A DNA stretch of 64,000 nucleotides, from positions 540,527 to 604,526 of the forward strand of contig JAHISV010000005.1 of the NCBI GenBank assembly GCA_018818065.1. Reading direction: 5' to 3'. The DNA comes from Bacteroidota bacterium. Its GTDB lineage: Bacteria > Bacteroidota > Ignavibacteria > Ignavibacteriales > Melioribacteraceae. The first letter of the stretch is position 1, and each line of letters starts with the position of its first letter. Below the pieces are notes generated by a model. That model worked only from the letters and a program-made list of their open reading frames with translations. It did not search any database and had not been told where the DNA came from. A program made the position numbers and the translations under genes. This document shows, one piece after another, positions 1-64,000 of the stretch.

Positions 1-477
1 GCTAGGTGACCAGCTATTTGCACAGCTTGAGTTCCATGAAGACATTCCAAATTTCAATGATTTTACATTGTCATGTCCCAATAATCTTAGTATTGAAGTG
101 CCAAAAGAAGCTGTTTGACCTGAATAACAAGCTATTACGATAGTGGTATAGTTGGTTGTTAATCCTTCAATATGAGTGATTAAGTTGCCGGCTGAAACGT
201 TAACGGCACCTTGGATGTGGCCATTTGCGAAATCAGCTTCTGCACGTATATCAATAACATACTGACTTGCACCTGTTAACATGTTTTGGTAAACATCATC
301 AGCAGAAATTAATGCTGGAGCTGAAGTGTTGATAAAGTCGCCATTAGCTTCAAGATATTCTGCTAAAACCTGAGCTTCATTTACAACAACAGGTGTTGTT
401 CCACCGTCGTCGCTTGAGCAGTTAATTGCTAAAAACATTATTGGTACAATAAGTAAATAAGTGAATAGGTTTTTCAT
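1..477 (-). CDS. Rhodanese-like lipoprotein (3' end beyond window)
   Basis: Reading from an ATG at 477 after a good AAGGAGAG ribosome site, the protein opens MKNLFTYLLIVPIMFLAINC, a type II signal peptide with the lipobox cysteine at about residue 20, followed by SSDDGG. A rhodanese fold follows: VIDIRAEADFANGHIQGAVN is the usual N-terminal motif and IACYSGQTA is the active-site loop with its catalytic cysteine. The frame is still open at base 1, so the end is missing. Rhodaneses move sulfane sulfur; a lipid-anchored copy would sit on the inner or outer membrane facing the periplasm or surface. It starts 31 bases after the stop of the multiheme cytochrome at 509-1864 and is probably cotranscribed with it. 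Geobacter ExtH is a known rhodanese lipoprotein encoded with an outer-membrane cytochrome conduit, which makes a role with these cytochromes plausible but unproven. Confidence 0.85.
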   Translation of the reverse strand, partial: MKNLFTYLLIVPIMFLAINCSSDDGGTTPVVVNEAQVLAEYLEANGDFINTSAPALISADDVYQNMLTGASQYVIDIRAEADFANGHIQGAVNVSAGNLITHIEGLTTNYTTIVIACYSGQTASFGTSILRLLGHDNVKSLKFGMSSWNSSCANSWSPS

Positions 478-508
478 TACAACTCTCCTTTAATTGAGTA
501 TATGGTTT

Positions 509-1864
509 TTAGTTTGCCTTCCAATATGATGGTAGTTTACCGTCAACGATAATTCCCTGGTCTGCGGCTTTTTCCCATTCTAAAAGATCTTCTTCGTATA
601 GATATAATTGTTTGTTTCTAAGTGTATCGCCTTCAGCCATTATATGACAGGCGTCATAACATGCTTTGCCTTCTTCAACTTCAGTTCTGGTAGTCCACTT
701 TAATATATTATGTGGTGTAGTATATTTATAAGTCGGATGAGCATCGAAGGTTGCTAATTGATCAACTCCGTAATTTGACCATGTGTCCGGAGCCGATAGC
801 GACTGACGAAGTAAAGCAAATTTGTAAGGTTTAATTTCCGGAATAGGATTCATACCGATTTTAAAACTTTGATGAGCTTCAATTCTTGCCCCAACACCAT
901 GTACGTGACAGCTGCCGCAATTGTTGTAATCCTGGGAGTGGCATACATTACAGTTAAAAGTATCAAAGTGTTTTGCATGGTAGTCATTAGCAGTCTCCAT
1001 ACCTGAATGACAATCTGTACATTCCGGTTTTAGCGCCATTTGATAACGAGTATCATACTTAACTCCATCGCCATGTATTTCATCTGTTGAATGGCAAGTG
1101 ACACATTTGTATCCCATTTTTGTCAGGTGTACATCTGGTACAGTGCCAATAGCAACTCCATAATAGGCATGACCACCGCGGCTAACATGGCATGTTGTGC
1201 AATGATCTCTTTGATCGGGTTTAACAAAATTATGACCGGCATAAAGTCCGCCGCCGCCCTGAATAGGACGATTAACGTGGCAGTCACCGCAGCTGGCGTG
1301 GCACTTTGCACAGTTTGCTTCATAACCTTCTGCCAGATGTTCAGGAATAGAATTAAAATTATCGTAACCGCCTCTTTCTACTACCATTCTTTTTTGACCC
1401 CAGCCTTGATTATGGAGACTATTGTGAGACTTTTCATAAATAGCCGGGTGACACGTAGCGCACTTTTCTTCCGCTGATTGGGAAGGTTTCTTTATAAAAT
1501 CACCTGAATGCGCAACTGCTTTGTCTGCGGTGTTGTCAGTGCCATTGTGGCAAGTCGTACAAGCAACCTGACCATGTATACTATTTTTAAAATCAGTATA
1601 ACCAGTGCCGCCTAAATAGACTCTGTCATATGGCTCATAGTGGGGAACATCACCGCCACAGCCGGCACCACCTGTAGAGGGTGGGTCAGGAGTGTAAACA
1701 GCCTTTAGGACTTCATAATTTGTATGACAACCGTTACAGGAATTAGCCTGCATGGCCATCTCTTCTTCCTGTGATAGTGTTCCGTCATCTGTTTTTTTAT
1801 CGCAAGCCGTGAAGATGACAGTGACGATAATTAAGAGAAAAGCAATTCGCAAAATAGATTTCAT
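509..1864 (-). CDS. Decaheme-or-more c-type cytochrome lipoprotein
   Basis: A 451-residue lipoprotein: a hydrophobic signal ends in IFTAC (cysteine about residue 21). I count ten CXXCH heme motifs (for example CNGCH, CTTCH, CATCH, CAKCH, CGDCH, CVTCH, CTDCH, CNVCH, CGSCH) and one unusual CX3CH motif (CYDACH, residues 402-407) near the C-terminus. Histidines between motifs could be distal ligands. The lipid anchor suggests an outer-membrane cytochrome that hands electrons outward. A sigma-54 promoter lies about 45 bases upstream and a sigma-54 activator gene is the next gene upstream. The rhodanese lipoprotein follows 31 bases after its stop. Heme number and location are predicted from sequence; the electron partner is inferred from neighbours. 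Confidence 0.9.
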   Translation of the reverse strand: MKSILRIAFLLIIVTVIFTACDKKTDDGTLSQEEEMAMQANSCNGCHTNYEVLKAVYTPDPPSTGGAGCGGDVPHYEPYDRVYLGGTGYTDFKNSIHGQVACTTCHNGTDNTADKAVAHSGDFIKKPSQSAEEKCATCHPAIYEKSHNSLHNQGWGQKRMVVERGGYDNFNSIPEHLAEGYEANCAKCHASCGDCHVNRPIQGGGGLYAGHNFVKPDQRDHCTTCHVSRGGHAYYGVAIGTVPDVHLTKMGYKCVTCHSTDEIHGDGVKYDTRYQMALKPECTDCHSGMETANDYHAKHFDTFNCNVCHSQDYNNCGSCHVHGVGARIEAHQSFKIGMNPIPEIKPYKFALLRQSLSAPDTWSNYGVDQLATFDAHPTYKYTTPHNILKWTTRTEVEEGKACYDACHIMAEGDTLRNKQLYLYEEDLLEWEKAADQGIIVDGKLPSYWKAN

Positions 1865-1906
1865 TTGGTTTACCTATAAGTAGTGTTGTTTAATCTATAC
1901 CTATAG

Positions 1907-1923
1907 GACAAAATGAGTGCCAA
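1907..1923 (-). promoter_or_regulatory. Sigma-54 (-24/-12) promoter for the cytochrome-rhodanese unit
   Basis: On the minus strand the sequence is TTGGCACTCATTTTGTC. It matches the sigma-54 consensus YTGGCACGNNNNTTGCW at the -24 TTGGCAC block with correct spacing, and TTGT replaces TTGC at -12. The predicted start is near 1896, about 32 bases before the cytochrome ATG. The neighbouring upstream gene encodes a sigma-54 activator, which supports the call. Confidence 0.7.
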
Positions 1924-1965
1924 TTCGTTTTTAGAACATAATAGGGCTTTTATGTCTTATTAATT

Positions 1966-1982
1966 GAAACGAAACGTTTCGC
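1966..1982. promoter_or_regulatory. Putative enhancer site 1 for the sigma-54 activator
   Basis: GAAACGAAACGTTTCGC contains the perfect 12-base palindrome CGAAACGTTTCG (1970-1981). It is centred about 80 bases upstream of the predicted sigma-54 start, a usual distance for an activator binding site. The first 15 bases match site 2 at 2045-2059 at 13 positions. Confidence 0.5.
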
Positions 1983-2044
1983 TTGGTAGTGTTTATAGTT
2001 GGTTTGCAGGTTAAGTTATTACAAATAAGGTTGTTAGCAAAGAT

Positions 2045-2059
2045 GGAACAAAACGTTTC
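2045..2059. promoter_or_regulatory. Putative enhancer site 2 for the sigma-54 activator
   Basis: GGAACAAAACGTTTC is a near copy of the left part of site 1 in the same orientation, about 79 bases further upstream, in the gap just after the regulator gene. Two copies at about -80 and -155 fit the pattern of paired sigma-54 enhancers. The dyad here is incomplete, so this is the weaker of the two. Confidence 0.4.
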
Positions 2060-2081
2060 TGAAAATTATAAATGGAACAAA

Positions 2082-3416
2082 TCATTCCACATCTAATCCG
2101 TGCTTTTTCATTCTTCGCCACAAAGTTGTTCTTCCAATTTTTAGCTCTGTTGCAACTTTTCTCTTGTTCCAGTGATGTTTTTCAAGGGTTTTTAAGAGAT
2201 GAGTTCTTTCCGAAATATCATCTGAAGAATGTGCACGTAAATTATACTTGTATTCAATTGAAGATTCCTTAAAATTGGAGGGGAGTTTGGTTGATTCTAG
2301 AATTGATCCCTTGGAAGTCCTCACGAAGGCATATTCAATCACATTTTCCAACTCACGCACGTTTCCTGGCCAATCATAATTCATTAATCTATCAATGGCT
2401 TTTGCTTCTATTTCTGTAATATCCTTTTTATAAAGCATTGAATATTTACTAAGAAAATGTTTTACCAAGGGAGGTATATCATTTTTCCGCACGCGTAATG
2501 GGGGCATTTCAATAGGAATTACACTTAGTCGGAAGAAGAGATCTTCTCTGAACTTGCCATCATCAAGGGCTTTTTGAATGTTAATATTTGTTGCCGCAAT
2601 AACTCTTACATCAACTTTTTTTGTTACAGATTCACCTACACGCTCGAATGTACCTTCCTGGATTACACGTAACAATTGAATTTGCATTTGAAGAGGCATT
2701 TCGGCGACCTCATCCAGAAAAATTGTTCCTCCGTCCGCTATCTCAAATCTTCCGACCCGATCCTTTATTGCATCCGTGAAGGCCCCTTTAACATGACCAA
2801 ACAATTCACTAGCCAGTAAATTTTGAGGAAATACGGAACAATTAATTTTAATAAAGGGCTTATCATGTCTTGAACTTGTCTGTTGAATAGCATTTGCTAT
2901 CAACTCTTTACCAGTCCCTGATTCTCCACTTATGAGCACAGGGGCGTCAGAATCTGATATTTCACTAATCAGTTCAAAAATTTCCTGCATTATTTTACTT
3001 TGACCTAAAATCCCATGAAACTGCGTACTTTTCTCAAAAGATTCCCGGAACTTTTCCAATTCAGTCATGTCCCGGAATGACACTATTCCACCCGTGGGTT
3101 CCTGATCCTCATTGTAAAGAACGGCAGCATTTAATTTGATCTGCATTGGGCAGTCATGAGCATTTCTTACCTTGGAATCAAAATCATAAATATTTTTTTG
3201 AGATTTCAGAACAAGCGCGATAGGGCAGTCGGTATAGCAATTATCTGACCTGAAGATGTGTTTGCAAAATTTACCAAGAGCTTCATCCCTATCATAACCT
3301 GTTATCTTCTCTGCAGCTTTATTAAAAAAATTTATCCGGAAGTTTTTATCAACCGTAAAAACGCCTTCTGCAATTGAATCTAAAATATGGTCTTTAAATT
3401 TGTCGCTGATGCTCAT
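2082..3416 (-). CDS. PAS-domain sigma-54-dependent transcription activator
   Basis: One-component enhancer-binding protein of about 444 residues. It has an N-terminal PAS domain (GVFTVDKNFRINFFNKAAE) with three close cysteines (CKHIF...NCYTDCPI) that could bind a metal cluster or sense redox state. The AAA+ core follows: Walker A GESGTGKE, the sigma-54 contact loop GAFTDA (a tolerated variant of GAFTGA), Walker B GGTIFLDE, and FREDLFFRLSVIPIEMPPLR. The C-terminus is a Fis-type helix-turn-helix (KRKVATELKIGRTTLWRRMK). The ATG at 3416 is preferred, because the longer frame would start at 3461 inside the loop of the terminator hairpin that ends the upstream operon. The likely target is the sigma-54 promoter just downstream of the gene. 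The signal it senses is unknown. Confidence 0.92.
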   Translation of the reverse strand: MSISDKFKDHILDSIAEGVFTVDKNFRINFFNKAAEKITGYDRDEALGKFCKHIFRSDNCYTDCPIALVLKSQKNIYDFDSKVRNAHDCPMQIKLNAAVLYNEDQEPTGGIVSFRDMTELEKFRESFEKSTQFHGILGQSKIMQEIFELISEISDSDAPVLISGESGTGKELIANAIQQTSSRHDKPFIKINCSVFPQNLLASELFGHVKGAFTDAIKDRVGRFEIADGGTIFLDEVAEMPLQMQIQLLRVIQEGTFERVGESVTKKVDVRVIAATNINIQKALDDGKFREDLFFRLSVIPIEMPPLRVRKNDIPPLVKHFLSKYSMLYKKDITEIEAKAIDRLMNYDWPGNVRELENVIEYAFVRTSKGSILESTKLPSNFKESSIEYKYNLRAHSSDDISERTHLLKTLEKHHWNKRKVATELKIGRTTLWRRMKKHGLDVE

Positions 3417-3444
3417 TTTGTCTTTGCATTCTGAATGTTTTAGT

Positions 3445-3478
3445 AAAAAAAAAGGAACCACGAAGTGCGGTTCCTTTT
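3445..3478 (-). terminator. Rho-independent terminator of the porin-cytochrome operon
   Basis: On the minus strand a stem AAAGGAACC/GGTTCCTTT with a 9-base loop is followed by nine T residues. It lies 15 bases after the stop at 3493. It separates the conduit operon from the sigma-54 activator gene. Confidence 0.85.
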
Positions 3479-3492
3479 AAACATGGTATTAT

Positions 3493-4899
3493 TTAGTTTC
3501 CAAAAACGTTTATCATACCGTTAATATGTTTCTCTGCATTAATTATTTCACCGATTTCATTCACAACGGTATCATGGCAATCTTTACATTCTGTAATGTC
3601 AGCTTCAATATGACCAATTGGCGCTAGTCCATGACATGTACCACAAGCAACTTGTTCATCACCGGCTTGCAGCCATGTAAGGTCAACAGAATTACCTGTA
3701 ATAGTACTGCCTGAATAAGCCCATGGATATTGCGAGTCGGCTTTTGAGTATTCAAAATTACCATGGCAGTAAGTATTGTTACACTTGTAAATTTCTGTTT
3801 CATAGGATGACGCTGCAAGGGAGATATTCTGCTGATCTGTAAACACTACTTCAGAACCGTATGTAGAATCGAAGTGACCTGCATCTTTATATGTAGCCGG
3901 AACAATATGGCAACTTTCGCAGTTAATTTCACTGCCTTTGGAATTTTCAAACAAATGCTCGTTATGTAATCCAACCCTTGAGCTGTTTCTGTCAGTAACT
4001 CCGCCCAGCGCCTCGAAAGGCTGTGTAGTTGCGTTGCTATGACAGTGGTTACATGCTGTATTAGAAAGCACATTCTCACTTGTTAGCTGAATATTTCCAT
4101 CAGCGTGCAAAAGAGGGGCAATAATATTTCCTGATTCATCAACAACATCTCCATGGCAGTCGACGCACAAATTCAAATCAGCCGCAATATGACCTGTTGG
4201 AGGTAAACCATGGCAAGTGCCGCATGCGGCCTGAGTTCCATCTACCTTGGTCCATAATGGAGTAGCGTTGTTACCTGCAATAGATTCCGTGGTAAATCCC
4301 CAAGGGTTAGCTGAGCCTGACTTTGCGTAAGTAAAGTTACCGTGGCAAGCAGTGTTAGAACAAGTAGCGGCGGCGGAATTGTATCCAGGAATGGAAACTT
4401 CTGCTGGTAAACCATCTGCATGACTACTTATATAACTTTGGCCAGGAACAGTTTGATTTGGATGGCACTGGTAACAGGATAAAGGAGCAGCAATATCTAT
4501 ATCATAAATATGAGATGAATGAGCTCCAACCCCTTTATAGGTTGTTGCAACATTATTGTGCAAGTCAGTTGGGGGAGCAATTCTTGTAACATCGCCGAAA
4601 CTGCCATGGCATGTGTTACATGATTCTGGTCCACCCGGATTTGAATGACAACCGTTGCAGCTAACTTCCACAGTTCCGCCAGAATAATCGGAGGCATGGC
4701 ATTGTTGGCACGATTCAATATCCCAGTTACTTTCTGCAAGTTTTGCTGCATGAAAATTTGGGGAATCGGTGCTTGCAATTCCATCTTTGTGAATATTAAG
4801 ATGACCAGGATCTGTGAGATCATCATTAAGATCACTACAACCAATTACAAAGGCCACAAATAATATCGGGAATACGTATTTCATAATTTTATAATTCAT
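3493..4899 (-). CDS. 12-heme cytochrome c lipoprotein with CxxxxCH motifs
   Basis: About 468 residues. The ATG at 4899 (MNYKIMKYVF) has an AGG six bases upstream and is preferred over a TTG at 4914. The type II signal ends FVIGC. I count ten CXXCH and two CX4CH motifs (CSNTACH and CNNTYCH). The CX4CH motifs begin two copies of an internal repeat: CX4CH-HGNFxYxK...PW...ACGTCHGLxPxGHI-ADxxxCxDCH. This matches the Geobacter CxxxxCH...CXXCH domain of secreted multiheme proteins. It is the last gene of a four-gene unit with a beta-barrel, a 14-heme and a tetraheme cytochrome. The lipid anchor and position suggest the outer-surface cytochrome of a porin-cytochrome conduit. Role inferred. Confidence 0.88.
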   Translation of the reverse strand: MNYKIMKYVFPILFVAFVIGCSDLNDDLTDPGHLNIHKDGIASTDSPNFHAAKLAESNWDIESCQQCHASDYSGGTVEVSCNGCHSNPGGPESCNTCHGSFGDVTRIAPPTDLHNNVATTYKGVGAHSSHIYDIDIAAPLSCYQCHPNQTVPGQSYISSHADGLPAEVSIPGYNSAAATCSNTACHGNFTYAKSGSANPWGFTTESIAGNNATPLWTKVDGTQAACGTCHGLPPTGHIAADLNLCVDCHGDVVDESGNIIAPLLHADGNIQLTSENVLSNTACNHCHSNATTQPFEALGGVTDRNSSRVGLHNEHLFENSKGSEINCESCHIVPATYKDAGHFDSTYGSEVVFTDQQNISLAASSYETEIYKCNNTYCHGNFEYSKADSQYPWAYSGSTITGNSVDLTWLQAGDEQVACGTCHGLAPIGHIEADITECKDCHDTVVNEIGEIINAEKHINGMINVFGN

Positions 4900-4927
4900 T
4901 GTAAACCTATACAATTAATTTCATTCG

Positions 4928-6139
4928 TTAGTTTGATCCGTGGCAATAGCCACAGAATCCTACTCCGGGTTGTCCGGATGGTCTTGCATTAATATCAGTA
5001 TGACAGTTATAACATACAGATCCCATATCATCATGCCAGTCGCCACGTTCATTGTCAGACATAAAACCTGATTCATGAGTTCTTGGGTTCGTTCCTTTTA
5101 CTCCATCATTATCCATATGGCATAATATACAGGAAGGATCAGCACCTTGTGTGTCATGACATGCCGCACAGTTTTCAATATCTCTTCTGGCTAAAATTGC
5201 ATGTTGACCACCACCACTGCCAACGCCAATTGTGAAAAAGTCAGAGACCAGGTGTGATGTTGGAAGGAAACCTTCAGCGGCGTAATCACCACCATTGGAG
5301 CTATGGCATTCTGCACAGAATGTTTCAGTCTGATGGCATGTCTGGCAATCGGATGTTTTTCCTTTTGCTTCAATTCCATGGCTGTATCTGAAGTCAAAGT
5401 TATGTACACGCGCAATCTGCATCTGTTTTGCATCGCTCTTGTATTGATGCGGTGAATAGGGAGTATAAAAGTCAGTTACAGTATTTGTCTCATCAATCAT
5501 AGTAGTTGAAACATGACACGTTTCACAAAATGTGTTATCATGGCACATCGCACAGCTCTTGTCGTTTAAAGCTGTAAATTTATGCTCACCAAAAAAGCTA
5601 ACCAGCTTGTGATCAGCAGGGATTAAGTCTGCAGTGCCTTTATGGCAGACAACACAATTGTTGGTAGCTACACTTTGGTCATTGTGACAATCGTAACATA
5701 AAGCCATTGAAGGTAATAGCTCAGCAGATTCAAAACTGTATTCAACTTTATCCAGTCCTTTGTGGCATGTTGTACATTCCATTTCAAGGGTTCCAACATG
5801 CTGCGCATGATTAAAGAATAAGGAAGAACCAGATTGAACCAGAGGTTCAAAATTATCCTCGTAATGGCAGAGCCCGCAATTTTCTTCATCATCAACATCG
5901 TGACATGCTGCACAGTCAGATTTTTCAGGCAAAAGTCTATCAGTTAAACTCATTGCTGATGTGGCACTTGAGTGACATGTTGCACAGTCCGTGACTTCGC
6001 TATGAAATTCGTGTGAGAATTTGATAATGTTCTTATTCGTGACCTTTGGTTCATCTTCAATTAGCGTAGTGAAGCCGGTAATAGCGGAATAACCAATAAG
6101 AAGAATAAAAACAAACGAGTAATAAAATAATGATCTCAT
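4928..6139 (-). CDS. 14-heme periplasmic c-type cytochrome
   Basis: 403 residues with an N-terminal signal or anchor helix (SLFYYSFVFILLIGYSAITG). There are 14 CXXCH motifs, including CATCH, CAACH, CGLCH, CTTCH, CYDCH, CVVCH, CAMCH, CETCH, CQTCH, CAECH, CILCH, CYNCH and CGYCH, spread over the whole chain. FSHEFH and FNHAQH histidines before motifs look like c3-type distal ligands. It begins one base after the stop of the beta-barrel gene, so the two are probably translated together. No lipobox is visible. The likely role is the periplasm-facing cytochrome that feeds electrons into the barrel. Family-level function is clear; partner assignment is inference. Confidence 0.88.
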   Translation of the reverse strand: MRSLFYYSFVFILLIGYSAITGFTTLIEDEPKVTNKNIIKFSHEFHSEVTDCATCHSSATSAMSLTDRLLPEKSDCAACHDVDDEENCGLCHYEDNFEPLVQSGSSLFFNHAQHVGTLEMECTTCHKGLDKVEYSFESAELLPSMALCYDCHNDQSVATNNCVVCHKGTADLIPADHKLVSFFGEHKFTALNDKSCAMCHDNTFCETCHVSTTMIDETNTVTDFYTPYSPHQYKSDAKQMQIARVHNFDFRYSHGIEAKGKTSDCQTCHQTETFCAECHSSNGGDYAAEGFLPTSHLVSDFFTIGVGSGGGQHAILARRDIENCAACHDTQGADPSCILCHMDNDGVKGTNPRTHESGFMSDNERGDWHDDMGSVCYNCHTDINARPSGQPGVGFCGYCHGSN

Positions 6140-6140
6140 A

Positions 6141-7418
6141 TTATAATAGACTTAAGTTTGTGTTAAACCAGTAATTAATTTTGAACAGTATTCTGAAATC
6201 GTTTTTGTAAATCTTGTTATTCATATACTGAGTTTGTAAATCAAATGAAAATGCTTGGAACGGACGAACATTTACGCCGCCTAACAATGCCATTAAAGTA
6301 TTTGATTCTGAGTCTTCAGATAGTTTGTAGCTTGTATAGCTCAAACCAATGGAAGGTGTTACAAAACCATCAAGATAGGATTTTGCTGTGTAAATACTTA
6401 TCGCGTCAAGTTCACCCGAATATCCGAATGTTTTACGATAGTTTACTGTACCGTAGTTGGTATTCAGTCCCAAAGAAAGTCTTTGAGAGTCATCATCTTC
6501 GTAAGTCACATTACCGAACTTACCAACAACGGTCATGTTCTCGCAGATTTTATAATCCAATCCGGCTTCAATTTCCTGTGTGTTTCCGTAATTGAATACA
6601 GAAAAAATTGAATTGTATCTAACTCTTGGTTCGCGATAATTATAGTAAATGCTTATTCCAAGGTTTTCAATTTCCTCTAATCTACCACTGAACTGCACTT
6701 TTGATAATTCGTTGAAATTCAGATCATACTCAGCTTTAGAAAAAATTCTAAAACTATTCTTGATATTGTAAGATGCTTCTGCTGAGGCAAACTTGAACTG
6801 ATTAGAATTCTGCCTAATTAATATTTCAACCGGAGAGAAGTCTTCGTTCATTCTTATTGCTTCATATTCCATCGGCTTGAAATTTTTATCCACGTAGCTT
6901 AAAGCTAAATGAAAGTTGTCAACAGCATTCAATTCAATCTTACCGCCCAGGATGTAATCGTTTTCCCAATCATCAGTAATTTCAAGTTTTTGATATGCTG
7001 GTACATTACCTCCGTAGAACCCGGAAATTGCAACGCCCGCATACTTTAATTTGAGGCTCGCACCATCATATACACCACCAGCAATACTGCTAAAGAATGG
7101 TTGTCGTCCAATCTTAACTGTTGCGATGTCAAGTATATTTCTTGCCTCAAGATATAGATTATAAAATCTTACCCTCGGATCATTATCGAGAGTATTCATA
7201 AGATCGGTATCAAGTCCGAGACGTGTTTTAAGAGAAATATTCCCCTTGTTAACATTTAGTAATAGGGAGTTGAAGTTTCTCAGATATGTCTCGGAAACAT
7301 TTTCATTTTGAAATCTTTCGAAAGTATAAAATGAAGATGTGAATCGACCATTGATGTTTTGTGAGTAAACCGTAGCTGCCAGGGCAGCTACGGTTATTAG
7401 TAAGAATATTTTTTTCAT
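6141..7418 (-). CDS. Outer-membrane beta-barrel, probable porin of a cytochrome conduit
   Basis: 425 residues with a clear signal peptide (MKKIFLLITVAALAATVYSQ, cleavage after about residue 19). The rest alternates short amphipathic strands rich in Y, F, N and G, with strands such as VTVKIGRQPFF-like and LGLNTNYGTVNYRKTF, and ends in a final strand near FKINYWF. No enzyme motif and no heme site is present. Size and strand pattern fit a barrel of roughly 18-22 strands. It sits between a tetraheme and a 14-heme cytochrome in one operon, as porins of porin-cytochrome complexes do. I have no sequence evidence tying it to a specific porin family, so the conduit role rests on context. Confidence 0.8.
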   Translation of the reverse strand: MKKIFLLITVAALAATVYSQNINGRFTSSFYTFERFQNENVSETYLRNFNSLLLNVNKGNISLKTRLGLDTDLMNTLDNDPRVRFYNLYLEARNILDIATVKIGRQPFFSSIAGGVYDGASLKLKYAGVAISGFYGGNVPAYQKLEITDDWENDYILGGKIELNAVDNFHLALSYVDKNFKPMEYEAIRMNEDFSPVEILIRQNSNQFKFASAEASYNIKNSFRIFSKAEYDLNFNELSKVQFSGRLEEIENLGISIYYNYREPRVRYNSIFSVFNYGNTQEIEAGLDYKICENMTVVGKFGNVTYEDDDSQRLSLGLNTNYGTVNYRKTFGYSGELDAISIYTAKSYLDGFVTPSIGLSYTSYKLSEDSESNTLMALLGGVNVRPFQAFSFDLQTQYMNNKIYKNDFRILFKINYWFNTNLSLL

Positions 7419-7438
7419 CTTCGACCTGTGGTTATTTA

Positions 7439-8005
7439 TTAACCTTTTGGAATCATGTGAGAAATTTTAGCCCAGTTTTTTTCGTAATCAAAATCTTTGT
7501 TTGTTGGATGAATTTCAGTATTCTCATGGCAAGTTGCGCACTGTGCTTTAGCTGAGCCTTTAACAGAATAATCAGTCATCCCTGCAGCTACTGAAGCGGC
7601 ATGATCTTTCATTACTTTCATCGCTTTGTATTCTGAGCCGGCACCATGACAAGCTTCGCACTGTACGCCATCAGCAATTTCAAATTTCGTGTCAAATTTT
7701 GCACCTTCGTGCTGACCTGTTGCATGACATTTTAAGCAAGCTGCAGCTTTTTGTGGATCAGCTATACCCTTTTCTTTTGCAATTGCTTTACCAGCATCAC
7801 TTGACAGTACTTCAAAGGCTTTTGCATGAGCACTTTTTTCCCAGATTGCAAGCTGATTTCCGGTATTGTCTTTCTTGTGGCACATACCACATTTTTTTGA
7901 ACCGATATACTCATTTTCACCCTTAACAGGTGATGAGCCATATTCGAATGCCATTAGCATAAATGCTGCTGCGATTACGGGTAATACCAATACTTTTTTA
8001 AGCAT
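7439..8005 (-). CDS. Tetraheme cytochrome c554-family protein
   Basis: 188 residues starting at the ATG at 8005, directly after AGGAGGAAAT, a near-ideal ribosome site. A longer in-frame start at 8083 has no such site. A signal peptide (MLKKVLVLPVIAAAFMLMAF) precedes four CXXCH motifs: CGMCH, CLKCH, CEACH and CATCH. The opening YIGSKKCGMCHK...WEKSAHAKAFEVL is characteristic of the cytochrome c554/c-prime multiheme family. It is first in the conduit operon and 20 bases before the beta-barrel gene. Soluble periplasmic electron shuttle between inner-membrane quinol oxidoreductases and the outer-membrane conduit is the likely role. Strong translation signal suggests an abundant protein. Confidence 0.9.
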   Translation of the reverse strand: MLKKVLVLPVIAAAFMLMAFEYGSSPVKGENEYIGSKKCGMCHKKDNTGNQLAIWEKSAHAKAFEVLSSDAGKAIAKEKGIADPQKAAACLKCHATGQHEGAKFDTKFEIADGVQCEACHGAGSEYKAMKVMKDHAASVAAGMTDYSVKGSAKAQCATCHENTEIHPTNKDFDYEKNWAKISHMIPKG

Positions 8006-8074
8006 ATTTCCTCCTGAGTTGAATAAATAGTGAAAGCTATATTTTAGTAAAATGTTTACTTCTTGAGCACGATT

Positions 8075-8104
8075 GTTATACAACTACAATTGAATATAGA
8101 TCAA
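8075..8104 (-). promoter_or_regulatory. Possible sigma-70-type promoter of the conduit operon
   Basis: On the minus strand TTGATC (8104-8099) and TATAAC (8080-8075) are separated by 18 bases and point at the tetraheme gene, with a predicted leader of about 60 bases. No sigma-54 motif is present here. The -10/-35 match is moderate. Confidence 0.3.
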
Positions 8105-8191
8105 TATTTTTTAACTGGCAATCCTCAATTGTGATGACCGCCAAAATATTCCATTTATATGATTAAGAACTATATTAAACTAAATTCGGAA

Positions 8192-10639
8192 CTATAAATT
8201 ATTTATTAACCACTCTCTTAATTCTGGATCATTTTTTAACTCATTTTCAAACACGTCATCTGGATTGATATTGTTTTTTTCGAATGTTGATACGAATAAT
8301 TCTGTAGAGTGTTTAAAATCTTTTCTTTCCATTTTACCATCTTTATGTTTTTTCCAGGCTAAAAGTACTTCCCTGAAGTGAAGATCGTGATGGTGTCTGT
8401 ATCCTTTCAATGACATGCGACCATCGATCCATGTAAAATTCATAGGATATTCGTTTGGATGAAATATTACAAAAAACCAGTGCCAAACCAAAATTGCTAA
8501 GGAGGCTAAGATTGCCTCGTAAAAGTGAATAATCTCATTTACTTTAATAAACCAAACAGGAGCCCAATCGCCCACTATAGTCGGGAACCAAAGAACTAAT
8601 CCGGTTACGCCCATAACTATAGTACCCCAAATTAATGCCCAGTATTCTGCTTTTTCTGTATAGTCGTATTTTCCATACTTTGGTTTAGTTTTAATGATTC
8701 TCAGATAATAAAGAACTGTATCTGCAGCCTGTCTGATATCCGAAAGCTTTGGAATCATATTTGCCAGTACATCTCTACCACGTTTTGTAAGAACCAAATA
8801 GAATGCATGGTAGAAGCTTAATACTATCATTACAACGGCACTAATCCTGTGCATATTCTGTCTTATAGTCTCGTCCAGTCCTAAAAATCTTAAGCCCTCT
8901 GCCCAGAAGCTTGCAGGATATTTGAGGGCGAAACCCGTAATGGCCAATAGAATAAATGATGTTAATAAAAGAATATGTTGAATTACTTCGTTCTTTGTAA
9001 AACGAGGAATAGTAATACTTTGTTTCTCTTTTTTTCTACGCTTTCTGGCTTCATAAACAACAATAAGTAGGTTGTGTAAGAACATACCACCAATTACAAC
9101 CACCACCATCCAAAAGTATACATTTTCAACAATGCCTTCTATGAATCGAGCTTCTTCTGAATCAGAAATATGCGAATAACTTACAGCAAATTTTTCATTG
9201 GCCTCGGGGTGACATTTTTGACACGTCTTTAAAACATTAGCCTTGTTTACAGAAGATTCAGGATTCTTTTTAGGTAAAATTTTGTGAACATTGTGACAAT
9301 CAACGCACATAGCAGCGTCTTCATCACCTCTCATAACAGCAAGACCATGATAACTATCCTGATATTCAAGTGCGGCTCCCTCAATGCTATATTTAGCGAG
9401 TAGTTTAGGGTCTTGGTGACAAACTAAACAGGTCTCTTCCTGAAGTTTTTTAATTTCTTCTTTTTTAAACTCGCCATTAACAGCGTGAATACTATGTTCA
9501 CTATGGCAATCATTACAAACAGGAGAGTGTCTTACACCTTTTTTAGCCTGTATCCAGTGAATCGATTCTTCATAATCTTTTGCAATTTCTTCGTGACAGG
9601 TCGAACATGTATTAGGAATGTTATATGCAGAAATAGTTGATCCCTCTTGAGTTCTTGTCTTAATATTATGAGCTCCGTGACAAGAAGTACAACTAGCAGC
9701 ACCGCTGCCAGACTTTTCATTATACTGCCCATGAACTGAAAGCGCATAAAGGTCAGAGACCCCTTCAACACTCAGATTAAATTTTTCAACAAATTCCTTA
9801 TTGTTGTGGCATTGCCCGCAGGTGTTAACCAGTTCACCATTAAATAATCCACTACCCGGCTTATTTACAGGTTGGATTAAATGAGAGCCATGGCAGCTCC
9901 AACAAGCGGCGGCTTCGTCAATTCCTTCTGCCAGGGAAACACCATGTATGCTTTCTTTGTGTATTTCGAACTCTGCTTTATGACAACCACTGCAGGTAGC
10001 CTTGCTAATATTTGGTACACCTTCCTGATGAAGATCAAAATTATTTACTTCGTAAATATGACAATCTGCACATACTAAACCATCGTGAACGGATCTTGTA
10101 AGGTTTTCTGAGAAGCCTTCAACCTCGTGACATTCAGCGCAATTATTATCAGACAAGTATTGAGTAGTATGATATTTCCCATTAAAATTCACACTCTCAT
10201 GGCATTTTCCACAGAATTCTTTTCCTTTATTCTTTACCTCTGAAGGAGGCATTATATAGTGAGTTCCGTGGCATGTCATACAATTTGGCGCACGATTACC
10301 AACTTTATCACCCAATCTATGATGAATATCATTATCAACCTGCTCTTGATAACCATCGTGGCAGTTGCTACAATTAACTTTTGCGATATTACTACCTGCC
10401 AGATGGGGCATTTCTTCAGCGTCAAAATCCTGGTGGCAATCTGTACATTCAACTCCGCCGTGTACAGAAGCAGCAAATTTATCAGCATGGACGAATAATG
10501 AGACTTCTTTTCCCATGCGTTCCATAGTCAGCGTATCATCGGAGTGACAATCAATGCATTCTTCTTGAGCAAATAAGGAACCAGATAGTTGTAAAAATAA
10601 TATTACAACAAAGAATCGGATATAGGTATCATATTTCAT
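8192..10639 (-). CDS. Fused 16-heme cytochrome c / cytochrome b quinol oxidoreductase (CbcL-like)
   Basis: 815 residues. After a signal peptide (cleavage near SLFAQ), residues 28-480 carry 16 CXXCH motifs. A membrane helix (about 507-530) leads into a cytochrome b domain (about 550-750) with four more helices and membrane histidines (QHILLLTSF, NMHRISAVVM, FYHAFYLV, IIHFYEAILA, VWHWFFVIFH), typical of formate-dehydrogenase-gamma/HydC-type diheme b subunits. Geobacter CbcL has the same architecture and oxidises menaquinol while passing electrons to periplasmic cytochromes. Its N-terminal 95 residues closely match those of the 23-heme protein at 11574-13871, and its C-terminal half resembles the separate cytochrome b at 10679, so it is a fused paralogue of those two genes. 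It is third in their operon. Confidence 0.9.
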   Translation of the reverse strand: MKYDTYIRFFVVILFLQLSGSLFAQEECIDCHSDDTLTMERMGKEVSLFVHADKFAASVHGGVECTDCHQDFDAEEMPHLAGSNIAKVNCSNCHDGYQEQVDNDIHHRLGDKVGNRAPNCMTCHGTHYIMPPSEVKNKGKEFCGKCHESVNFNGKYHTTQYLSDNNCAECHEVEGFSENLTRSVHDGLVCADCHIYEVNNFDLHQEGVPNISKATCSGCHKAEFEIHKESIHGVSLAEGIDEAAACWSCHGSHLIQPVNKPGSGLFNGELVNTCGQCHNNKEFVEKFNLSVEGVSDLYALSVHGQYNEKSGSGAASCTSCHGAHNIKTRTQEGSTISAYNIPNTCSTCHEEIAKDYEESIHWIQAKKGVRHSPVCNDCHSEHSIHAVNGEFKKEEIKKLQEETCLVCHQDPKLLAKYSIEGAALEYQDSYHGLAVMRGDEDAAMCVDCHNVHKILPKKNPESSVNKANVLKTCQKCHPEANEKFAVSYSHISDSEEARFIEGIVENVYFWMVVVVIGGMFLHNLLIVVYEARKRRKKEKQSITIPRFTKNEVIQHILLLTSFILLAITGFALKYPASFWAEGLRFLGLDETIRQNMHRISAVVMIVLSFYHAFYLVLTKRGRDVLANMIPKLSDIRQAADTVLYYLRIIKTKPKYGKYDYTEKAEYWALIWGTIVMGVTGLVLWFPTIVGDWAPVWFIKVNEIIHFYEAILASLAILVWHWFFVIFHPNEYPMNFTWIDGRMSLKGYRHHHDLHFREVLLAWKKHKDGKMERKDFKHSTELFVSTFEKNNINPDDVFENELKNDPELREWLINNL

Positions 10640-10678
10640 TTCGTGTTTCGCTATTTTTTTTAGAATTATAGTTACCAG

Positions 10679-11590
10679 TTATTGATATAAAAAGAGCATA
10701 GAGTAAATAATCATTAGAACTGTTGTCAGTCCAATTAATAAAGCAACTGTACCGAAAATTCTGGAGGCTCTTAGTAATCCTTTCTTTGGTGCAGCTACAA
10801 AGTAGTTTTCAAGCTCTCCACTTTCTTTTAATATTTTATACTGTCTTGGTCTGTCTTCCTTAAATTCTTCCAATGACATGCTGCCCGTAAAGATTACGGT
10901 ATCCATAGGAAATTTATCCGGACGAAAGTGAGTATTAAAAAAGTGAACAGTAAAAATAAATCCGGTAGCAAGTAATGCTTCGTCACTATGTATAATCGTA
11001 GCGACATTTATCACTTCCCCGGGAAGTCCTAAGCTTGTAAAAAAAGCAGGGAACCAGAGCAGAAGTCCACTAAAACCGATTACCATTACACCCCAGAAAA
11101 CGGCGAAATAATCAAATTTTTCCCAATACGTCCATCTTCCATATTCGGGTCTTGGACCCAAACCGAGAAACCACTTAATTGTCTGGTAAAACTCAATTGC
11201 ATCTTGCTTCCGCGGAACCATTGTGTTTTCACCGGTGAACATGTATTTAAAAGTATGACCATCCTTTTTTTTCTTAAAAAGGGAACCGGTATGCAAAGCG
11301 AAGTAGCCAAAGGTTATAATGGCAGCAAATCGATGAAGAAAACCAGTAACTTTATAACCGCCTAAGATATCTGAAAGGAACTGGAATACTCCAACACCCG
11401 AAAATTTTATTATCATTCCCGTTACAGATAAGGTAAGGAATGATGTAATGATCATAATATGCATTACTCTTGTATATGTATCGAACCGTCGGACGTGAAT
11501 ATCTTTTTCGTTTTCCTCTGATCCCGAGATAGTATTTCCTAAAGCGTCAGTATATTTCAAATTCTCTTGAGTATTATTCTCCTGAGTCAT
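10679..11590 (-). CDS. Cytochrome b subunit (formate dehydrogenase gamma / HydC type)
   Basis: 303 residues from the ATG at 11590, which follows GAGGG by six bases and overlaps the end of the upstream 23-heme gene by 17 bases. After a charged N-terminus of about 40 residues there are four helices with membrane histidines (TRVMHIMIITSF, GFLHRFAAI, YFALHTGSLF, IIHSDEALLATGFIF), the pattern of a diheme b-type quinol-binding subunit, then a C-terminal fifth helix (LIGLTTVLMIIYSMLF). The cytoplasmic loop FKYMFTGENTMVPRK and YPMD/FPMD-like segments resemble the b domain of the fused protein at 8192-10639. It probably oxidises menaquinol and gives electrons to the 23-heme partner. Confidence 0.87.
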   Translation of the reverse strand: MTQENNTQENLKYTDALGNTISGSEENEKDIHVRRFDTYTRVMHIMIITSFLTLSVTGMIIKFSGVGVFQFLSDILGGYKVTGFLHRFAAIITFGYFALHTGSLFKKKKDGHTFKYMFTGENTMVPRKQDAIEFYQTIKWFLGLGPRPEYGRWTYWEKFDYFAVFWGVMVIGFSGLLLWFPAFFTSLGLPGEVINVATIIHSDEALLATGFIFTVHFFNTHFRPDKFPMDTVIFTGSMSLEEFKEDRPRQYKILKESGELENYFVAAPKKGLLRASRIFGTVALLIGLTTVLMIIYSMLFLYQ

Positions 11591-13871
11591 CTGTTCCCTC
11601 TTTTCTGGCAGCAATTTGTTTTTTCTGTTTGTTATGTTTTTTCTTTTCAGCTAAAGCTCTTGGTAACCATAGTAAAGTGTGCAATCCAAAGAAAGTGAAT
11701 GTACTTAAAAGCAATATTGTCATTCCCCAGAAAGTATAATAAAGAAAAGGATATTTGTCTTTATCATGATGAGTTGCATGTGTGAGATAGCCAACAAATT
11801 TTTTGTTTGATTGAGGATGGCAGGTCTTACATGTTTCTACCACGTTTTCTCTGCTTAATTTGGATTCAGGCATATATGTTGGAAGTATATCATGAGATCC
11901 ATGACAATCATAGCATTTTGCTGTTTTTACAGAACCAAGTTTGGAAACTTTTCCATGAAAAGTTTCGAAATATGTTGCTGTTACTTCTTCGTGACATCTA
12001 CCGCACTGGGTATATATCCCTTGCCTGAAATCATCAAGGTCAGTTCTTTCTATGGTATGCGATTTATGACAATCTCTACAGCCCGGTAACTCTTTATCTG
12101 TTTTGGTAACCAAAGGACTGTGGATACTTTTGTTAAACTTCTCTAAAATACCAAGATGACATTTTGCGCAAGTATTTGCAACGTTGTGCTGGTTAACTGA
12201 AGACATAAGATCACTTGCCGGTAATTCCTTGTGAGCAGTATGGCAGTCAACGCAAGTTGCGGTTACCATCAAACCGCTTTCAAGTAGTCCTTTTCCATGT
12301 ATGCTCATCTTGTAATTCTCAACAATTGAACCTTCAGGAGTACTAGAAGCCTTTTCTGCGCGTCCATCAGCTTTGTGGCATTTACCACACAAATTCGGAA
12401 TATTTCTGGCAAAAGTAGGAGCAGCTGTATTGTCTTTTTTCAGAATGTTGTGTTTGCCGTGGCAGTCAATACATTCAGGTGCGTGCTTATCCCCGGCTGC
12501 TAGTTTTATACCATGCGTACTCAAATTAAAATCATCAACCTGACCTGCATGACATGTTGAACAATCAACTTTACCACTATTTATGCAAACTGGCTTTCTT
12601 GCCGTACTAACATTAGAATGACAGTTAATACAAGTCTTTTCTTTATGCGCAGAATTGTTGTGATCATCAATATTTACGTATAAGGATACTTTTTCACCAT
12701 TTACGACTTTTGATAAATTCTGATCTTTATGGCACGTCATACAATAATCATTTGTATAGTCCTGTTCGTAGAAAACCCTTCTTACCTGGTGAGGCTGGTG
12801 GCAATCAATGCAAACAGGAATGGAATTCGGGTTTTTTTCCCAGAGTTCACCATTTATAACCTGCTGATGTACTTTCTCAATTTGCTGGTGACACTGCATA
12901 CAAGTATTTGCAATGTTCTTTCTGTTAATGGATGAATTTATATCTTCATGAGGCAAAATGCTGTGTGAAAAGTGGCAGCTTGTACAAACTGCACTTACAA
13001 TCAGACCTTTCTTCAATAACCCTTCACCATGGATAGACTCGGAATAGTTTTCCAATATATGTCTTTGATCTATATTCTTAAGAGTAGAGACATCAGTACC
13101 GTCTTTATGGCAATTTCCGCACAATTTGGGAATATTCATCACATATGTTTTTGAAGATTGGTCTTTCCCTGATCTTATATCATGGCTATTATGGCAAGTA
13201 ATACAATTTGGAGCCATCACTTTTTGTTTGGAAAGCGCTTTGCCATGCAGACTGTTTTCAAAATTAGCGACTGGCACTTTATGGCAGGTTCTGCAGATAT
13301 CATGTAATTCATTTTCGGAAAACTTAGCCGGTTGAATTTGGTGAGTTGATCCATTATGGCAATCAAGGCAAGTTGGTGAAGTTTCACCTTCTTTAAGTTT
13401 TGCAAAGTGAACACTTTTTGTGAAGTTTTTTACGTTAGCATTTTTATGACATGTTATGCAAAACTGTTCAATGTTCTTTTTTAATTCGGATGTTTCTTTA
13501 ATCTCATGGCTGGAATGACAATCCGCGCAATTAAGACCCTTTTGAAAGTGGACACTTTCCTTGTAAGCTTCTACATCGTGACAATTGCTGCAATCAACCT
13601 TATAAATATTTGTGCCTTCTCTATGTGGTTCCTCGGCTGGGTCGAAATCAACATGGCATTCAACACATTCTAATTCACCGTGAATACTTTCGGCAAATTT
13701 ATCTGCATGAATAAATAAGGACATTTCTTTTCCATTTCTTTCATATGTCATTGAATCATCAGAATGACATTCCAGGCAGTCTTCGTTTTGCGCAAACAAA
13801 GACATTCCTGAAACAAAGATGAAAAGAAATGTTCCACGTACAATATTGTGAAACGTTTGCTTGATAGCCAT
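11574..13871 (-). CDS. 23-heme membrane-anchored c-type cytochrome
   Basis: 765 residues with a signal peptide (TFLFIFVSGMSLFAQ) and, by my count, 23 CXXCH motifs between residues 33 and about 695. A single C-terminal helix (YYTFWGMTILLLSTFTFFGL) followed by lysine-rich cytoplasmic residues anchors it to the inner membrane. The hemes come in repeats of the form SIHG(x)nC..CH..H(x)nNIxxxCxxCH, as in large NrfH/OTR-like multiheme chains. An AGGGG sits eight bases before the ATG. The cytochrome b at 10679 overlaps its 3' end, so the two likely form a two-subunit menaquinol:cytochrome c reductase. It is first in its operon. Confidence 0.88.
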   Translation of the reverse strand: MAIKQTFHNIVRGTFLFIFVSGMSLFAQNEDCLECHSDDSMTYERNGKEMSLFIHADKFAESIHGELECVECHVDFDPAEEPHREGTNIYKVDCSNCHDVEAYKESVHFQKGLNCADCHSSHEIKETSELKKNIEQFCITCHKNANVKNFTKSVHFAKLKEGETSPTCLDCHNGSTHQIQPAKFSENELHDICRTCHKVPVANFENSLHGKALSKQKVMAPNCITCHNSHDIRSGKDQSSKTYVMNIPKLCGNCHKDGTDVSTLKNIDQRHILENYSESIHGEGLLKKGLIVSAVCTSCHFSHSILPHEDINSSINRKNIANTCMQCHQQIEKVHQQVINGELWEKNPNSIPVCIDCHQPHQVRRVFYEQDYTNDYCMTCHKDQNLSKVVNGEKVSLYVNIDDHNNSAHKEKTCINCHSNVSTARKPVCINSGKVDCSTCHAGQVDDFNLSTHGIKLAAGDKHAPECIDCHGKHNILKKDNTAAPTFARNIPNLCGKCHKADGRAEKASSTPEGSIVENYKMSIHGKGLLESGLMVTATCVDCHTAHKELPASDLMSSVNQHNVANTCAKCHLGILEKFNKSIHSPLVTKTDKELPGCRDCHKSHTIERTDLDDFRQGIYTQCGRCHEEVTATYFETFHGKVSKLGSVKTAKCYDCHGSHDILPTYMPESKLSRENVVETCKTCHPQSNKKFVGYLTHATHHDKDKYPFLYYTFWGMTILLLSTFTFFGLHTLLWLPRALAEKKKHNKQKKQIAARKEGTDDSGE

Positions 13872-13937
13872 TACTACAACCCCTATAAAATAAGGTTCAT
13901 TTTACATTAGATATCCGAGAAAGAAATTAATGCTATT

Positions 13938-14014
13938 GATACAAAAGGAGCGAATTAACTCTTTATGTGGTAAAGCAAACATCGTTTCATAAGTAAAAAA
14001 GACATTTGTATCAG
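13938..14014. repeat. Inverted repeat TGATACAAA ... TTTGTATCA in the promoter gap
   Basis: Two 9-base arms, TGATACAAA (13938-13946) and TTTGTATCA (14006-14014), are exact reverse complements 59 bases apart in the gap between the regulator operon and the 23-heme operon. They could be paired operator half-sites for looping control of the operon at 13871. This may also be chance in AT-rich DNA. Confidence 0.3.
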
Positions 14015-14104
14015 ATATCCAAATTCCTGGCTATAAACTAAAAAAAAAATGGTTTAAAGAAAACTTTATAGTGTAAAATATCAGCACACTTTAAATATTA
14101 ATTA

Positions 14105-15250
14105 TCAAGAGAAAAATTCCCCTGAGACCATTTCCCAATCCTTGTCAGTGAAGTTTTGCATTTCTCCAATAATCAGATTTTTACTTTCACTGTTGTCCGA
14201 AGGGATGATATCTTTTGTAGCTTTCTGCCATTTACTAATTTCTTTATGGTAGAATTCAACTGCTGATTTACCAATCTTCATTTTCAGTAACTCATCATCA
14301 AGGCTGCTTGCGTCAATGGTACAAAACCAATTATTGTCGTAGGGCGAAAATTCAAGGTTTTCGAGGTTTTCCAAAAGGTCAAAATTATTCTTAGCAACGT
14401 TTCCGGATAGCGGTGATTTGAAGGTTATTGTTCTGCCGGATTGCTTTACAGTAAAAAGCGGTTGCCCTGCTTCAATCTCCATCCCAAGGTTTGGCAAGTC
14501 AATTTTTTCAATTTTGCCTAACATTTTTTTTGAAAAATCATCAATGCCAATCTTTGCTGTACCATCGGTATCAACTGCCACCCAACAATGATTTTCCGCT
14601 ATAAATACGCCGCCGGGTATTGTAAATTCACCGTCAGAAATTTTTTCGTCAACCGAAAGATGAGTAATATGCACTTTGGGCATAAGTTTTTTTGCAATTT
14701 TATCCTGACGCTTAAATAAGCACTTTTTAACGAACCCGAGTAATTCATCCTCGGTAAATGGTTTCTCAACGTAATCCATAGCGCCAAATTGCATGCACTC
14801 TACTGCAGTCTCAACAGTTGCGTAACCAGTAATGATTACAACGTCAATATCAGGGCGAAGCTGAGTTACCGCTTTAGTAACATCAACACCGGACATTTCC
14901 GGCATTTTTAAATCTGTGAAGCAAAAATCATAGTGATTGCTTTTTATCAAATTCAAGGCTTCCGGTCCGGATTCAACGGTATCGACAGAGTAACCATCAA
15001 GCACAAGAATTTTTCTAAAACTTCCCAAAATAACTTCTTCATCATCAACACAAAGAATTTTTGCCTTCGGGTTTTCAACTTCAACCCTTTTAAGAGATTT
15101 TGCTTCTTTACTAAAATCGATATCCAGGCTTACCCTCAGAGTCTCTTCACGTTCAAGACGTATCTTTTTCTCCTGAGCGTGCTTTAAGGTGTACCTGATA
15201 ATTACATCAACAATTATAAATACGATTAGGGCAACAATAAAAAGTAACAT
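14105..15250 (-). CDS. Membrane-tethered response regulator with GcvH-like output domain
   Basis: 381 residues. Residues 1-20 form a membrane helix, 21-60 a charged linker, 63-178 a receiver domain (acidic pair D69/D70, phospho-acceptor D113 in FTDLKMPEMSG, T141, K163). Residues 212-325 resemble glycine cleavage H protein: NHCWVAVDTDGTAKIGIDDF matches the HEWV...VGITDYA strand pattern, followed by LGKIEKIDLPNLGMEIEAGQ and SPLSGNV. VKQSG places a lysine (K269) close to the H-protein lipoyl-lysine site, with a two-residue insertion before SPLSG. No DNA-binding or enzymatic output domain is present. CTGGAG seven bases before the ATG and a 24-base gap from the previous regulator support cotranscription. 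Whether it is lipoylated is unknown. Confidence 0.8.
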   Translation of the reverse strand: MLLFIVALIVFIIVDVIIRYTLKHAQEKKIRLEREETLRVSLDIDFSKEAKSLKRVEVENPKAKILCVDDEEVILGSFRKILVLDGYSVDTVESGPEALNLIKSNHYDFCFTDLKMPEMSGVDVTKAVTQLRPDIDVVIITGYATVETAVECMQFGAMDYVEKPFTEDELLGFVKKCLFKRQDKIAKKLMPKVHITHLSVDEKISDGEFTIPGGVFIAENHCWVAVDTDGTAKIGIDDFSKKMLGKIEKIDLPNLGMEIEAGQPLFTVKQSGRTITFKSPLSGNVAKNNFDLLENLENLEFSPYDNNWFCTIDASSLDDELLKMKIGKSAVEFYHKEISKWQKATKDIIPSDNSESKNLIIGEMQNFTDKDWEMVSGEFFS

Positions 15251-15274
15251 TTTATACTCCAGATTAATTTTTAA

Positions 15275-16078
15275 TCAAACTCTATCCGAACTGCAAGGTA
15301 CAAGTTGTTTTAATTCCTCTTCAATATCTGACGGAATGATCTTGTATAACCAGCCGCCGAAATAAGGATCTTTCCCGATTAGATTGTAATTTTGGTTCAC
15401 ATTTTCATTTACTTCCACAATTGTCCCGCTTAGGGGGCTAGGAACCACGTGCTCAGAACTATCATCAGAGATAATTGTAAGTAGCGTTGAACCTTGATAA
15501 ACTTTTGATTCTACCGATAATAGAATTAATTCAGCAGGAGTTCCAATAAATTCGTAGTACAGGTTAATGATACCGAGTAACGCCGTCCCGTCCCGTTCGT
15601 TTTTTGCCCAGCTAAGGTACCCAAGCCGATAATAAGCTGAAGGACAGGCCACATAAAGCGGGTGCGACAGATTAGCGATAGAAATATTATTATCGATCTT
15701 GCTTGATTTGTGATAACGCATTGCACGATTAATTGTGCTGGATAGCTCATCAAAAGAGAAAGGTTTTGCAAGGAAATCAAAAGCCCCGTTGGTAAGCGCT
15801 TTAACTGCATTCTCGTTTGTTGAAAACCCTGAAGTAACAATTATTGGTGTTAATTTATTCTCTTTCCAAAATTCATCCAAAAATTGAAAGCCATCAATTT
15901 CCGGCATCATTATGTCACATATAATGACCCGGTAATGAAATTTCTTTACTTTTTCCAGGGCAATTGAACCATCATTCGCGGTATCAATTGTAAAGTTATT
16001 ATACTTACATATTTTGGAGACGGCGCCAACAACAACACTTTCATCATCAATTACTAGTATGTCAAAATCATATCTCAT
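15275..16078 (-). CDS. Response regulator with GcvH-like domain lacking the lipoyl lysine
   Basis: 267 residues. A receiver domain (about 5-122; DD at 11-12, phospho-acceptor D55 in CDIMMPEIDG, T82, K105) is joined to a GcvH-like domain (about 140-260): GYLSWAKNERDGTALLGIINLYY, then SPLSGTIVEVNENV and DPYFGGWLYKI, which match the conserved second half of H protein. At the lipoyl position the segment LLTIISDD has no lysine, so this copy is probably not lipoylated. The ATG overlaps the kinase stop in an ATGA, so kinase and regulator are translationally coupled. No DNA-binding domain. It likely acts by protein contact; the target is unknown. Confidence 0.82.
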   Translation of the reverse strand: MRYDFDILVIDDESVVVGAVSKICKYNNFTIDTANDGSIALEKVKKFHYRVIICDIMMPEIDGFQFLDEFWKENKLTPIIVTSGFSTNENAVKALTNGAFDFLAKPFSFDELSSTINRAMRYHKSSKIDNNISIANLSHPLYVACPSAYYRLGYLSWAKNERDGTALLGIINLYYEFIGTPAELILLSVESKVYQGSTLLTIISDDSSEHVVPSPLSGTIVEVNENVNQNYNLIGKDPYFGGWLYKIIPSDIEEELKQLVPCSSDRV

Positions 16079-17958
16079 TTCTTAATTCTCATATTATCAA
16101 TTGGTAATCTAATTGTAAATGTAGTCCCTTTTTCTGGTTCACTTTCAACACTTATTTTACCTCTATGATTATCAATTATACCCCATACTATAGCTAATCC
16201 CAGTCCGGTACCTTTTTGTCCTTTGGTAGTATAAAAAGGCTCAAAAATATCACTGACCTTTTCTCTTGGAATTCCACAACCGTTATCGGCAAGCTTAATT
16301 TCAACAAAACCCAATCGACCGCCAAGGTCGAAAAATGGCCATCGCTGCCACTTACACTGATATTTTGTGCAGCCAAGTAGTTCACCCATTTCCGGAATCT
16401 GAATAGCATAAACGGCTGTTCTATTATCAGGTCCTTTTTTTATAGGGTCAAGAAGAGAAATTCCGCAAATCGGGCAATGGAACTTAATCTCCTCGTCCTC
16501 GTCAAAGTGTATTCCATAATGGTGCTCGTGTCTTCCGTATATAGGATCCAAATGAATGAATCCCTCGTTGCTTGTAGAGTGGGCTTTTATTTTTATGCTG
16601 GGCATACCATCAATTTTATGATCATCGTCCATTAGATTATGACCCTTGGGACAAACAGCGTTTCTGATTTGAGTTATACCATAAGGCATTAACTCAATTG
16701 TAGATGTTTCAATAGTAATTTTTCCATTACTCTGGTTAATTGCATCAATAGAATTTACAATGAGATTAATAATTACTTGTTGAATCTGATTTGCATCGAG
16801 TGTAATGTCCGGGAGTGATGGATCCAGTTTCTTTTCAAGATTGATATGGCTTATTTTTAGCTGGTTTGTAACAACTGAAATTGCATTATCAATGATGTCG
16901 TTGATGTTTGACTTACCTTTTTTGGGTGTAGACTGTCGGGCAAAATCTAGGAGTCCTTTAACAATTTCACGACTACGTTTTGTTTCCCTAACTATAACCT
17001 CAAGATCCTCCTTCAACTCTTTATTGTCGCCTGCGCGTTTTAGAAGAAAACTACTATAGGTTAAAACACCGGTTAAAGGGTTATTTATTTCGTGTGCAAC
17101 TCCTGCGGCTAAGCGTCCAAGTGAAGCCATCTTGTCAGATTGCACGAGCTGGTTTCTCATCTCTAATAGTTTTTTTGTCATATTGTTAAATGATTTTTTT
17201 AAGACGCTTAGTTCATCTTTGCCTTCCTCTTCGATTTTGAAACTCAGATTGCCAATGGCAACATTGTTGGTAGCCTCTACAAGACTTCTCACCGGTTTAT
17301 CAACCCATCGTCTTACAAAAAACCCAATGATAAAACTGATTCCTAAAATCGCAACAATAACGGAAGACAATAACTCAAGAGTATTTTCACTTAATTGTTG
17401 ATCAACCTCTTTCAAACAAATAATTACATCCAGAACACCTAAAACCTTTTTTTCAGAAGGGTGGGCATGGCAAGCAGCCGTGGAACAAGTCTCCTCGTTG
17501 TAAATGGGATTTATTATTCCCATTACTCTGGCAGAATCAGGATGGAGTTTAAATATTCTTGTTCTGTCTTTTATCGGGAGTTTTTCAAGCGGCTCATTTG
17601 CAGCATGGCATACATAACAACTCTCGGCTTCCTTATCAATTATCTCACCAATATCGAGCGAATCTTTCGAATATATTATTTCGCCCTCTTTATTGAAAAT
17701 TCTAATCTTCTTTATCTGATCATCACTACCAATCGTATTTATTATGTTCAGGATATGCTGGCGGTCGTTAGCCAGCATATCTGTACGTGTGCTGTATTTT
17801 ATTGTTTGTGATAATTGATTAGCATGACGTTCAACTTCCTTTTCTAATCCCTTACTTTGAGATTCTAAATTAAAGTATGTAAAAAGACCAAGTATTATTA
17901 CGGTCGTAGTCCCAACCGCGATAATAAGCTTTATACCTATCTTCTGAAAAAAGTCCAT
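16075..17958 (-). CDS. Sensor histidine kinase with heme-type motifs and Zn-ribbon-like insert
   Basis: 627 residues. Helix 1 (about 8-29) and helix 2 (195-215) bracket a periplasmic sensor carrying CYVCH (114-118) and CSTAACH (158-164, a CX4CH form), both potential covalent heme sites. HAMP follows (216-268), then HisKA with the phospho-acceptor H289 (AAGVAHEINNPLTG). The ATPase domain has its N box (NLIVNSIDAI) at 398-407 and G boxes (LADNGCGIP, GTGLGLAIV), but about 125 residues are inserted between them (424-551), containing CPKGH, CPICG and CX4C plus several histidines, as in a zinc-binding insert. It lies 13 bases after a 13-heme cytochrome and overlaps the first regulator gene. It probably reports the redox state of the cytochrome pool. 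Confidence 0.9.
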   Translation of the reverse strand: MDFFQKIGIKLIIAVGTTTVIILGLFTYFNLESQSKGLEKEVERHANQLSQTIKYSTRTDMLANDRQHILNIINTIGSDDQIKKIRIFNKEGEIIYSKDSLDIGEIIDKEAESCYVCHAANEPLEKLPIKDRTRIFKLHPDSARVMGIINPIYNEETCSTAACHAHPSEKKVLGVLDVIICLKEVDQQLSENTLELLSSVIVAILGISFIIGFFVRRWVDKPVRSLVEATNNVAIGNLSFKIEEEGKDELSVLKKSFNNMTKKLLEMRNQLVQSDKMASLGRLAAGVAHEINNPLTGVLTYSSFLLKRAGDNKELKEDLEVIVRETKRSREIVKGLLDFARQSTPKKGKSNINDIIDNAISVVTNQLKISHINLEKKLDPSLPDITLDANQIQQVIINLIVNSIDAINQSNGKITIETSTIELMPYGITQIRNAVCPKGHNLMDDDHKIDGMPSIKIKAHSTSNEGFIHLDPIYGRHEHHYGIHFDEDEEIKFHCPICGISLLDPIKKGPDNRTAVYAIQIPEMGELLGCTKYQCKWQRWPFFDLGGRLGFVEIKLADNGCGIPREKVSDIFEPFYTTKGQKGTGLGLAIVWGIIDNHRGKISVESEPEKGTTFTIRLPIDNMRIKK

Positions 17959-17971
17959 ATGAAGCCAGTAT

Positions 17972-19075
17972 TTATTTAGTTAATGTACCCGGCATAAAAT
18001 CTGGGTATTCTATATCGTCATGACAATTTCCACAAGATGGTTTTGTGAAATTATCATCAATATGGCAATCAGCACATTCATTTTCAAGGTGAATCTCGTC
18101 CAGCCTTAATCCTGTTATCGCATGATCAAAGTTTTCTGAAGACCAGCTATCATGACAGTTACTGCATTTGGATTTTAAACCTGTAAAAACACCTTTCTTT
18201 TGATGACATGAACTACAACTTAATTTGCTGTGCAATTTGTTCAACTGCCAGCCTGTTCGTTGTCCATGATCAAATCCTGGTTTTTCCTTTTGTGCATGAC
18301 AACTGGAACAATTATTATCTGTGTCGTGGCATGAAGCACAATTTTCGTGAGTTTCGTGTACCATTTTAGATTTTAATTTATCGGGATTCTTATCATGACA
18401 CTTGATACAGCTTTCCTGAGAGTGACAGGATTGACATTCGAGTCCAAATAAATCTACATGTTCCTTGTGATTAAAAGTAACAATTTTACCATTTGCATAT
18501 TCAGTGTTAATAACCATTCTCTCTGGAGTTTTAATTTCCGGGTGAACAGTTTTAGGCATTGGTTTTGTATCAATGTTCGAAGGTTTACCTTCATTCATGG
18601 CGTGGCATGAAACACAATTGATTTCATGAGACCACCCTCTATGACAATCAATGCACTGGCGATGGTATGCTGCTTTCAAGTCGGGTTTTGAAATATCTTC
18701 ACGTTTCCTTCCGGTTTCATGGCATTCAATACAGGTAAGGATTCTACCGGGAGGATTATAGTGATGACAGGTCTGACATCCGCCTGCAAGATGGGACATT
18801 TCAGCATGTAATTGATGAGTGAAATGAACAGGTTGATATATATTTTCAATTTTTTCAAATCTGTTAATCAGAATATTTTCAGGCGCCTCTTTTGCCGAAT
18901 GTTTAACAGAAACAAGGTACTCGCGAATGCACTCACGTACGCATGGATTATTTTTTGTAGGCACCTCGCATGTATGACACGTGGAGCATTGTAGCTCCTG
19001 GGTAACAAAATGTGGTTTCTCCTGAGCGAAAAGACCAGTGCTTAATATTATTATAATCATTGATATAATTTTCAT
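17972..19075 (-). CDS. 13-heme c-type cytochrome subunit of a HybA/HybB-type complex
   Basis: 367 residues with a short signal peptide (ending TGLFAQ). I count 13 CXXCH motifs, from CSTCH near residue 30 to CGNCH near 350, plus an extra non-heme cysteine set (CHTCEVP...CVREC) after the first motif. FTHQLH, FNHKEH and similar histidines look like distal heme ligands. Its ATG overlaps the stop of the NrfD-like gene (ATGA), and the Fe-S gene precedes that, so the three encode one inner-membrane complex: quinol oxidation in the NrfD-like subunit, electrons through Fe-S clusters and these hemes to the periplasm. The composition resembles Cbc, Hmc or Qrc complexes, without the molybdopterin-like subunit of Qrc. 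Confidence 0.88.
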   Translation of the reverse strand: MKIISMIIIILSTGLFAQEKPHFVTQELQCSTCHTCEVPTKNNPCVRECIREYLVSVKHSAKEAPENILINRFEKIENIYQPVHFTHQLHAEMSHLAGGCQTCHHYNPPGRILTCIECHETGRKREDISKPDLKAAYHRQCIDCHRGWSHEINCVSCHAMNEGKPSNIDTKPMPKTVHPEIKTPERMVINTEYANGKIVTFNHKEHVDLFGLECQSCHSQESCIKCHDKNPDKLKSKMVHETHENCASCHDTDNNCSSCHAQKEKPGFDHGQRTGWQLNKLHSKLSCSSCHQKKGVFTGLKSKCSNCHDSWSSENFDHAITGLRLDEIHLENECADCHIDDNFTKPSCGNCHDDIEYPDFMPGTLTK

Positions 19076-20313
19076 CTTAATATCCCCCTAATAGCATATT
19101 TGGTTTTGGCTGACTTTTCTTCCGTTGGTACGCTAATAACCGGGAATATCATAACAAAGGCTCTGTAGAGCAGAACTTCTAGTGCTACGAAACCAAGAGT
19201 GACAGAGATTTCCCCGATGGAAGGAAAATATGAATAATCCGCGTAAGGAGGAGTATAAGCTGTAATAAAAGTATTAAAACGATTCATGAATACGCCAAAG
19301 ATGACCAGAGAGGAAGCAATGAATAGCATGTTTGGTGATTTTCTGACCTCCTTAGACATGAATAATCTTAGTGGTAAGACGAACCCAACAATTAGTTCGA
19401 TTGAGAACATGATGCTGACTGAAGAAAATTCTGCCAGATATACATAAGCTTCTCTTATTAATATGTCAACACTTCTGATGATAATAAAAACACCAAGAAG
19501 CGGTGGCATCATTTCACTAAGTTTTTCCAGAATATGAGTTTCAGGCTTTAGTCTAAAGGCTCTTGAAGAAATAACAGATTCGAACATAACCATAGGAAAA
19601 CCAACGCCGATAGCTGAAACAAGATAAAGCAAAGGCAGTATTGGTGTTTGCCAAAGCGGGTGCATTTTATCTCCCGCGATAATCATCAAAGTGCCAAGTG
19701 AAGATTGATGCAAGCAAGATAGCACGACACCAGTTATTATAAATACGAACATGAATTTTGATAATGTTCTGTCCAGTATTCGTAAACCTTTATCAATCAC
19801 ATTGTTAAGTTTTGAAAGTATTCCGGGTAAATTCACATGACCAATAAATCTTTCCGTAACTATGGGAAGAAACTCAATGTACAGAACTGTAAGGTACATC
19901 ATAACACAAATGCCAACTTCAAACAGCGCTGAATTTCCATTCCAGTAAATCAAAGCGTGCCATATATAATACCATCTACCAATATCGATAGATACACTTG
20001 CGGCGGCAAAAGTATAGCCAAGAAGAGCAGTTAAAAGCGCGGGTCTCACTATAGTTTCATATTCTTCTTTATGGAAGATATGGGCAAGAGCTGCAGTAGT
20101 AAAACCACCGGCAGCAAGGGCAACACCCAAGGCAACATCAAGTCCAATCCAAATACCCCAGGGGTATTGATTGTCAAGGTTAGTTATTGCCCCGATTCCG
20201 AAAACGAATCTTCCCAGTACAAAGGCAATCCCCACTAGTGCGAAAATTGTAATTACAATTACACCGGGAGTAAAAAATTTATACTTCATAGGTTTTGGTA
20301 ATAATATGCTCAT
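19072..20313 (-). CDS. HybB/NrfD-family integral membrane quinone-reacting subunit
   Basis: 413 residues with about ten membrane helices. The N-terminal third (FFTPGVIVITIFALVGIAFV, YPWGIWIGLDVALGVALAAG, FTTAALAHIF) is typical of the HybB branch of NrfD-like proteins, which bind menaquinol and carry no heme. A CGGAG seven bases before the ATG gives a good start, two codons after the Fe-S gene stop. The 3' end overlaps the 13-heme gene by four bases. The role is inner-membrane menaquinol oxidation, passing electrons to the periplasmic Fe-S partner. No unusual feature was seen. Confidence 0.9.
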   Translation of the reverse strand: MSILLPKPMKYKFFTPGVIVITIFALVGIAFVLGRFVFGIGAITNLDNQYPWGIWIGLDVALGVALAAGGFTTAALAHIFHKEEYETIVRPALLTALLGYTFAAASVSIDIGRWYYIWHALIYWNGNSALFEVGICVMMYLTVLYIEFLPIVTERFIGHVNLPGILSKLNNVIDKGLRILDRTLSKFMFVFIITGVVLSCLHQSSLGTLMIIAGDKMHPLWQTPILPLLYLVSAIGVGFPMVMFESVISSRAFRLKPETHILEKLSEMMPPLLGVFIIIRSVDILIREAYVYLAEFSSVSIMFSIELIVGFVLPLRLFMSKEVRKSPNMLFIASSLVIFGVFMNRFNTFITAYTPPYADYSYFPSIGEISVTLGFVALEVLLYRAFVMIFPVISVPTEEKSAKTKYAIRGILR

Positions 20314-20316
20314 GAA

Positions 20317-21222
20317 TTACTCCGTATCAGGTTCGGATTTTGATTTATTTTTATTTAACCACATTATTCCACCCAACAAGGCAAACAGAGATGCCGGAGG
20401 AACGAAGTATGAAAAGATTCCATGCTGGATTGCTTCGGAAACACCAGGAGCTGCTTTAGTGGACAGCTTAGGGAATTTAAGTTTGTCGAAATCCATGCCT
20501 GCCAAATACATCCAGGAAGTACCACCAACTTCATGTTCACCCAGTATGTGTTCTTTATAACGCTCGGGATACAGATTAATTCTTTTTTTAGCCAGCTTTA
20601 GAAGTTCACTCCTTTTTCCATAAGTAACGGCTTCAACGGGGCATATCTCCACGCAAGCTGGTAAAAGTGCCTCTTTTGTCCTTTCAAAACAGAAGTCGCA
20701 TTTTGTAATATCAGGCTGTAAAGCCTTATGATACTCAAAAGTTGGAATCTGAAAAGGACAAGCAACCATGCAAAATCGGCAACCGATACATTTGTCAGTA
20801 TCCCAAATGACTGAACCGTTTTCCTGCTTAGTCATGGCGCCGACAATACAGGCTGATACGCAAGCAGGTTCATTACAATGCATGCACTGAACCTTTACAT
20901 CGTAAGGTTTTGATTCAGCGGTTGGATTACGGAATTCATTGACCACCGTTAACGAAGTGTGATCTGGTCGCCGATAGTTTTCGAAGGCTGATCGGTTGTC
21001 ATAGTCTTCGATGGGTTTCGTATCAATATTATGGGCTTTTTTGCATGCCCATTCACATTTCCTGCAGCCAATACACACAGTAGTATCGACTAAAACTCCC
21101 ATCGGGTCTATCGATGAGGTTGGATTTCCGCTTGCAAAGAGTTTGGTTGCGCTTGCACCAACCAGAGCAGTTGCAGAAATTGTCGTAATTTTTAGAAAAT
21201 CTCTTCTGGATTGATTTTTCAT
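20317..21222 (-). CDS. HybA-like Tat-exported 4Fe-4S electron transfer subunit
   Basis: 301 residues from the ATG at 21222 (AGGA seven bases upstream; the TTG at 21228 is less likely). The N-terminus has a twin-arginine signal, SRRDFLK followed by a hydrophobic stretch to KLFASG. Four cysteine groups follow the HybA/DmsB pattern: CIGCRKCEWAC, CMHCNEPACVSAC, CIGCRFCMVACPF and CDFCFER...CVEICP, enough for four [4Fe-4S] clusters. A C-terminal helix (about 270-290) anchors the protein to the membrane, as in HybA. It is the first gene of a six-gene unit that runs through NrfD-like, cytochrome, kinase and two regulators. A TTGACA/TATTTT promoter lies about 145 bases upstream. Confidence 0.92.
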   Translation of the reverse strand: MKNQSRRDFLKITTISATALVGASATKLFASGNPTSSIDPMGVLVDTTVCIGCRKCEWACKKAHNIDTKPIEDYDNRSAFENYRRPDHTSLTVVNEFRNPTAESKPYDVKVQCMHCNEPACVSACIVGAMTKQENGSVIWDTDKCIGCRFCMVACPFQIPTFEYHKALQPDITKCDFCFERTKEALLPACVEICPVEAVTYGKRSELLKLAKKRINLYPERYKEHILGEHEVGGTSWMYLAGMDFDKLKFPKLSTKAAPGVSEAIQHGIFSYFVPPASLFALLGGIMWLNKNKSKSEPDTE

Positions 21223-21558
21223 ATTCAATTCCTAATAGGATAATAATATAAGAACATCTTTTTGTCTCTTTATTTTCAAAAAAGTTAAATCTTTGCTAAT
21301 AATATCTATATTCAGAGCATTTTCGACAAAATGATAAACGGACATCTTAATACCATTAACCACAAAATATTCATTTGGAAGGTATTTGTCAATATAAAAC
21401 AATATTTATTGATTGATGCTTTTTGAACATAAATGAGATAAATCTGATTGTTGAATTAACAAGCATTCGAAAATAAATTTTACAATGAGCAAAAAAAATG
21501 GTAGTTTTACCCCCAATTTTAACCTTCAAAAAAATCTTACCATGATGAGAGCAAATAG
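21223..21558. other. 336-base divergent promoter region
   Basis: AT-rich gap between the HybA-like operon (leftward) and the aromatic-amino-acid fusion gene (rightward). It contains the leftward promoter listed separately. A six-codon open frame MMRANR overlaps the start of the rightward gene but has no aromatic codons, so I do not read it as an attenuator leader. I see no terminator or RNA gene in it. Confidence 0.6.
21364..21392 (-). promoter_or_regulatory. Sigma-70-type promoter for the HybA-like operon
   Basis: On the minus strand TTGACA (21392-21387) and TATTTT (21369-21364) are separated by exactly 17 bases. The same pair of hexamers and spacing occurs at the tetR promoter (42381-42409). 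The leader to the ATG at 21222 would be about 135 bases. Confidence 0.45.
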
Positions 21559-23631
21559 ATGAGTGAAAAGGAACAGAACAATCCCGAAAAGGGAATGGAC
21601 CAACTCAGAAGTAAAATAAATGAAGTAGATGAAAAGCTCGTTTTACTTTTGGGTGAAAGGAGAAATCTTAGCAAAGAAGTTATAAAAGCGAAGGATCTTG
21701 ATAATCTTCCTGTTCGCGATATGAAACGCGAATCTGAACTTTTGAATAGAATTATTGATGCGGGAAAGACTCAGGGACTTGATACTCACTATGTAACGAA
21801 GGTTTTCCATGAAGTAATAGAAGACTCAGTAAGGCTGCAACAGAACTTTCTTCTAAATAAATCAAACAAACCTTTGGAAGAACGTAGTTCTATCAGAATA
21901 GCAATCCAGGGTATTGAGGGAGCATATAGTTTTCTGGCAGCAAACAAGTTTTTTGCACATTCAGATGAAGAGCTTGAATTCGTTAGTAAACACCGTTTTG
22001 AGGAAGTTGTACGGGCAGTTGAAAAAGGAGAAGCTGATTACGCAATGTTGCCCATTGAAAACACTACTTCCGGTGGGATAAACGAAGTTTACGATCTTCT
22101 GCTCCATACAACTCTTTCTATTATTGGTGAAGAAATCTTTCATGTGAAGCATTGTCTTGTTGGCACCGAGGAAATTTCACTCAATAAAATAACAAAAGTT
22201 TATGCTCATTATCAGGCAGCGGCTCAGTGCAGTAAATTTCTTGATTCTCTTCCGAATTGTAAAGTTGAATTTTTTGCAGATACCGCAATGTCGGTTCAAA
22301 AGATAAAAGAGGTAGGGGATTCTCATTTTGCAGCGATCTCAAGTGAAGAAGCCGCCAATTTGTTTGATGTTCCGATTTTGAAGAAAAACATTGCCAATCA
22401 GACTGAAAATTTTACCAGATTCCTGGTCGTTTCAAGAAATCCAGTAAAAGTTGATGAGAGAATTAAATCAAAAACTTCTCTGGTCCTGGCTACCGAACAT
22501 TCCCCCGGCTCACTTGTAAGGGCATTAATGTCATTTCAGACTTATGGTTTGAACATGACCAAGCTGGAATCCCGACCAATTCTTGGTAATCCTTTTGAAG
22601 AGATGTTTTACCTGGATTTTGAGGGAAATGTTGAAGATGAAAACGTATTAATGATGTTGGATGAATTAAAACGGCACACAAGATTTTTTAAGATATTAGG
22701 AACATACCCCGAACAGGAACTGGTATCGGCTAAACCCGCTATTAAAAAATATACACCTGAGGAATTAAAAATTTCAAAGGAAAATATTGCCTCAAAAGAT
22801 GAGAAAGACAGCCCTACCGGAGTCAAAAAAACGAAAGCTAAAAGTTACAAACTTGCCAGCAGAGATTTTAAACCTGAAGACACAATAATTAAAGTTAAGG
22901 ATATTGTCATCGGCGGAGACACTTTTGTGGTGATGGCCGGACCCTGCTCAGTTGAATCTGAAAACCAGATTTTTTCCTGTGCTCAAGAGGTAAAAAATAA
23001 CGGCGCTCATATTTTGCGTGGTGGCTGCTTCAAACCCCGTACTTCACCCTATAGTTTTCAGGGACTGGGAAATGAAGGTCTGAAAATGATGAGTGAAGCT
23101 GGTAAAAGTTTCGATCTCCCTATAATAACAGAAATTTTATCAATAGATCAAATTCAAGATGTCGTTAAATACTCTGACATGCTGCAGATTGGTGCACGTA
23201 ACATGCAGAATTTTTCTCTTTTGAAGGAAGTAGGCAAGACTCACAAGCCAATTCTTCTTAAACGTGGGATGATGTCCTCGATCAGTGAATTACTTAATGC
23301 CGCAGAACATATTATGTCGCAGGGTAATCAGCAGGTTATTTTATGCGAGCGTGGAATAAGAACCTTTGAAACAGCTACAAGAAACACTTTAGACTTGAGC
23401 GCTGTGCTTGTTATAAAAGAATTGTCGCACTTACCGGTTATTGTTGATCCATCTCATGCTGTTGGTTTTCGTGATAAAGTAATACCATTAGCTAAAGCAG
23501 CAAAAGTTGTTGGTGCTCATGGTGTGATGGTTGAGTTTCATCCGGAACCTGAAAAAGCCTTAAGCGATGGTGAACAATCTTTATACTTTTATCAGTTCGA
23601 AGAGATGATGAAAGAGTTAAACTCAATTTAA
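21559..23631 (+). CDS. Chorismate mutase / prephenate dehydratase / DAHP synthase triple fusion
   Basis: 690 residues joining three steps of aromatic amino acid synthesis. Residues 12-98 form an AroQ chorismate mutase ([20 protein letters not shown]). Residues 111-295 form prephenate dehydratase ([23 protein letters not shown], and the catalytic NFTRF). Residues 306-385 form an ACT domain with the GSLV and LESRP Phe-binding motifs. After a charged linker (about 395-440), residues 445-688 form a type I-beta DAHP synthase ([42 protein letters not shown]). Phenylalanine binding to ACT could therefore control both pathway entry and the Phe branch in one chain. The gene overlaps the convergent neighbour's 3' end by nine bases. 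Confidence 0.95.
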
Positions 23632-24174
23632 AAAGAAGTATTGTGTTTGAATACAATATGTATTGAAAGAAGCGGTTGTGTTTGTAACAGTTAGTCCAAA
23701 GTGGGAACCAACTGAAATGACCAGGGGAAGATAATTGACAGATTTGAGGTCAAGCCCAATTGCGAACCAACCGCTTACTCCATAATCCCATTCATTAATG
23801 TCACTATAGCTTCTATCATTTAGTGCTAGTGGGCCCAGTCCTTCCTCAAGCAGAAAAACCTTTGAAAGAAGTTGCCTGAAAATAATCTTTAGTGAAAATG
23901 CCTGCATGGTTGGGTAATATCTTTTTGGGTTGTTATCCGGGAATAGATATTCCAGTTTTCTCGTATAGCTATAATCAAACCGAAAATCAACTTCGTTCCA
24001 AAAGCTTGGTGAAAGCTCGACAAAACCGATAAGGATGAAACTTGTCTGAGTAGGAGAATTCCCCTTCATGTTCCCAATCCCTCCCGCAATACCAATGCTC
24101 AAGGAGTTGATCTGTCCACTACTGTTTATGGAAAAAATTAAAAGAAAAAGAATTATTGATAAGTGTTTATTCAT
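23623..24174 (-). CDS. Exported hypothetical protein, probable small beta-barrel
   Basis: 183 residues with a signal peptide ([18 protein letters not shown]). The mature part alternates hydrophobic and polar residues in strand-like blocks ([44 protein letters not shown]) and ends with the aromatic segment QTQYFFLN, as outer-membrane barrels often do. I do not recognise a family. It overlaps the end of the aromatic fusion gene by nine bases in convergent orientation. Confidence 0.65.
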
Positions 24175-24306
24175 GATATTAATAATAAATAAAAAATGAG
24201 TTTTTAGGAAAGTAAAATTTTTGGGGTATTTTTTTTATTAAAATAGTCTCATTATTTGGAAAATAAATCAACCGGAAGGGTGTTGTTGTTTTTAAACGTT
24301 TTCAGG

Positions 24307-24339
24307 AAATAGACCGGACAACTTGCCCGGTCTATTTTT
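24307..24339. terminator. Bidirectional hairpin terminator
   Basis: Perfect 11-base stem AAATAGACCGG/CCGGTCTATTT with a 9-base loop. Five T residues follow on the plus strand, and on the minus strand the stem itself ends in TTT. It lies 20 bases after the stop of the minus-strand gene at 24359. Confidence 0.75.
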
Positions 24340-24358
24340 ATATAATCTTAAACAACTA

Positions 24359-25492
24359 TTAAATTGCAATCTTAAGCTGAAAATCAATACCACGCTCGCG
24401 CATCGCGTTCAGGATGTATTCTACACATTTTGTGTCTTTTCCAATTTCTTCGGGAACAATTAGCCCCTTTGTTGAAAATACACCTTCAGAGACCATTCTT
24501 GTAACAACGGCAGCAGTATAACCTGTAGTTCTTGCCATAGAATGAATGTTGGAAACTTCATCATATTTGTCAATCATATCATAGGTGTAACGTACGGACT
24601 TGTCATTTTTAACGCCTGTGGCTTCAACCTTGAAAACTGTCAGATCTTTAACGCCATTTTTCATCTCCCAATGAGGGAAGAGTATTTTTGAAGTGAAATC
24701 AATCGGTCTTATTTTACTTCCATTAATCATAATTTCTTCTTCACTAAAAAACCCGGAATCTTTTAGAAGTTGAATTTTTTCGATATGTCCTTTGTACCTT
24801 AAGGTTTGTTCTTTCATGTCGGGCACTTTTATGGTATATATTAGAGATCTTAATCCATCTGTATTAAATGCTTCCAGCATGCCAGCCTCGCCAAATTCAA
24901 TTAACTCTGGTTCTGTAAGTGCAGGTCTGGTTACTATTTCGCCATTTTCAACAAATCTGGCAGGACGTACATATTCATTAATAACATCTTCGGGAGCGAA
25001 GCCTGCTTTGTATTCCCAAGGTAAAACTTTTTTCTCAGGTATGCCGCCAACGTAAATTCTTATCTTGCTGGTTTTATCAAGTATATTTACCAGATAGCCT
25101 GTAAGTATATTACTCATGCCCGGTGCAATGCCACAATCAACAATTGCGGTAACGTTCATCTCCTTTGCCAACTCACTCAATTGGAATGGATCTTCTTCGA
25201 AGAAAGAAATATCAATAACGTTCCTTCCAGCTTCTATTACAGCCTTTGTAGTGTTAAATCCCATATCACTTGGTAAAGCATTTATAACGAAATCAAAATC
25301 TTTTACAAAATTTTTAACTCCCTCGCTTGTTGATAGATCAGCTACTTTTTTAGCTATTTCAGCATGGTTCGCGAGTTTCGCAAATTGGTTTTCGTTATAA
25401 TCGACTGCTGTAACTTCAAATTTATTCTCTTTTGCCAAATCCATTGATATGGCGGAACCGACTAGTCCTGTGCCTAATACACAAATTTTCAT
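24359..25492 (-). CDS. Saccharopine dehydrogenase-family oxidoreductase
   Basis: 377 residues. The N-terminus is a Rossmann fold (MKICVLGTGLVGSAISMDLA, GxGxxG) followed by VINALPSDMGFNTTKAVIE and IVDCGIAPGMSNILTGYLV, which place it in the saccharopine dehydrogenase / carboxynorspermidine-synthase-like family. Family members use NAD(P)H on amino-acid adducts in lysine or polyamine metabolism. I cannot choose the substrate from sequence. TGGAG five bases upstream supports the ATG at 25492. It stands alone, with a terminator close behind. Confidence 0.82.
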   Translation of the reverse strand: MKICVLGTGLVGSAISMDLAKENKFEVTAVDYNENQFAKLANHAEIAKKVADLSTSEGVKNFVKDFDFVINALPSDMGFNTTKAVIEAGRNVIDISFFEEDPFQLSELAKEMNVTAIVDCGIAPGMSNILTGYLVNILDKTSKIRIYVGGIPEKKVLPWEYKAGFAPEDVINEYVRPARFVENGEIVTRPALTEPELIEFGEAGMLEAFNTDGLRSLIYTIKVPDMKEQTLRYKGHIEKIQLLKDSGFFSEEEIMINGSKIRPIDFTSKILFPHWEMKNGVKDLTVFKVEATGVKNDKSVRYTYDMIDKYDEVSNIHSMARTTGYTAAVVTRMVSEGVFSTKGLIVPEEIGKDTKCVEYILNAMRERGIDFQLKIAI

Positions 25493-25675
25493 TGTAACTC
25501 CATTAGTTAAAATTAGTAAAATTATATGGCGGAATTGGAGTGTAGTATTATAAGCCGTTAAATCGGTTCAAGAAGGATATTGTTGAATCGAGCAAATTTA
25601 TTGCAGGTATTATATTTATACATAAATGCATGAAGTAAACATAGAGAATTATGGAATAAATATTTCAAAAAAGTG

Positions 25676-26068
25676 TTATTTATCCGGATCAATTCCTTCC
25701 GTAATCCACTTAATTCCAATCTGTTCCCAACCGGGCTCTGAGGAAGCATCGATGTAACGTTCAAAGGCATAAATGCCGGTATCTCTAGCAATATTCTTAA
25801 ATTGAATTTTTGTGAGGTTGCTGGACAATATGACGACAGATCTTTCCATCCCGTTTTGTTTGTAGAGTTTCTGTCCATTTTCCATTATGTGTCTTGCCTC
25901 GTTCGCAAGGGGTCTTAAAGTTCTCATGTCAACAAAAATACCAAATTTGGTCGGTGATGTAACCAATACTTTTTTGGATTCATCAACCCATGCGTTCATT
26001 TCATCAGGAGATATTGAATCAGCAAAAGTTAAACGATACCCGTACGGTTTTTTTTCAATCTTGTACAC
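25676..26068 (-). CDS. STAS/SpoIIAA-like hypothetical protein
   Basis: 130 residues. The start codon is GTG at 26068, four bases after AAAGGAGG, one of the best ribosome sites in the window. No signal peptide or membrane segment. The pattern MYKIEKKPYGYRLTFAD...MNAWVDESKKVL...FGIFVDMRTLRPL resembles small SpoIIAA/STAS-like alpha-beta proteins, but this is only a fold-level impression. ARHIMENGQKLYKQNGMERSVVIL looks like a central helix and strand. Function unknown. Confidence 0.7.
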   Translation of the reverse strand: MYKIEKKPYGYRLTFADSISPDEMNAWVDESKKVLVTSPTKFGIFVDMRTLRPLANEARHIMENGQKLYKQNGMERSVVILSSNLTKIQFKNIARDTGIYAFERYIDASSEPGWEQIGIKWITEGIDPDK

Positions 26069-26224
26069 GTTTCCTCCTTTGTTTTATGTTTACTAAACGA
26101 AACAAAAGGAGATTAAATTCCCAATCTTAATTTGAATAAATCATGGTGTTATCCTATTATGTCATTGAATTGAATTCATTTGCAAAATGTTTTATCTTTG
26201 AGTCCATTTTGGGTGGCGTGATTA

Positions 26225-26434
26225 ATGACAAAAAGCCGAATTTATATAGTAATCTCTCTTTTACTATTTTTATCCGTTCCCTGGTTTTTTACTGATCCAA
26301 TTCCTACAGAAATATATGGTTTGCCATCGTGGGGTTTTTATAGTCTTTCAGTCACAATTCTTTTTGCGATAGTTACTGCCTTTTTGATAAACAGATACTG
26401 GGAAAAATTATCCGACGAGGATATAGATGAATAA
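26225..26434 (+). CDS. Small membrane protein (DUF3311-like) paired with a symporter
   Basis: 69 residues with two helices (IYIVISLLLFLSVPWFF and WGFYSLSVTILFAIVTAFLI) and an acidic tail (EKLSDEDIDE). Two-helix proteins of this size are often encoded just before sodium:solute symporters and are thought to be accessory subunits. Its last eight bases overlap the start of the symporter gene, which supports coupling. Confidence 0.75.
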   Translation: MTKSRIYIVISLLLFLSVPWFFTDPIPTEIYGLPSWGFYSLSVTILFAIVTAFLINRYWEKLSDEDIDE

Positions 26435-27890
26435 CATTCCCGATGCTGCTCTCTTAACTGAAAATGGTATAATATTTTTTTGTTTATATCTTCTCTCTTT
26501 GCTAATTGTTGGCATTGCTGGCAGAATAGCCCAGAAGGAAAACACTCTATCAGATTTTTATTTAAGCGGCAGAGGATTGGGACTTTTCGTTCTCTTTCTT
26601 ACACTCTATGCAACTCAATATAGTGGTCATACCCTGATTGGCTTCCCCGGAAAAGCTTATCGCCAGGGATACATGTTTTTAATGTCAGTAACTATTATGA
26701 TGTCAGTTATCGGAGCGTATCTTTTCTATGCGCCAAAACTTCAGAGACTGGCAAAAAAGTATAATTTCATCACGGTTGGTGATTATATTCAACATCGTTT
26801 CAAGTCTGATTCTTTCACTATTCTTATTACCATTTCGTGCATCGTAGCCCTTGCAAATTTTATTCTAACAAACCTTAAGGCTATTGGCTACATTGTTGAG
26901 GCGGCAACAGGCGGGCTAATAACTTTTGAAATGGGGATAATACTTCTTTCTGTTATAATTATTATTTATGAGACCTTAGGTGGAATGAGGAGTGTTGCCT
27001 GGACTGATGCTATTCAAGGTGTTTTATTACTAATTGGTGTTACAGCAATTTTTGTTGTTGTTCAGGTTCATTATGGTGGTTTGTCATCAGTGGCAGAAAC
27101 TTTGAAGGAAGCACGACCTGAATTTTGGGCTCCTCCTACCTTTGAAGATAAGAATCTTTGGCTGAGTACAATCCTTATTTTCATGTTTGGTGTTTCAGTT
27201 TACCCTCACGCAATTCAAAGAATCTATTCTGCAAAGAATTCAAAAACCTTAAAGAGGTCATTTCAAATCATGATTTTTATGCCTCTTGTTACAACTTTTT
27301 TTATGTTCGTTGTGGGTCTTGTTGGGGCGGCCCGGCTTCCAGGAGTAACAAGGCAGGGAAGTGATGAAGTTGCGTTGCTGCTTTTAAAGGATATGGCAAA
27401 CAGTATACCGGGGATGGCAATTCTCGTAACGTTATTTATTACCGCCGCAACTGCGGCTATAATGTCAACAGTCGATTCTGCTCTATTGGCTATTTCTTCA
27501 CTTTTTACTCAGGATATTTATCGTCGTTTGAAACCCGATAGCAATCAATCCAAATTAACGGGTGTTGGTAAAATATTCTCATGGATTGTTATTGCAGTAA
27601 TGTCCTTTCTGGCGATCAAGTTGCCCGAAACGATTTGGCGAATAACTGAGATAAAGTTAGAGTTATTGTGTCAGGTTGCTCCGGCAATATTTCTTGGTAT
27701 AAACATAAAGAATTTGAAAACTAAGCCGGTATTATTCGGCTTTCTGGTTGGGACAGTTATTGCAGTTGCAATGATTACTGCAAACATTACATTGGGTTTA
27801 CCTGCAAAACCACTTGGAATACATGCAGGTATTTGGGGCTTAGCGGTTAATTTAACCGTGATATATTTCTTGAATAAAAAAGAGAACTAA
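26427..27890 (+). CDS. Sodium:solute symporter (SSS family)
   Basis: 487 residues with about 13 membrane helices. SSS features include SDFYLSGRGLGLFVLFLTLY near the start, ITVGDYIQHRF, YETLGGMRSVAWTDAIQGVL and the sodium-site helix TAATAAIMSTVDSALLAISS. The substrate is not evident. It begins inside the 3' end of the small partner gene and ends with a four-base overlap with the convergent MscS gene. Confidence 0.9.
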   Translation: MNNIPDAALLTENGIIFFCLYLLSLLIVGIAGRIAQKENTLSDFYLSGRGLGLFVLFLTLYATQYSGHTLIGFPGKAYRQGYMFLMSVTIMMSVIGAYLFYAPKLQRLAKKYNFITVGDYIQHRFKSDSFTILITISCIVALANFILTNLKAIGYIVEAATGGLITFEMGIILLSVIIIIYETLGGMRSVAWTDAIQGVLLLIGVTAIFVVVQVHYGGLSSVAETLKEARPEFWAPPTFEDKNLWLSTILIFMFGVSVYPHAIQRIYSAKNSKTLKRSFQIMIFMPLVTTFFMFVVGLVGAARLPGVTRQGSDEVALLLLKDMANSIPGMAILVTLFITAATAAIMSTVDSALLAISSLFTQDIYRRLKPDSNQSKLTGVGKIFSWIVIAVMSFLAIKLPETIWRITEIKLELLCQVAPAIFLGINIKNLKTKPVLFGFLVGTVIAVAMITANITLGLPAKPLGIHAGIWGLAVNLTVIYFLNKKEN

Positions 27891-29098
27891 CTTTTAAGTT
27901 CTCTTATATCATAGCCAGTGGGAGTTTGAAACATTTTCAATTCAAATTCCGGCACAACTGCCAGTAAATGATCAAAAATATCCGCTTGAATTTCCTCGTA
28001 TTCTACCCATGCAATTGTATTTGCAAAAACATATATCTCAATTGGTAATCCATTTGGCCCGGGTGGGAGTTGTCTGATAAGAAATGTTAAATCACTTCTT
28101 ATATCTTTTCTGTTTTTTAAATATGCCTTAATGTATTCCCTAAAGGTACCAAGATTTGTTAATCTTCTTCCATTAACTAATTCATTGGAATTGATTTCTG
28201 AAAGGGAATTGTAATCATTGATCTCCGATTCTTTATACGACAGATATTCTTTAAGAAGATTGATTTTTTTGAATTTCGTTAACATCTCACTATCACAAAA
28301 TTTTACACTGGAAAGATCAAGATGTATCGATCGTTTGATTCTTCTCCCGCCGGTTTGCTGCATCCCCCTCCAATTTTTAAAGGGAACTTCTATCAACTTA
28401 TGAGTAGGTATTACAGTAATAGTTTTATCAAAATTCCTGACTTTAATAGTATGCAGAGCAATATCCATTACATCTCCGTCGACACCCAGAGAAGGAACCT
28501 CAATCCAGTCATCAACTTTTACTAAATCGTACGACGTAATTTGAATACTTGCAACGAATGAGAGTATTGTATCCTTAAAAACAAGAAGCAATACAGCTGT
28601 TAATGCCCCAATTCCGCCGAGTATTGACCAGGGACTTTGTCCGGTTAATAATCCTATAAAAAATATGGCGCCCATAATATAAATAATGATGGCAACGATT
28701 TGCAAGTAGCCTTTTATGGGGCGGGATTTATGTTTCTCGGATTTTTCGTAAAAAGAGTTTGCAGAATTGAGAGTAATTGCAAAGCATTGTAGTACAAAGA
28801 AAAGAATAACTGCCTCAATTATCCGTGTGAAAATATCCTGTACAGAGGGGAGCAGATATAAGAATTGATGGATTACTAAAAGAGGGGGTATCTGGGCAAG
28901 TTTCCTGAGGAGTTTCTCGTTCAGCATTATGTCGTCGAGATCAGTTTTTGTTTTTTCCACCAAACGATGAATAACCTTAAAAAGAATTACTTTGGTAAAA
29001 AGGTAGGAAAAATATGCCAGCAGAATAACCAATAGAAAAATCAGGTTCTCGTAAATAAATGGATAATGCTTAAGCCAGGTAATAATGTTTTCGAGCAT
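27887..29098 (-). CDS. MscS-family mechanosensitive channel (YbdG-like)
   Basis: 403 residues with about five N-terminal helices, then the pore-lining TM3-like helix and beta domain: GGIGALTAVLLLVFKDTILS, VDDWIEVPSLGVDGDVMDIA, IPTHKLIEVPFKNWRGM. The long region after the beta domain and the GGRRIKRSI segment match the YbdG/MscM branch. It would open on membrane tension to release osmolytes. Single gene convergent with the symporter. Confidence 0.88.
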   Translation of the reverse strand: MLENIITWLKHYPFIYENLIFLLVILLAYFSYLFTKVILFKVIHRLVEKTKTDLDDIMLNEKLLRKLAQIPPLLVIHQFLYLLPSVQDIFTRIIEAVILFFVLQCFAITLNSANSFYEKSEKHKSRPIKGYLQIVAIIIYIMGAIFFIGLLTGQSPWSILGGIGALTAVLLLVFKDTILSFVASIQITSYDLVKVDDWIEVPSLGVDGDVMDIALHTIKVRNFDKTITVIPTHKLIEVPFKNWRGMQQTGGRRIKRSIHLDLSSVKFCDSEMLTKFKKINLLKEYLSYKESEINDYNSLSEINSNELVNGRRLTNLGTFREYIKAYLKNRKDIRSDLTFLIRQLPPGPNGLPIEIYVFANTIAWVEYEEIQADIFDHLLAVVPEFELKMFQTPTGYDIRELKS

Positions 29099-29224
29099 CT
29101 TTTACACTTATTTTATTTATCAACTAAATCAATATTGAAAAAATGATGTTTATAGGCAAGGATATCCCTCGTTTGTTAATTCTTTCTCTTTTAACTATGA
29201 TTGTTTTCTATTCAAAAGGAATTT

Positions 29225-30127
29225 ATGAAAAAGGGTAATTTACTGGCGTATCTTGCATGGCTTTCAACATGTATAGTTTGGGGTACAACGTACTTAGCAA
29301 TCAGAATTGGTGTTGGTGATTTACCTCCATGGTTATTTGCCGGGTTCAGATGGATGGCTGCAGGTACCGTGCTGATATCAGTTTTGCTTTTCATGAAGTT
29401 CAAACTGCCAAGGTTAAATGAGATTAAACACCTGGCAGTTGTGGGAATTGCCTTAATCGGTGTTGCCAATGGTCTGGTGGTTTATGCAGAGCAATGGATA
29501 CCAAGTGGATTGGCAGCTTTGATAGTTACTACTTTACCCTTCTGGGTCGTTGGAATAGAACTCGCTTTACCTCTTGGGAACAGAATTAGCCTTACAACAA
29601 TTTTTGGGGTGCTTCTTGGTTTAGTAGGCACAGGACTAATTTTTAGAAATGAATTTGAAAAATTATTCGACCCGGATTATCTGACGGGTGTAATTGCAAT
29701 ACTTGGGGCAATAATTGTCTGGGCTGCCGGGTCACTCTATTCTAAATCGAGAAAGTTTGAAGTTCATCCTTTGATGGGCGCTTCCATTCAAATGATTATT
29801 GCTGGAGCACTGCAAACCATTTTTGGATTGTTATTGGGAGAATATGATTCTTTTATCTTCACTCAAAGTAGTTTGCTTGCATTCTTATACTTGCTATTTG
29901 TCGGCTCATTAATGGGTTACGCATCGTATATTTATGCACTTGCCCATCTACCAGTTTCTTTTGCCACTACTTATGCCTATGTAAATCCTGTAATTGCACT
30001 CTTTTTGGGCTGGCTTGTTCTTGGGGAAGAGTTGAACCTTACAATAGGCATAGCTACAGTAATAATATTAGTAGGTGTGTTTGTGGTAAAGAGGGGGAGT
30101 AGGGCTATTGAATTGAAAAAGCCCTAA
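29225..30127 (+). CDS. EamA/DMT-superfamily transporter
   Basis: 300 residues with ten predicted helices in two EamA repeats (AWLSTCIVWGTTYLAIRIG, and YIYALAHLPVSFATTYAYVN...FLGWLVLGEEL). The ATG at 29225 has AAAGGA just upstream and is preferred to the TTG at 29201. Related proteins export amino acids or other metabolites. Substrate unknown. Confidence 0.88.
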   Translation: MKKGNLLAYLAWLSTCIVWGTTYLAIRIGVGDLPPWLFAGFRWMAAGTVLISVLLFMKFKLPRLNEIKHLAVVGIALIGVANGLVVYAEQWIPSGLAALIVTTLPFWVVGIELALPLGNRISLTTIFGVLLGLVGTGLIFRNEFEKLFDPDYLTGVIAILGAIIVWAAGSLYSKSRKFEVHPLMGASIQMIIAGALQTIFGLLLGEYDSFIFTQSSLLAFLYLLFVGSLMGYASYIYALAHLPVSFATTYAYVNPVIALFLGWLVLGEELNLTIGIATVIILVGVFVVKRGSRAIELKKP

Positions 30128-30138
30128 GACTTTTTCAA

Positions 30139-30870
30139 TTATTCTATTAATGAAATTTCTAATTTGCTAGAGAAATCAAAGCTTATTACACCTTCTGTTA
30201 ACTCAAAATCCAGTGCATGTCCGCCAATATCCTTATTATCTCCCAGAAAATGGAAATGAAAGCCGGGGAAGTTTATATTGTCGAATTTTTCCGGAAGCCA
30301 GAAGCCAATAATGTCACCAGTCACGTTTTCAAAATCAAACACACTTTGTAGCTCAACTACCGCTGCTATGGAAGGATAAGGAGGAGTTTGTTTAGGAACA
30401 CTGCGCGCTTTAACCCGGGAAAAATTCCCATGAATTCTAATCGCGACCAGTTCATCTTTTTCTTCCAGTATCCTTAATAGATCCTTTTTTAGTGAATCTG
30501 CCGAAACGGTGTAGTTAACTTCAACACTCTTATCTTCCATAAATTTCTTAACCATTACAAATGGTATCAGTAATTCCTCAGAAGCGGGCAATACAGGTCC
30601 TTCGAAAGATACTCTGTAGACAGTCCCCTGATAAATAACCATTTCGCCATCAACGCCGTTAAATGTACCTATTCCAAAATCGCCTTTTTCAAGCATAGCT
30701 GCCTGTGTAAGATTTCCTTCGAACTCTCCATTCATCAAGTCGACTTTAGTTGAATACTGAAAAATGACATCCGAATACTCACCAGGGCGTGAGATTTCGC
30801 GAACTTCTTTTGTACAAGAGGAAACAAACAAAAATAATATTGATGTGAAAATGATGAAAGAATATTTCAT
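30139..30870 (-). CDS. budA: Alpha-acetolactate decarboxylase, predicted lipoprotein
   Basis: 243 residues. The enzyme domain shows GDFGIGTFNGVDGEMV and the zinc-binding segment FPGFHFHFLGDNKDIGGHAL with three histidines. It converts acetolactate to acetoin. Unlike the cytoplasmic enzyme of classical acetoin producers, it begins with a type II signal peptide (FIIFTSILFLFVSSC, lipid cysteine about residue 19), so it should sit outside the cytoplasm. AAGGAT eight bases before the ATG is a good ribosome site. It starts 10 bases after the symporter gene, so transport and decarboxylation may be linked. Confidence 0.9.
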   Translation of the reverse strand: MKYSFIIFTSILFLFVSSCTKEVREISRPGEYSDVIFQYSTKVDLMNGEFEGNLTQAAMLEKGDFGIGTFNGVDGEMVIYQGTVYRVSFEGPVLPASEELLIPFVMVKKFMEDKSVEVNYTVSADSLKKDLLRILEEKDELVAIRIHGNFSRVKARSVPKQTPPYPSIAAVVELQSVFDFENVTGDIIGFWLPEKFDNINFPGFHFHFLGDNKDIGGHALDFELTEGVISFDFSSKLEISLIE

Positions 30871-30880
30871 TTATAGATCC

Positions 30881-32371
30881 TTATTCAACTTTTTTAAGAA
30901 TTTCATACCTTTTTTGCTGAGTTAAAAGACTCACGACAAATGTTAGGGCTAAAGATACGAAAAACGCCGGGATTAGTTCGTAAATCATAGATTTTAAGAA
31001 AGGAGTCTGATTCCAGATTATTACTGTTAAAACGCCGGAAATCATTCCGGCAGCAGCGCCATTCCTGTTCGTTTTTCTCCAAAACAGAGCCAGAAGGATT
31101 GGCGGTCCGAAGGCGGCACCTAAACCACCCCAGGCAAAAAGTACCAGCCAGAAAACTATATCATTGCCAACAAACCCAATTATTAGCGCCATTAGAACTA
31201 CTGCAACTATTATTATTCTGCTCATTAATACGAGTTGTTTGTCAGAAAGATGTTTTTCAGGGTTAATGATCTTTTGATAAAAATCTCTGATAATTGCTGA
31301 GGCGCAAACGAGTAACATGGAATCAGCTGTTGACATTATTGCGGCAAGAATGGAGGCTATTACAACTCCAAATAATATTGGATGAAGATGCAATTGTGCC
31401 AGATAGGGGAATAAGTTCTCGGGATCTCCTCCCGGAAGCTGATTCGCATTAGCGAAATAAGCCTTTCCAATAAGACCAATTGACATTGCGGAAAATCCCA
31501 TAATTAGATTCCAGAATGTTCCTACATAAGCGCTAAATTTTAACTTTTTGGGGTCATCTATTGACATGTATCTGACAAGAATATGTGGGTTTCCAGGAGA
31601 GCCTAATCCGATTCCGGCAAATCCAAGAATAACACCAGTTCCAATAGCAAATGGATCAAGGAGTCTTGGATCGTAAGATAACTTAGTAAAAAGAGCTGAG
31701 AAGCCCCCCATGTCTGTAATAATAATTATTGGTAAAATAATTAGAGCGAACAACATAAAGATTGCCTGAATAACATCTGTTAAAGAAACAGCCAGAAATC
31801 CGCCTAATAAAGTGTAAAGTAAAACTATGCCTGCAGTGATCAGAATTCCCAGTGATGGGGTTACGTTGAAACTGGTGCTAAAGGCTTTCCCACCCCCAAC
31901 GAATTGGGCACTTATGTAGGCAGTCATAAATACTATAATGATAATAACAGATAGCCATCTCAATAACATAGATTTATCATTAAACCGCGATTCAAAATAG
32001 TCGGGGATTGTTAAATTGTTGTTAGCCTCAGTCTGGCGACGAAGTTTTGGGGCGGCGTAAAGGAACATAAAAAATTCTGCTATCGTATATCCTATAAATG
32101 CCCAAAAGGCACCAATCCCATATGTGAATGCCATTCCCGTTAAACCAATAAGCAGCCAGCTGCTTCTACCAGAGGCCACGGCACTTAAGGCCACAACGAA
32201 CTTATTCATCTTCCTTCCACCAAGGAAAAATTCGTTTAACCCCTTAGAAGAGAATCGAGAGCTGAAAATGCCAATGAGTAAAATTATAAGGATGTATACA
32301 ATAAAGGAAAGGATAGTATAGGTATTAGCAGATAAGGTTAGACTCAAACCGTTTTCCAATGATTTCTCCAT
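30881..32371 (-). CDS. Sodium/proline-type symporter (SSS family)
   Basis: 496 residues with about 13 helices. NEFFLGGRKMNKFVVALSAV, SGRSSWLLIGLTGMAF, LLGGFLAVSLTDVIQAIFML, LGSPGNPHILVRYMS and ILAAIMSTADSMLLVCASAI are typical of the PutP branch of sodium symporters. PutP imports proline; the true substrate here is not certain because the gene is paired with acetolactate decarboxylase. No strong ribosome site is seen before the ATG at 32371. Confidence 0.85.
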   Translation of the reverse strand: MEKSLENGLSLTLSANTYTILSFIVYILIILLIGIFSSRFSSKGLNEFFLGGRKMNKFVVALSAVASGRSSWLLIGLTGMAFTYGIGAFWAFIGYTIAEFFMFLYAAPKLRRQTEANNNLTIPDYFESRFNDKSMLLRWLSVIIIIVFMTAYISAQFVGGGKAFSTSFNVTPSLGILITAGIVLLYTLLGGFLAVSLTDVIQAIFMLFALIILPIIIITDMGGFSALFTKLSYDPRLLDPFAIGTGVILGFAGIGLGSPGNPHILVRYMSIDDPKKLKFSAYVGTFWNLIMGFSAMSIGLIGKAYFANANQLPGGDPENLFPYLAQLHLHPILFGVVIASILAAIMSTADSMLLVCASAIIRDFYQKIINPEKHLSDKQLVLMSRIIIVAVVLMALIIGFVGNDIVFWLVLFAWGGLGAAFGPPILLALFWRKTNRNGAAAGMISGVLTVIIWNQTPFLKSMIYELIPAFFVSLALTFVVSLLTQQKRYEILKKVE

Positions 32372-32436
32372 ACGATTTTTAAGGTTACATACGGCCGCAA
32401 TTTAATAAGAATAAGAGAATTATTAAATTGAGAAAT

Positions 32437-32871
32437 TCAATCAATCTTGATCAGGTAATATTCTTTTTCCAAGGGAGCAAAACGGATATATTTATAGATG
32501 GTCTGATCGCCGCTTTTGAATGATAAAATAGCAACTGTAATATTATATCCGTTGTATTCTTCTGTTTTGAATTCCTCTATTAAAAATTGATCACTTACTT
32601 TTTTAAGTCCTTTTAAAGTGTTGCAATACCTCTTAATTTTACTCACATCACTTGAGTTCTCAATATCAGGTATTCTAAACTTTGTCTTCTCATTTTCTTT
32701 TTCTTCAATAAGAATTAGATTTTTTATTCCCAAATAATCATTAGTCTGTGCTACCTTGAAAAGAGCCTCAACTTTTTGACTGATATTATTTTTCTGTGCT
32801 TGTGTTTGTCCCGAAACGGAAGAACACTGTATTATATATGAAAATAAAACAATAAAAATTAATCTGAACAT
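32437..32871 (-). CDS. Exported hypothetical protein
   Basis: 144 residues from the ATG at 32871 (GAGG seven bases upstream; the TTG at 32883 is less likely). A signal peptide (MFRLIFIVLFSYIIQCSSVSG) is followed by a mixed alpha-beta domain with many lysines and glutamates (LILIEEKENEKTKF, LKGLKKVSDQFLIEEFKTEE). I do not recognise it. It lies just downstream of AMP nucleosidase with a 15-base gap. Confidence 0.65.
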   Translation of the reverse strand: MFRLIFIVLFSYIIQCSSVSGQTQAQKNNISQKVEALFKVAQTNDYLGIKNLILIEEKENEKTKFRIPDIENSSDVSKIKRYCNTLKGLKKVSDQFLIEEFKTEEYNGYNITVAILSFKSGDQTIYKYIRFAPLEKEYYLIKID

Positions 32872-32886
32872 CGAATACCTCAACTA

Positions 32887-33663
32887 CTAGTAAGTATAGT
32901 GTTTAATTTGTTCGCCCTTTGTCCCTAATTCGGTCATTGATTCTATTCCAATCTGTAAATGCAGGTCAACGAATTGGGATGTTATTCTTTCATCGGATTT
33001 CTCTGTTTTTATGCCTTCGGGAAACATTGGCAGATCTGAAACTAACAATAATGCACCTCGGGCAATATGATTTGTATGCCCAACAATAAAAATGGTTGCT
33101 GTTTCCATGTCTATTCCAATTGCACCAATTTTACTAAGATAGGTTTTAAACTCTTCGTCCCATTCCCAAACACGTCTGTTAGTAGTATAGATAACCCCGG
33201 TGCGGTATTCTTCAGTGTGCGCACGGATTTTATCAGAAACAAATTTATGCAACTTAAAAGACGGAAGCGCAGGCACTTCTGGCGGAAGATAATCATTACT
33301 CGTTCCTTCACCACGAATAGCCGCGATTGGAAGGATAAAATGCCCCAGCTCAGTTGACCTCTTTAAGCCGCCACACTTGCCAAGGAAAAGAACTGCTTGC
33401 GGATTTCTCGCGGAAAGCAGATCCATTATAGTAGCGGCGTTTGGTGATCCCATTCCAAAATTAATTATCGAAACACCATCTGAGTTTGTTGCCGTCTGCA
33501 TCGGTTTGTTTTCGCCGGTAATATTACATCCGAATTTATCTGCAAATTTTTCCACATAATTTTGAAAATTAGTAATCAGCATATAATCGCCAAGTTCATC
33601 GACTGAAGCGCCTGTGTATCTGGGCAGCCAGTTCTTAGCAATATCAAGTTTAGTTTTCATCAT
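32887..33663 (-). CDS. amn: AMP nucleosidase, short Bacteroidetes-type form
   Basis: 258 residues of the nucleoside-phosphorylase fold: WLPRYTGASVDELGDYML, FGMGSPNAATIMDLLSA, FLGKCGGLKRS, and the GIDMETATIFIVG motif that binds the ribose. It cleaves AMP to adenine and ribose 5-phosphate. The E. coli enzyme is nearly twice as long because of an extra N-terminal regulatory domain; this short form is common in Bacteroidetes. It follows the PAP2 phosphatase gene by 14 bases. Confidence 0.88.
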   Translation of the reverse strand: MMKTKLDIAKNWLPRYTGASVDELGDYMLITNFQNYVEKFADKFGCNITGENKPMQTATNSDGVSIINFGMGSPNAATIMDLLSARNPQAVLFLGKCGGLKRSTELGHFILPIAAIRGEGTSNDYLPPEVPALPSFKLHKFVSDKIRAHTEEYRTGVIYTTNRRVWEWDEEFKTYLSKIGAIGIDMETATIFIVGHTNHIARGALLLVSDLPMFPEGIKTEKSDERITSQFVDLHLQIGIESMTELGTKGEQIKHYTY

Positions 33664-33677
33664 AAATAATGTTCCAA

Positions 33678-34253
33678 TTAATCAATAGTTTTTGCGGTAA
33701 TGAACCTTTTCGAAATCAAAGAATCAATAAATTTTGTAAGAAATGCAAATAGCAACCCGAGTATAATACCAATTAATCCTCCAACAAATATATCTGACGG
33801 GTAGTGAACTCCAACATAAGGGCGTGAGATAGCTATTAGTGCAGCTACCGAATACAAAATCCATTTGAATTTCGGGTATAGATTTGAGAAATAAGCTGCA
33901 ACAGTAAAATTATTTACGGCATGTGAAGAGGGCATAGAATATGACCCGGAACAGAAAACCAAAACGTTCACATCTGGCAGTTCATTGCAGGGTCTGACTC
34001 TTGCGAACAAGTTTTTTAATAGAGAACTGCTTAACTGATCAGAGACCGTTATAAGAAGAATGGTCATTATTGCTGCAATTTTCCCCAGCCTTCCTCCCTT
34101 AAAGAAAAGAATGAGAATTAAAATAATGTAAGCAATATACCAGTGCTTAACTTCTGTAATAAATGGGAAAAGTCTGTCGAACAAACTATTTGAAATAGTA
34201 TTATTAAAAAAGTAGAATAATGTTTTATCTATTTGGTAAATTATATCTGTCAT
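33678..34253 (-). CDS. PAP2-family membrane phosphatase
   Basis: 191 residues with five to six helices and the three PAP2 signatures: KNLFARVRP, MPSSHA and SRPYVGVHYPSD. Such enzymes dephosphorylate lipid phosphates such as undecaprenyl pyrophosphate or phosphatidic acid at the outer face of the inner membrane. The active histidines are present in all expected places. Confidence 0.9.
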   Translation of the reverse strand: MTDIIYQIDKTLFYFFNNTISNSLFDRLFPFITEVKHWYIAYIILILILFFKGGRLGKIAAIMTILLITVSDQLSSSLLKNLFARVRPCNELPDVNVLVFCSGSYSMPSSHAVNNFTVAAYFSNLYPKFKWILYSVAALIAISRPYVGVHYPSDIFVGGLIGIILGLLFAFLTKFIDSLISKRFITAKTID

Positions 34254-34461
34254 GTTGGTTTTGATTATTTAGAAAAAATTTAGTATTTAGAATATTGCGG
34301 TCCTGGCAAAATTATAACCTGGATAGTGATACTAACAACTTAATTCAATAAAGTAACAGATAATAGCAATAAGTTGATAAATATTACACCAAAATAATAA
34401 AAAATGGTGTATCTTACGAAATCTGTAATTAACTGAAAAACTACAGTTAGTATTGGCATGA

Positions 34462-36693
34462 ATGACCCAAAATGATATCAATATATCGCAGTTCAAAGAA
34501 GAAATTATAAAACAACTTCTACGTCCTTTAAGAACTCTTTCAAAATTCACTGTAATTGCCGGCGCCTTCGCTCTATTATTTGAAGTGAAGTATTTTTCTG
34601 ATTTTGGGGTTGAAGTTTACTCGGCAAGATTGGGTGCTTCTGGCATAGCGTTTTTGGTATTGCTGCTGTCACATTTCAGTTTTGGTAAAAAACATCCTGT
34701 TTTACTTCTTCATGTTTTGTTGATTTCAATTGTAGGCTCATTTGGGTATGTAATTTATACTATTCCAGAAACCTTAGTTTTTAACTCCCATATTATAAGT
34801 CTGATAATTTTTACAGCTGCACTGTTCCTTAGTTGGGAAGTATATAACCAAATAACAGTTGCAATATATTACAATATTGTCTTTGCCATTTCTATTCTGG
34901 TCAATGATCAGTCCGTTTATTTTTTACCAAATATGTATGAATCGGTATTGTTCGTACTTTTCATAAGCATGATGTCCATTGCGGCCAGTTCTTATAATTA
35001 TAAGTTAAGAAAGGAAGCAATCACCAAGTCTATTGAAACTGCCGAATCAGAGAAAAAATATAAAAACATTTTTGAATTCTCTGTCGAGGGCATTTTTACC
35101 TCAAATCTTGAAGGTGGAATTGTAAATGCTAATCCGGCATTTCTATCCATGTTGGGATACAATGGACTCGAAGAAATTATAAATATTGATGTATCAAAGG
35201 AACTTTATAAAACTCAAAAGGATTATGAGCTTTATTTGAATTTATTGGAGAGACATGAAAAGATTAAGAATCATCGTCTGATATTAAAGAAGAAAGATGG
35301 AAAAGAAATAGTTGTCAGATGTAGTTCGAGAGTTTTTACCGATGATAATGATCAAGCCATTGGTTATGAGGGATCCATCCAGGACATTACTCGTCAGGTA
35401 AGAGCTGAAAAAGAAAAAGAAAAAGCCATGGAGGATTTGAAAAACGCCAAAATGGTTGCTGATAGTGAGGCTGTTAAAGCTGAAACAGAAAGTGGAATGA
35501 AAACAAAATTCTTATCTAAGCTCGGGCATGAAATAAAGACTCCTCTCAATTCTATTATGGGTTTTTTAACAATGATCCATGATGATTTGTTCGAGAATTA
35601 TAAAGAGCTCAAAGATTTTGCCACTGAGATTCAAACTTCAGCAGATTTATTACTCGAAATTATTAATAAGAACCTGGATTTATCTCGTATAGAAGGTGGT
35701 AGAATTGAGTTATCAGAGAATAGTTTTAATCTTAAATCGGAAGTTGAGAAAACAATAAATTTGGTAAACGCCAGTCTCAAAAACTATAAGGTTTCCATTC
35801 GTAAAGAGTATGACGAAAATATTCCCAAAGAATTGGTTGGCGATGAGAAGAGGCTAAGACAAGTTCTCATTAATATTTTAACAAATGCTGTTAAGTTTAG
35901 TGGCGAGGGTGAAGTTAATTTTAGTGTTATATATGAAGGTAAAAGTGATACTCATGCCCAGCTACTTTTTACTGTAAAAGACAGCGGTCCTGGCATTGAT
36001 GAGGAATTAATTCCTTCTTTATTCAATCCATATTCTTCAGAAACCAATTCCTCAGGTAACGGGGCAGGATTAAGCCTTGCTATCAGTAAAGAGTTGATAA
36101 ATCTCATGGGGGGTCATATTGAGGTTGAAAGTACTAAGGGTGAGGGCAGCACATTTATTTTTACCGTTAGATTTAAGCTTCCCGGAGTTATTGAAAAACC
36201 CAAAGAAAAAGTTATTTTTGATTTATCCAAAGATAATGTTAAGAAAAACACTTCCATTATTGAAGGGGATATGCATAAGGTCAAAACCGACGAATCTTTT
36301 GAAACTAAAAAGAAAAGAATTCTTCTGGTTGAGGACAACCCCATTAGTCAAAACGTTGAAATGAAAATATTGAGAGAAGTTGGTTATTCGGTTGAAGCCG
36401 TAAGTAACGGAATAGAGGCAATTAAAGCCGTAAAAGAAAAGCACTTCGATTTGATACTCATGGATGTAGAAATGGAAGGGATGGATGGTATCCAGGCCAC
36501 TCAGGAAATAAGATCTTTAGAAGAACCAATTTCAAAAATACCGATAATTGCTGTAACTGCTCACTCAAGTATGAAAGACAGAGAGAGATGTCTGTCTTCC
36601 GGTATGGATGATTATATAGCTAAACCCATCAACATACAATTCCTGAAAATGACTATCGACCAGTGGTTAAATGATAATCGACTGGCACAATAA
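34462..36693 (+). CDS. Hybrid sensor histidine kinase with PAS and receiver domains
   Basis: 743 residues. About five membrane helices (20-165) lead to a coiled linker and a PAS domain (about 200-315; IFEFSVEGIFTSNLEGGIVN). HisKA has its histidine in FLSKLGHEIKTPLNSIMG, followed by the ATPase boxes (NILTNAVKF, DSGPGIDEELIP, GNGAGLSLAIS) and a C-terminal receiver (RILLVEDNPISQN; phospho-acceptor in LILMDVEMEGMDG). No separate output domain, so it would phosphorylate another protein. Divergent from the PAP2 operon and followed by two small cotranscribed genes. Confidence 0.93.
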   Translation: MTQNDINISQFKEEIIKQLLRPLRTLSKFTVIAGAFALLFEVKYFSDFGVEVYSARLGASGIAFLVLLLSHFSFGKKHPVLLLHVLLISIVGSFGYVIYTIPETLVFNSHIISLIIFTAALFLSWEVYNQITVAIYYNIVFAISILVNDQSVYFLPNMYESVLFVLFISMMSIAASSYNYKLRKEAITKSIETAESEKKYKNIFEFSVEGIFTSNLEGGIVNANPAFLSMLGYNGLEEIINIDVSKELYKTQKDYELYLNLLERHEKIKNHRLILKKKDGKEIVVRCSSRVFTDDNDQAIGYEGSIQDITRQVRAEKEKEKAMEDLKNAKMVADSEAVKAETESGMKTKFLSKLGHEIKTPLNSIMGFLTMIHDDLFENYKELKDFATEIQTSADLLLEIINKNLDLSRIEGGRIELSENSFNLKSEVEKTINLVNASLKNYKVSIRKEYDENIPKELVGDEKRLRQVLINILTNAVKFSGEGEVNFSVIYEGKSDTHAQLLFTVKDSGPGIDEELIPSLFNPYSSETNSSGNGAGLSLAISKELINLMGGHIEVESTKGEGSTFIFTVRFKLPGVIEKPKEKVIFDLSKDNVKKNTSIIEGDMHKVKTDESFETKKKRILLVEDNPISQNVEMKILREVGYSVEAVSNGIEAIKAVKEKHFDLILMDVEMEGMDGIQATQEIRSLEEPISKIPIIAVTAHSSMKDRERCLSSGMDDYIAKPINIQFLKMTIDQWLNDNRLAQ

Positions 36694-36711
36694 TAGTCTT
36701 AAGGAAACCAA

Positions 36712-36960
36712 ATGACATACACAATTCATGATTTTATTGGTAATATTGGTGTCCTTTTAATCCTGCTTTCGTATTTGCTGCTTCAATTCAATAAAATTAA
36801 AAGTGAAACTTTGCGTTATTCAGTTATGAATGGCGTTGGGGCATCATTGGTTGTTTATTCACTATATTTTGATTTCAATTTGTCGTCATTAATTGTGGAA
36901 GGATTTTGGCTGCTAATTAGTATCGCCGGTGTAATTCGATATTTTTTAAGAAAAAAATAA
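36712..36960 (+). CDS. CBU_0592-like small membrane protein
   Basis: 82 residues, three short helices (IGVLLILLSYLLLQF, GVGASLVVYSLYF, IVEGFWLLISIAGVIRYF). The pattern matches small CBU_0592-type proteins of unknown function. AAGGA eight bases before the ATG. It follows the hybrid kinase by 18 bases. Confidence 0.75.
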   Translation: MTYTIHDFIGNIGVLLILLSYLLLQFNKIKSETLRYSVMNGVGASLVVYSLYFDFNLSSLIVEGFWLLISIAGVIRYFLRKK

Positions 36961-36972
36961 GGAGTATGTATA

Positions 36973-37410
36973 ATGGATAAATTTATGCAAGCCGCTATTG
37001 ATGAAGCCGAAAAAGGACTCGCTGAAGGCGGGATTCCAATTGGTTGTGTAATTGTTCATAACGATAGTATCTTAGGCGCTGGTCATAACAGACGGGTACA
37101 AAAAGGCAGTTCAATTTTGCATGGAGAAATGGATGCCCTGGAAAACGCAGGCAGACAGCCAGCATCGGTTTATAAGCAAAGTGTTCTGTATACCACACTC
37201 TCACCTTGTCCTATGTGTTCAGGAGCTATATTATTATATGGTATACCCAAAGTTGTAATTGGGGAAAATGAAACCTTTCTTGGCGAAGAGGAATTATTGC
37301 GCTCGCGTGGTGTTGAAGTAATGGTGATGCAAAATGAAGAATGTATAAATCTTATGACAAACTTTATTAAAGATAAGCCGGAATTATGGAATGAAGATAT
37401 TGGAGTTTAG
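36973..37410 (+). CDS. Cytosine deaminase of the yeast Fcy1 type
   Basis: 145 residues with the zinc-deaminase motifs HGEMDALEN (zinc ligand His and catalytic Glu) and TLSPCPMCSGAI (PCxxC). Beyond this core it follows yeast Fcy1 almost line by line: GGIPIGCVIV, GHNRRVQKGSS, LLYGIPKVVIGEN, SRGVEVMVM and PELWNEDIG. That points to cytosine to uracil deamination for pyrimidine salvage rather than tRNA adenosine or guanine deamination. An AAGGAG nine bases upstream is a good ribosome site. Confidence 0.88.
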   Translation: MDKFMQAAIDEAEKGLAEGGIPIGCVIVHNDSILGAGHNRRVQKGSSILHGEMDALENAGRQPASVYKQSVLYTTLSPCPMCSGAILLYGIPKVVIGENETFLGEEELLRSRGVEVMVMQNEECINLMTNFIKDKPELWNEDIGV

Positions 37411-37429
37411 GGTTAACGACTAGCTTATG

Positions 37430-38740
37430 TTATTTGGAGAATTCGATAAAGAATGTTGTCCCTTCGCCCTTTATACTCTCAACACGGATGACGGCATTAT
37501 TTATTTTGCAATATTCTTTAACTAACGCTAATCCTAAACCACTCCCCTCAAAACTTCTTGAATGTCCATGGGTTTCCTGGCTGAATTTTTCGAAGAGGGA
37601 TGGTATGTATTCTTCGGCAATGCCAATCCCTGAATCCTTTACAATAAGTACAGGAGCTCCTTCTTCGATTCTCAGGCATATTTTTACGTAGCCATTATAA
37701 GTATACTTAAGGGCATTGTGAACGAGGTTACTTAATGTTTGGGTGATGGTATATCTATCAAGGGAGATCGGATTAGCATCCATCATGTCATCACACATGA
37801 TTAACTCAACACCTTTTGATTCCGCAAAGTGCTTAAACTCATTTATAATTGGTTGTATGATTTCGGTTTTCAATTGAACCTTCTCGAACACCGGCTCATA
37901 AGTTCCGGATTCAATTGCAGAAAGATCAAGAATGAGGTCAATTGTCCGGATTAGTCTTGTTGATGCACTATCAATTGAGTTAAAGCTACCTGCAAGTTCT
38001 TCAGAAAGCTTATATTGAAACTCCGATTTAAGAAGTGAAGTGTAATTGAGTATGGTACCAACCGGTGTTCTGATTTCATGTGACATTTGAGCTAAAAACT
38101 CAGATTTTAATCTGTCAGCATTTTCGGCCTTTTCCTTTGCTACACGCAACTCATCATTTTGTTTTAGGATTTGGAGCGCTAATTGGTTTTTGGTAAGCTC
38201 AAAAACATAAGCCATCATCATCATGGCTGTATATGCAACTATGTATCTAATTTTAAAAGCAATTCCATAGTCATTGTAAACGGAAATTGTTAATAAAATA
38301 GGGATGGCAAGAATTAGAAAAAGAGCGGCAACTCTTATACCATTTTTGTGTCCAAAGAAAAATATCACTCCAACCGGGTATAGAAATGTCCAGATGTATC
38401 CTTGATTATTTATTCCACCAACAGCTATCAAGTATAAGAAAAACGCACCTAGTGTAAGAGAATAAATAGAGGCAGAAAATAAATAATTGTTTGTTTTTCG
38501 TAAATGCCATGCGAGATAAAATATTATAATAGATGTGATGACATCTAAGACAGTTATAACATAAAAACCCTTGGAGTAAGAAATAAACGCAAATGAGAAT
38601 TGAATTACCAAACCAATAAATAAAAGGAAAAATAGGAGAGCAACTTTATTGAATAGTTCCATAGCTTCCATGTTTTCACGGGAAAGATGAGCGAGGTTCA
38701 AAAATTTTATCAGTTTTGTTTTGATCGTTTTTCCCCTCAT
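37430..38740 (-). CDS. Membrane-bound sensor histidine kinase
   Basis: 436 residues with six N-terminal helices (about 30-185), a short coiled coil (ELRVAKEKAENADRLKSEFLA), HisKA (MSHEIRTPVGTILNYTSLL) and ATPase boxes (NLVHNALKYTY, DSGIGIAEEYIP, GSGLGLALV). No receiver domain. The sensor appears to be the six-helix bundle itself, and the ligand is unknown. No adjacent response regulator, so it is an orphan. Confidence 0.9.
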   Translation of the reverse strand: MRGKTIKTKLIKFLNLAHLSRENMEAMELFNKVALLFFLLFIGLVIQFSFAFISYSKGFYVITVLDVITSIIIFYLAWHLRKTNNYLFSASIYSLTLGAFFLYLIAVGGINNQGYIWTFLYPVGVIFFFGHKNGIRVAALFLILAIPILLTISVYNDYGIAFKIRYIVAYTAMMMMAYVFELTKNQLALQILKQNDELRVAKEKAENADRLKSEFLAQMSHEIRTPVGTILNYTSLLKSEFQYKLSEELAGSFNSIDSASTRLIRTIDLILDLSAIESGTYEPVFEKVQLKTEIIQPIINEFKHFAESKGVELIMCDDMMDANPISLDRYTITQTLSNLVHNALKYTYNGYVKICLRIEEGAPVLIVKDSGIGIAEEYIPSLFEKFSQETHGHSRSFEGSGLGLALVKEYCKINNAVIRVESIKGEGTTFFIEFSK

Positions 38741-38850
38741 AAGAATAATTATCCTAATAATAGCATTATTCTACTGAAAAACCGTAAAAATATAGTAACA
38801 TAATCATCGAAAATAAAACTGAATTTTTAATAGATAACTGAGGGGAAAAC

Positions 38851-38873
38851 ATTCAGCTCCGGGGAAGCTGAAT
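38851..38873 (-). terminator. Hairpin after the TetR-controlled operon
   Basis: ATTCAGCT and AGCTGAAT form an 8-base stem with a 7-base loop. On the minus strand it is followed by GTTTTCCCC, a short and interrupted T run, so termination would be weak. It lies 11 bases downstream of the small ORF at 38885. Confidence 0.45.
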
Positions 38874-38884
38874 ATAGAATATGA

Positions 38885-38986
38885 CTAGACAGTAAAAAAT
38901 AGTAGCGCAGTAATTAACGCGAAGAGCAAATCAATTAATAGTAGCGGTCTGAAGCTATTAAAAAAATCACATGTGGAATGTGTCAT
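38885..38986 (-). CDS. 33-residue putative membrane peptide
   Basis: An open frame below usual length limits: MTHSTCDFFNSFRPLLLIDL then LFALITALLFFTV. It has a short polar head and one hydrophobic helix. A GGAG lies five bases before the ATG, and the ATG is 13 bases after the stop of the NAD(P)-binding gene at 39000, so it is placed as the last gene of that operon. A hairpin follows shortly. No similarity known to me; could be a chance frame. Confidence 0.45.
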   Translation of the reverse strand: MTHSTCDFFNSFRPLLLIDLLFALITALLFFTV

Positions 38987-38999
38987 ATAAACTCCGGGA

Positions 39000-39674
39000 T
39001 TATCCTGTTGTTAAGTTTTTTGCTGAGGCTTGAATGTCAGTACATTTCAGAATCTTTTTATTAAACCCTCTTTTAGTAACATTTATCATTGATAAACCTA
39101 TTTCTTCAAGAGTGGAAACATATTTAGGGAATATCAATTTCCAAAGGGGGTAAAAGGGAGCAAATAAGGTATATGCCTTATAAGCATTATTCAATCCCGT
39201 TGTCGGTTGAATATATCCGGGGCGGAACATATACGAATCCTTAAAAGGGAGTTTAAGTAAATCATTTTCTGTTTTTCCCTTTATGCGGGCCCACATGCTT
39301 TTCCCCTTCTCGGTACTGTCCGTACCAACACCAGATACATAGGTAAAAACCATATCAGGATTGATTGTTAGCATCAGGTTTGCTATGTGCATTGTCAGGT
39401 CATAAGTTATTCTTTTATAGGCAGCTTCTTTCAAACCAACTGATGAAACACCCATGCAGTAATAAAATGCGTTGTATCCTTTCAGTTCATCCGATATGGA
39501 TGAGAAATCAAAAAAATCTTTGAGAATAATCTCTTTCAATTTGGCGTGCTGAACCCCGCATGGTTTGCGGTTAACAACTATCACTGATTCAACGTCAGGG
39601 TGGCTAAGAGATTCATGCATCACTCCTTCACCCACCATACCTGTAGCACCTAAAATTACTGCTTTGATTTTCAT
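39000..39674 (-). CDS. NAD(P)-binding epimerase-like protein (atypical SDR)
   Basis: 224 residues with the Rossmann motif ILGATGMVGEGVMHE and an atypical-SDR body (NAFYYCMGVSSVGLKEAAYK, TYVSGVGTDSTEKGKSMWAR, FRPGYIQPTTGL). Related proteins bind NADPH and act as reductases or regulators. The exact reaction is unknown. Third large gene of an operon (MBL hydrolase, SDR, this, then a small peptide) under two TetR operators. Confidence 0.8.
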   Translation of the reverse strand: MKIKAVILGATGMVGEGVMHESLSHPDVESVIVVNRKPCGVQHAKLKEIILKDFFDFSSISDELKGYNAFYYCMGVSSVGLKEAAYKRITYDLTMHIANLMLTINPDMVFTYVSGVGTDSTEKGKSMWARIKGKTENDLLKLPFKDSYMFRPGYIQPTTGLNNAYKAYTLFAPFYPLWKLIFPKYVSTLEEIGLSMINVTKRGFNKKILKCTDIQASAKNLTTG

Positions 39675-39693
39675 TCTCTAACCCAAAAATTCT

Positions 39694-40590
39694 TTAGAAG
39701 TTGTAGTTAACTTTTGTAAGTGTTTCTGAAACTGACCATAGCCGGCCGGCGATAGCTTTATCTTTCGATAATGGATTTGAGTCGACTTTAACAGGGTAAC
39801 CTTTCCATTCCTGCCAGCCATCAGGTCCATAGTAATCGCCGCTCATAGCTTTTTCATCAAAAGCCGCACGTAATGTTGGCAGAGTTCCTTTCTCAGTTTT
39901 CATAGCAAAGAATCCATTAAGAAACTCGAACAATCCACTGTGTCGCTGAAGGTCTGTTGCTGTCCAGCCAGGATGAGCCGCTGTAATTTTTACGCCGGAG
40001 CCGAAAGCTTCTAATTTGCGTTTCAGTTCATAGGTGAAGTAGAGGTTAGAAATTTTACTGTCACCATAAGCACGCCAGGCTTTGTATTTTCTATTCTCCC
40101 AGTTCAGGTCATTAAAATTTAAGTTACCATATTTATGAGCGGCACTGGCAACATTAACAATTCTGGAATTTGGTGTGTTTGACAATATTTCTAATAATTG
40201 TCCTGTAAGAGCAAAATGACCCAGGTGGTTTGTTCCAAATTGCAATTCAAATCCATCCGATGTTTTCGAGTAAGGAGGAATCATTACACCCGCGTTATTG
40301 ATGAGTAAGTGTAATTTGCTGAATGTACTTTTAAACTTTGTGGCAAAGTCAGAAACAGACTGTAAGTTGGATAAATCGATTTCCATTACCCGCACGTCTG
40401 CGTTTTCTTTTTGAGCTCTGATTTTGTTTGCCGCAGTATTACCTTTTTCCATACTTCTAACTGCTATTATCACGGTCGCGTTTTTATTAGCAATAACTCT
40501 CGCAGCTTCATAACCAATTCCACTGCTGGAGCCGGTTACTATTACTATTTTACTTGTTTGGTCAGGTATATTCTCTACAGTCCAATTCAT
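39694..40590 (-). CDS. Short-chain dehydrogenase/reductase (retinol-dehydrogenase-like)
   Basis: 298 residues. TGSSSGIGYEAARV is the cofactor loop, LLINNAGVM and the catalytic serine strand NVASAAHKYG follow, and YGDSKISNL carries the catalytic Tyr and Lys. The length and body resemble RDH/WWOX-like SDRs acting on hydrophobic alcohols or aldehydes. AAAGGA seven bases upstream of the ATG. It lies between the metallo-hydrolase and NAD(P)-binding genes. Confidence 0.88.
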   Translation of the reverse strand: MNWTVENIPDQTSKIVIVTGSSSGIGYEAARVIANKNATVIIAVRSMEKGNTAANKIRAQKENADVRVMEIDLSNLQSVSDFATKFKSTFSKLHLLINNAGVMIPPYSKTSDGFELQFGTNHLGHFALTGQLLEILSNTPNSRIVNVASAAHKYGNLNFNDLNWENRKYKAWRAYGDSKISNLYFTYELKRKLEAFGSGVKITAAHPGWTATDLQRHSGLFEFLNGFFAMKTEKGTLPTLRAAFDEKAMSGDYYGPDGWQEWKGYPVKVDSNPLSKDKAIAGRLWSVSETLTKVNYNF

Positions 40591-40602
40591 GTCGTTTTCC
40601 TT

Positions 40603-41754
40603 TTATTCGGTTACTATAATATTATCGTTGTTCATAAATTCTTCCCACCAAAGCTTTGTTGGAATATATTTATCATAAATTGTTGTCTCACCTACAATTG
40701 GCATTGAGACCTTTACGTTTTTTCCCCAAGCTTCATTTACCAGTCTATCCATCGGTTCGTACCAGGGGTGAAGTGCTAAATTGAAAGTAGCCCAATGTAT
40801 TGGGTGTAAAACTTCACCTTTTAAGTCAATATGAGCCTGAACCGTTTCTTCAGGATACATATGAATATGATGCCATTTTTCGTTATAGGCGCCGGATTCC
40901 ATAAAAGTCATATTGAATGGTCCATATTTTTCGCCAATCACTTTGAAGCCTTCTGAGTACCCGCCATCACCGCTGAAAAATACTTTGTGGTTTGGTCCTT
41001 CTATCACCCACGAAGCCCATAGTGTTTCGTTACGATCCGTAATCCCGCGTCCGGAAAAATGTTGCGCTGGAGTTGCGGCAATCATTAGGTCCTCATTAAT
41101 CTTTATTTCATCCCACCAGTCAAGTTCCGTTATTTTTTCCCTCGGCACACCGGCATTTTCAAGCTCTGCTCCTACTGCCAATGGCACAATAAATCGGTCA
41201 CTTTTCTCGTTTAGCCGTTTGATGGATTTTATATTCATATGATCATAGTGGTTATGCGAAATGATAACAACATCAATCTGTTCCAACTCATTTATATCAA
41301 GTGGTATCTCACCATTGTAACGGCTGGGTCCGAAGAACGTCATGCTTTTTTCAAAAACCGGGTCGGTTAATATTTTATAACCGTCGATGTTAATCATAAG
41401 GGAAGAGTGACCTAACCAGGTAGAGTTAAGCTGATTTCCATCCTTACGATTAAATTCTGTAAGATCTACTTTCATAATGGGTAGCGAATCACCTGGCGAA
41501 CGGTCGTTGCCCATAAAAATAAAGTCCCACATAGTACTCAACATGGACCCAATTCCGGGCTGCTCCCATGCAACTTTATTCTGGAATTTTCCATCCCTAA
41601 AATTCGACGACTTCTCAATTTTACTCAACTTTGAATCTCCTTCAATATATGTTGCTGAAGAACATGATTGATTACTGATCGTGACAACCGCGGCAATTAA
41701 CAGAACTAAATACACGTTTATTTTCATGATCTTTTTTATTTTATTTCTCTTCAT
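40603..41754 (-). CDS. Metallo-beta-lactamase-fold hydrolase lipoprotein (NAPE-PLD/UlaG-like)
   Basis: 383 residues. A type II signal (KINVYLVLLIAAVV...NQSC) precedes the MBL core: STWLGHSSLMI, IISHNHYDHMN (HxHxDH), FSGDGGYSEGF and HPIHWATFNLALHPW, the last typical of N-acyl phosphatidylethanolamine phospholipase D relatives. It likely hydrolyses a lipid or other ester in the periplasm. The ATG at 41754 or at 41727 could be the start; neither has a strong ribosome site. One TetR operator lies 12 bases upstream of 41754. Confidence 0.85.
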   Translation of the reverse strand: MKRNKIKKIMKINVYLVLLIAAVVTISNQSCSSATYIEGDSKLSKIEKSSNFRDGKFQNKVAWEQPGIGSMLSTMWDFIFMGNDRSPGDSLPIMKVDLTEFNRKDGNQLNSTWLGHSSLMINIDGYKILTDPVFEKSMTFFGPSRYNGEIPLDINELEQIDVVIISHNHYDHMNIKSIKRLNEKSDRFIVPLAVGAELENAGVPREKITELDWWDEIKINEDLMIAATPAQHFSGRGITDRNETLWASWVIEGPNHKVFFSGDGGYSEGFKVIGEKYGPFNMTFMESGAYNEKWHHIHMYPEETVQAHIDLKGEVLHPIHWATFNLALHPWYEPMDRLVNEAWGKNVKVSMPIVGETTIYDKYIPTKLWWEEFMNNDNIIVTE

Positions 41755-41765
41755 TTTAGCAGCTT

Positions 41766-41781
41766 AAATGAATATTCATTT
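41766..41781. promoter_or_regulatory. TetR operator copy 1 (hydrolase-SDR operon)
   Basis: AAATGAATATTCATTT is a perfect 16-base palindrome between the tetR stop and the hydrolase start. Its outer half-sites AAATGA and TCATTT, with a 4-base spacer, are identical to those of the tetR promoter operator at 42383-42404. Confidence 0.7.
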
Positions 41782-41801
41782 AGTTAATTAAGCAAATTTT
41801 T

Positions 41802-42374
41802 TTATACCTTTATTGCATCCCAGGCCATTTCAAAAGCTATATCTTTTAACTCATCTGTCAGTTCCAGTCCATGGCACGTGCGTGAATTTGAAAGTAACAT
41901 TACCGGATAGAAAGCGAAAATTGTAAGCAGCTGTGGATTGACAGATTTGATCTTTCCATCTTCCACTCCTTTCAAAAAGACACTCATAACAGGTTGGAAA
42001 TGCTTCTCCAATTCTTCATGATTCACTAACCCTGTGTAGGGCGAGTTTGCAAATTGCTCTGTGAAATTAAAGTAATCCTGATGAATTGAGATGTATTTGA
42101 AGGCATTTAACCAAACCCGGCGTAATATATCTTTAAGAGGAAGATCACTGTCAAATCCGGTTAGTATGGATTGACTCATTTTCTGCTTAATATTTACGTA
42201 AGTTGAAACTAAAAGATCTTCCTTGTTCTTGTAGTAAATGTATATTGTTGCAGGCGAGACGTTTGCCTCTTTTGCAATTTTGGCTACCGAGCTTGCTACG
42301 AATCCGATTTCGTTAACTAATTTAATCGTTGCTTCATGGATTGCATCTACTTTATGTTCATCTCTAATTCTCAT
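41802..42374 (-). CDS. TetR-family transcriptional repressor
   Basis: 190 residues from the ATG at 42374. The N-terminal helix-turn-helix is ATIKLVNEIGFVASSVAKIA then ANVSPATIYIYYKNKEDLL. The ligand-binding part is all-helical and has no recognised ligand motif. The start at 42374 is preferred over 42395 because 42395 lies inside the operator and between the promoter hexamers, while 42374 coincides with the predicted transcription start, which would give a leaderless message. The operator at its own promoter implies autorepression, and the second copy downstream implies control of the hydrolase, SDR and NAD(P)-binding genes. Confidence 0.9.
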   Translation of the reverse strand: MRIRDEHKVDAIHEATIKLVNEIGFVASSVAKIAKEANVSPATIYIYYKNKEDLLVSTYVNIKQKMSQSILTGFDSDLPLKDILRRVWLNAFKYISIHQDYFNFTEQFANSPYTGLVNHEELEKHFQPVMSVFLKGVEDGKIKSVNPQLLTIFAFYPVMLLSNSRTCHGLELTDELKDIAFEMAWDAIKV

Positions 42375-42380
42375 GGGTCT

Positions 42381-42409
42381 AAAATAAATGATCATTCATT
42401 TATTGTCAA
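42381..42409 (-). promoter_or_regulatory. tetR promoter with operator in the -35/-10 spacer
   Basis: On the minus strand TTGACA (42409-42404), 17 bases, then TATTTT (42386-42381). The operator AATAAATGA-N4-TCATTTATT (42383-42404) fills the spacer. The predicted start, seven bases past the -10, is 42374, the A of the tetR ATG. Confidence 0.75.
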
Positions 42410-42499
42410 GTTTTTTCTGTTTTTTTTTGTTCGGTTTGGATAAGAGGGAAAAATTCGCTTTTTTATGTTCGTTCTGAATAATATTGAGAAGAGGATTTA

Positions 42500-43660
42500 A
42501 TGGATCTACTGAGTGGTAAAAGTATTAAAGCGTTGAACACATTTAGAAAAATTCTCCATGAAAACGCTGAATTGGCATTTAACGAAGAAAAAACAGCGAA
42601 TATTTTGAATCAGTTTATTTCAAACTACTATCCTAACGAAATTATCTCAAATGTTGGCTCAACTGGATTGCTTTTTGTATACAACGGTAATGAGGCAGGC
42701 CCCACAGTTTTGGTTAGAGCCGATATGGATGCTTTGCCAATTAATGAGACTAATAATTTTTCTTATAAATCCCTGAATAAAAATGTATCGCATAAATGTG
42801 GACATGATGGACACATGGCAATTGTTGCTGGTTTGGCGATGCTCTTTAATGTAAATCGCTCCTTTAAAGGCAAAGTTGTTTTAATGTTTCAGCCTGCCGA
42901 GGAAACAGGGGAAGGCGCTTTAAAGATTTTATCAGATAAAAAATTTGAATCTGTTAAGCCGGACTATGTATTGGCATTACATAATTTGCCGGGCTTTAAA
43001 AAGGGAGAAATAATTTACAAGGAAAATCATTTTGCTGCTGCCTCTACTGGTTTTATTGTTAGGTTATTCGGAAAGACCTCTCATGCAGCGGAACCGGAAA
43101 ATGGGAATTCACCTTCGGAGGCCATGGTTGAAATAATTTCAACCCTTAATCAGCTCATTGAAAAAAATAGAGATGTGCTTGTTGATTTTTCACTCATCAC
43201 GGTCGTTCATGCCAGACTGGGTGAAAGGGCATTTGGAACAACGCCAGGTTATGCTGAAGTGATGGCAACTTTGCGGAGTTTTAGAAATGACGACATGGCA
43301 AAACTCAAAGATTTATCAAAAAAAATATCCATACGAATTGCAAAGAAGTATGGATTAGAGATTAAAATTGAGTGGACAGAAGAATTCCCCGCAACTGTTA
43401 ATGAAAAAGTTTGTGTAGATTTGTTGAGAGAAGTGATTAGTGAAAATAAGTTAAATAACAAAGGGATTGCTGAGCCATTTAAATGGTCAGAAGATTTTGG
43501 ACACTTTACAAATAACTTCAAAGGAATTTTATTCGGTTTAGGCGCGGGCAAAAATACGCCGCAATTACATAATCCCGATTATGATTTTCCAAATGAGATT
43601 ATAAAGACAGGAGTTATGGTTTTTTATTCTCTTATTAAAAAGTTACAGTCAATTTCGTAA
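42500..43660 (+). CDS. M20-family amidohydrolase (hippurate / N-acyl amino acid hydrolase type)
   Basis: 386 residues. Metal-binding and catalytic motifs of the M20D group are present: RADMDALPI, HKCGHDGHMA, QPAEETGEGA, LALHN and the dimerisation-domain SHAAEPENG. It removes acyl groups from amino acids using two divalent metals. No signal peptide, so cytoplasmic. Divergent from tetR; its substrate is not evident. Confidence 0.88.
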   Translation: MDLLSGKSIKALNTFRKILHENAELAFNEEKTANILNQFISNYYPNEIISNVGSTGLLFVYNGNEAGPTVLVRADMDALPINETNNFSYKSLNKNVSHKCGHDGHMAIVAGLAMLFNVNRSFKGKVVLMFQPAEETGEGALKILSDKKFESVKPDYVLALHNLPGFKKGEIIYKENHFAAASTGFIVRLFGKTSHAAEPENGNSPSEAMVEIISTLNQLIEKNRDVLVDFSLITVVHARLGERAFGTTPGYAEVMATLRSFRNDDMAKLKDLSKKISIRIAKKYGLEIKIEWTEEFPATVNEKVCVDLLREVISENKLNNKGIAEPFKWSEDFGHFTNNFKGILFGLGAGKNTPQLHNPDYDFPNEIIKTGVMVFYSLIKKLQSIS

Positions 43661-43722
43661 ATGAAGTCCGAAAGATCAGTCATTGCTTTCCTGCCGGGGC
43701 TTTAGGAGGTTCTTCGCTAACC

Positions 43723-43740
43723 TCAACCCTTAAGGGTTGA
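43723..43740. repeat. 18-base perfect palindrome
   Basis: TCAACCCTTAAGGGTTGA is perfectly self-complementary. It lies between two convergent genes just before a terminator. Just upstream, GAGGTT and AACCTC (43706-43723) could form a second small hairpin. Palindromes of this kind are known as dispersed repeats in Bacteroidetes-group genomes. Confidence 0.55.
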
Positions 43741-43749
43741 AGTAGAAAT

Positions 43750-43781
43750 AAAAAAGGCGGATCTCAAAATCCGCCTTTTTT
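43750..43781. terminator. Bidirectional rho-independent terminator
   Basis: Stem AAAAAGGCGGAT/ATCCGCCTTTTT with loop CTCAAA; T runs on both strands. It serves the convergent amidohydrolase (+) and ornithine aminotransferase (-) genes. Confidence 0.9.
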
Positions 43782-43816
43782 AACATCTAAGTACTTTATA
43801 CTATGTACTGCTCTTT

Positions 43817-45049
43817 CTAAGCTTCCTGTACTTCAATAATAGATTTCTTAATAATAGCAATAGCTTCGTGAATTTGCTCTTCGGTAATAACCAATGGTGG
43901 AGCAAAACGAATTATATCTCCATGAGTCGGTTTTGCTAACAAACCATTTTTAGCCATCTGAACACAAACATCCCAGGCAACTTTGCCGTTTGTTTGTTTT
44001 ATGATTATAGCATTCAATAAACCTTTACCACGAACCACCTGGATCATAGGGTTATCAAAACCTTCTAATTCTTTACGGAAGATCTTGCCTAAATGCTCAG
44101 CATTTTCAGCAAGCTTTTCTTCTTTAACAACTGTTAGAGCTGCCTGAGCAATTGCACACGCAACAGGGTTACCGCCGAATGTAGATCCGTGTTCGCCCGG
44201 TTTAATAACTAACATGATATCATCATCAGCTAAAACTGCAGAAACAGGGAATACACCACCTGAAAGCGCTTTACCTAGTATAAGAACGTCAGGTCTTACA
44301 CCCTCATGATCGCACGCTAATAATTTACCTGTACGAGCTATGCCTGTCTGAACTTCGTCGGCAATAAACAAAACATTTTTTGCTTTACAAGCATCATAAG
44401 CCTTCTTTAAATATCCGTCTTCAGGTACATAAACGCCTGCTTCACCCTGAATAGGTTCAACCAGGAAAGCCACAACATTAGGATCTTCTAATTCTTTTTT
44501 TAATGCTTCAATATCATTATATGGTACAACTGTAAATCCTGGTGTGTAAGGACCAAATCCTTTATAAGAATCAGGATCAGTTGACATTGATATGATCGTA
44601 ATTGTTCTACCATGGAAGTTACCTTCACAGACAATTATTTTAGCCTGGTTTTCAGCAACGCCTTTTTTGTCATATCCCCAGCGACGAGCAAGTTTAAGAG
44701 CAGTTTCATCTGCTTCAGCGCCAGAGTTCATAGGTAGTACTTTGTCATAACCGAAATATTCTGTTACGAATTTTTCGTATGGCCCGAGCTGATCATTATA
44801 GAAAGCCCGGGATGTCAGGGTCAGAGTTTTTGCTTGCTCAATCATAGCATTAATGATTTTAGGGTGACAGTGACCTTGATTAACTGCTGAATAGGCTGAG
44901 AGAAAATCGAAATATTTTTTGCCTTCTACATCCCATACATGAACGCCCTCACCTTTAGCTAGTACAACTGGAAGCGGATGATAATTATGCGCACCAAACT
45001 TATCCTCTAATTCGATATAATCCTTTGACGTCATTACGTATTCCTTCAT
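43817..45049 (-). CDS. rocD: Ornithine--oxo-acid transaminase
   Basis: 410 residues, class III PLP aminotransferase. [77 protein letters not shown] and the PLP lysine in LGKALSGG match ornithine aminotransferase closely along the whole length. It converts ornithine to glutamate semialdehyde, linking to proline through ProC (62227-63045 in this window). Confidence 0.93.
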
Positions 45050-45149
45050 TTGTTTTTAACTCCGAACTTGATTTAAATCTGAGTGAGTAATTTATTAAAT
45101 TACATTTTCATATCCGAATGAATGGCAAAAAATCTTTTACGAGGATAAA

Positions 45150-45569
45150 ATGGAAATAAAAACATTAAGCTTTAGGGTGCAAACAAACGGTGATACACAG
45201 ATTCTGGATATCACTTCGCATGTAAGCTTGCTTATTGAGAATTCAGGACTTAAAGAGGGAAATGCTCTTGTTTTTATTCCCGGTTCCACGGCAGGGATAA
45301 CAACAATTGAACATGAGCCGGGATTACTTGTTGATTACCCTGAATTTTTCGAAAAAATAATTCCCAAAAACTTAACCTACAAACATGATGAAACCTGGCA
45401 TGACGGAAACGGGCACTCGCATGTTAGAGCATCATTACAGGGGGCTTCTTTTACCGTTCCGTTTATTAATGCAAGAATGATACTTGGAACATGGCAGCAA
45501 ATAATTTTGATAGATTTTGACAACAGATCCCGTGACAGGGAAATTGTTGTTCAGCTAATGGGAGAATAA
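45150..45569 (+). CDS. YjbQ/UPF0047 family protein
   Basis: 139 residues. FIPGSTAGITTIEHEPGL, HDETWHDGNGHSHVRASLQG and the closing GTWQQIILIDFDNRSRDREI are the YjbQ signatures with the conserved histidines. Members have weak thiamine-phosphate synthase activity in vitro; the true role is unclear. It precedes the LOG gene by two bases. Confidence 0.9.
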   Translation: MEIKTLSFRVQTNGDTQILDITSHVSLLIENSGLKEGNALVFIPGSTAGITTIEHEPGLLVDYPEFFEKIIPKNLTYKHDETWHDGNGHSHVRASLQGASFTVPFINARMILGTWQQIILIDFDNRSRDREIVVQLMGE

Positions 45570-45571
45570 TA

Positions 45572-46105
45572 ATGAGTAAAACAATAACTGTATTTGGCAG
45601 CTCTCAACCCAAACCTGGTGAAAAGGATTATATAACTGCCTATAAACTGGGAAGAATTCTTGGAGAGATTAATTACAAGGTTTGTTCTGGCGGATATCAG
45701 GGGATTATGGACGCGGTTTCCAAGGGAGCTAAGGATATGGGATCTGAGGCTATTGGCGTTACGGTAGATATCTATGGAGCAAAACCAAGCGAGCACCTTA
45801 CTGAACACATTGAATGTCATTCTTTATTTGAAAGGCTTGAGACTTTGCTGAATAAAGGCGACGGTTATATTATTCTACCTGGCGGAACCGGTACAATGCT
45901 GGAACTTGCCTTGGTTTGGGAATATCTGAATAAAGGACTTATGCCATTGAAACCAGTCGCTTGCTTAGGCGGTATGTGGACCAGGATTGTAGCTGAAATG
46001 GATATCAGGATGGAGCAGGAAGAGAGAGAAACTGGGCTTATTAGGTGTTACAATACTATTGAAGAATGTGCTGAATTTGTTTGTTCAAAATTGGATAATG
46101 GATAG
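45572..46105 (+). CDS. LOG-family (lysine decarboxylase-like) protein
   Basis: 177 residues with GGYQGIMDAVSKGAKD and the PGGTGTMLEL motif of the LOG family, a Rossmann-like fold with cytokinin-type nucleotide phosphoribohydrolase activity in some members. In bacteria the role is usually nucleotide hydrolysis of unclear purpose. Two bases after YjbQ, so one unit. Confidence 0.88.
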   Translation: MSKTITVFGSSQPKPGEKDYITAYKLGRILGEINYKVCSGGYQGIMDAVSKGAKDMGSEAIGVTVDIYGAKPSEHLTEHIECHSLFERLETLLNKGDGYIILPGGTGTMLELALVWEYLNKGLMPLKPVACLGGMWTRIVAEMDIRMEQEERETGLIRCYNTIEECAEFVCSKLDNG

Positions 46106-46136
46106 GCAGAACCGATGCTCTTCTCACTTTTAAAAT

Positions 46137-46168
46137 AAAAAATGCCGGATTGTAGTCCGGCATTTTTT
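46137..46168. terminator. Rho-independent terminator
   Basis: Stem AATGCCGGA/TCCGGCATT with loop TTGTAG. T run follows on the plus strand, and A-rich sequence precedes it, so it may work both ways for the LOG gene and the convergent DUF2723 gene. Confidence 0.9.
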
Positions 46169-46190
46169 GTACTAGAAATACTTTTCGATA

Positions 46191-49079
46191 TTACTCAATT
46201 ATTTGAGGATCAACTTCCGGTGAATCAAGATTTGCCAGCTTTTTATATTTAGCAATCATTTCATCCATGTTAGGATCGTTAGGAATATACTCTTTTAGTT
46301 TTAAGAGCATATCTACGATTTTGTTGAACTGACCCAGGTTCTCGTAATGTGTCATCAATAATGCATATGGATTATAGTTCCCGCTAAAGTCCATTGGATT
46401 GCGTTCAATCTGGTCTAAAGCTGCAACAATAATTTCGTTTGCATAATCTACATAATCATCCATCGCACCTAAAGAATGCAGCAACCTTGCGATGTCGTGC
46501 TTTATCCTATAGTCCATAGTAATAGTGCTGCGCGGCATAACTTCATCCATTTTACGCAATACTTTAAGTGTTTTTGCGTTATCCTGCTCATCATTATAAA
46601 TTTTGAGAGCTAAACGGATATAAGCATTCCTGTAGTTCTGGGCCATGCGGATATGGTTATCATCCATAAATACAGTGGGATCATTCAATCCGCGGTATTT
46701 AAAGCCTGGTTGGTAGTCATTGGAATATCCTACATTAAGTTCCATCAACTGGTCCCACATAACCTCAAAATTGATTGAACCATCTCCAACTTTTTCAGGA
46801 ACGAATCGGAAAGCCAAACCTTCCATTTGCAAATGGTCATATAATTCCAGTTTAGAATCATCTGAGGTAGTTGCTGCCCAGTATATCGGTCTTTCCCACT
46901 GGTTTGATTTAATTATATCCAGAACAACAAGATCCTGTGGGCGAAGAACGCCAACATCACCAAAATTCAGAGTCGGGTTCAAGGTCCAGTTAATTGCTTT
47001 ATTATTTACAATGCTGGAATCTTTAACTCCATACTTCGCAATAATATCGTCCGGAACAGCTATGGATTCTGGTCTTGAATTCCACCTGGTGAAACTCAAC
47101 TGATCAAGTTGCTCATCAGACATTGCCATTTTAATTTTTGCTGCTCCGTAAGGACTATTATTTTTCAACTGTTTTACGTACCAGCCTGTATTAATAAGGC
47201 TTAGGTTAGCTATTCTAACGTCACGCCTGACACCCTCAACATCCTGCAAATACCATAAGGGGAAGGTATCATTGTCACCATTAGTAAATATAACAGCGTT
47301 TGGAGCAACACTTTGCAGCATATTGTAAGAATAATCCCATGGAACAAAGTTGCGGGATCTGTCATGAGTAAAGTAATTAGCAGAAAGCATGTTCATCGGT
47401 ATCAAGATAAACATGATTATCATTGCCGCGCTTAATATTGGCTTTGCTAATTCTGGTTTCTTAATCTCCTGAAGAATTAAATCGAAGAAACCACGGGTGC
47501 CAATACCTATCCAAATCGAGAAAACAAAGAATGCCCCGACATAGAAATAATCTCTCTCCCTGGGTTGTGGTTGCTGACTGTTAAAATAAATTGCCATAAT
47601 GTGCCCGAATAGGAGGAACAGAGTCAAAAAGATAGATCCCATTTTCCAGTCTTTTCGGAAATGGTAAATGAGACCGAATATTCCGAAGAATAAAGGGATA
47701 CCCATCAATTGAGTCCAATCATAACTATCATCCTGAACTGTTGAGGATCTGCCTGCGTAATTCCACAGAATGTATCTGTTAACCATGTGCTGCATCTGGT
47801 ATTCAATAAAAAATTCTGCATCGTTATCGTAATTATTGTAAATGTTTCTATGTTGTGGTTCAGAGGAATATCTTCTCTTAAATATTGGATTATCGCCGTA
47901 CTGTTCCCGGTTTAGGTATGAAACAAGACTTGAAAAAGTTTTAGGCGAATTCAGATTAATTGGTGTATCCTGATTAGATCGGATAATAATCATAGAATAG
48001 GTAGTAAATCCTATAAGAGCGAAAAGGAAACTGTTAAAAACCAAAGTCGTTGTTGGTTTGTTTTCTTTCTTTGCCCAGTAAATCCCAAAACCTAGTAGTG
48101 CAAATAATCCTACAAGTAAAGCAATGTCGAGCACAAGATTATCGCCACCGACACTTGATAATAAATTTGGTATATATTTTACCATGCCTGGATACAGAGT
48201 AACCAGGGCTATTCCACCAATCATTATCGGCATGTAAAAAGAGTTGACGGAAAATACTCTTTTCCAGAATGCACCAATGATAAAAAGGCTTATAATTCCG
48301 AAAATGGAGATGAACTGAATATCAACGGCCTTGTACTCTTCTGGTGTTGGAGGAACTGCTTCTGTTGTAGAATACCATATACCAAGTGCCACTACCAACA
48401 ATATGGCGCTGTGGCCAAGTAAAATATACCCGGTCTTCTTCAGGGCGTCTTCATCGTTAACATATTTCCTGAAAAAGATTACCATAACTATTGGTATGAT
48501 TGCAATTAATGAAAGAAGATGCACACCCGTAGCCAACCCAAAAAGATAGAATATCATAATGATAAATTTTTCACTTCCGGGCTTATCCGGATTCTCATTC
48601 CATACCATCACCAGCCATACAGTTATAGCTATGAAAAAAGTAGATAAAGCATATACTTCTGCTTCCACAGCGTTAAACCAAAATGTATCGGCAAATGCCA
48701 GCGAAAAAGCGCCAACTGCAGCGGCGACGTATGTTCCTAAGGAATCAAGCAGGTTTTCATGTTTTTGTTCCTTGTAATTCTCAATCAGCTTAATAACTAT
48801 CAAATAAACAAAGAGAATGGTGAACGCGCTTGAAAGCACCGAAATAGTATTTACTCTTAATCCAATATTATCTGCGAATGGGATCATTGCGAATAATCTG
48901 CCCAGGATAAGAAAGAAAGGAGTTCCGGGTGGATGTGGAACTTGTAATCCTTGAGCTGAGGCGATAAACTCACCGCAATCCCAAAATGAAGTAGATGGCT
49001 GTACCGTCATAAAATAGACAATCGCAGCTCCCAGAAATACGAATAATCCAATTATCCGCTTCAGTTTAATTTCAGTCAT
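46191..49079 (-). CDS. DUF2723-family large membrane protein
   Basis: 962 residues. The N-terminus (VQPSTSFWDCGEFIASAQGL, HPPGTPFFLILGRLFAMIP) is the DUF2723 signature. About 14 helices fill residues 8-600, then a periplasmic part (about 600-960) with helical, TPR-like pairs near the C-terminus (RIALKIYNDEQDNAKTLKVL). DUF2723 proteins resemble protein O-mannosyltransferases of the GT-C fold, so lipid-linked sugar transfer to proteins or glycans is plausible, but untested. The acidic residues of WDCGE fit the catalytic loop of GT-C enzymes. Confidence 0.9.
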   Translation of the reverse strand: MTEIKLKRIIGLFVFLGAAIVYFMTVQPSTSFWDCGEFIASAQGLQVPHPPGTPFFLILGRLFAMIPFADNIGLRVNTISVLSSAFTILFVYLIVIKLIENYKEQKHENLLDSLGTYVAAAVGAFSLAFADTFWFNAVEAEVYALSTFFIAITVWLVMVWNENPDKPGSEKFIIMIFYLFGLATGVHLLSLIAIIPIVMVIFFRKYVNDEDALKKTGYILLGHSAILLVVALGIWYSTTEAVPPTPEEYKAVDIQFISIFGIISLFIIGAFWKRVFSVNSFYMPIMIGGIALVTLYPGMVKYIPNLLSSVGGDNLVLDIALLVGLFALLGFGIYWAKKENKPTTTLVFNSFLFALIGFTTYSMIIIRSNQDTPINLNSPKTFSSLVSYLNREQYGDNPIFKRRYSSEPQHRNIYNNYDNDAEFFIEYQMQHMVNRYILWNYAGRSSTVQDDSYDWTQLMGIPLFFGIFGLIYHFRKDWKMGSIFLTLFLLFGHIMAIYFNSQQPQPRERDYFYVGAFFVFSIWIGIGTRGFFDLILQEIKKPELAKPILSAAMIIMFILIPMNMLSANYFTHDRSRNFVPWDYSYNMLQSVAPNAVIFTNGDNDTFPLWYLQDVEGVRRDVRIANLSLINTGWYVKQLKNNSPYGAAKIKMAMSDEQLDQLSFTRWNSRPESIAVPDDIIAKYGVKDSSIVNNKAINWTLNPTLNFGDVGVLRPQDLVVLDIIKSNQWERPIYWAATTSDDSKLELYDHLQMEGLAFRFVPEKVGDGSINFEVMWDQLMELNVGYSNDYQPGFKYRGLNDPTVFMDDNHIRMAQNYRNAYIRLALKIYNDEQDNAKTLKVLRKMDEVMPRSTITMDYRIKHDIARLLHSLGAMDDYVDYANEIIVAALDQIERNPMDFSGNYNPYALLMTHYENLGQFNKIVDMLLKLKEYIPNDPNMDEMIAKYKKLANLDSPEVDPQIIE

Positions 49080-49099
49080 TATTTCCCCTTAATTAGAAT

Positions 49100-49345
49100 T
49101 TATTCGTCATTTTCTTTATTAATTTCGTCAGGCTTCTTAAATAGATGGTCAAGGCTTGGTCTTACTCTGCTAGCATGATACTTTTCGTGAAGTTTTTCCA
49201 ATCTGCCCATCGAGAGAGAATCAAGATCCTCGTCATCTTTATGTCGCTTAAGAAGCATTTTGTAGTCATCACTTTCTTTACGGTCGAACTTTCGTTCGTA
49301 GCGTTTAAGTACTTCAAAATATTTAATCTGGTCTCTTTTACTCAT
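49100..49345 (-). CDS. Small charged hypothetical protein
   Basis: 81 residues from the ATG at 49345, two bases after the methyltransferase stop. Almost all helix, rich in Lys, Arg, Asp and Glu (YERKFDRKESDDYKMLLKRH), no membrane segment. Family unknown to me. Sits between the methyltransferase and the DUF2723 gene and is probably cotranscribed with both. Confidence 0.65.
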   Translation of the reverse strand: MSKRDQIKYFEVLKRYERKFDRKESDDYKMLLKRHKDDEDLDSLSMGRLEKLHEKYHASRVRPSLDHLFKKPDEINKENDE

Positions 49346-49347
49346 GT

Positions 49348-50025
49348 TCAACTCTTTTTGTTTAATACAATTCCAAACTCGGTGTAACCGCTTGGAAGAA
49401 ACGATTTTTTCCAAATAGGATCGAAAGAGATATTCAGCAGTTTCATCAGAAAGCCATTAATACTGAAGGGGTCTATTCCGGTATTTTCTATTACGTTCAA
49501 ATTGTTCCTTTTATGTAATTCTGTTAATCCTTTTGCAGAATAGGCTTTTTCATAACCATGCTGCCATTGACCAAGATGAAGCAACTGATATAGCTGCCAG
49601 AGTGAATATCTCGCTGGGACAAATGTTATCAAAAAACCTTTTGGTGAGAGGAGTCTTTTCCATTCTTTAATTAATGCAGTCTCATCCTTAAAGTGCTCCA
49701 TCAACCCGGCACTGAAGATAAGATCATAAGATTCATCCGGTAACCCTGTCGCCCGGCAATCCCCATGATAGGCTTCATCAATTTTCTTCTTTACTAAATC
49801 GACAGAAATCTGACTATTATCCAGCGCATGGCATTCAACATCAGAACGGCTTTCTTTTATTAAGTGAATGTTAGAACCAAATCCGCAACCGATTTCGATG
49901 ACCTTTTTAACCGGTTTATCTATCTGATCAAGATATTTATTCAAAATTTTATTTCGTTCCAGAATCAGCCATTTTTCGGCTTTAGAGACTGAATAGGTTT
50001 TCCAATAATCGTCCCAATGAATCAT
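49348..50025 (-). CDS. Class I SAM-dependent methyltransferase
   Basis: 225 residues. Motif I KVIEIGCGFGSNIHLIKE, then HALDNSQISVDLVKKK and the motif IV region YDLIFSAGLMEHFKDE match methyltransferase family 11/25. Substrate not evident. The glycosyltransferase at 50093 and the DUF2723 gene nearby suggest a surface-glycan setting. Confidence 0.85.
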   Translation of the reverse strand: MIHWDDYWKTYSVSKAEKWLILERNKILNKYLDQIDKPVKKVIEIGCGFGSNIHLIKESRSDVECHALDNSQISVDLVKKKIDEAYHGDCRATGLPDESYDLIFSAGLMEHFKDETALIKEWKRLLSPKGFLITFVPARYSLWQLYQLLHLGQWQHGYEKAYSAKGLTELHKRNNLNVIENTGIDPFSINGFLMKLLNISFDPIWKKSFLPSGYTEFGIVLNKKS

Positions 50026-50092
50026 TTAATACCGTATATTGTTAAAATGAGTAACGCTTAATATAAGAAAATTTTATCTTCCTTTTTAGAAA

Positions 50093-50755
50093 ATGCCATT
50101 ATTGAGAGGCTTGCGCGTGCGATTATACAGTGATTTTGAACCAATGGTTTCAATAGTATTGCCAACCTTTAACCGTTCAAATTACCTTAAAAGAGCAATA
50201 ATTTCTGTTTTGGGTCAAGAGTCCATAATGTGGGAGTTAATTATTGTTGATGATGGAAGTAATGATAATACTTTTCAACTGGTTTTGGAATATCAGAAAG
50301 AATATGAAAATATCAGGTATCTTAGGCATTCTAACAGAAAACCGCCCCTGACGATTAATGCCGGGATTCAGGCTTCCATTGGAAAATATGTTACGTTTTT
50401 AGGAAGTGATGATGAATATAAACCTGACCATCTTAAACTAAGAGTTGAGATTCTTGAAAATGATGCTACTATTGATCTGCTACATGGGGGCGTTGAAATT
50501 ATTGGCGATCCCTACGTAAAAGATAAAAATGATCTTTCGAAAAAAATACATATTTCCAAGTGCACAGTTGGGGCAACCCTATTTGGGAAAAGAGAAGTTT
50601 TCTTGCAACTTGGTGGATTCAAAAATCTGTTATATAGTGATGATTCAGAGTTTTACGAGCGTGCCAAACAAAGATATTCTTGTCGCGAAGTTGACTCTAC
50701 AACATACATTTATTACCGTGATACACCGGATAGCATCTGTTCAACAATCAAGTGA
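50093..50755 (+). CDS. Family 2 glycosyltransferase
   Basis: 220 residues from the ATG at 50093; another possible ATG is 50144 (MVSIVLPTFNRSNYL), closer to the usual start of the fold. LIIVDDGSNDNT and FLGSDDEY are the two Asp-containing motifs that bind the nucleotide sugar. The acceptor is unknown. Neither start has a clear ribosome site. Confidence 0.85.
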   Translation: MPLLRGLRVRLYSDFEPMVSIVLPTFNRSNYLKRAIISVLGQESIMWELIIVDDGSNDNTFQLVLEYQKEYENIRYLRHSNRKPPLTINAGIQASIGKYVTFLGSDDEYKPDHLKLRVEILENDATIDLLHGGVEIIGDPYVKDKNDLSKKIHISKCTVGATLFGKREVFLQLGGFKNLLYSDDSEFYERAKQRYSCREVDSTTYIYYRDTPDSICSTIK

Positions 50756-50784
50756 ATTGTTTTTTCATTAATATGTATATTACA

Positions 50785-50817
50785 AAAAAGGCATGAAAAT
50801 TTTTTCCATGCCTTTTT
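50785..50817. terminator. Rho-independent terminator
   Basis: Stem AAAAAGGCATG/CATGCCTTTTT with an 11-base AT loop, between the glycosyltransferase (+) and the convergent lectin-like gene (-). Works in either direction. Confidence 0.85.
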
Positions 50818-50842
50818 ATAGATAAATATCCGGGAAGGTTTA

Positions 50843-51499
50843 TTATTCAAATTCCAACAATTGTCCAGCCCTGCGACCCTCAGCATAAACAAGTTGAAAG
50901 AGTTGACCACTGTTACCGTTTCTGTCCCATTGAACTAGTTTTGAGCCATTGGACTCAATTCCCATTCCACCGCCCTCAACTGATATCGCTTTTCTGCTAA
51001 ATACATTTTCAAGCATAAAAGTGTTTCTGTCAACGACAATTATTCTCCACTGCTGCCAATCACCAATACCTTTTGGGTCAGCATCCCATGTTTGTATTTC
51101 AACACTATTATCCTTTTTCATCTTAAACTTTTTACCGGTTTTCTTTTGTATCTTTTCTTTAACGGAAAGTTCTTTTTTCCCAGCGACGTCAACAATATAT
51201 CCGGTAAGATTTTTGATCGCATAATAATCTGTTCCATTTATTCTAGGGAAAATGAAAGTTCTCTCATATTTATCGTTATCATTATCCCAGATTTGAAATT
51301 GAAGGTCTCTCTTGGCTGTATTAGGATGTTTGCCCGGTAAATCCCAATACTTATTGCTCTTTGCACATTTAATATAAAAGTAGTTGGAACTGATTTCATC
51401 TTGCCACCTGACCTTATTATGCTGTCTTTGTGCCTGAACAGGAAAACTATTTACAACAAATAGAATTAGAATTACTGAAAGGAATGAGTACTTTTTCAT
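50843..51499 (-). CDS. Secreted ricin-B-like lectin domain protein
   Basis: 218 residues with a signal peptide (FLSVILILFVVNSFPVQAQ). The mature part is a beta-trefoil-like RICIN repeat set: FYIKCAKSNKYWDLPG, QFQIWDNDNDKYERTFIF, YYAIKNLTGYIVDVAGK, QTWDADPKGIGDWQQWRI, SRKAISVEGG and QLFQLVYAEG. Such domains usually bind galactose-type sugars. No catalytic domain is attached. Confidence 0.82.
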   Translation of the reverse strand: MKKYSFLSVILILFVVNSFPVQAQRQHNKVRWQDEISSNYFYIKCAKSNKYWDLPGKHPNTAKRDLQFQIWDNDNDKYERTFIFPRINGTDYYAIKNLTGYIVDVAGKKELSVKEKIQKKTGKKFKMKKDNSVEIQTWDADPKGIGDWQQWRIIVVDRNTFMLENVFSRKAISVEGGGMGIESNGSKLVQWDRNGNSGQLFQLVYAEGRRAGQLLEFE

Positions 51500-51700
51500 T
51501 TGATTTCTCCAATATTTTCGAATTATCCTTTTCTTTTGCTTTTACGGAAACGCCGCGTTATTAAGTTGCTAATCGGGCTACAGTTACCCTCGATAAAAGC
51601 GCACTCAAGATAGTCAAAAGATTCAAAAAAAAATGCAGCTTAGTGATCATAAGATGATATTTTGTTTGTTAATGTAGATATTTAGAAAGATATTTTAAGG

Positions 51701-52189
51701 ATGGAGTTCAAATTGAAGAAAATAAAAAACCCCTACGCCGGCAGGGAAGATTATAACTGCTTTGGCTGTTCGCCCAATAATCAGTTCGGCCTGCAGATGG
51801 AATTTCATGTAGATGGTGATGAGGTGATTTCAATTTGGGAGCCCAAACCACAATTTGCGGGATGGAAGAATATTTTACACGGTGGTATACAAACAACTTT
51901 GATGGATGAAGTTGCAAGCTGGTTTGTATTTACAAAACTTGAGACCGGTGGTGTTACTTATAGTTTAGAGAACAGATACAAAAAACCAGTACCGGTTGAT
52001 CAAGGAGCTATTAAACTTGTTGCACGCCAAAAGTCGTTAAAAAGAAATCTGGTTGATATAGAAGTTGAGTTATTTGATGCAAGTGGCAGATTATGTTCTG
52101 TTGGCAGCGTGAAATACTTTTTGTTTGATAAAGAAAAAGCAAAATCACAATTGAATTACCCCGGACTAAATGAGTTTTTTAATCGGTAA
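51701..52189 (+). CDS. PaaI-like hotdog thioesterase
   Basis: 162 residues. CFGCSPNNQFGLQM, GWKNILHGGIQTTLMDEVAS and SLENRYKKPVPVDQG match the hotdog thioesterase family that hydrolyses acyl-CoA. The conserved HGG...DE core is intact. Substrate unknown. Stands alone on the plus strand. Confidence 0.88.
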   Translation: MEFKLKKIKNPYAGREDYNCFGCSPNNQFGLQMEFHVDGDEVISIWEPKPQFAGWKNILHGGIQTTLMDEVASWFVFTKLETGGVTYSLENRYKKPVPVDQGAIKLVARQKSLKRNLVDIEVELFDASGRLCSVGSVKYFLFDKEKAKSQLNYPGLNEFFNR

Positions 52190-52208
52190 ATAAATTTGTT
52201 TTTACGAT

Positions 52209-52236
52209 GTAGGGGCACGGCATGCCGTGTCCCTAC
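52209..52236. repeat. 28-base palindromic REP/MITE-like element
   Basis: A 28-base palindrome with arm GTAGGGGCACGGCA and only one G-T wobble. It sits between convergent stops (52189 and 52239). It has no T run, so it is not a classical terminator. Very similar GTAGGGGCACGGCATGCCG palindromes occur as dispersed repeats in many bacteria. Confidence 0.7.
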
Positions 52237-52238
52237 TG

Positions 52239-53243
52239 CTAATCCATCTTTTTCTTTCCAGCGGAAAGAATAGTCTTCAACTGCTCATCTGTAACATCCA
52301 AGAGTTTTGAATCTATCAAACGAGGGGTCATAATTGCCCAATGGTGATCTTTTTCAAAAACTTCTTTGAACATTGGCAGTGCTTCTTCAAGGTTGCCATT
52401 ATTGACCAAAGTAACTGCATGCCAGTATTTCATTTCGAGGTTTTCAGGAAACATCACTTCAGCAGAGGTATACTCTTCAAGCGCCTTTTTCATGTCGCCA
52501 TGTTCCATGGCAAGGTCGCCATTGTTCATATGTTCATAAGCGCGATAAGTTTTGATTATCCTTTTCATTTCAACGATTGGCTCAGCATGGTCTTCAATCC
52601 GTAAATCTATTATTCTGTCCTCCCATGGTTTGCCAGTGTTAGTCCCACTTACAACAAGGATGGCACATGACTGTTTACCACGAATATCACCGCCAGCTTC
52701 CTGACCGGCTTCCAATGCGGCCATCATTTTTTCCGCAAGTGGGGCCTTAGTGCTTTCATATCCTTTTGACATTGCACCCCATACTTTGTCGTTCAACATC
52801 ATGTTAGCCTGGCACGAGTAGCCTTTACCTTGCACGTAACCGGCATCTTTAACACACAGGCTGCCCGTGTGAGTTGCAACTCTTCCTTTCGTATCGAGGA
52901 TAGCGAGTTGTCTTACTTCCGGTGCGTTGTCCTCGCTTATCAATTTATCAACTGCTTCCTGAGGAGATAATCCCTGCTTAAGTAGTTCCAGTCCACGAAT
53001 ACCAAATGAGACATTCACAAAACTCTGTGTTGCAACAACACCAACACCGGCCTCGCCCCATGCTACTACCGAGCCTACTGAGAACCAGTGTGATTGAACA
53101 GCAACACCCATCTGACCAGTAACTGAATCATAGGCGACTATTGAAAAGGTGTGAGCGAAGGGAGACTCGAATTTATTGAATTGAGCAAGGCTTACCGAAC
53201 TGATAAATATTAATACAGTAAAAAAGAAAATTACTTTTTTCAT
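52239..53243 (-). CDS. DUF1028 domain protein with TPR-like tail
   Basis: 334 residues with a signal peptide (IFFFTVLIFISSVSLAQ). Residues about 25-230 are DUF1028, an Ntn-hydrolase-like fold (HTFSIVAYDSVTGQMGVAVQ, GVGVVATQSFVNVSFG, GYSCQANMMLNDKVW). The C-terminal part (about 250-334) has TPR-like helix pairs (YEHMNNGDLAMEHGD, AVTLVNNGNLEEALPMFKE). Secreted; reaction unknown. Confidence 0.85.
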   Translation of the reverse strand: MKKVIFFFTVLIFISSVSLAQFNKFESPFAHTFSIVAYDSVTGQMGVAVQSHWFSVGSVVAWGEAGVGVVATQSFVNVSFGIRGLELLKQGLSPQEAVDKLISEDNAPEVRQLAILDTKGRVATHTGSLCVKDAGYVQGKGYSCQANMMLNDKVWGAMSKGYESTKAPLAEKMMAALEAGQEAGGDIRGKQSCAILVVSGTNTGKPWEDRIIDLRIEDHAEPIVEMKRIIKTYRAYEHMNNGDLAMEHGDMKKALEEYTSAEVMFPENLEMKYWHAVTLVNNGNLEEALPMFKEVFEKDHHWAIMTPRLIDSKLLDVTDEQLKTILSAGKKKMD

Positions 53244-53413
53244 TCTTGAATCCCCGATAGTTTATTGGTCTGGTTGTCAATATAATAGTTATGAAAAAAA
53301 AATCCTACTTATTTGATAAATGACATGTTAAAACAAATGCATTGCAGTTAAATTAACAGTATGATATTTTTAACTGTTCGTAATAAGAAAATCTGAAAAA
53401 CAATGAGGGAAAT

Positions 53414-54109
53414 ATGAAACAGAGTCTACTGCTTATTTTGATTACTTTTATCTTCCTGTCCTGTGCTGAAAAAGAAGTTGAAGAAGTAACAGAATTAAAG
53501 ACAAATAAAGAAAAGGCCAGTTACACCATAGGCTACGATATTGGGAAAAATGTTAGTAAAAGAAAAATGGACATTGATACTAAAACTCTTTATCAGGGCA
53601 TTGAAGATGGATTAATTAGTAAAAATCCGCTTATAACCCAAAGTGAAATGGCGTCTGCCATGGATATGTTTGAAACTGAAAGGCAGAAAAAAGTTGAATT
53701 AGCCTTGCAGGAAAAAGGGGAAATTTACAAAGTTGAAGGCAAAAGGTTTCTTGATGAGAATAAAACCAAAGAAGGAATAGTTACCTTTAAAACTGGCGTA
53801 CAGATGAAAGTACTGAAAGAAGGGACTGGCAAGAAGCCAACCCTGCAGAGCACAGTTGTCTTTCATTATATAGCTAAATTTTTTGATGAAACTCCATTCG
53901 ACAATTCTTATGAAGTTGGAACACCAATAGAATTTCCGATGATGCAATTATTGCCAGGGCAGCAGCAAGTACTGCTTGAAATGAAAGAAGGAGGCAGAGC
54001 GGTTGCGTTTATCCCCCCCAATATGGGTTTTGGGGCAACAAGTGGCGGGGAACTAATTCCACCAAACACGACTTTAATCTACGAGATGGAGCTTCTTGAA
54101 GTGAAGTAA
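53414..54109 (+). CDS. FKBP-type peptidyl-prolyl isomerase lipoprotein
   Basis: 231 residues. Type II signal (LLILITFIFLSC) then an N-terminal dimerisation domain (YTIGYDIGKNVSKRKMDID...), and an FKBP domain at about 125-231 (VVFHYIAKFFDETPFDNSYE, GTPIEFPMMQLLPG, GGELIPPNTTLIYEMELLEV). The overall layout is that of Mip/FkpA. It catalyses proline cis-trans isomerisation in the cell envelope. GAGGG before the ATG supports the start. Confidence 0.93.
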   Translation: MKQSLLLILITFIFLSCAEKEVEEVTELKTNKEKASYTIGYDIGKNVSKRKMDIDTKTLYQGIEDGLISKNPLITQSEMASAMDMFETERQKKVELALQEKGEIYKVEGKRFLDENKTKEGIVTFKTGVQMKVLKEGTGKKPTLQSTVVFHYIAKFFDETPFDNSYEVGTPIEFPMMQLLPGQQQVLLEMKEGGRAVAFIPPNMGFGATSGGELIPPNTTLIYEMELLEVK

Positions 54110-54110
54110 T

Positions 54111-54150
54111 AAAATCAAAATGCCGCTTAATTAGCGGCATTTTGATTTTT
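54111..54150. terminator. Long rho-independent terminator after the FKBP gene
   Basis: A 17-base perfect stem (AAAATCAAAATGCCGCT with its complement) and a 5-base loop, with T-rich sequence on the plus strand. It lies directly after the FKBP stop. The convergent beta-barrel gene on the other strand may also use it. Confidence 0.93.
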
Positions 54151-54209
54151 ATTCGATAACTCTTAAAAATTAAAATAGGGAGAAATATCTCCTCCCTTAA
54201 CAAAAAAAA

Positions 54210-54746
54210 TTATAATCCAAAAAATACAGTAGCGTTGATGATTAGACCATCAGCATCGTAATCTGTATTTGAGTTTTCAAATTGATATTTCATAAAAACA
54301 TATTTCAAATCAGCTGCTAAAATTATATTGCCCAAAGGTATTTCAGCTCCAGCACCAATATGGTAGCCAATTTCAGAATCAGTATAGTCGCCAAGGCTAC
54401 TACCGTTATATGTCATTTCAATCTTATAGTTATACCACCCAATTCCGGCAATACCATAGACTATTGGAAGTGGATATAAAAGTGCTGAAACCATAACAGG
54501 ATAAAAGCTGGCTTTTAGTTCAGCGCCACTCTCTTCTGTTGTTTCTGAACGATAGTTGATTGCTCCTTCAATTCCTAATGAACCAAATTTTGCTCTGACG
54601 GCTCCACCAAACAATATTGAACCATCTGTTCCTTCCTGAGAAGGTGCAAAATATCCCAATTGTGGTCCAAGCATAATTTTTTGAGCATTTGTGGTTGTTG
54701 CAACCATTGCAAGGATGGCGAATAAAAACAGTACTTTTTTAATCAT
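54210..54746 (-). CDS. Small outer-membrane beta-barrel protein
   Basis: 178 residues with a signal peptide (LFLFAILAMVATTTNA) and eight-strand-like barrel sequence (GPQLGYFAPSQ, LFGGAVRAKFGSLGIEGAIN, GYHIGAGAEIPLGNIILAAD), ending ATVFFGL with a terminal aromatic. Resembles OmpW/OprF-like barrels. Function in the envelope unknown. Confidence 0.75.
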   Translation of the reverse strand: MIKKVLFLFAILAMVATTTNAQKIMLGPQLGYFAPSQEGTDGSILFGGAVRAKFGSLGIEGAINYRSETTEESGAELKASFYPVMVSALLYPLPIVYGIAGIGWYNYKIEMTYNGSSLGDYTDSEIGYHIGAGAEIPLGNIILAADLKYVFMKYQFENSNTDYDADGLIINATVFFGL

Positions 54747-55004
54747 AATAGTTCCCCAAGTATTTGTGAAAAGAAATATATAGTGAATTACGTAGTGCTC
54801 CTACGGAAATACCTATTACGATGTTGCTGTAATTGAAATAACAAAAAAATAAACTAATTGTAAAGAAAATATATTGTTATTTATCACAATTTTTTACCAA
54901 CAAAACATAATGGAAAATTCATTGAAATATTATTTTCACATTTTAATTTGATTCGTAGGTCTTATTTTTCTATTTTTTAATCCAAACAAACTTCGGGGGT
55001 AATA

Positions 55005-55934
55005 ATGGATCGTAGAAAATTTCTTAAAAGTTCTATTGGTGCGGGTATAATTGCGGGAGCTGTCGGTCAGTTTGGAAAACTTTCCAATATACTTGCCGGT
55101 ACTCCTCAGGAGGAGGTAAAAAAAGAGTTTGATCTAGTTGCTGTAAAAGGTGGTGAGCCTGATGTCATGTTCGATAAAGGGATTGCTTCTCTAGGTGGTA
55201 TGAAAAGCTTTGTAAAAAAAGGACAAACTGTTTGTGTTAAACCAAACATTGGCTGGGATAAAACTCCCGAATATGCAGCCAATACTCACCCCAAACTTGT
55301 AAAACGAATTATTGAAAGTTGCTTTGAAGCAGGAGCCTCGGACGTTTATGTTTTTGATAATACATGCGATGAATGGCGAGGATGTTACGAAAATAGTGGA
55401 ATCCAAAAAGCTGTTGAAGAGGCAGGCGGTAAACTTGTTCCGGGTAATGATGAAAAGTATTACCGCGAAGTTCAGGTGCCAAATGGGAAAAGATTAAAAA
55501 CTGCAAAGGTTCATGAAAAAGTTCTCGACTCAGATGTGTTTATAAATGTACCCGTGCTAAAGTCTCATGGTGGAGCACGATTAACAATTTCAATGAAGAA
55601 CCTTATGGGTGTTGTCTGGGACCGCAGATTCTGGCACAGAAATGATCTTCACCAATGTATTGCTGATTACGCAACCTTTGAAAGAAAACCTGATTTGAAT
55701 GTTGTTGATTGTTATGGTGTAATGATGCAAAATGGTCCTCGTGGTGTTTCAGTAAAAGATGTAAAATTCTTTAAATCACTTTTAATTTCAAAAGACATGG
55801 TCGCTGTGGATGCCGCTGCCACAAAACTATTTGGAATGGAAGTGGACGATGTTTCTTATATAAATATTGCTCACGAGATGAAAGTAGGCAATAAAAATCT
55901 GGATTCACTTAACATTAACAGATTAAAAGTATAG
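55005..55934 (+). CDS. DUF362 protein with Tat signal
   Basis: 309 residues. MDRRKFLKSS is a twin-arginine motif (DRRKFLK), followed by a hydrophobic stretch. The body is the DUF362 fold (TVCVKPNIGWDKTPEYAANT, FINVPVLKSHGGARLTISMK, NLMGVVWDRRFWH). No ferredoxin motif, unlike some DUF362 proteins, but the next gene seven bases on is a polyferredoxin, so the two probably act together in a periplasmic redox reaction of unknown substrate. Confidence 0.85.
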   Translation: MDRRKFLKSSIGAGIIAGAVGQFGKLSNILAGTPQEEVKKEFDLVAVKGGEPDVMFDKGIASLGGMKSFVKKGQTVCVKPNIGWDKTPEYAANTHPKLVKRIIESCFEAGASDVYVFDNTCDEWRGCYENSGIQKAVEEAGGKLVPGNDEKYYREVQVPNGKRLKTAKVHEKVLDSDVFINVPVLKSHGGARLTISMKNLMGVVWDRRFWHRNDLHQCIADYATFERKPDLNVVDCYGVMMQNGPRGVSVKDVKFFKSLLISKDMVAVDAAATKLFGMEVDDVSYINIAHEMKVGNKNLDSLNINRLKV

Positions 55935-55941
55935 GCTTAGG

Positions 55942-57522
55942 TTGAAAAATAAATTGAAAACTACAAGAGTGATTTTGTCACTCTTGTTTTTTATTGGGAC
56001 TACGGTTCTATTCCTCGATATCAAAAACGCTTTCGTTACGGAAGTAAGTTCTACGGTTCTTTTCTTGCAATTAATTCCAGCCTTGATGAAATTCATCTAC
56101 TTGCTCGGTTTTTCGGCGATTGGTTTTTTAGTTGTAATATTATTGACTGCTATTTTCGGGCGTGTCTATTGCTCATCTATCTGCCCGCTGGGTACGCTTC
56201 AGGACATTTTTACAGCCATTTCCAAAAGAGTAAAAAAAATAAAGTATAAGTTCAGTGAGCCATCAAATAAGGTCCGTTATTCCATTTTAGGGATAGTTTC
56301 GTTACTTCTAATATTCGGATTATCAATTGGTGTATTATTGCTTGATCCTTTCAGTAATTTTGGACGTTTTGTTACATTCTTCCTTCGCCCTATTGTAATG
56401 CTGGCAAATAATGGCATTGCTTCATCGTTAGAACTATTCGATAATTATTCTGTCTACCCGGTTGAAGTGAAAGGTTTTGACATTATTGCTTCTTTAATGC
56501 CATTCATTCTGTTTGTAATTGTTTTTGTCCTTTCATATAAGTACGGCAGACTTTATTGCAACAGTGTATGTCCGGTTGGAACCCTGCTTGGTCTGTTGTC
56601 TAAATTCTCAATATTCCGAATTGTAATTGACAAAAATTCCTGTTCAGGCTGCGGCGTTTGCGCGCGAGTATGTAAATCAGAATGCATTGATTCCCTAAAC
56701 CACTATGTGGATGAAACGCGCTGCGTGGAATGTTTTAATTGTCTTGGTGTTTGCCCTTCTACAAGTATCGAGTATAAAGTATCAAAAAAAATAACCGGAC
56801 AAAATAAACCTGAAGGGGATGCTAATTCCGGGAAAAGAGATTTTATTAAGAAAGTCGGATTGTTCATATTTGTTACTACCGGATTGGCTAAGGCACAGGA
56901 AAAAATAAAAGTTTATGTTGATAATGATGTACCTGTTATAAGGACTAACCCGATTGCGCCACCCGGCTCGATTAGTATTGAACATTTTACTAATCAATGC
57001 ACAGCTTGCCATCTTTGTATAAGCGCCTGTCCTACTCAAGTATTACAACCATCTTTTCTTGAGTATGGATTTATTGGAATGCTGCAGCCGTTATTGAATA
57101 ACAGCAAAGGATTTTGTAATTACGAATGTACAGCCTGCCTTGATGTTTGTCCTGCCGGTGCCATTCTACCAAGCCAACTGGCTAATAAAAAACTGATTCA
57201 AATTGGCAAGGCAAAATTTATAAAAGAAAACTGTGTTGTAGAAACACAGGGAACCGACTGCGGCGCCTGTGCTGAACATTGCCCGACTAAGGCTGTTAAA
57301 ATGATGCCTTATGTTCATGAGAAATATCCTGACAAGAATTTGAAGATACCAGAAGTTACTGAAGAAACCTGCATCGGCTGCGGAGCTTGCGAATATGCCT
57401 GTCCTTCCAAGCCCTGGAAATCGATATACGTTGAAAGCAATGTTGTTCATGCGCTGGCTAAAAAACCACCTGAGCAGGATATTGAGCAAGAAGTTTCGGA
57501 AGGGGAAGATTTTCCATTTTAA
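55942..57522 (+). CDS. NapH/MauM-like membrane polyferredoxin fused to a NapG-like domain
   Basis: 526 residues starting at TTG (55942). NapH-like part: helices at about 10-30, 45-70, 110-150, 175-200, with CSSICPLGT and CNSVCPVGT (CX3CP) and then two 4Fe-4S motifs (CSGCGVCARVCKSEC, CVECFNCLGVCP). A second block begins at GKRDFIKKVGLFIFVTTGLA, a degenerate Tat-like signal or helix, followed by four more cluster motifs (CTACHLCISACP, CTACLDVCPAG, CGACAEHCP, CIGCGACEYACP). Together it is a one-chain NapH plus NapG, an electron route from quinol to periplasmic partners, presumably the DUF362 protein upstream. Confidence 0.88.
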   Translation: MKNKLKTTRVILSLLFFIGTTVLFLDIKNAFVTEVSSTVLFLQLIPALMKFIYLLGFSAIGFLVVILLTAIFGRVYCSSICPLGTLQDIFTAISKRVKKIKYKFSEPSNKVRYSILGIVSLLLIFGLSIGVLLLDPFSNFGRFVTFFLRPIVMLANNGIASSLELFDNYSVYPVEVKGFDIIASLMPFILFVIVFVLSYKYGRLYCNSVCPVGTLLGLLSKFSIFRIVIDKNSCSGCGVCARVCKSECIDSLNHYVDETRCVECFNCLGVCPSTSIEYKVSKKITGQNKPEGDANSGKRDFIKKVGLFIFVTTGLAKAQEKIKVYVDNDVPVIRTNPIAPPGSISIEHFTNQCTACHLCISACPTQVLQPSFLEYGFIGMLQPLLNNSKGFCNYECTACLDVCPAGAILPSQLANKKLIQIGKAKFIKENCVVETQGTDCGACAEHCPTKAVKMMPYVHEKYPDKNLKIPEVTEETCIGCGACEYACPSKPWKSIYVESNVVHALAKKPPEQDIEQEVSEGEDFPF

Positions 57523-57527
57523 ATATA

Positions 57528-57551
57528 AAAGAGCGACATTGGTCGCTCTTT
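57528..57551. terminator. Rho-independent terminator
   Basis: Stem AAAGAGCGAC/GTCGCTCTTT with loop ATTG, just after the polyferredoxin stop and before the convergent FG-GAP gene. Confidence 0.85.
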
Positions 57552-57569
57552 ATCCCCCCCAACCCCAAA

Positions 57570-59012
57570 TTATTTAAGCAAAGTCATTTTTTTAGTCGAG
57601 ATAAAATTATCAGCAGAAAGGGTATAAAAATAAATACTGCTTGCCAGATTCTCACCGTTAAATTCAATCGAATACTTTCCGGCAGCATAAGTGCCTGAAG
57701 CCAGGGTTGAAACTTCCTCTCCAAATATTGAATAAATTTTTAAGGTAATGTCTGTTGTGTTGGGAACAGAAAAAGAAATATTGGTAGATGGATTAAAAGG
57801 GTTCGGATAATTTTGTTCAAGCAAATATCCGGTTGGGATATCATTCTCTTCTTCAATTTCAACTACAGTTGTGTTTTCGTACCACCTGATTTCATTGTTC
57901 CCGTTGTGGCTGCTTCCGGCAATCAGGTCTATATCACCATCCCCATCCACATCACCTGAGTGCAGGGGCCAAACACGATAAAAGTCATCATCAATAAATA
58001 CTTTTGTCCAGGTTATCGGATCGCCTCCTTCATTAATCCAGGCACAGATTTCCCCTCTACCTTGAGAGGTTCCAATAATGTCCATATCCCCGTCTTTATC
58101 AAGATCCGCAGCATGAGCAATACACGCTGTTGTAAAACTGTATTGTAGTGTCTGTCGTTGCCAGGTTACCGGATCCCCGCCATCATTTCGCCACCATGCA
58201 ATCTGATTGCCAAGATATGCGGCACCAATAACATCCTGATCCCCATCACCATCAATATCCACAGCTTCAACTCTGTGAGCACCAAAGAAATTTGCCATAA
58301 TAAGTTGTTTCGTCCAGGTAATCGGACTCCCTCCGTCATTACGCCACCACGTCACTTCATTATCAATAATTGATGCTCCGATAATGTCCATGTCACCATC
58401 TCCATCCATATCACCTGCTCTTACTGATTTTGCAAGTGTGTAGTTAGTAACTATGGTCTGCTCTGTCCATGTCGGGTTGCTACCTCCGCCATTATACCAA
58501 AGGGCAATTTTATTTAGATCAGAAGATGCAGCCAATACATCAAAGTCACCATCATTATCAATGTCGCATGAATAGACTTCATGAGCGTTTATGAAACTAT
58601 TACCAATTGTGTGCCTTGTCCACGTGATAGGAGAGCCCCCATCATTTTCCCAATAGGCCACTCCTGGGTTGCCAACGTATGCAGCACCAAGAATATCCAG
58701 ATCGCCATCACCATCATAATCTTGTGCATAAACGGAATGGGCGCTGCCAACGTTGTAAGCAACTATTCGCTTTGTCCAACCCGGAATCTGATCCCCATTA
58801 TTTTCAAATAATATAATTTGATTGTCTACTAAACCGGCAGCTAAAACATCAAGGTCTCCATCAGCATCAATATCACAGGAATAGACTGAACCTGCACCAT
58901 GTGTATTGCTGCTAATAGTTCTTTTTTGAAAAGTAACTTGTGCGCTTACGCCGGAATGAAAAAATAGAGTTGCCACTATAAAGACTAAAAAAACTGAAAA
59001 TGATTTTATCAT
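57570..59012 (-). CDS. Secreted FG-GAP/VCBS repeat protein with type IX sorting domain
   Basis: 480 residues. A signal peptide (FLVFIVATLFFHSGVSAQ) is followed by seven tandem repeats, each with a DxDxDGDxD calcium-binding loop and a VxGAxxxDNxIxWWxNDGG-like strand, forming an FG-GAP beta-propeller. The C-terminus (about 400-480) is a type IX secretion sorting domain with the classic YLLEQNYPNPFNPSTNISFS motif. The protein is therefore exported to the surface or medium; the binding partner is unknown. This is a strong taxonomic marker. Confidence 0.93.
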   Translation of the reverse strand: MIKSFSVFLVFIVATLFFHSGVSAQVTFQKRTISSNTHGAGSVYSCDIDADGDLDVLAAGLVDNQIILFENNGDQIPGWTKRIVAYNVGSAHSVYAQDYDGDGDLDILGAAYVGNPGVAYWENDGGSPITWTRHTIGNSFINAHEVYSCDIDNDGDFDVLAASSDLNKIALWYNGGGSNPTWTEQTIVTNYTLAKSVRAGDMDGDGDMDIIGASIIDNEVTWWRNDGGSPITWTKQLIMANFFGAHRVEAVDIDGDGDQDVIGAAYLGNQIAWWRNDGGDPVTWQRQTLQYSFTTACIAHAADLDKDGDMDIIGTSQGRGEICAWINEGGDPITWTKVFIDDDFYRVWPLHSGDVDGDGDIDLIAGSSHNGNNEIRWYENTTVVEIEEENDIPTGYLLEQNYPNPFNPSTNISFSVPNTTDITLKIYSIFGEEVSTLASGTYAAGKYSIEFNGENLASSIYFYTLSADNFISTKKMTLLK

Positions 59013-59134
59013 TATTCCCCCAAAAGTTTACTGTTGTATTAAAAATCTTAGGAAAACTAAAAAGTAAAGCGGGGATTGGTAAGTCACTAATAGCGAATTT
59101 CAATATGCACTTGTGAAATTCAATATTGGAAAAT

Positions 59135-59836
59135 TTATTTGTGGAATCTTGATGATAGCTCTTTGTAAACCTTACGGTTTAATGGCAGTTCGGTATTGTC
59201 TTTAAGGTAAAGTTTATATTTGCCGCCTGCATCGTGTCCAAAAGAATTAATTGAATTAATATCCACAATATAAGAGCGATGTATTCTTAAGAACCTGTCC
59301 GGAAGTATCTGTTCCAATCTGTCCATGGTTTTATTAAGTAAGGCTGAATTGCCATTTTTCAATTCTGCCAGGACGTATGTGTCTGCCGCTCTGAAATAGT
59401 GTATCTCATCAATATTTATTATGTGTGTTTCATTTTTTTTTCTGTAAGAAAGATATTTTGTAGTCGCTTCATTTTTGCCAGTCTGGGAGAAATATCGGTT
59501 AAACATTTTTTCAAATCGCGGCCTATCGAATGGTTTTGCAATAAAGTCAAAAACTCCATATTCGAAAGCTTCAATTGCCTTTTCTGTGTATGCTGAAACA
59601 ATAACTGTGTGGAATGATTCAGTTGTAATATCTTCAAGCAGAGAAAATCCATTTTCTCCATTAAGGTTCAGATCCAGCAGACATAAATCAAATTTATGGT
59701 CCATAATTATTTTTTTTGCTGAGGACAAAGTACCTTGCAAGGTTACCGTCTCAAGTTTATCTTTTAATACTTCTCTGCAAATAAATTCAATGTCGCGTGC
59801 AATAGGTGGTTCGTCTTCAACTATTAAAATATTCAT
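59135..59836 (-). CDS. LytTR-family response regulator
   Basis: 233 residues. Receiver domain (about 2-115; EDEPPIARD, phospho-acceptor in LCLLDLNLNGENG, FIAKPF) then a LytTR DNA-binding domain (about 130-233; EIHYFRAADTYVLAEL, FLRIHRSYIVDINSI). It pairs with the LytS-like kinase upstream (gap 4 bases) and would bind direct repeats upstream of target genes. Confidence 0.92.
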   Translation of the reverse strand: MNILIVEDEPPIARDIEFICREVLKDKLETVTLQGTLSSAKKIIMDHKFDLCLLDLNLNGENGFSLLEDITTESFHTVIVSAYTEKAIEAFEYGVFDFIAKPFDRPRFEKMFNRYFSQTGKNEATTKYLSYRKKNETHIINIDEIHYFRAADTYVLAELKNGNSALLNKTMDRLEQILPDRFLRIHRSYIVDINSINSFGHDAGGKYKLYLKDNTELPLNRKVYKELSSRFHK

Positions 59837-59840
59837 AAGA

Positions 59841-61562
59841 TCACCGCTTTATTGAAATGTTAATTTGCCAGAGAGTATCATCAAAAGAATAATCAAAATC
59901 GTACTTACCGGAAATGTTTTCTTCTAATCTGGACCTTACATATTTTAATCCAAGTCCCTCTTCGATTTCATCTTTTGATTTATTCTCAAGTGTCTTTAAT
60001 CGTCCCCCATTGTTGGAGATGGAATATTTAATCACATCGAACTCAACTGATTGTTCTATATTAAAACAACCGGATTCACCAATTTCAAATGCATGTGTCA
60101 ATCCGTTTTCAATAAGTGTGTGAAAAATCATTGGGGGAATTCTTTCTTCTGGGGAAGAGATTCTGGTATTCAAAGTGTATTCTACTTCCTTTCGAAAGCT
60201 CATTAGTTTTAAATGACTTCTGCATAGTTCGACTTCGGTTGAAACTGGGATCATTGATTCAAGAGCAATTTTATTTATTAACCTAAATTCTTCAGCCAAT
60301 GCCTGAATGAATTCAATTGCAGCATCAGGCTTTTCTCTGATATAGGATTTTATTGACTGAAGCGTATTCATAAGAAAATGAGGCTGAATGTTTTTTCTTA
60401 AAAGTTCTTTTTCAAGATTGTGTGTAATTCTTAAAGCTTCTTCATGCAGCCTGTAATCTTCACGCACTTGCTGACTCATTGCCAGTATTATGAAAAATAC
60501 GAAAAGAATATCCGGTGCAGACTCTACATACTGTGGAAGTTGGATTCCGGCAAATATATCTTCGAGGGGTAGCAGCAAAATAGTTGTTCCTATCAGGGCC
60601 GATATACTTCCTCTAATATGCTTGTAAATTGAGTTTATTAATCCACTTAAAAGGAGAAGAGAAATAAAGTAGTACCTAAAAACATAATATGAATAAGTCA
60701 ATTCAAAAAAATGCGGGAGAATTGAAATAAGAACAAGTATTGGCAATAAGATTTTTATCTTAGGTATTTTGAACACGACTAGCACGAACATAGCTATAAG
60801 TATCCAGAATACTGTTCGTAATAGGTGATCAAGATGGATCACTTTCCAAAAGATAATTGTTGAGAGGTCTAAGTAGTCAATTATTGGGAATTCGAGAAAT
60901 CGGAAAGCTGATATTAGGCTAATGGCCGCAAAGATTAAGTAACCTCTATGCCTGCTTCCGCCCCAGAACAAGGCCAGGCAGATCAGTGCAGCAGTGATAT
61001 AAACCCCTGCAGTGCCAAGTTGAAACGCGTAGTACTCGTCTCTTCCATTGAGAATATTTGAGTAGTATCCGAAAACAATACTATTATCGTACCATGAAAA
61101 TTTTGGATTGTCAATGTGTAAAAGAATTCTCAGGTTGTGCTTTCCGGCAGAAGTTTGTGACTGAGAAAGATAAAACGTATTAAAGGCAATATCCGGATGT
61201 GGTAACGAATCAATGTCTCCATTAAAACCGATAACTTCGTTATCCCAATAAATTTGATATCTGCTGCCCAGCCCATCAATCTTAATTGCTATAACATCTG
61301 ATTCTCTATGAGAACCAATTATATTTAATTCTGTCTCCAGCCAAAAGGATCCAAGGTCAAGCGAAGGATGTTCAAAAATATTATAAGCCTTCCATTCAGT
61401 ATTATTCGGCACGTTCTTCTGTAAAGGGGCTTCAATTTTTTGATAACGAAAATAACTTAAGACTTGTAAGTTTTCTGTTGTTAAATCAAAGGTATAATTT
61501 TGTCCAATTGCCTGGAATGAGAGGAGCAAAAAAAATGTAATATATTTGGCGATAAGTTGCAT
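59841..61562 (-). CDS. LytS-type sensor kinase with 7TM sensor domain
   Basis: 573 residues from the ATG at 61562. The TTG at 61604 lies in the T tract of the upstream terminator. A signal (YITFFLLLSFQAIGQ) is followed by a periplasmic domain of the DISM type (ILLHIDNPKFSWYDNSIVFG), seven helices (about 180-380), and a LytS-type kinase domain (RKNIQPHFLMNTLQSIKSYI, HTLIENGLTHAFE, GLGLKYVRSRLEE). The histidine is in PHFLMN. Cotranscribed with the LytTR regulator. Confidence 0.9.
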   Translation of the reverse strand: MQLIAKYITFFLLLSFQAIGQNYTFDLTTENLQVLSYFRYQKIEAPLQKNVPNNTEWKAYNIFEHPSLDLGSFWLETELNIIGSHRESDVIAIKIDGLGSRYQIYWDNEVIGFNGDIDSLPHPDIAFNTFYLSQSQTSAGKHNLRILLHIDNPKFSWYDNSIVFGYYSNILNGRDEYYAFQLGTAGVYITAALICLALFWGGSRHRGYLIFAAISLISAFRFLEFPIIDYLDLSTIIFWKVIHLDHLLRTVFWILIAMFVLVVFKIPKIKILLPILVLISILPHFFELTYSYYVFRYYFISLLLLSGLINSIYKHIRGSISALIGTTILLLPLEDIFAGIQLPQYVESAPDILFVFFIILAMSQQVREDYRLHEEALRITHNLEKELLRKNIQPHFLMNTLQSIKSYIREKPDAAIEFIQALAEEFRLINKIALESMIPVSTEVELCRSHLKLMSFRKEVEYTLNTRISSPEERIPPMIFHTLIENGLTHAFEIGESGCFNIEQSVEFDVIKYSISNNGGRLKTLENKSKDEIEEGLGLKYVRSRLEENISGKYDFDYSFDDTLWQINISIKR

Positions 61563-61602
61563 CTGCTGCAATTTTACATAATAACAAATATAAAAGCTAT
61601 GC

Positions 61603-61629
61603 AAAAAAAAGAGCGACCGAAGCCGCTCT
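61603..61629 (-). terminator. Terminator with a UUCG tetraloop
   Basis: On the minus strand an 8-base-pair stem AGAGCGGC/GTCGCTCT (one G-T pair) closes a TTCG tetraloop and is followed by eight T. It ends the ferredoxin transcript and separates it from the LytS/LytT unit. Confidence 0.85.
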
Positions 61630-61675
61630 GTTACTCTATCTCAAATGAAAGATGTTTTAAGTAAAATATGACTTA

Positions 61676-61852
61676 ATCAATTACCTGAAACACCTGGCAA
61701 AACTTTGTGCACATACCACAATCAGTACATTTTTCTTTATCAATCCTTGGCGCATCGAATGGGCTATCCTGAATAATTGCGCCCATCGGGCATGAACTCA
61801 TAACCGGGCAGTGGTGATTTTGCGGGCAGAACTCTTTATTTACATCAACCAT
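61676..61852 (-). CDS. 58-residue ferredoxin-like 4Fe-4S protein
   Basis: A short gene below usual length cut-offs, with AAAGGA eight bases before the ATG and a clean terminator behind it. It reads MVDVNKEFCPQNHHCPVMSSC and then PMGAIIQ, and later CTDCGMCTKFC (CX2CX2CX3C). The second half can hold one [4Fe-4S] cluster; the first half has cysteines at 9, 15 and 21 in the spacing C-x5-C-x5-CP, seen in small 4Fe-4S proteins of anaerobes. It is probably a cytoplasmic electron carrier. No partner gene adjacent. Confidence 0.85.
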
Positions 61853-62226
61853 TTTATTTTCCTTTAATAAGATTACAATGACACGTTTATCTTTTGTAGG
61901 ATATGATGTGAGTGGATAAGAAAGGATTCAGGTGGAAGGTAGAGTAAGATTATTATTAAGATTTGTGTGTGGTAGAGAAAAGGACTTGCTTTTCTGAAAT
62001 TAAAAGATATATTGACCGATTAAATGTCTAAAAAAATGTTAACATATAGCAGAATAATAGCGACTTATCTTCAAGAGTTCCATCATAAGAATATCCAATG
62101 GAGTTCCAGGGATTCCCATCCTAAACCATAATGCTGCTATAAGCAGCTAACCCCGGACAATACTATTTCAATTTCACAAGCTAATTAATTAGATAGCAGA
62201 AAATTCAGAATTATTTGGAGAGACAA
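61853..62226. other. 374-base intergenic region upstream of proC
   Basis: AT-rich DNA between the divergent ferredoxin and proC genes. A 5-base hairpin GCTGC-TATAA-GCAGC at 62133-62147 is too weak to name. The only plus-strand frames are short (up to about 31 codons) with no ribosome site. No RNA gene was recognised. Confidence 0.5.
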
Positions 62227-63045
62227 ATGAATCTTAATAAGAGAATAGCCATAATCGGATGTGGTAATATTGGGTCTGCCATTGCCGAGGGTATAATCAA
62301 AGAAAAGAAAATTGAAAATGAAAATCTGATGTTAACCAGGCGAAATACCAGCAGTTTGGAAAAGTATAGAGAGCATGGTGTTAACATTATTTCTGACAAT
62401 GTGGAAGCTGTTGCAAAAGCCCACATAATCATTCTTTGTGTTACTCCCCAACAGCTCGATGGCGTTTTGGAGGAGATGAAACTTACCCTTGAACCGGGGA
62501 GGCATATAATTCAATCCGTTGTATCCGGAGCTTCTATTAACCAAATCCGGGAAAAGTTAGGTGTGGACGTTCCTATTATTCGTGTAATGCCTAACCTTGC
62601 ATTGTCAATCCAACAGTCTATGACGTGCCTGTCGGGAGAGGAAAGGGATCGTGAGGCAATGGATTATACAAAAGAACTTTTTGATTGTATGGGAAAAACA
62701 GTTGAGATACATGAAGAGCTTATGGTTCCGGCAACGGCACTTTGCGCTTGTGGAGTGGCGTTCTTTTTGCGTGCTATACGTGCCGCCTCTCAGGGTGGTA
62801 TAGAAATCGGCTTCCACGCGGAAGAGGCACTTCTCATGGCGGCACAAACAGCCCTGGGCGCTGCCCAACTATTACTGGAAGACAAAGCACATCCTGAGCG
62901 GGAAGTAGATAAGGTAACCACTCCAAGGGGATGCACAATTGTAGGATTGAATCAGATGGAACATAACGGGTTTAGTTCTTCCATGATTAAGGGGATTGTT
63001 ACTTCTGCGGAGAAGGCTGAAACTCTTTATAGTCAGAATGAATAG
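62227..63045 (+). CDS. proC: Pyrroline-5-carboxylate reductase
   Basis: 272 residues from the ATG at 62227, with GGAGAG upstream; the TTG at 62215 is less likely. The NAD(P) motif IIGCGNIGSAIAEGII, IRVMPNLALSI and the C-terminal signature VTTPRGCTIVGLNQMEHNGF are those of P5C reductase. The TPRGCT form in place of the usual TPGGTT is common in Bacteroidetes. It makes proline from glutamate or ornithine semialdehyde and links with RocD in this window. Confidence 0.92.
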   Translation: MNLNKRIAIIGCGNIGSAIAEGIIKEKKIENENLMLTRRNTSSLEKYREHGVNIISDNVEAVAKAHIIILCVTPQQLDGVLEEMKLTLEPGRHIIQSVVSGASINQIREKLGVDVPIIRVMPNLALSIQQSMTCLSGEERDREAMDYTKELFDCMGKTVEIHEELMVPATALCACGVAFFLRAIRAASQGGIEIGFHAEEALLMAAQTALGAAQLLLEDKAHPEREVDKVTTPRGCTIVGLNQMEHNGFSSSMIKGIVTSAEKAETLYSQNE

Positions 63046-63068
63046 AACCAAATTTTGAGTCAAAGGGC

Positions 63069-63087
63069 GGAGCGGCTGAGCCGCTCC
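63069..63087. repeat. Perfect 8-base inverted repeat between convergent genes
   Basis: GGAGCGGC and GCCGCTCC with a TGA loop, between the proC stop and the M29 stop. No T tract follows, so it is not a standard terminator; it may still stop RNA polymerase or be a dispersed repeat. Confidence 0.5.
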
Positions 63088-63105
63088 TCAGTCTATAAAT
63101 GTATT

Positions 63106-64000
63106 TTAATCTTTTGGAACAACCCAAATATCATTCTCAATTTCAAGTTTGGTCTCACCTATATAAACCGCTCTTCCAGATCCACCTGGTCTGAAATCAG
63201 TAACAATATCAACATGCTGGGCAGAAGTGTTGTAAACACCTTTTTCAGTAAGCTCATCGATAAGTTTTTGCCCGGCTTCTGATTCAGGGTCATTTGTGAA
63301 TGCAGTGGGGTAGCTTGCCCCAATTGCAATGTGCGCGGTACCGCCAACCTTCTCGACAAAGAGCGGGTGCATTAAAACTTTCTTCATTCCCGTATTCATT
63401 CCAAGAGCAACCTCTCCAAGTCTGTGGGAGCCATCATCTGTTTCAATAATTTTCTGAAGAGCATCGTGTCCTTTGTCAGCTTTATAATTAATTATTTTGC
63501 CACCTTCGAATTTAAGATAGATCCCCTGAATAACTTTGCCACCCTGAAAAACCGGAAGATCTACAAATATTTCGCCTTCCACGGTGCGGGCATCAGGACT
63601 TGTATAAACTTCACCATCGGGGAAGTTGCGTGTACCGGTACATTTAACCGCTAGCCGATCTTTGATATTCATAGTTAATTTTAAATCACGATTCGTATGT
63701 GGACAGTGTGTTTCTAATGTTACTGTGTCTTCGCTATCAAACAGAATAGCGAGATCCTCTTCAAGTTCATCCAGATTTGATGGATCAACGAGTGAGGCGC
63801 CAACAACAATATCAGTATACTCTTCGAGTGACAGCCCTTCCATATCGGCAAAGCCCTGAGTAGGGAAGAGAGTGATACACCATTTTTTTGAAAGACGCAG
63901 ATTTTTTAATTCTTCATCAACACGCATAATTTCCTGAGCCAACTCTTCTTTTTGTCCTTTAAAAAGATTTGGGTCTTCTACACCGAGGACTTCAATAAAT
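63106..64000 (-). CDS. M29-family metalloaminopeptidase (5' end beyond window)
   Basis: The frame is open past base 64000 and the visible part reads back to FIEVLGVEDPNLFKGQ, so the true start is to the right. Internal features match thermophilic aminopeptidases (M29): TRNFPDGEVYTSPD, GEVALGMNTGM, HPLFVEKVGGTAHIAIGASY, and HVDIVTDF, which hold the metal-binding Glu, His and Asp residues. The enzyme removes N-terminal residues from peptides. A TTG codon at 63942 that could be read as a start is internal. Confidence 0.92.
   Translation of the reverse strand, partial: FIEVLGVEDPNLFKGQKEELAQEIMRVDEELKNLRLSKKWCITLFPTQGFADMEGLSLEEYTDIVVGASLVDPSNLDELEEDLAILFDSEDTVTLETHCPHTNRDLKLTMNIKDRLAVKCTGTRNFPDGEVYTSPDARTVEGEIFVDLPVFQGGKVIQGIYLKFEGGKIINYKADKGHDALQKIIETDDGSHRLGEVALGMNTGMKKVLMHPLFVEKVGGTAHIAIGASYPTAFTNDPESEAGQKLIDELTEKGVYNTSAQHVDIVTDFRPGGSGRAVYIGETKLEIENDIWVVPKD

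What the first reader, a model, noticed from the sequence alone, without database searches (positions are those of the whole stretch)
3445..8005. Four-gene porin-cytochrome conduit operon
Tetraheme, beta-barrel, 14-heme and 12-heme lipoprotein genes are packed with gaps of 1-28 bases and end in a strong terminator. The order and predicted sites match porin-cytochrome complexes that move electrons across the outer membrane. No member matches a named conduit family that I can recognise, so it may be a new type.
Basis: partly seen in the sequence, partly recalled or inferred. Interest (0 to 1): 0.68.

Follow-up and report, generated by a model that had tools for sequence, protein, structure and literature searches.

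The report
Ignavibacterial outer-membrane electron conduit operon
These four genes very probably build a wire that carries respiratory electrons across the cell's outer membrane to targets outside the cell; it is a real and intact system, but the same four-gene arrangement was already reported in 2014 in a related bacterium and runs through this whole bacterial class.

Summary
On the minus strand lie a 4-heme cytochrome, a 425-residue protein, a 14-heme cytochrome and a 12-heme (10 CxxCH + 2 CxxxxCH) lipoprotein, with gaps of 20, 1 and 28 bases (43 with the alternative start) and a 12-pair terminator at the end. The 425-residue protein is predicted to be a beta-barrel with about 22-24 strands. 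The host is an ignavibacterial (Melioribacteraceae-like) genome. The order 4-heme / barrel / 14-heme / lipoprotein recurs in nearly all of about 55 Ignavibacteria loci examined, often downstream of cytochrome-b/multiheme quinone-oxidase genes. The conduit reading is therefore well supported, though no experiment exists. The 'new type' suggestion is not supported. Shi et al. 2014 (PMC4245776) described this arrangement in Ignavibacterium album (IALB_1840-1837), including a 400-residue, 14-heme protein. Profile comparison also links barrel, 14-heme and lipoprotein to adjacent genes in Myxococcota. It is not the MtrB/PioB family. The one distinctive feature of this copy is a C-terminal duplication in the surface cytochrome (7+5 hemes), unique among the ignavibacterial homologues examined. 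Verdict: new member of a known kind, modest interest.

The parts
7439..8005 (-). 4-heme periplasmic c-type cytochrome, Cytochrome_C554 family (188 aa), first gene of the conduit unit
   Evidence: 4 CxxCH; PF13435 E 1.1e-17; alignment A3
6141..7418 (-). outer-membrane beta-barrel of the conduit (425 aa with signal peptide, about 22-24 strands)
   Evidence: AF2 pLDDT 82, 24 strand elements; Foldseek hits to outer-membrane barrels; no Pfam/NCBIfam hit; conserved in 48 of 58 relatives
4928..6139 (-). 14-heme c-type cytochrome (403 aa, N-terminal Sec-type signal, c7-like N-terminal modules), proposed to sit in the barrel
   Evidence: 14 CxxCH, 14 in 30 of the 31 Ignavibacteria homologues; c7 and GSU1996-type relatives in PDB
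3493..4899 (-). 12-heme outer-membrane (probably surface) lipoprotein cytochrome; start 4899 or 4884
   Evidence: 10 CxxCH + 2 CxxxxCH; lipobox and LES-like CSDLNDD; GSu_C4xC__C2xCH modules
3493..4089 (-). duplicated C-terminal 5-heme module of the lipoprotein (copy of residues about 89-269)
   Evidence: internal alignment score 299 against a shuffle maximum of 61; second profile hit in the same ORF; absent from aligned homologues
3450..3478 (-). intrinsic terminator at the end of the unit
   Evidence: 12-pair stem, 5-base loop, T tail
8093..8121 (-). candidate promoter upstream of the 4-heme gene (TTGCCA-17-TATATT), in a 186-base gap
   Evidence: consensus match only, region total 23 vs 16.6 +/- 4.3 expected
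8192..10639 (-). 16-heme / cytochrome b561 membrane protein, CbcL/MtrH/MtoC-like quinol oxidase candidate
   Evidence: 16 CxxCH; Ni_hydr_CYTB E 5.9e-15; adjacent in many relatives
10679..11614 (-). cytochrome b561-type membrane protein
   Evidence: Ni_hydr_CYTB E 3.8e-10
11574..13871 (-). 23-heme cytochrome
   Evidence: 23 CxxCH; Paired_CXXCH_1 and related families
17972..21228 (-). HmcB/HybA-like iron-sulfur protein, NrfD/HybB-like membrane protein and Hmc-type multiheme cytochrome: second quinone-interacting module in the same run of genes
   Evidence: NF045715, NF008133, NF045713 matches
509..1864 (-). 10-heme (plus CYDACH) lipoprotein, beyond the sigma-54 regulator at 2082-3416; possible accessory surface cytochrome
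   Evidence: regulator plus this gene co-conserved downstream of the conduit in many relatives

Best explanation
This is the ignavibacterial porin-cytochrome (Pcc) conduit. Proposed path: menaquinol is oxidised in the inner membrane by the adjacent cytochrome-b/multiheme (CbcL-like) and Fe-S/NrfD/multiheme modules; electrons pass through periplasmic multiheme proteins, including the 4-heme cytochrome, to the 14-heme cytochrome, which is threaded through the barrel; they then reach the lipid-anchored multiheme cytochrome on the cell surface, which hands them to an extracellular acceptor (Fe(III)/Mn(IV) oxide, humics, an electrode or a partner cell). Shown here: gene content, conserved order, barrel fold prediction, lipoprotein signal, heme motif counts, homology to porin-cytochrome clusters elsewhere. 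Inferred: insertion of the 14-heme protein into the barrel, surface exposure, direction of flow, and the acceptor.
For: Barrel model. Heme counts. Four-gene order kept across Ignavibacteria. 14 hemes almost invariant in the middle cytochrome. Lipobox plus acidic surface-export-like motif C-S-(D/E)-x-x-(D/E/N)-(D/E/N) in the lipoprotein family, resembling the SDDFE/SDDDD signals of Bacteroidota (PMC5080379). Quinone-oxidase-type neighbours on the same strand, conserved in many relatives. Profile homology of the barrel to Myxococcota porins adjacent to homologous 13-14-heme cytochromes, with column-shuffle and reversal controls negative. Same arrangement published for I. album as a pcc cluster.
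Against: No experiment on any member of this subfamily was found. Shi et al. note that I. album, which carries this cluster, did not grow on Fe(III) or Mn(IV) oxides, so the acceptor may be something else. The 14-heme model was poor (pLDDT 52), so insertion into the barrel could not be examined. No direct sequence comparison with Geobacter OmbB/OmaB/OmcB was possible here.
Confidence: 0.87

Rival explanations
1. A porin-cytochrome conduit used in the inward direction, taking electrons from Fe(II) or another extracellular donor.
For: Conduits are reversible in principle, and CbcL/MtrH/MtoC-type proteins occur in both metal reducers and Fe(II) oxidisers (PMC6295460).
Against: Shi et al. 2014 state that no pcc cluster was known in Fe(II) oxidisers at that date; the neighbourhood has quinol-oxidase-type modules, and, from general knowledge, the cultured relatives are anaerobic or facultative organotrophs.
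Confidence: 0.07
2. The barrel is an ordinary diffusion or export porin and the cytochromes form a periplasmic respiratory chain (for example to a soluble reductase), with no trans-membrane wire.
For: Top Foldseek hits are general porins, ushers and AlgE rather than MtrB; the 4-heme protein is of the c554 family.
Against: Strict linkage of barrel and 14-heme genes across the class, homologous pairing in Myxococcota, and the lipoprotein with an outer-membrane/surface-type signal. No terminal reductase was recognised within the gene run 3493-21228.
Confidence: 0.05
3. A categorically new conduit type with no relation to described ones.
For: No Pfam, NCBIfam or PDB sequence match for the barrel.
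Against: Same cluster published in I. album; profile homology to Myxococcota porin-cytochrome pairs.
Confidence: 0.01

Closest known systems
Ignavibacterium album pcc cluster IALB_1840-1839-1838-1837 (Shi et al. 2014, PMC4245776)
   Same: Periplasmic cytochrome, porin, 400-residue 14-heme cytochrome, outer-membrane cytochrome with atypical heme motifs; the paper's text matches the window in gene kinds, size and heme count. A 3.67-Mb single-contig relative (G035, L063) shows 400 aa / 14 hemes and 6+1 hemes in the lipoprotein.
   Different: The window's lipoprotein has 12 hemes through a C-terminal duplication. IALB sequences themselves were not available by name, so the link is by description, not a direct alignment.
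Myxococcota porin + 13-14-heme cytochrome clusters (cf. Anaeromyxobacter group IV Pcc)
   Same: Barrel profile match, probability 95-98%; 13-14-heme homologue directly downstream; two loci have a homologue of the lipoprotein as well (L127; L062).
Geobacter OmbB-OmaB-OmcB
   Same: Porin / periplasmic cytochrome / 12-heme outer-membrane cytochrome order; porin of similar size class.
   Different: OmaB has 8 hemes; Shi et al. place the ignavibacterial proteins outside the Geobacter groups. Not compared directly here.
Shewanella MtrCAB / PioAB
   Same: Works alike: barrel sheathing a multiheme cytochrome, surface multiheme partner.
   Different: No PF11854 (MtrB_PioB) hit in the barrel or in the whole genome; 14 rather than 10 hemes; a much smaller barrel protein.

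Membership tests
Pcc porin-cytochrome clusters (Shi et al. 2014, broad sense) | Porin-like outer-membrane protein gene beside a periplasmic multiheme cytochrome gene | tested here: met
Pcc porin-cytochrome clusters (Shi et al. 2014, broad sense) | Usually an adjacent outer-membrane multiheme cytochrome | tested here: met
   lipobox and 12 heme motifs; surface exposure itself untested
Pcc porin-cytochrome clusters (Shi et al. 2014, broad sense) | 5-14 heme motifs in the periplasmic cytochrome | tested here: met
   14
Pcc porin-cytochrome clusters (Shi et al. 2014, broad sense) | 18-22 predicted strands in the porin | tested here: inconclusive
   24 strand elements in the model, some short and possibly loop hairpins, so about 22-24; a different predictor was used in the paper
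Ignavibacterium album-type pcc cluster | Periplasmic cytochrome, porin, ~400-aa 14-heme cytochrome and outer-membrane cytochrome with atypical motifs, adjacent | tested here: met
   against the text
Ignavibacterium album-type pcc cluster | Direct sequence orthology to IALB_1837-1840 | not testable with these tools
   I. album record not retrievable by name; class-wide homologues of the same sizes were found
Geobacter OmbB/OmaB/OmcB group | Sequence homology to OmbB and 8-heme OmaB | tested here: inconclusive
   OmbB not available for comparison; heme number differs (14 against 8); PMC7399161 calls other Ignavibacteria porins OmbB-like
MtrB/PioB (PF11854) | Match to the MtrB_PioB model | tested here: not met
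MtrA / DmsE decaheme (TIGR03508) | 10 hemes and match to the decaheme model | tested here: not met
   14 hemes; no TIGR03508 match for 4928-6139
[quoted passage not shown]
   needs an experiment

The most novel reading that the evidence does not exclude
The Ignavibacteria/Myxococcota proteins form a structurally distinct conduit class: a barrel of about 22-24 strands holding a 14-heme cytochrome long enough to span the membrane alone, with a dedicated 4-heme feeder and a surface cytochrome that evolves by adding heme modules at either end while the core stays fixed.
Probability: 0.3. Interest if true: 0.5.

Novelty: new member of a known kind. Interest (0 to 1): 0.3.

Why it matters
Outside Proteobacteria and Desulfobacterota, outer-membrane conduits are almost untested. 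This family is widespread in Ignavibacteria, which are common in sediments, groundwater and on anodes, and its barrel matches no Pfam or NCBIfam model, so automatic annotation misses it. The fixed core with a variable surface cytochrome gives a natural series for testing what the surface heme number does.

Tried and rejected
Sequence search of the barrel against PDB, alone and as a profile: nothing meaningful. AF2 of the 14-heme cytochrome: too poor to interpret (pLDDT 52). MtrB/PioB membership: rejected. Comparison of the barrel profile with the single L062 Myxococcota ORF: not significant; profile against profile it was, and shuffled or reversed controls were not. Phylum-wide search: barrel found in 57 of 396 genomes, all within the class. 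A second copy of the conduit in the own genome was not found.

Full report
Observation. The four genes are as described, on the minus strand in the order 4-heme (7439-8005), 425-residue protein (6141-7418), 14-heme (4928-6139), 12-heme lipoprotein (3493-4899, or 4884). Gaps are 20, 1 and 28 bases (43 with the alternative start), and a 12-pair terminator follows at 3478-3450. The 12 hemes of the last protein are 10 CxxCH and 2 CxxxxCH motifs; the latter are of the GSu_C4xC__C2xCH kind.

Host. The best homologues of the 14-heme protein lie in Ignavibacteriales/Melioribacteraceae genomes; the window is part of a 3.95-Mb, 16-contig assembly.

Barrel. No Pfam, NCBIfam or PDB sequence match exists. 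An AlphaFold2 model from 28 homologues has mean pLDDT 82, a signal helix and 24 strand elements; solved outer-membrane barrels are the Foldseek matches, best E 1.4e-9. The pTM of 0.71 and modest TM-scores mean that the exact strand number (about 22-24) is uncertain.

Conservation. The porin was found in 48 of 58 relatives and in 57 of 396 genomes sampled from the phylum, all within the same class. The order 4-heme / porin / 14-heme / lipoprotein recurs in almost all loci that extend far enough, including families outside the order; in a few loci outside the order (for example L098, L102) no 4-heme gene of this family sits directly upstream. The middle cytochrome has 14 motifs in 30 of the 31 homologues (13 in L046); two loci outside the order have 12 (L098, L100). 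Porin and 14-heme proteins are conserved at about 64% mean column identity, the lipoprotein much less.

Surface cytochrome. Of 56 homologues from the loci in hand, the commonest has 7 heme motifs; totals of 9 and 11 are also common, and 13 occurs. The alignment shows additions at the N-terminal end in several relatives. The window's protein alone among the ignavibacterial homologues carries a second C-terminal CxxxxCH module, adding 5 hemes to reach 12; a myxococcal relative (L062) also has two. Nearly all carry a lipoprotein cysteine, followed in most by S-(D/E)-x-x-(D/E/N)-(D/E/N), similar to published Bacteroidota lipoprotein export signals (PMC5080379). That resemblance is suggestive only; I know of no test of such a signal in Ignavibacteria.

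Context. Upstream on the same strand are a 16-heme/cytochrome b561 protein of the CbcL/MtrH/MtoC type, another cytochrome b, a 23-heme cytochrome, two response regulators, a sensor kinase, and an HmcB/NrfD/HmcA-like module. Several of these keep their place in relatives. They supply a plausible route from the quinone pool to the conduit. A 186-base gap with a promoter-like match separates the four genes from this block, so they may be transcribed separately.

Relation to known systems. Shi et al. 2014 (PMC4245776) reported pcc clusters in many bacteria, among them I. album, with a periplasmic cytochrome IALB_1840, porin IALB_1839, the 14-heme, 400-residue IALB_1838 and an outer-membrane cytochrome IALB_1837 with atypical motifs; the I. 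album porin and 14-heme protein fell outside their five groups. The window is evidently the same kind of cluster. I could not retrieve the I. album record by name, so orthology rests on order, size, heme number and class-wide conservation. A 2020 study reported further Ignavibacteria PCCs, calling them OmbB-like (PMC7399161). In Myxococcota, homologues of the 14-heme protein occur in 98 of 237 genomes at E <= 1e-12, though many of these are partial c7-type matches. In several of the best loci a barrel-like ORF ends at the start of that gene, and profile comparison links those porins to the ignavibacterial ones (95-98% probability; shuffled and reversed controls at most 1.7%). MtrB/PioB and MtrA membership were tested and not met.

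Conclusion. The conduit reading is well supported by anatomy and conservation; electron transfer itself, direction and acceptor are inferred, and I. album was reported not to grow on Fe(III) or Mn(IV) oxides. The finding is a good, intact member of a known but poorly studied kind.

Noticed in passing
window 14105-15250 and 15275-16078: Two response regulators beside the cytochrome genes; the first fuses a receiver domain to a GcvH-like domain, and the second has a similar-looking C-terminal region by eye. By eye the lipoyl-lysine position of the first seems to be lost. Both are kept beside the conduit in many relatives.
   Followed up: partly
window 16075-17958: Sensor histidine kinase with a CxxCH motif and a longer-spaced heme-like motif in its sensor region, possibly a heme-based redox sensor for this operon.
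   Followed up: no
L094 3048-9354 (just left of the window): A cytochrome c maturation gene (CcsB-like) and hemA, hemC, hemD, hemE, hemN follow the conduit region; genes of the same lengths lie just downstream of the conduit in many relatives.
   Followed up: partly
L094 10032-11003: Putative lipoprotein with two rhodanese-like domains between the 10-heme lipoprotein gene and the heme-synthesis genes.
   Followed up: no
window 509-1864 and 2082-3416: A PAS/sigma-54 activator and a 10-heme lipoprotein with one CxxxCH motif follow the conduit and are co-conserved in many relatives.
   Followed up: partly
window 3493-4089: C-terminal 5-heme duplication in the surface cytochrome, unique among the ignavibacterial homologues examined.
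   Followed up: yes

Follow-up and report, generated by a model that had tools for sequence, protein, structure and literature searches.

The window analysed here, i.e. the whole 64,000-nt stretch of DNA, comes from a Melioribacteraceae Bacteroidota bacterium (GCA_018818065.1, JAHISV010000005.1 540,527-604,526, forward strand). On its minus strand a tetR gene is followed by genes for a metallo-beta-lactamase-fold hydrolase, a short-chain dehydrogenase/reductase (SDR) and an epimerase-like protein, and two palindromic operator candidates flank tetR (Table 1). Between the tetR and hydrolase ORFs lie 47 nt, where no terminator-like site was found on the minus strand; positions 38900-43800 gave no match to a known RNA family at gathering score. 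The hydrolase aligns with a NAPE-PLD chain (4qn9; E=1.1e-54, residues 45-342) and carries the HxHxDH motif as HNHYDH; it is NAPE-PLD-like by similarity of the catalytic domain, and hydrolysis of N-acyl phosphatidylethanolamine is a putative activity. The protein probably starts at 41727 (MKINVYLV..NQSC, which resembles a lipoprotein signal) rather than at 41754, and an atgaaaat start at the equivalent position is common to several hydrolase orthologs. The divergent M20 amidohydrolase gene has a relative in just one of 77 related loci (L120, 29% identity), and so probably lies outside the circuit. A terminator-like hairpin of 15 pairs (43749-43782) separates it from an aminotransferase-like gene.

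Table 1. Features of the tetR locus, in window coordinates.
Feature	Position	Strand	Remarks
NAD-dependent epimerase-like protein	39000..39674	-	last gene of probable operon
SDR	39694..40590	-	NF004846 oxidoreductase, 406 bits (cut-off 268)
Metallo-beta-lactamase-fold hydrolase, NAPE-PLD-like	40603..41754	-	lipoprotein-like N-terminus; start perhaps 41727
Operator site 2 (candidate)	41765..41782, core 41766-41781	-	perfect 18-bp palindrome TAAATGAATATTCATTTA; 19 nt past tetR stop
tetR	41802..42374	-	190 aa, TetR_N + TetR_HI_0893_C; start inferred from orthologs
Predicted transcription start	42374	-	A of tetR ATG; inferred from -10 spacing
-10/-7 element TATTTTAG	42379..42386	-	TATTTT hexamer 42386-42381; promoter scan and orthologs
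Operator site 1 (candidate)	42383..42404, core 42386-42401	-	AATAAATGA-ATGA-TCATTTATT; 9-bp arms touch both promoter hexamers
-35-type hexamer TTGACA	42404..42409	-	-33 TTG in Bacteroidota terms; CTTGAC(A) in logo of 51 loci chosen for 5-7 nt gap
M20 amidohydrolase	42500-43660	+	divergent, 126 bp from tetR start

The regulator and its operator sequence

The product of tetR belongs to the TetR family (TetR_N, PF00440, 45.6 bits against a cut-off of 24), with a C-terminal domain matching TetR_HI_0893_C. A structure model (pLDDT 94.4) adopts the all-helical TetR fold and matches TetR structures, the closest solved relative by both sequence and fold being Maqu_1417 (3pas; 35% identity, TM 0.88), with HI0893 (3qkx) ranking below it. 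These two proteins share the TetR fold with the present regulator, and no report of a regulon or inducer for either was found in the open-licence literature; nor was a paper on this regulator among the matches listed there. The protein would bind a palindromic operator as a dimer and be released from it by a ligand, the operator itself being predicted from conservation.

A preliminary description of this DNA had proposed two operators with identical half-sites, and both cores are indeed exact copies of AAATGA-N4-TCATTT, which occurs at these two places alone in the window. Matches with up to two mismatches number 18 in the window against 15.8 expected; since relaxed matches are at chance level, the exact pair alone is informative, and relaxed palindromes (1-2 mismatches) were dropped as candidates for further operators. 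The 3.95 Mb genome holds four exact places, against one for the reversed pattern; the third copy lies at the end of a hisI/E-like ORF, which overlaps its last 6 bases, and the fourth inside an ORF. A broader operator pattern found 14 places outside the tetR locus in 13 genomes. Six of these are inside ORFs and five more in open frames of at least 241 aa behind an ATG, two lie in 414- and 456-aa frames before any ATG, and one (L048) is in no frame longer than 121 aa. Because 11 of the 14 places are inside long frames behind a start codon, the regulator looks local to its own locus, which is the reading we prefer, and a wider regulon is disfavoured; given the three places that are not clearly coding, some relatives may have targets elsewhere.

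Promoter, operator and start codon of tetR

The TTGACA and TATTTT hexamers are present upstream of tetR with the 17-nt spacer that had been described. The pair scores 10/12, the highest in the 5.1 kb scanned, where comparable promoter-like pairs show no excess (14 observed, 16.7 expected); taken alone the hexamers are no better than chance, and it is the comparison between genomes that carries the case for a promoter here. The operator had been said to fill the spacer exactly. This proves slightly too neat, as one of its 16 bases belongs to the -10 hexamer and the other 15 to the spacer (42387-42403). The longest tetR ORF (197 aa) starts at an ATG at 42395, inside the spacer, and this position had been given as the upstream limit for the 5' end of the message. 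The eighth codon of that ORF, at 42374, is the most likely start of tetR and fits both a leaderless reading and the homologs; the limit therefore moves to 42374, and the placement of the predicted start base on the A of the tetR ATG stands.

The TATTTT hexamer ends 6 nt before this ATG, i.e. the -10 element is placed for transcription to begin at the start codon itself. In Flavobacterium johnsoniae promoters, as described in PMC6847099, the -7 element spans -12 to -5 with its first T at -12, and setting TATTTTAG at those positions puts +1 at 42374. Against the Bacteroidota sigma-A pattern (TAnnTTTG at -12 to -5, TTTG near -33) TATTTTAG is off by one base, and the orthologs L009, L012 and L014 carry the exact TAnnTTTG as TATTTTTG. 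Three of nine orthologs have an in-frame stop directly before the ATG, within the would-be upstream extension, and residues M1, R2, D5 and K8 of the TetR N-terminus are invariant in 34 rows of the alignment. Of 200 shuffles of the first 95 nt of the message, 197 fold better than the actual sequence.

Within 400 kb of the same genome plus the window, none of 199 genes (those of 309 with more than 60 bp free upstream) has a TTG-N20-TAHHTT pattern whose first T lies 11-14 nt ahead of the first ATG, under a first-ATG rule that misses tetR itself. A second control, using E. coli hexamers and the best start of other TetR genes in four genomes, is a weak one: 0 of 25 reach 9/12 at leaderless spacing (highest 8), and two of four members of the present tetR family do so, the other two scoring 7 like several controls. 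A separate group of TetR genes (L186, L188, L189, L191, L192), which start with ATGAGA or ATGCGC, has a TTGAAT...ATTCA-like palindrome a short distance upstream and is possibly a second leaderless family.

Conservation of the layout in near and distant relatives

Near relatives were sought in 97 genomes, including the organism's own, at a match threshold of 1e-15. A tetR match is present in 14 of them, and the 13 others comprise nine orthologs at 52-61% identity, three homologs at 37-38% and one at 28%. All nine orthologs keep the TTG, the operator, a TATTTT-like (TAnnTT) hexamer and the ATG with spacing constant to within a base, the gap from hexamer to ATG being 6 nt (5 nt in one). All nine also have a palindrome just past the tetR stop, some with imperfect arms, and the gene that follows is the hydrolase in eight and the SDR in one (G014). 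The 37-38% homologs (L015, L016, L017) keep the two-site layout with a TGAATGAACATTCATTTA-type operator and another downstream gene, no match to the hydrolase, SDR or epimerase being found in their stretch. At the most distant homolog (28%) the promoter-operator block is absent.

We extended the comparison by a named-genome search, taking 80 of 118 relatives. Three loci (L128, L135, L149), in which the match does not begin at residue 1, were dropped, and the remaining 77 with the window make up 78 rows; this set overlaps with that of the 97 genomes, since eight of the 77 loci evidently lie on contigs already included there. Site 1 is found within two mismatches in 66/78 rows and within four in 73/78, and site 2 within two mismatches in 55/75. 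Control windows of the same loci matched the site 1 pattern in 2/1560 cases and the site 2 pattern in 5/1560, a contrast that is somewhat flattering given that the patterns were derived from the sequences being counted. The -10 position, which in this count is fixed by the operator register rather than searched for, ends 5-8 nt before the start in 62/78 rows, 57 of which have TA...T there. A TTG at 17-nt spacing accompanies the operator in 55 of the 73 rows with a site and is one base further off in eight. In a logo of 51 chosen loci (at least 48% identity, at most two mismatches, gap 5-7 nt) both promoter elements are visible at site 1 and the DNA further upstream is merely A-rich.

The short-gap arrangement is found in Thermodesulfobacteriota, Ignavibacteriota, Bacteroidota, Myxococcota, Calditrichota, Planctomycetota, Caldisericota, Bacillota, Pseudomonadota and candidate phyla, with the reservation that many rows are metagenome bins and some labels may be wrong. 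Seven rows outside the 62 have gaps of 9-10 nt (four Asgard archaeal rows at 9 nt; L098, L110 and L130 at 10 nt); the phylum tally labels all seven leaderless, although promoters in Asgard archaea do not work in the same way and the register seems to be shifted in L098 and L110. The Asgard homologs (L134, L137, L138, L144; 34-38% identity) carry a similar palindrome near the ATG. In four gammaproteobacterial Halomonas/Onishia rows (L143, L146, L147, L148) a similar operator lies 30-33 nt upstream of the start, a purine-rich stretch being present in some, and site 1 is absent from five of the 78 rows (two Cloacimonadota, Holzapfeliella and two Cobetia). On a quick tree the phylum labels require 18 changes against a minimum of 10, which is compatible with transfer or with paralogy and proves neither. 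Cys167 was considered as a redox switch and rejected because the residue is not fixed: among rows at 48% identity or more, the window counted with them, 50 of 57 have a cysteine there, as do 4 of 21 less similar rows.

Downstream of tetR the gene content varies. Among 71 loci with at least 1600 nt past the start, 41 have a same-strand hydrolase or SDR (37 of 50 at 48% identity or more, 4 of 21 below), and, with the window included, an SDR relative is found in 25 and an epimerase relative in 7. The hydrolase match in two loci (L054 and L055; G008 and G053) carries one in-frame TGA each. Ten first downstream genes were scanned in loci of the remaining kinds and gave a FAD-binding protein, an aldo-keto reductase, an alpha/beta hydrolase, a ferredoxin-like protein, a metallo-beta-lactamase, an FMN oxidoreductase, a membrane-fusion protein, an MFS transporter, another SDR and one gene without a match. 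This mixture looks like the handling of reactive or hydrophobic compounds. NAPE-PLD is described as also acting on aldehyde-modified lipids (PMC12214272). A lipid ligand, to which the NAPE-PLD-like similarity of the hydrolase is the one pointer, would be one option among several.

A predicted self-repressing operon and its alternatives

The conservation across phyla strongly supports the central proposal of the preliminary description, in which one local regulator has a pair of matched operators and the tetR message lacks a leader, both of these being predictions. We consider it likely that the tetR, hydrolase, SDR and epimerase genes form a self-repressing operon with a leaderless tetR, in which site 1 lies on the promoter and site 2 is auxiliary. 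Judging from sequence and conservation, a TetR dimer on site 1 would lie across the spacer and the -10 region and shut the only evident promoter. RNA polymerase would initiate at the tetR AUG or within 1-2 bases of it, giving leaderless translation of tetR, which, by analogy with AcuR, may hold the repressor at a low level compared with the enzymes. Bound at site 2, the same protein would most likely repress the enzyme genes further by acting as a roadblock for polymerase coming from tetR. An inducer would free both sites; at a guess, it is one of the hydrophobic or reactive compounds on which the enzymes act.

The direct and closest precedent for every proposed step except site 2 is, by analogy, the acuR-acuI-dddL operon of Rhodobacter sphaeroides, a leaderless, self-repressed TetR operon whose 5' end was mapped exactly at the AUG and whose repressor is translated at a low level from that message (PMC3017554). 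There too a TetR-family gene comes first, the operator overlaps the promoter (TTGATT/TATTAT) and a Shine-Dalgarno sequence is lacking, and a similar layout is reported in diverse bacteria (PMC3017554). The two differ in the operator (TAATAGAC-n6-GTCTATTA in acuR, AAATGA-n4-TCATTT here) and in the partner genes (acuI and dddL, as opposed to hydrolase, SDR and epimerase-like genes), and the passages of PMC3017554 cited here mention no second operator and describe an acuR-acuI gap without promoter activity. With another operator and no acuI among its neighbours, the present locus is not an AcuR-type operon; new relative to AcuR are the operator, the partner genes and the conserved second site. 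The tetR gene of Tn1721 and lambda cI are arranged differently, and cI comes from another protein family. Both are repressor genes with leaderless messages, as cited in PMC3017554.

An alternative origin of the tetR message, further upstream and with a leader, would reduce the conserved block to an operator and make TTGACA and TATTTT coincidental. The lack of an excess of promoter-like pairs in the region is in keeping with this, as are base rates: according to the published figures drawn on here, 3.7% of 5' UTRs in B. thetaiotaomicron are shorter than 10 nt, 5.5% of messages in F. psychrophilum are leaderless and 87% of leaders in F. johnsoniae exceed 10 nt, i.e. most measured Bacteroidota messages carry leaders. 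In Paenibacillus riograndensis leaderless messages are rare: two such transcripts are reported, and 99.2% of 5' UTRs are at least 10 nt long (PMC5670726). They are predicted to be less unusual in deltaproteobacteria, where 8 of the 33 genomes have leaderless genes, averaging 15.8% of genes in those genomes (PMC3160421). However, a TTG and a TA...T are conserved with the operator at fixed spacing across phyla, with merely A-rich DNA upstream, and the spacing can change, as in the four relatives with a 30-33 nt gap and a similar operator, yet is short in most others. A leadered message is, on this evidence, very unlikely. The regulator might also be a FadR-type acyl-CoA sensor, with the circuit responding to fatty acids. 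FadR (NF053878) is the best NCBIfam equivalog match (55.3 bits), made through the DNA-binding part, B. subtilis FadR (YsiA; 3whb/3whc) shares the TetR fold and aligns with the present TetR in sequence as well, and the present operator is similar to the box bound by Bacillus FadR (AATGA...TCATT). The match falls far under the model cut-off of 200 bits, however, and covers residues 13-101 of the 197-aa ORF, the C-terminal ligand domain matches the HI_0893 family, and the gene context differs, with no beta-oxidation gene among the ten first downstream genes scanned. The protein is accordingly not a member of NF053878, and a fatty-acid circuit of this type seems quite improbable.

The second operator that had been placed ahead of the hydrolase is there, and a conserved promoter of the hydrolase's own is not seen: a logo of 46 chosen loci (at least 48% identity, at most two mismatches, site at most 40 nt from the stop) displays the palindrome and a AAAATTTT tract 10 nt upstream, and no conserved TTGACA- or TTTG-like element or clear -10. 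Because conserved promoter hexamers are missing, site 2 probably serves as an auxiliary operator within a tetR-hydrolase-SDR operon rather than as the operator of a separate hydrolase promoter, and a promoter with unusual elements is possible. Were site 2 to control a second regulated promoter, tetR and the enzyme genes would be separate parallel units; the conservation of the site, with 34 of the 55 matches lying 17-20 nt past the tetR stop, is in line with this, the AAAATTTT tract could serve as a promoter element, and logo positions 16-20 are similar to TATAA. Nevertheless the TTGACA-like or TTTG element is missing just where site 1 has one, the short gap between the tetR and hydrolase ORFs holds no terminator-like site, and the corresponding acuR-acuI gap is described as inactive (PMC3017554), all of which makes a second promoter rather unlikely. 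Cooperation of the two sites by DNA looping, with dimers ~620 bp apart, is the least probable reading. The distance between matched sites is near constant (617-622 bp in 36 of 53 loci), but so is the length of tetR itself, and the other 17 spacings (626-717 bp) are scattered with no evident helical phase. A phase statistic over the 53 loci (R 0.43-0.56) mostly reflects the 617-622 group and does not decide the matter; phasing thus does not support looping, and an auxiliary operator remains the preferred role for site 2.

More tentatively, and with much less confidence than in the operon itself, the locus may be a portable cassette, in which promoter, operator and start codon are fused within ~45 bp ahead of a leaderless repressor gene and a further operator after the gene acts as a roadblock. 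On this reading the cassette would function after transfer between phyla since translation of a leaderless message does not depend on a ribosome-binding site suited to the host, and, if true, it would have gathered differing detoxification-type genes in each host (hydrolase, SDR, aldo-keto reductase, FMN oxidoreductase, efflux). Few messages lack a leader in the Bacteroidota and Paenibacillus transcriptomes for which figures are cited above, and one regulator keeps a predicted leaderless layout at near-fixed spacing in Bacteroidota, Paenibacillus and several other phyla. Its relatives would therefore form a natural test set for why repressors stay leaderless (i.e. low repressor yield, host independence or promoter-operator geometry), with the four 30-33 nt relatives as a built-in leadered contrast, and the conserved second site behind tetR offers a simple case for testing repression inside an operon.
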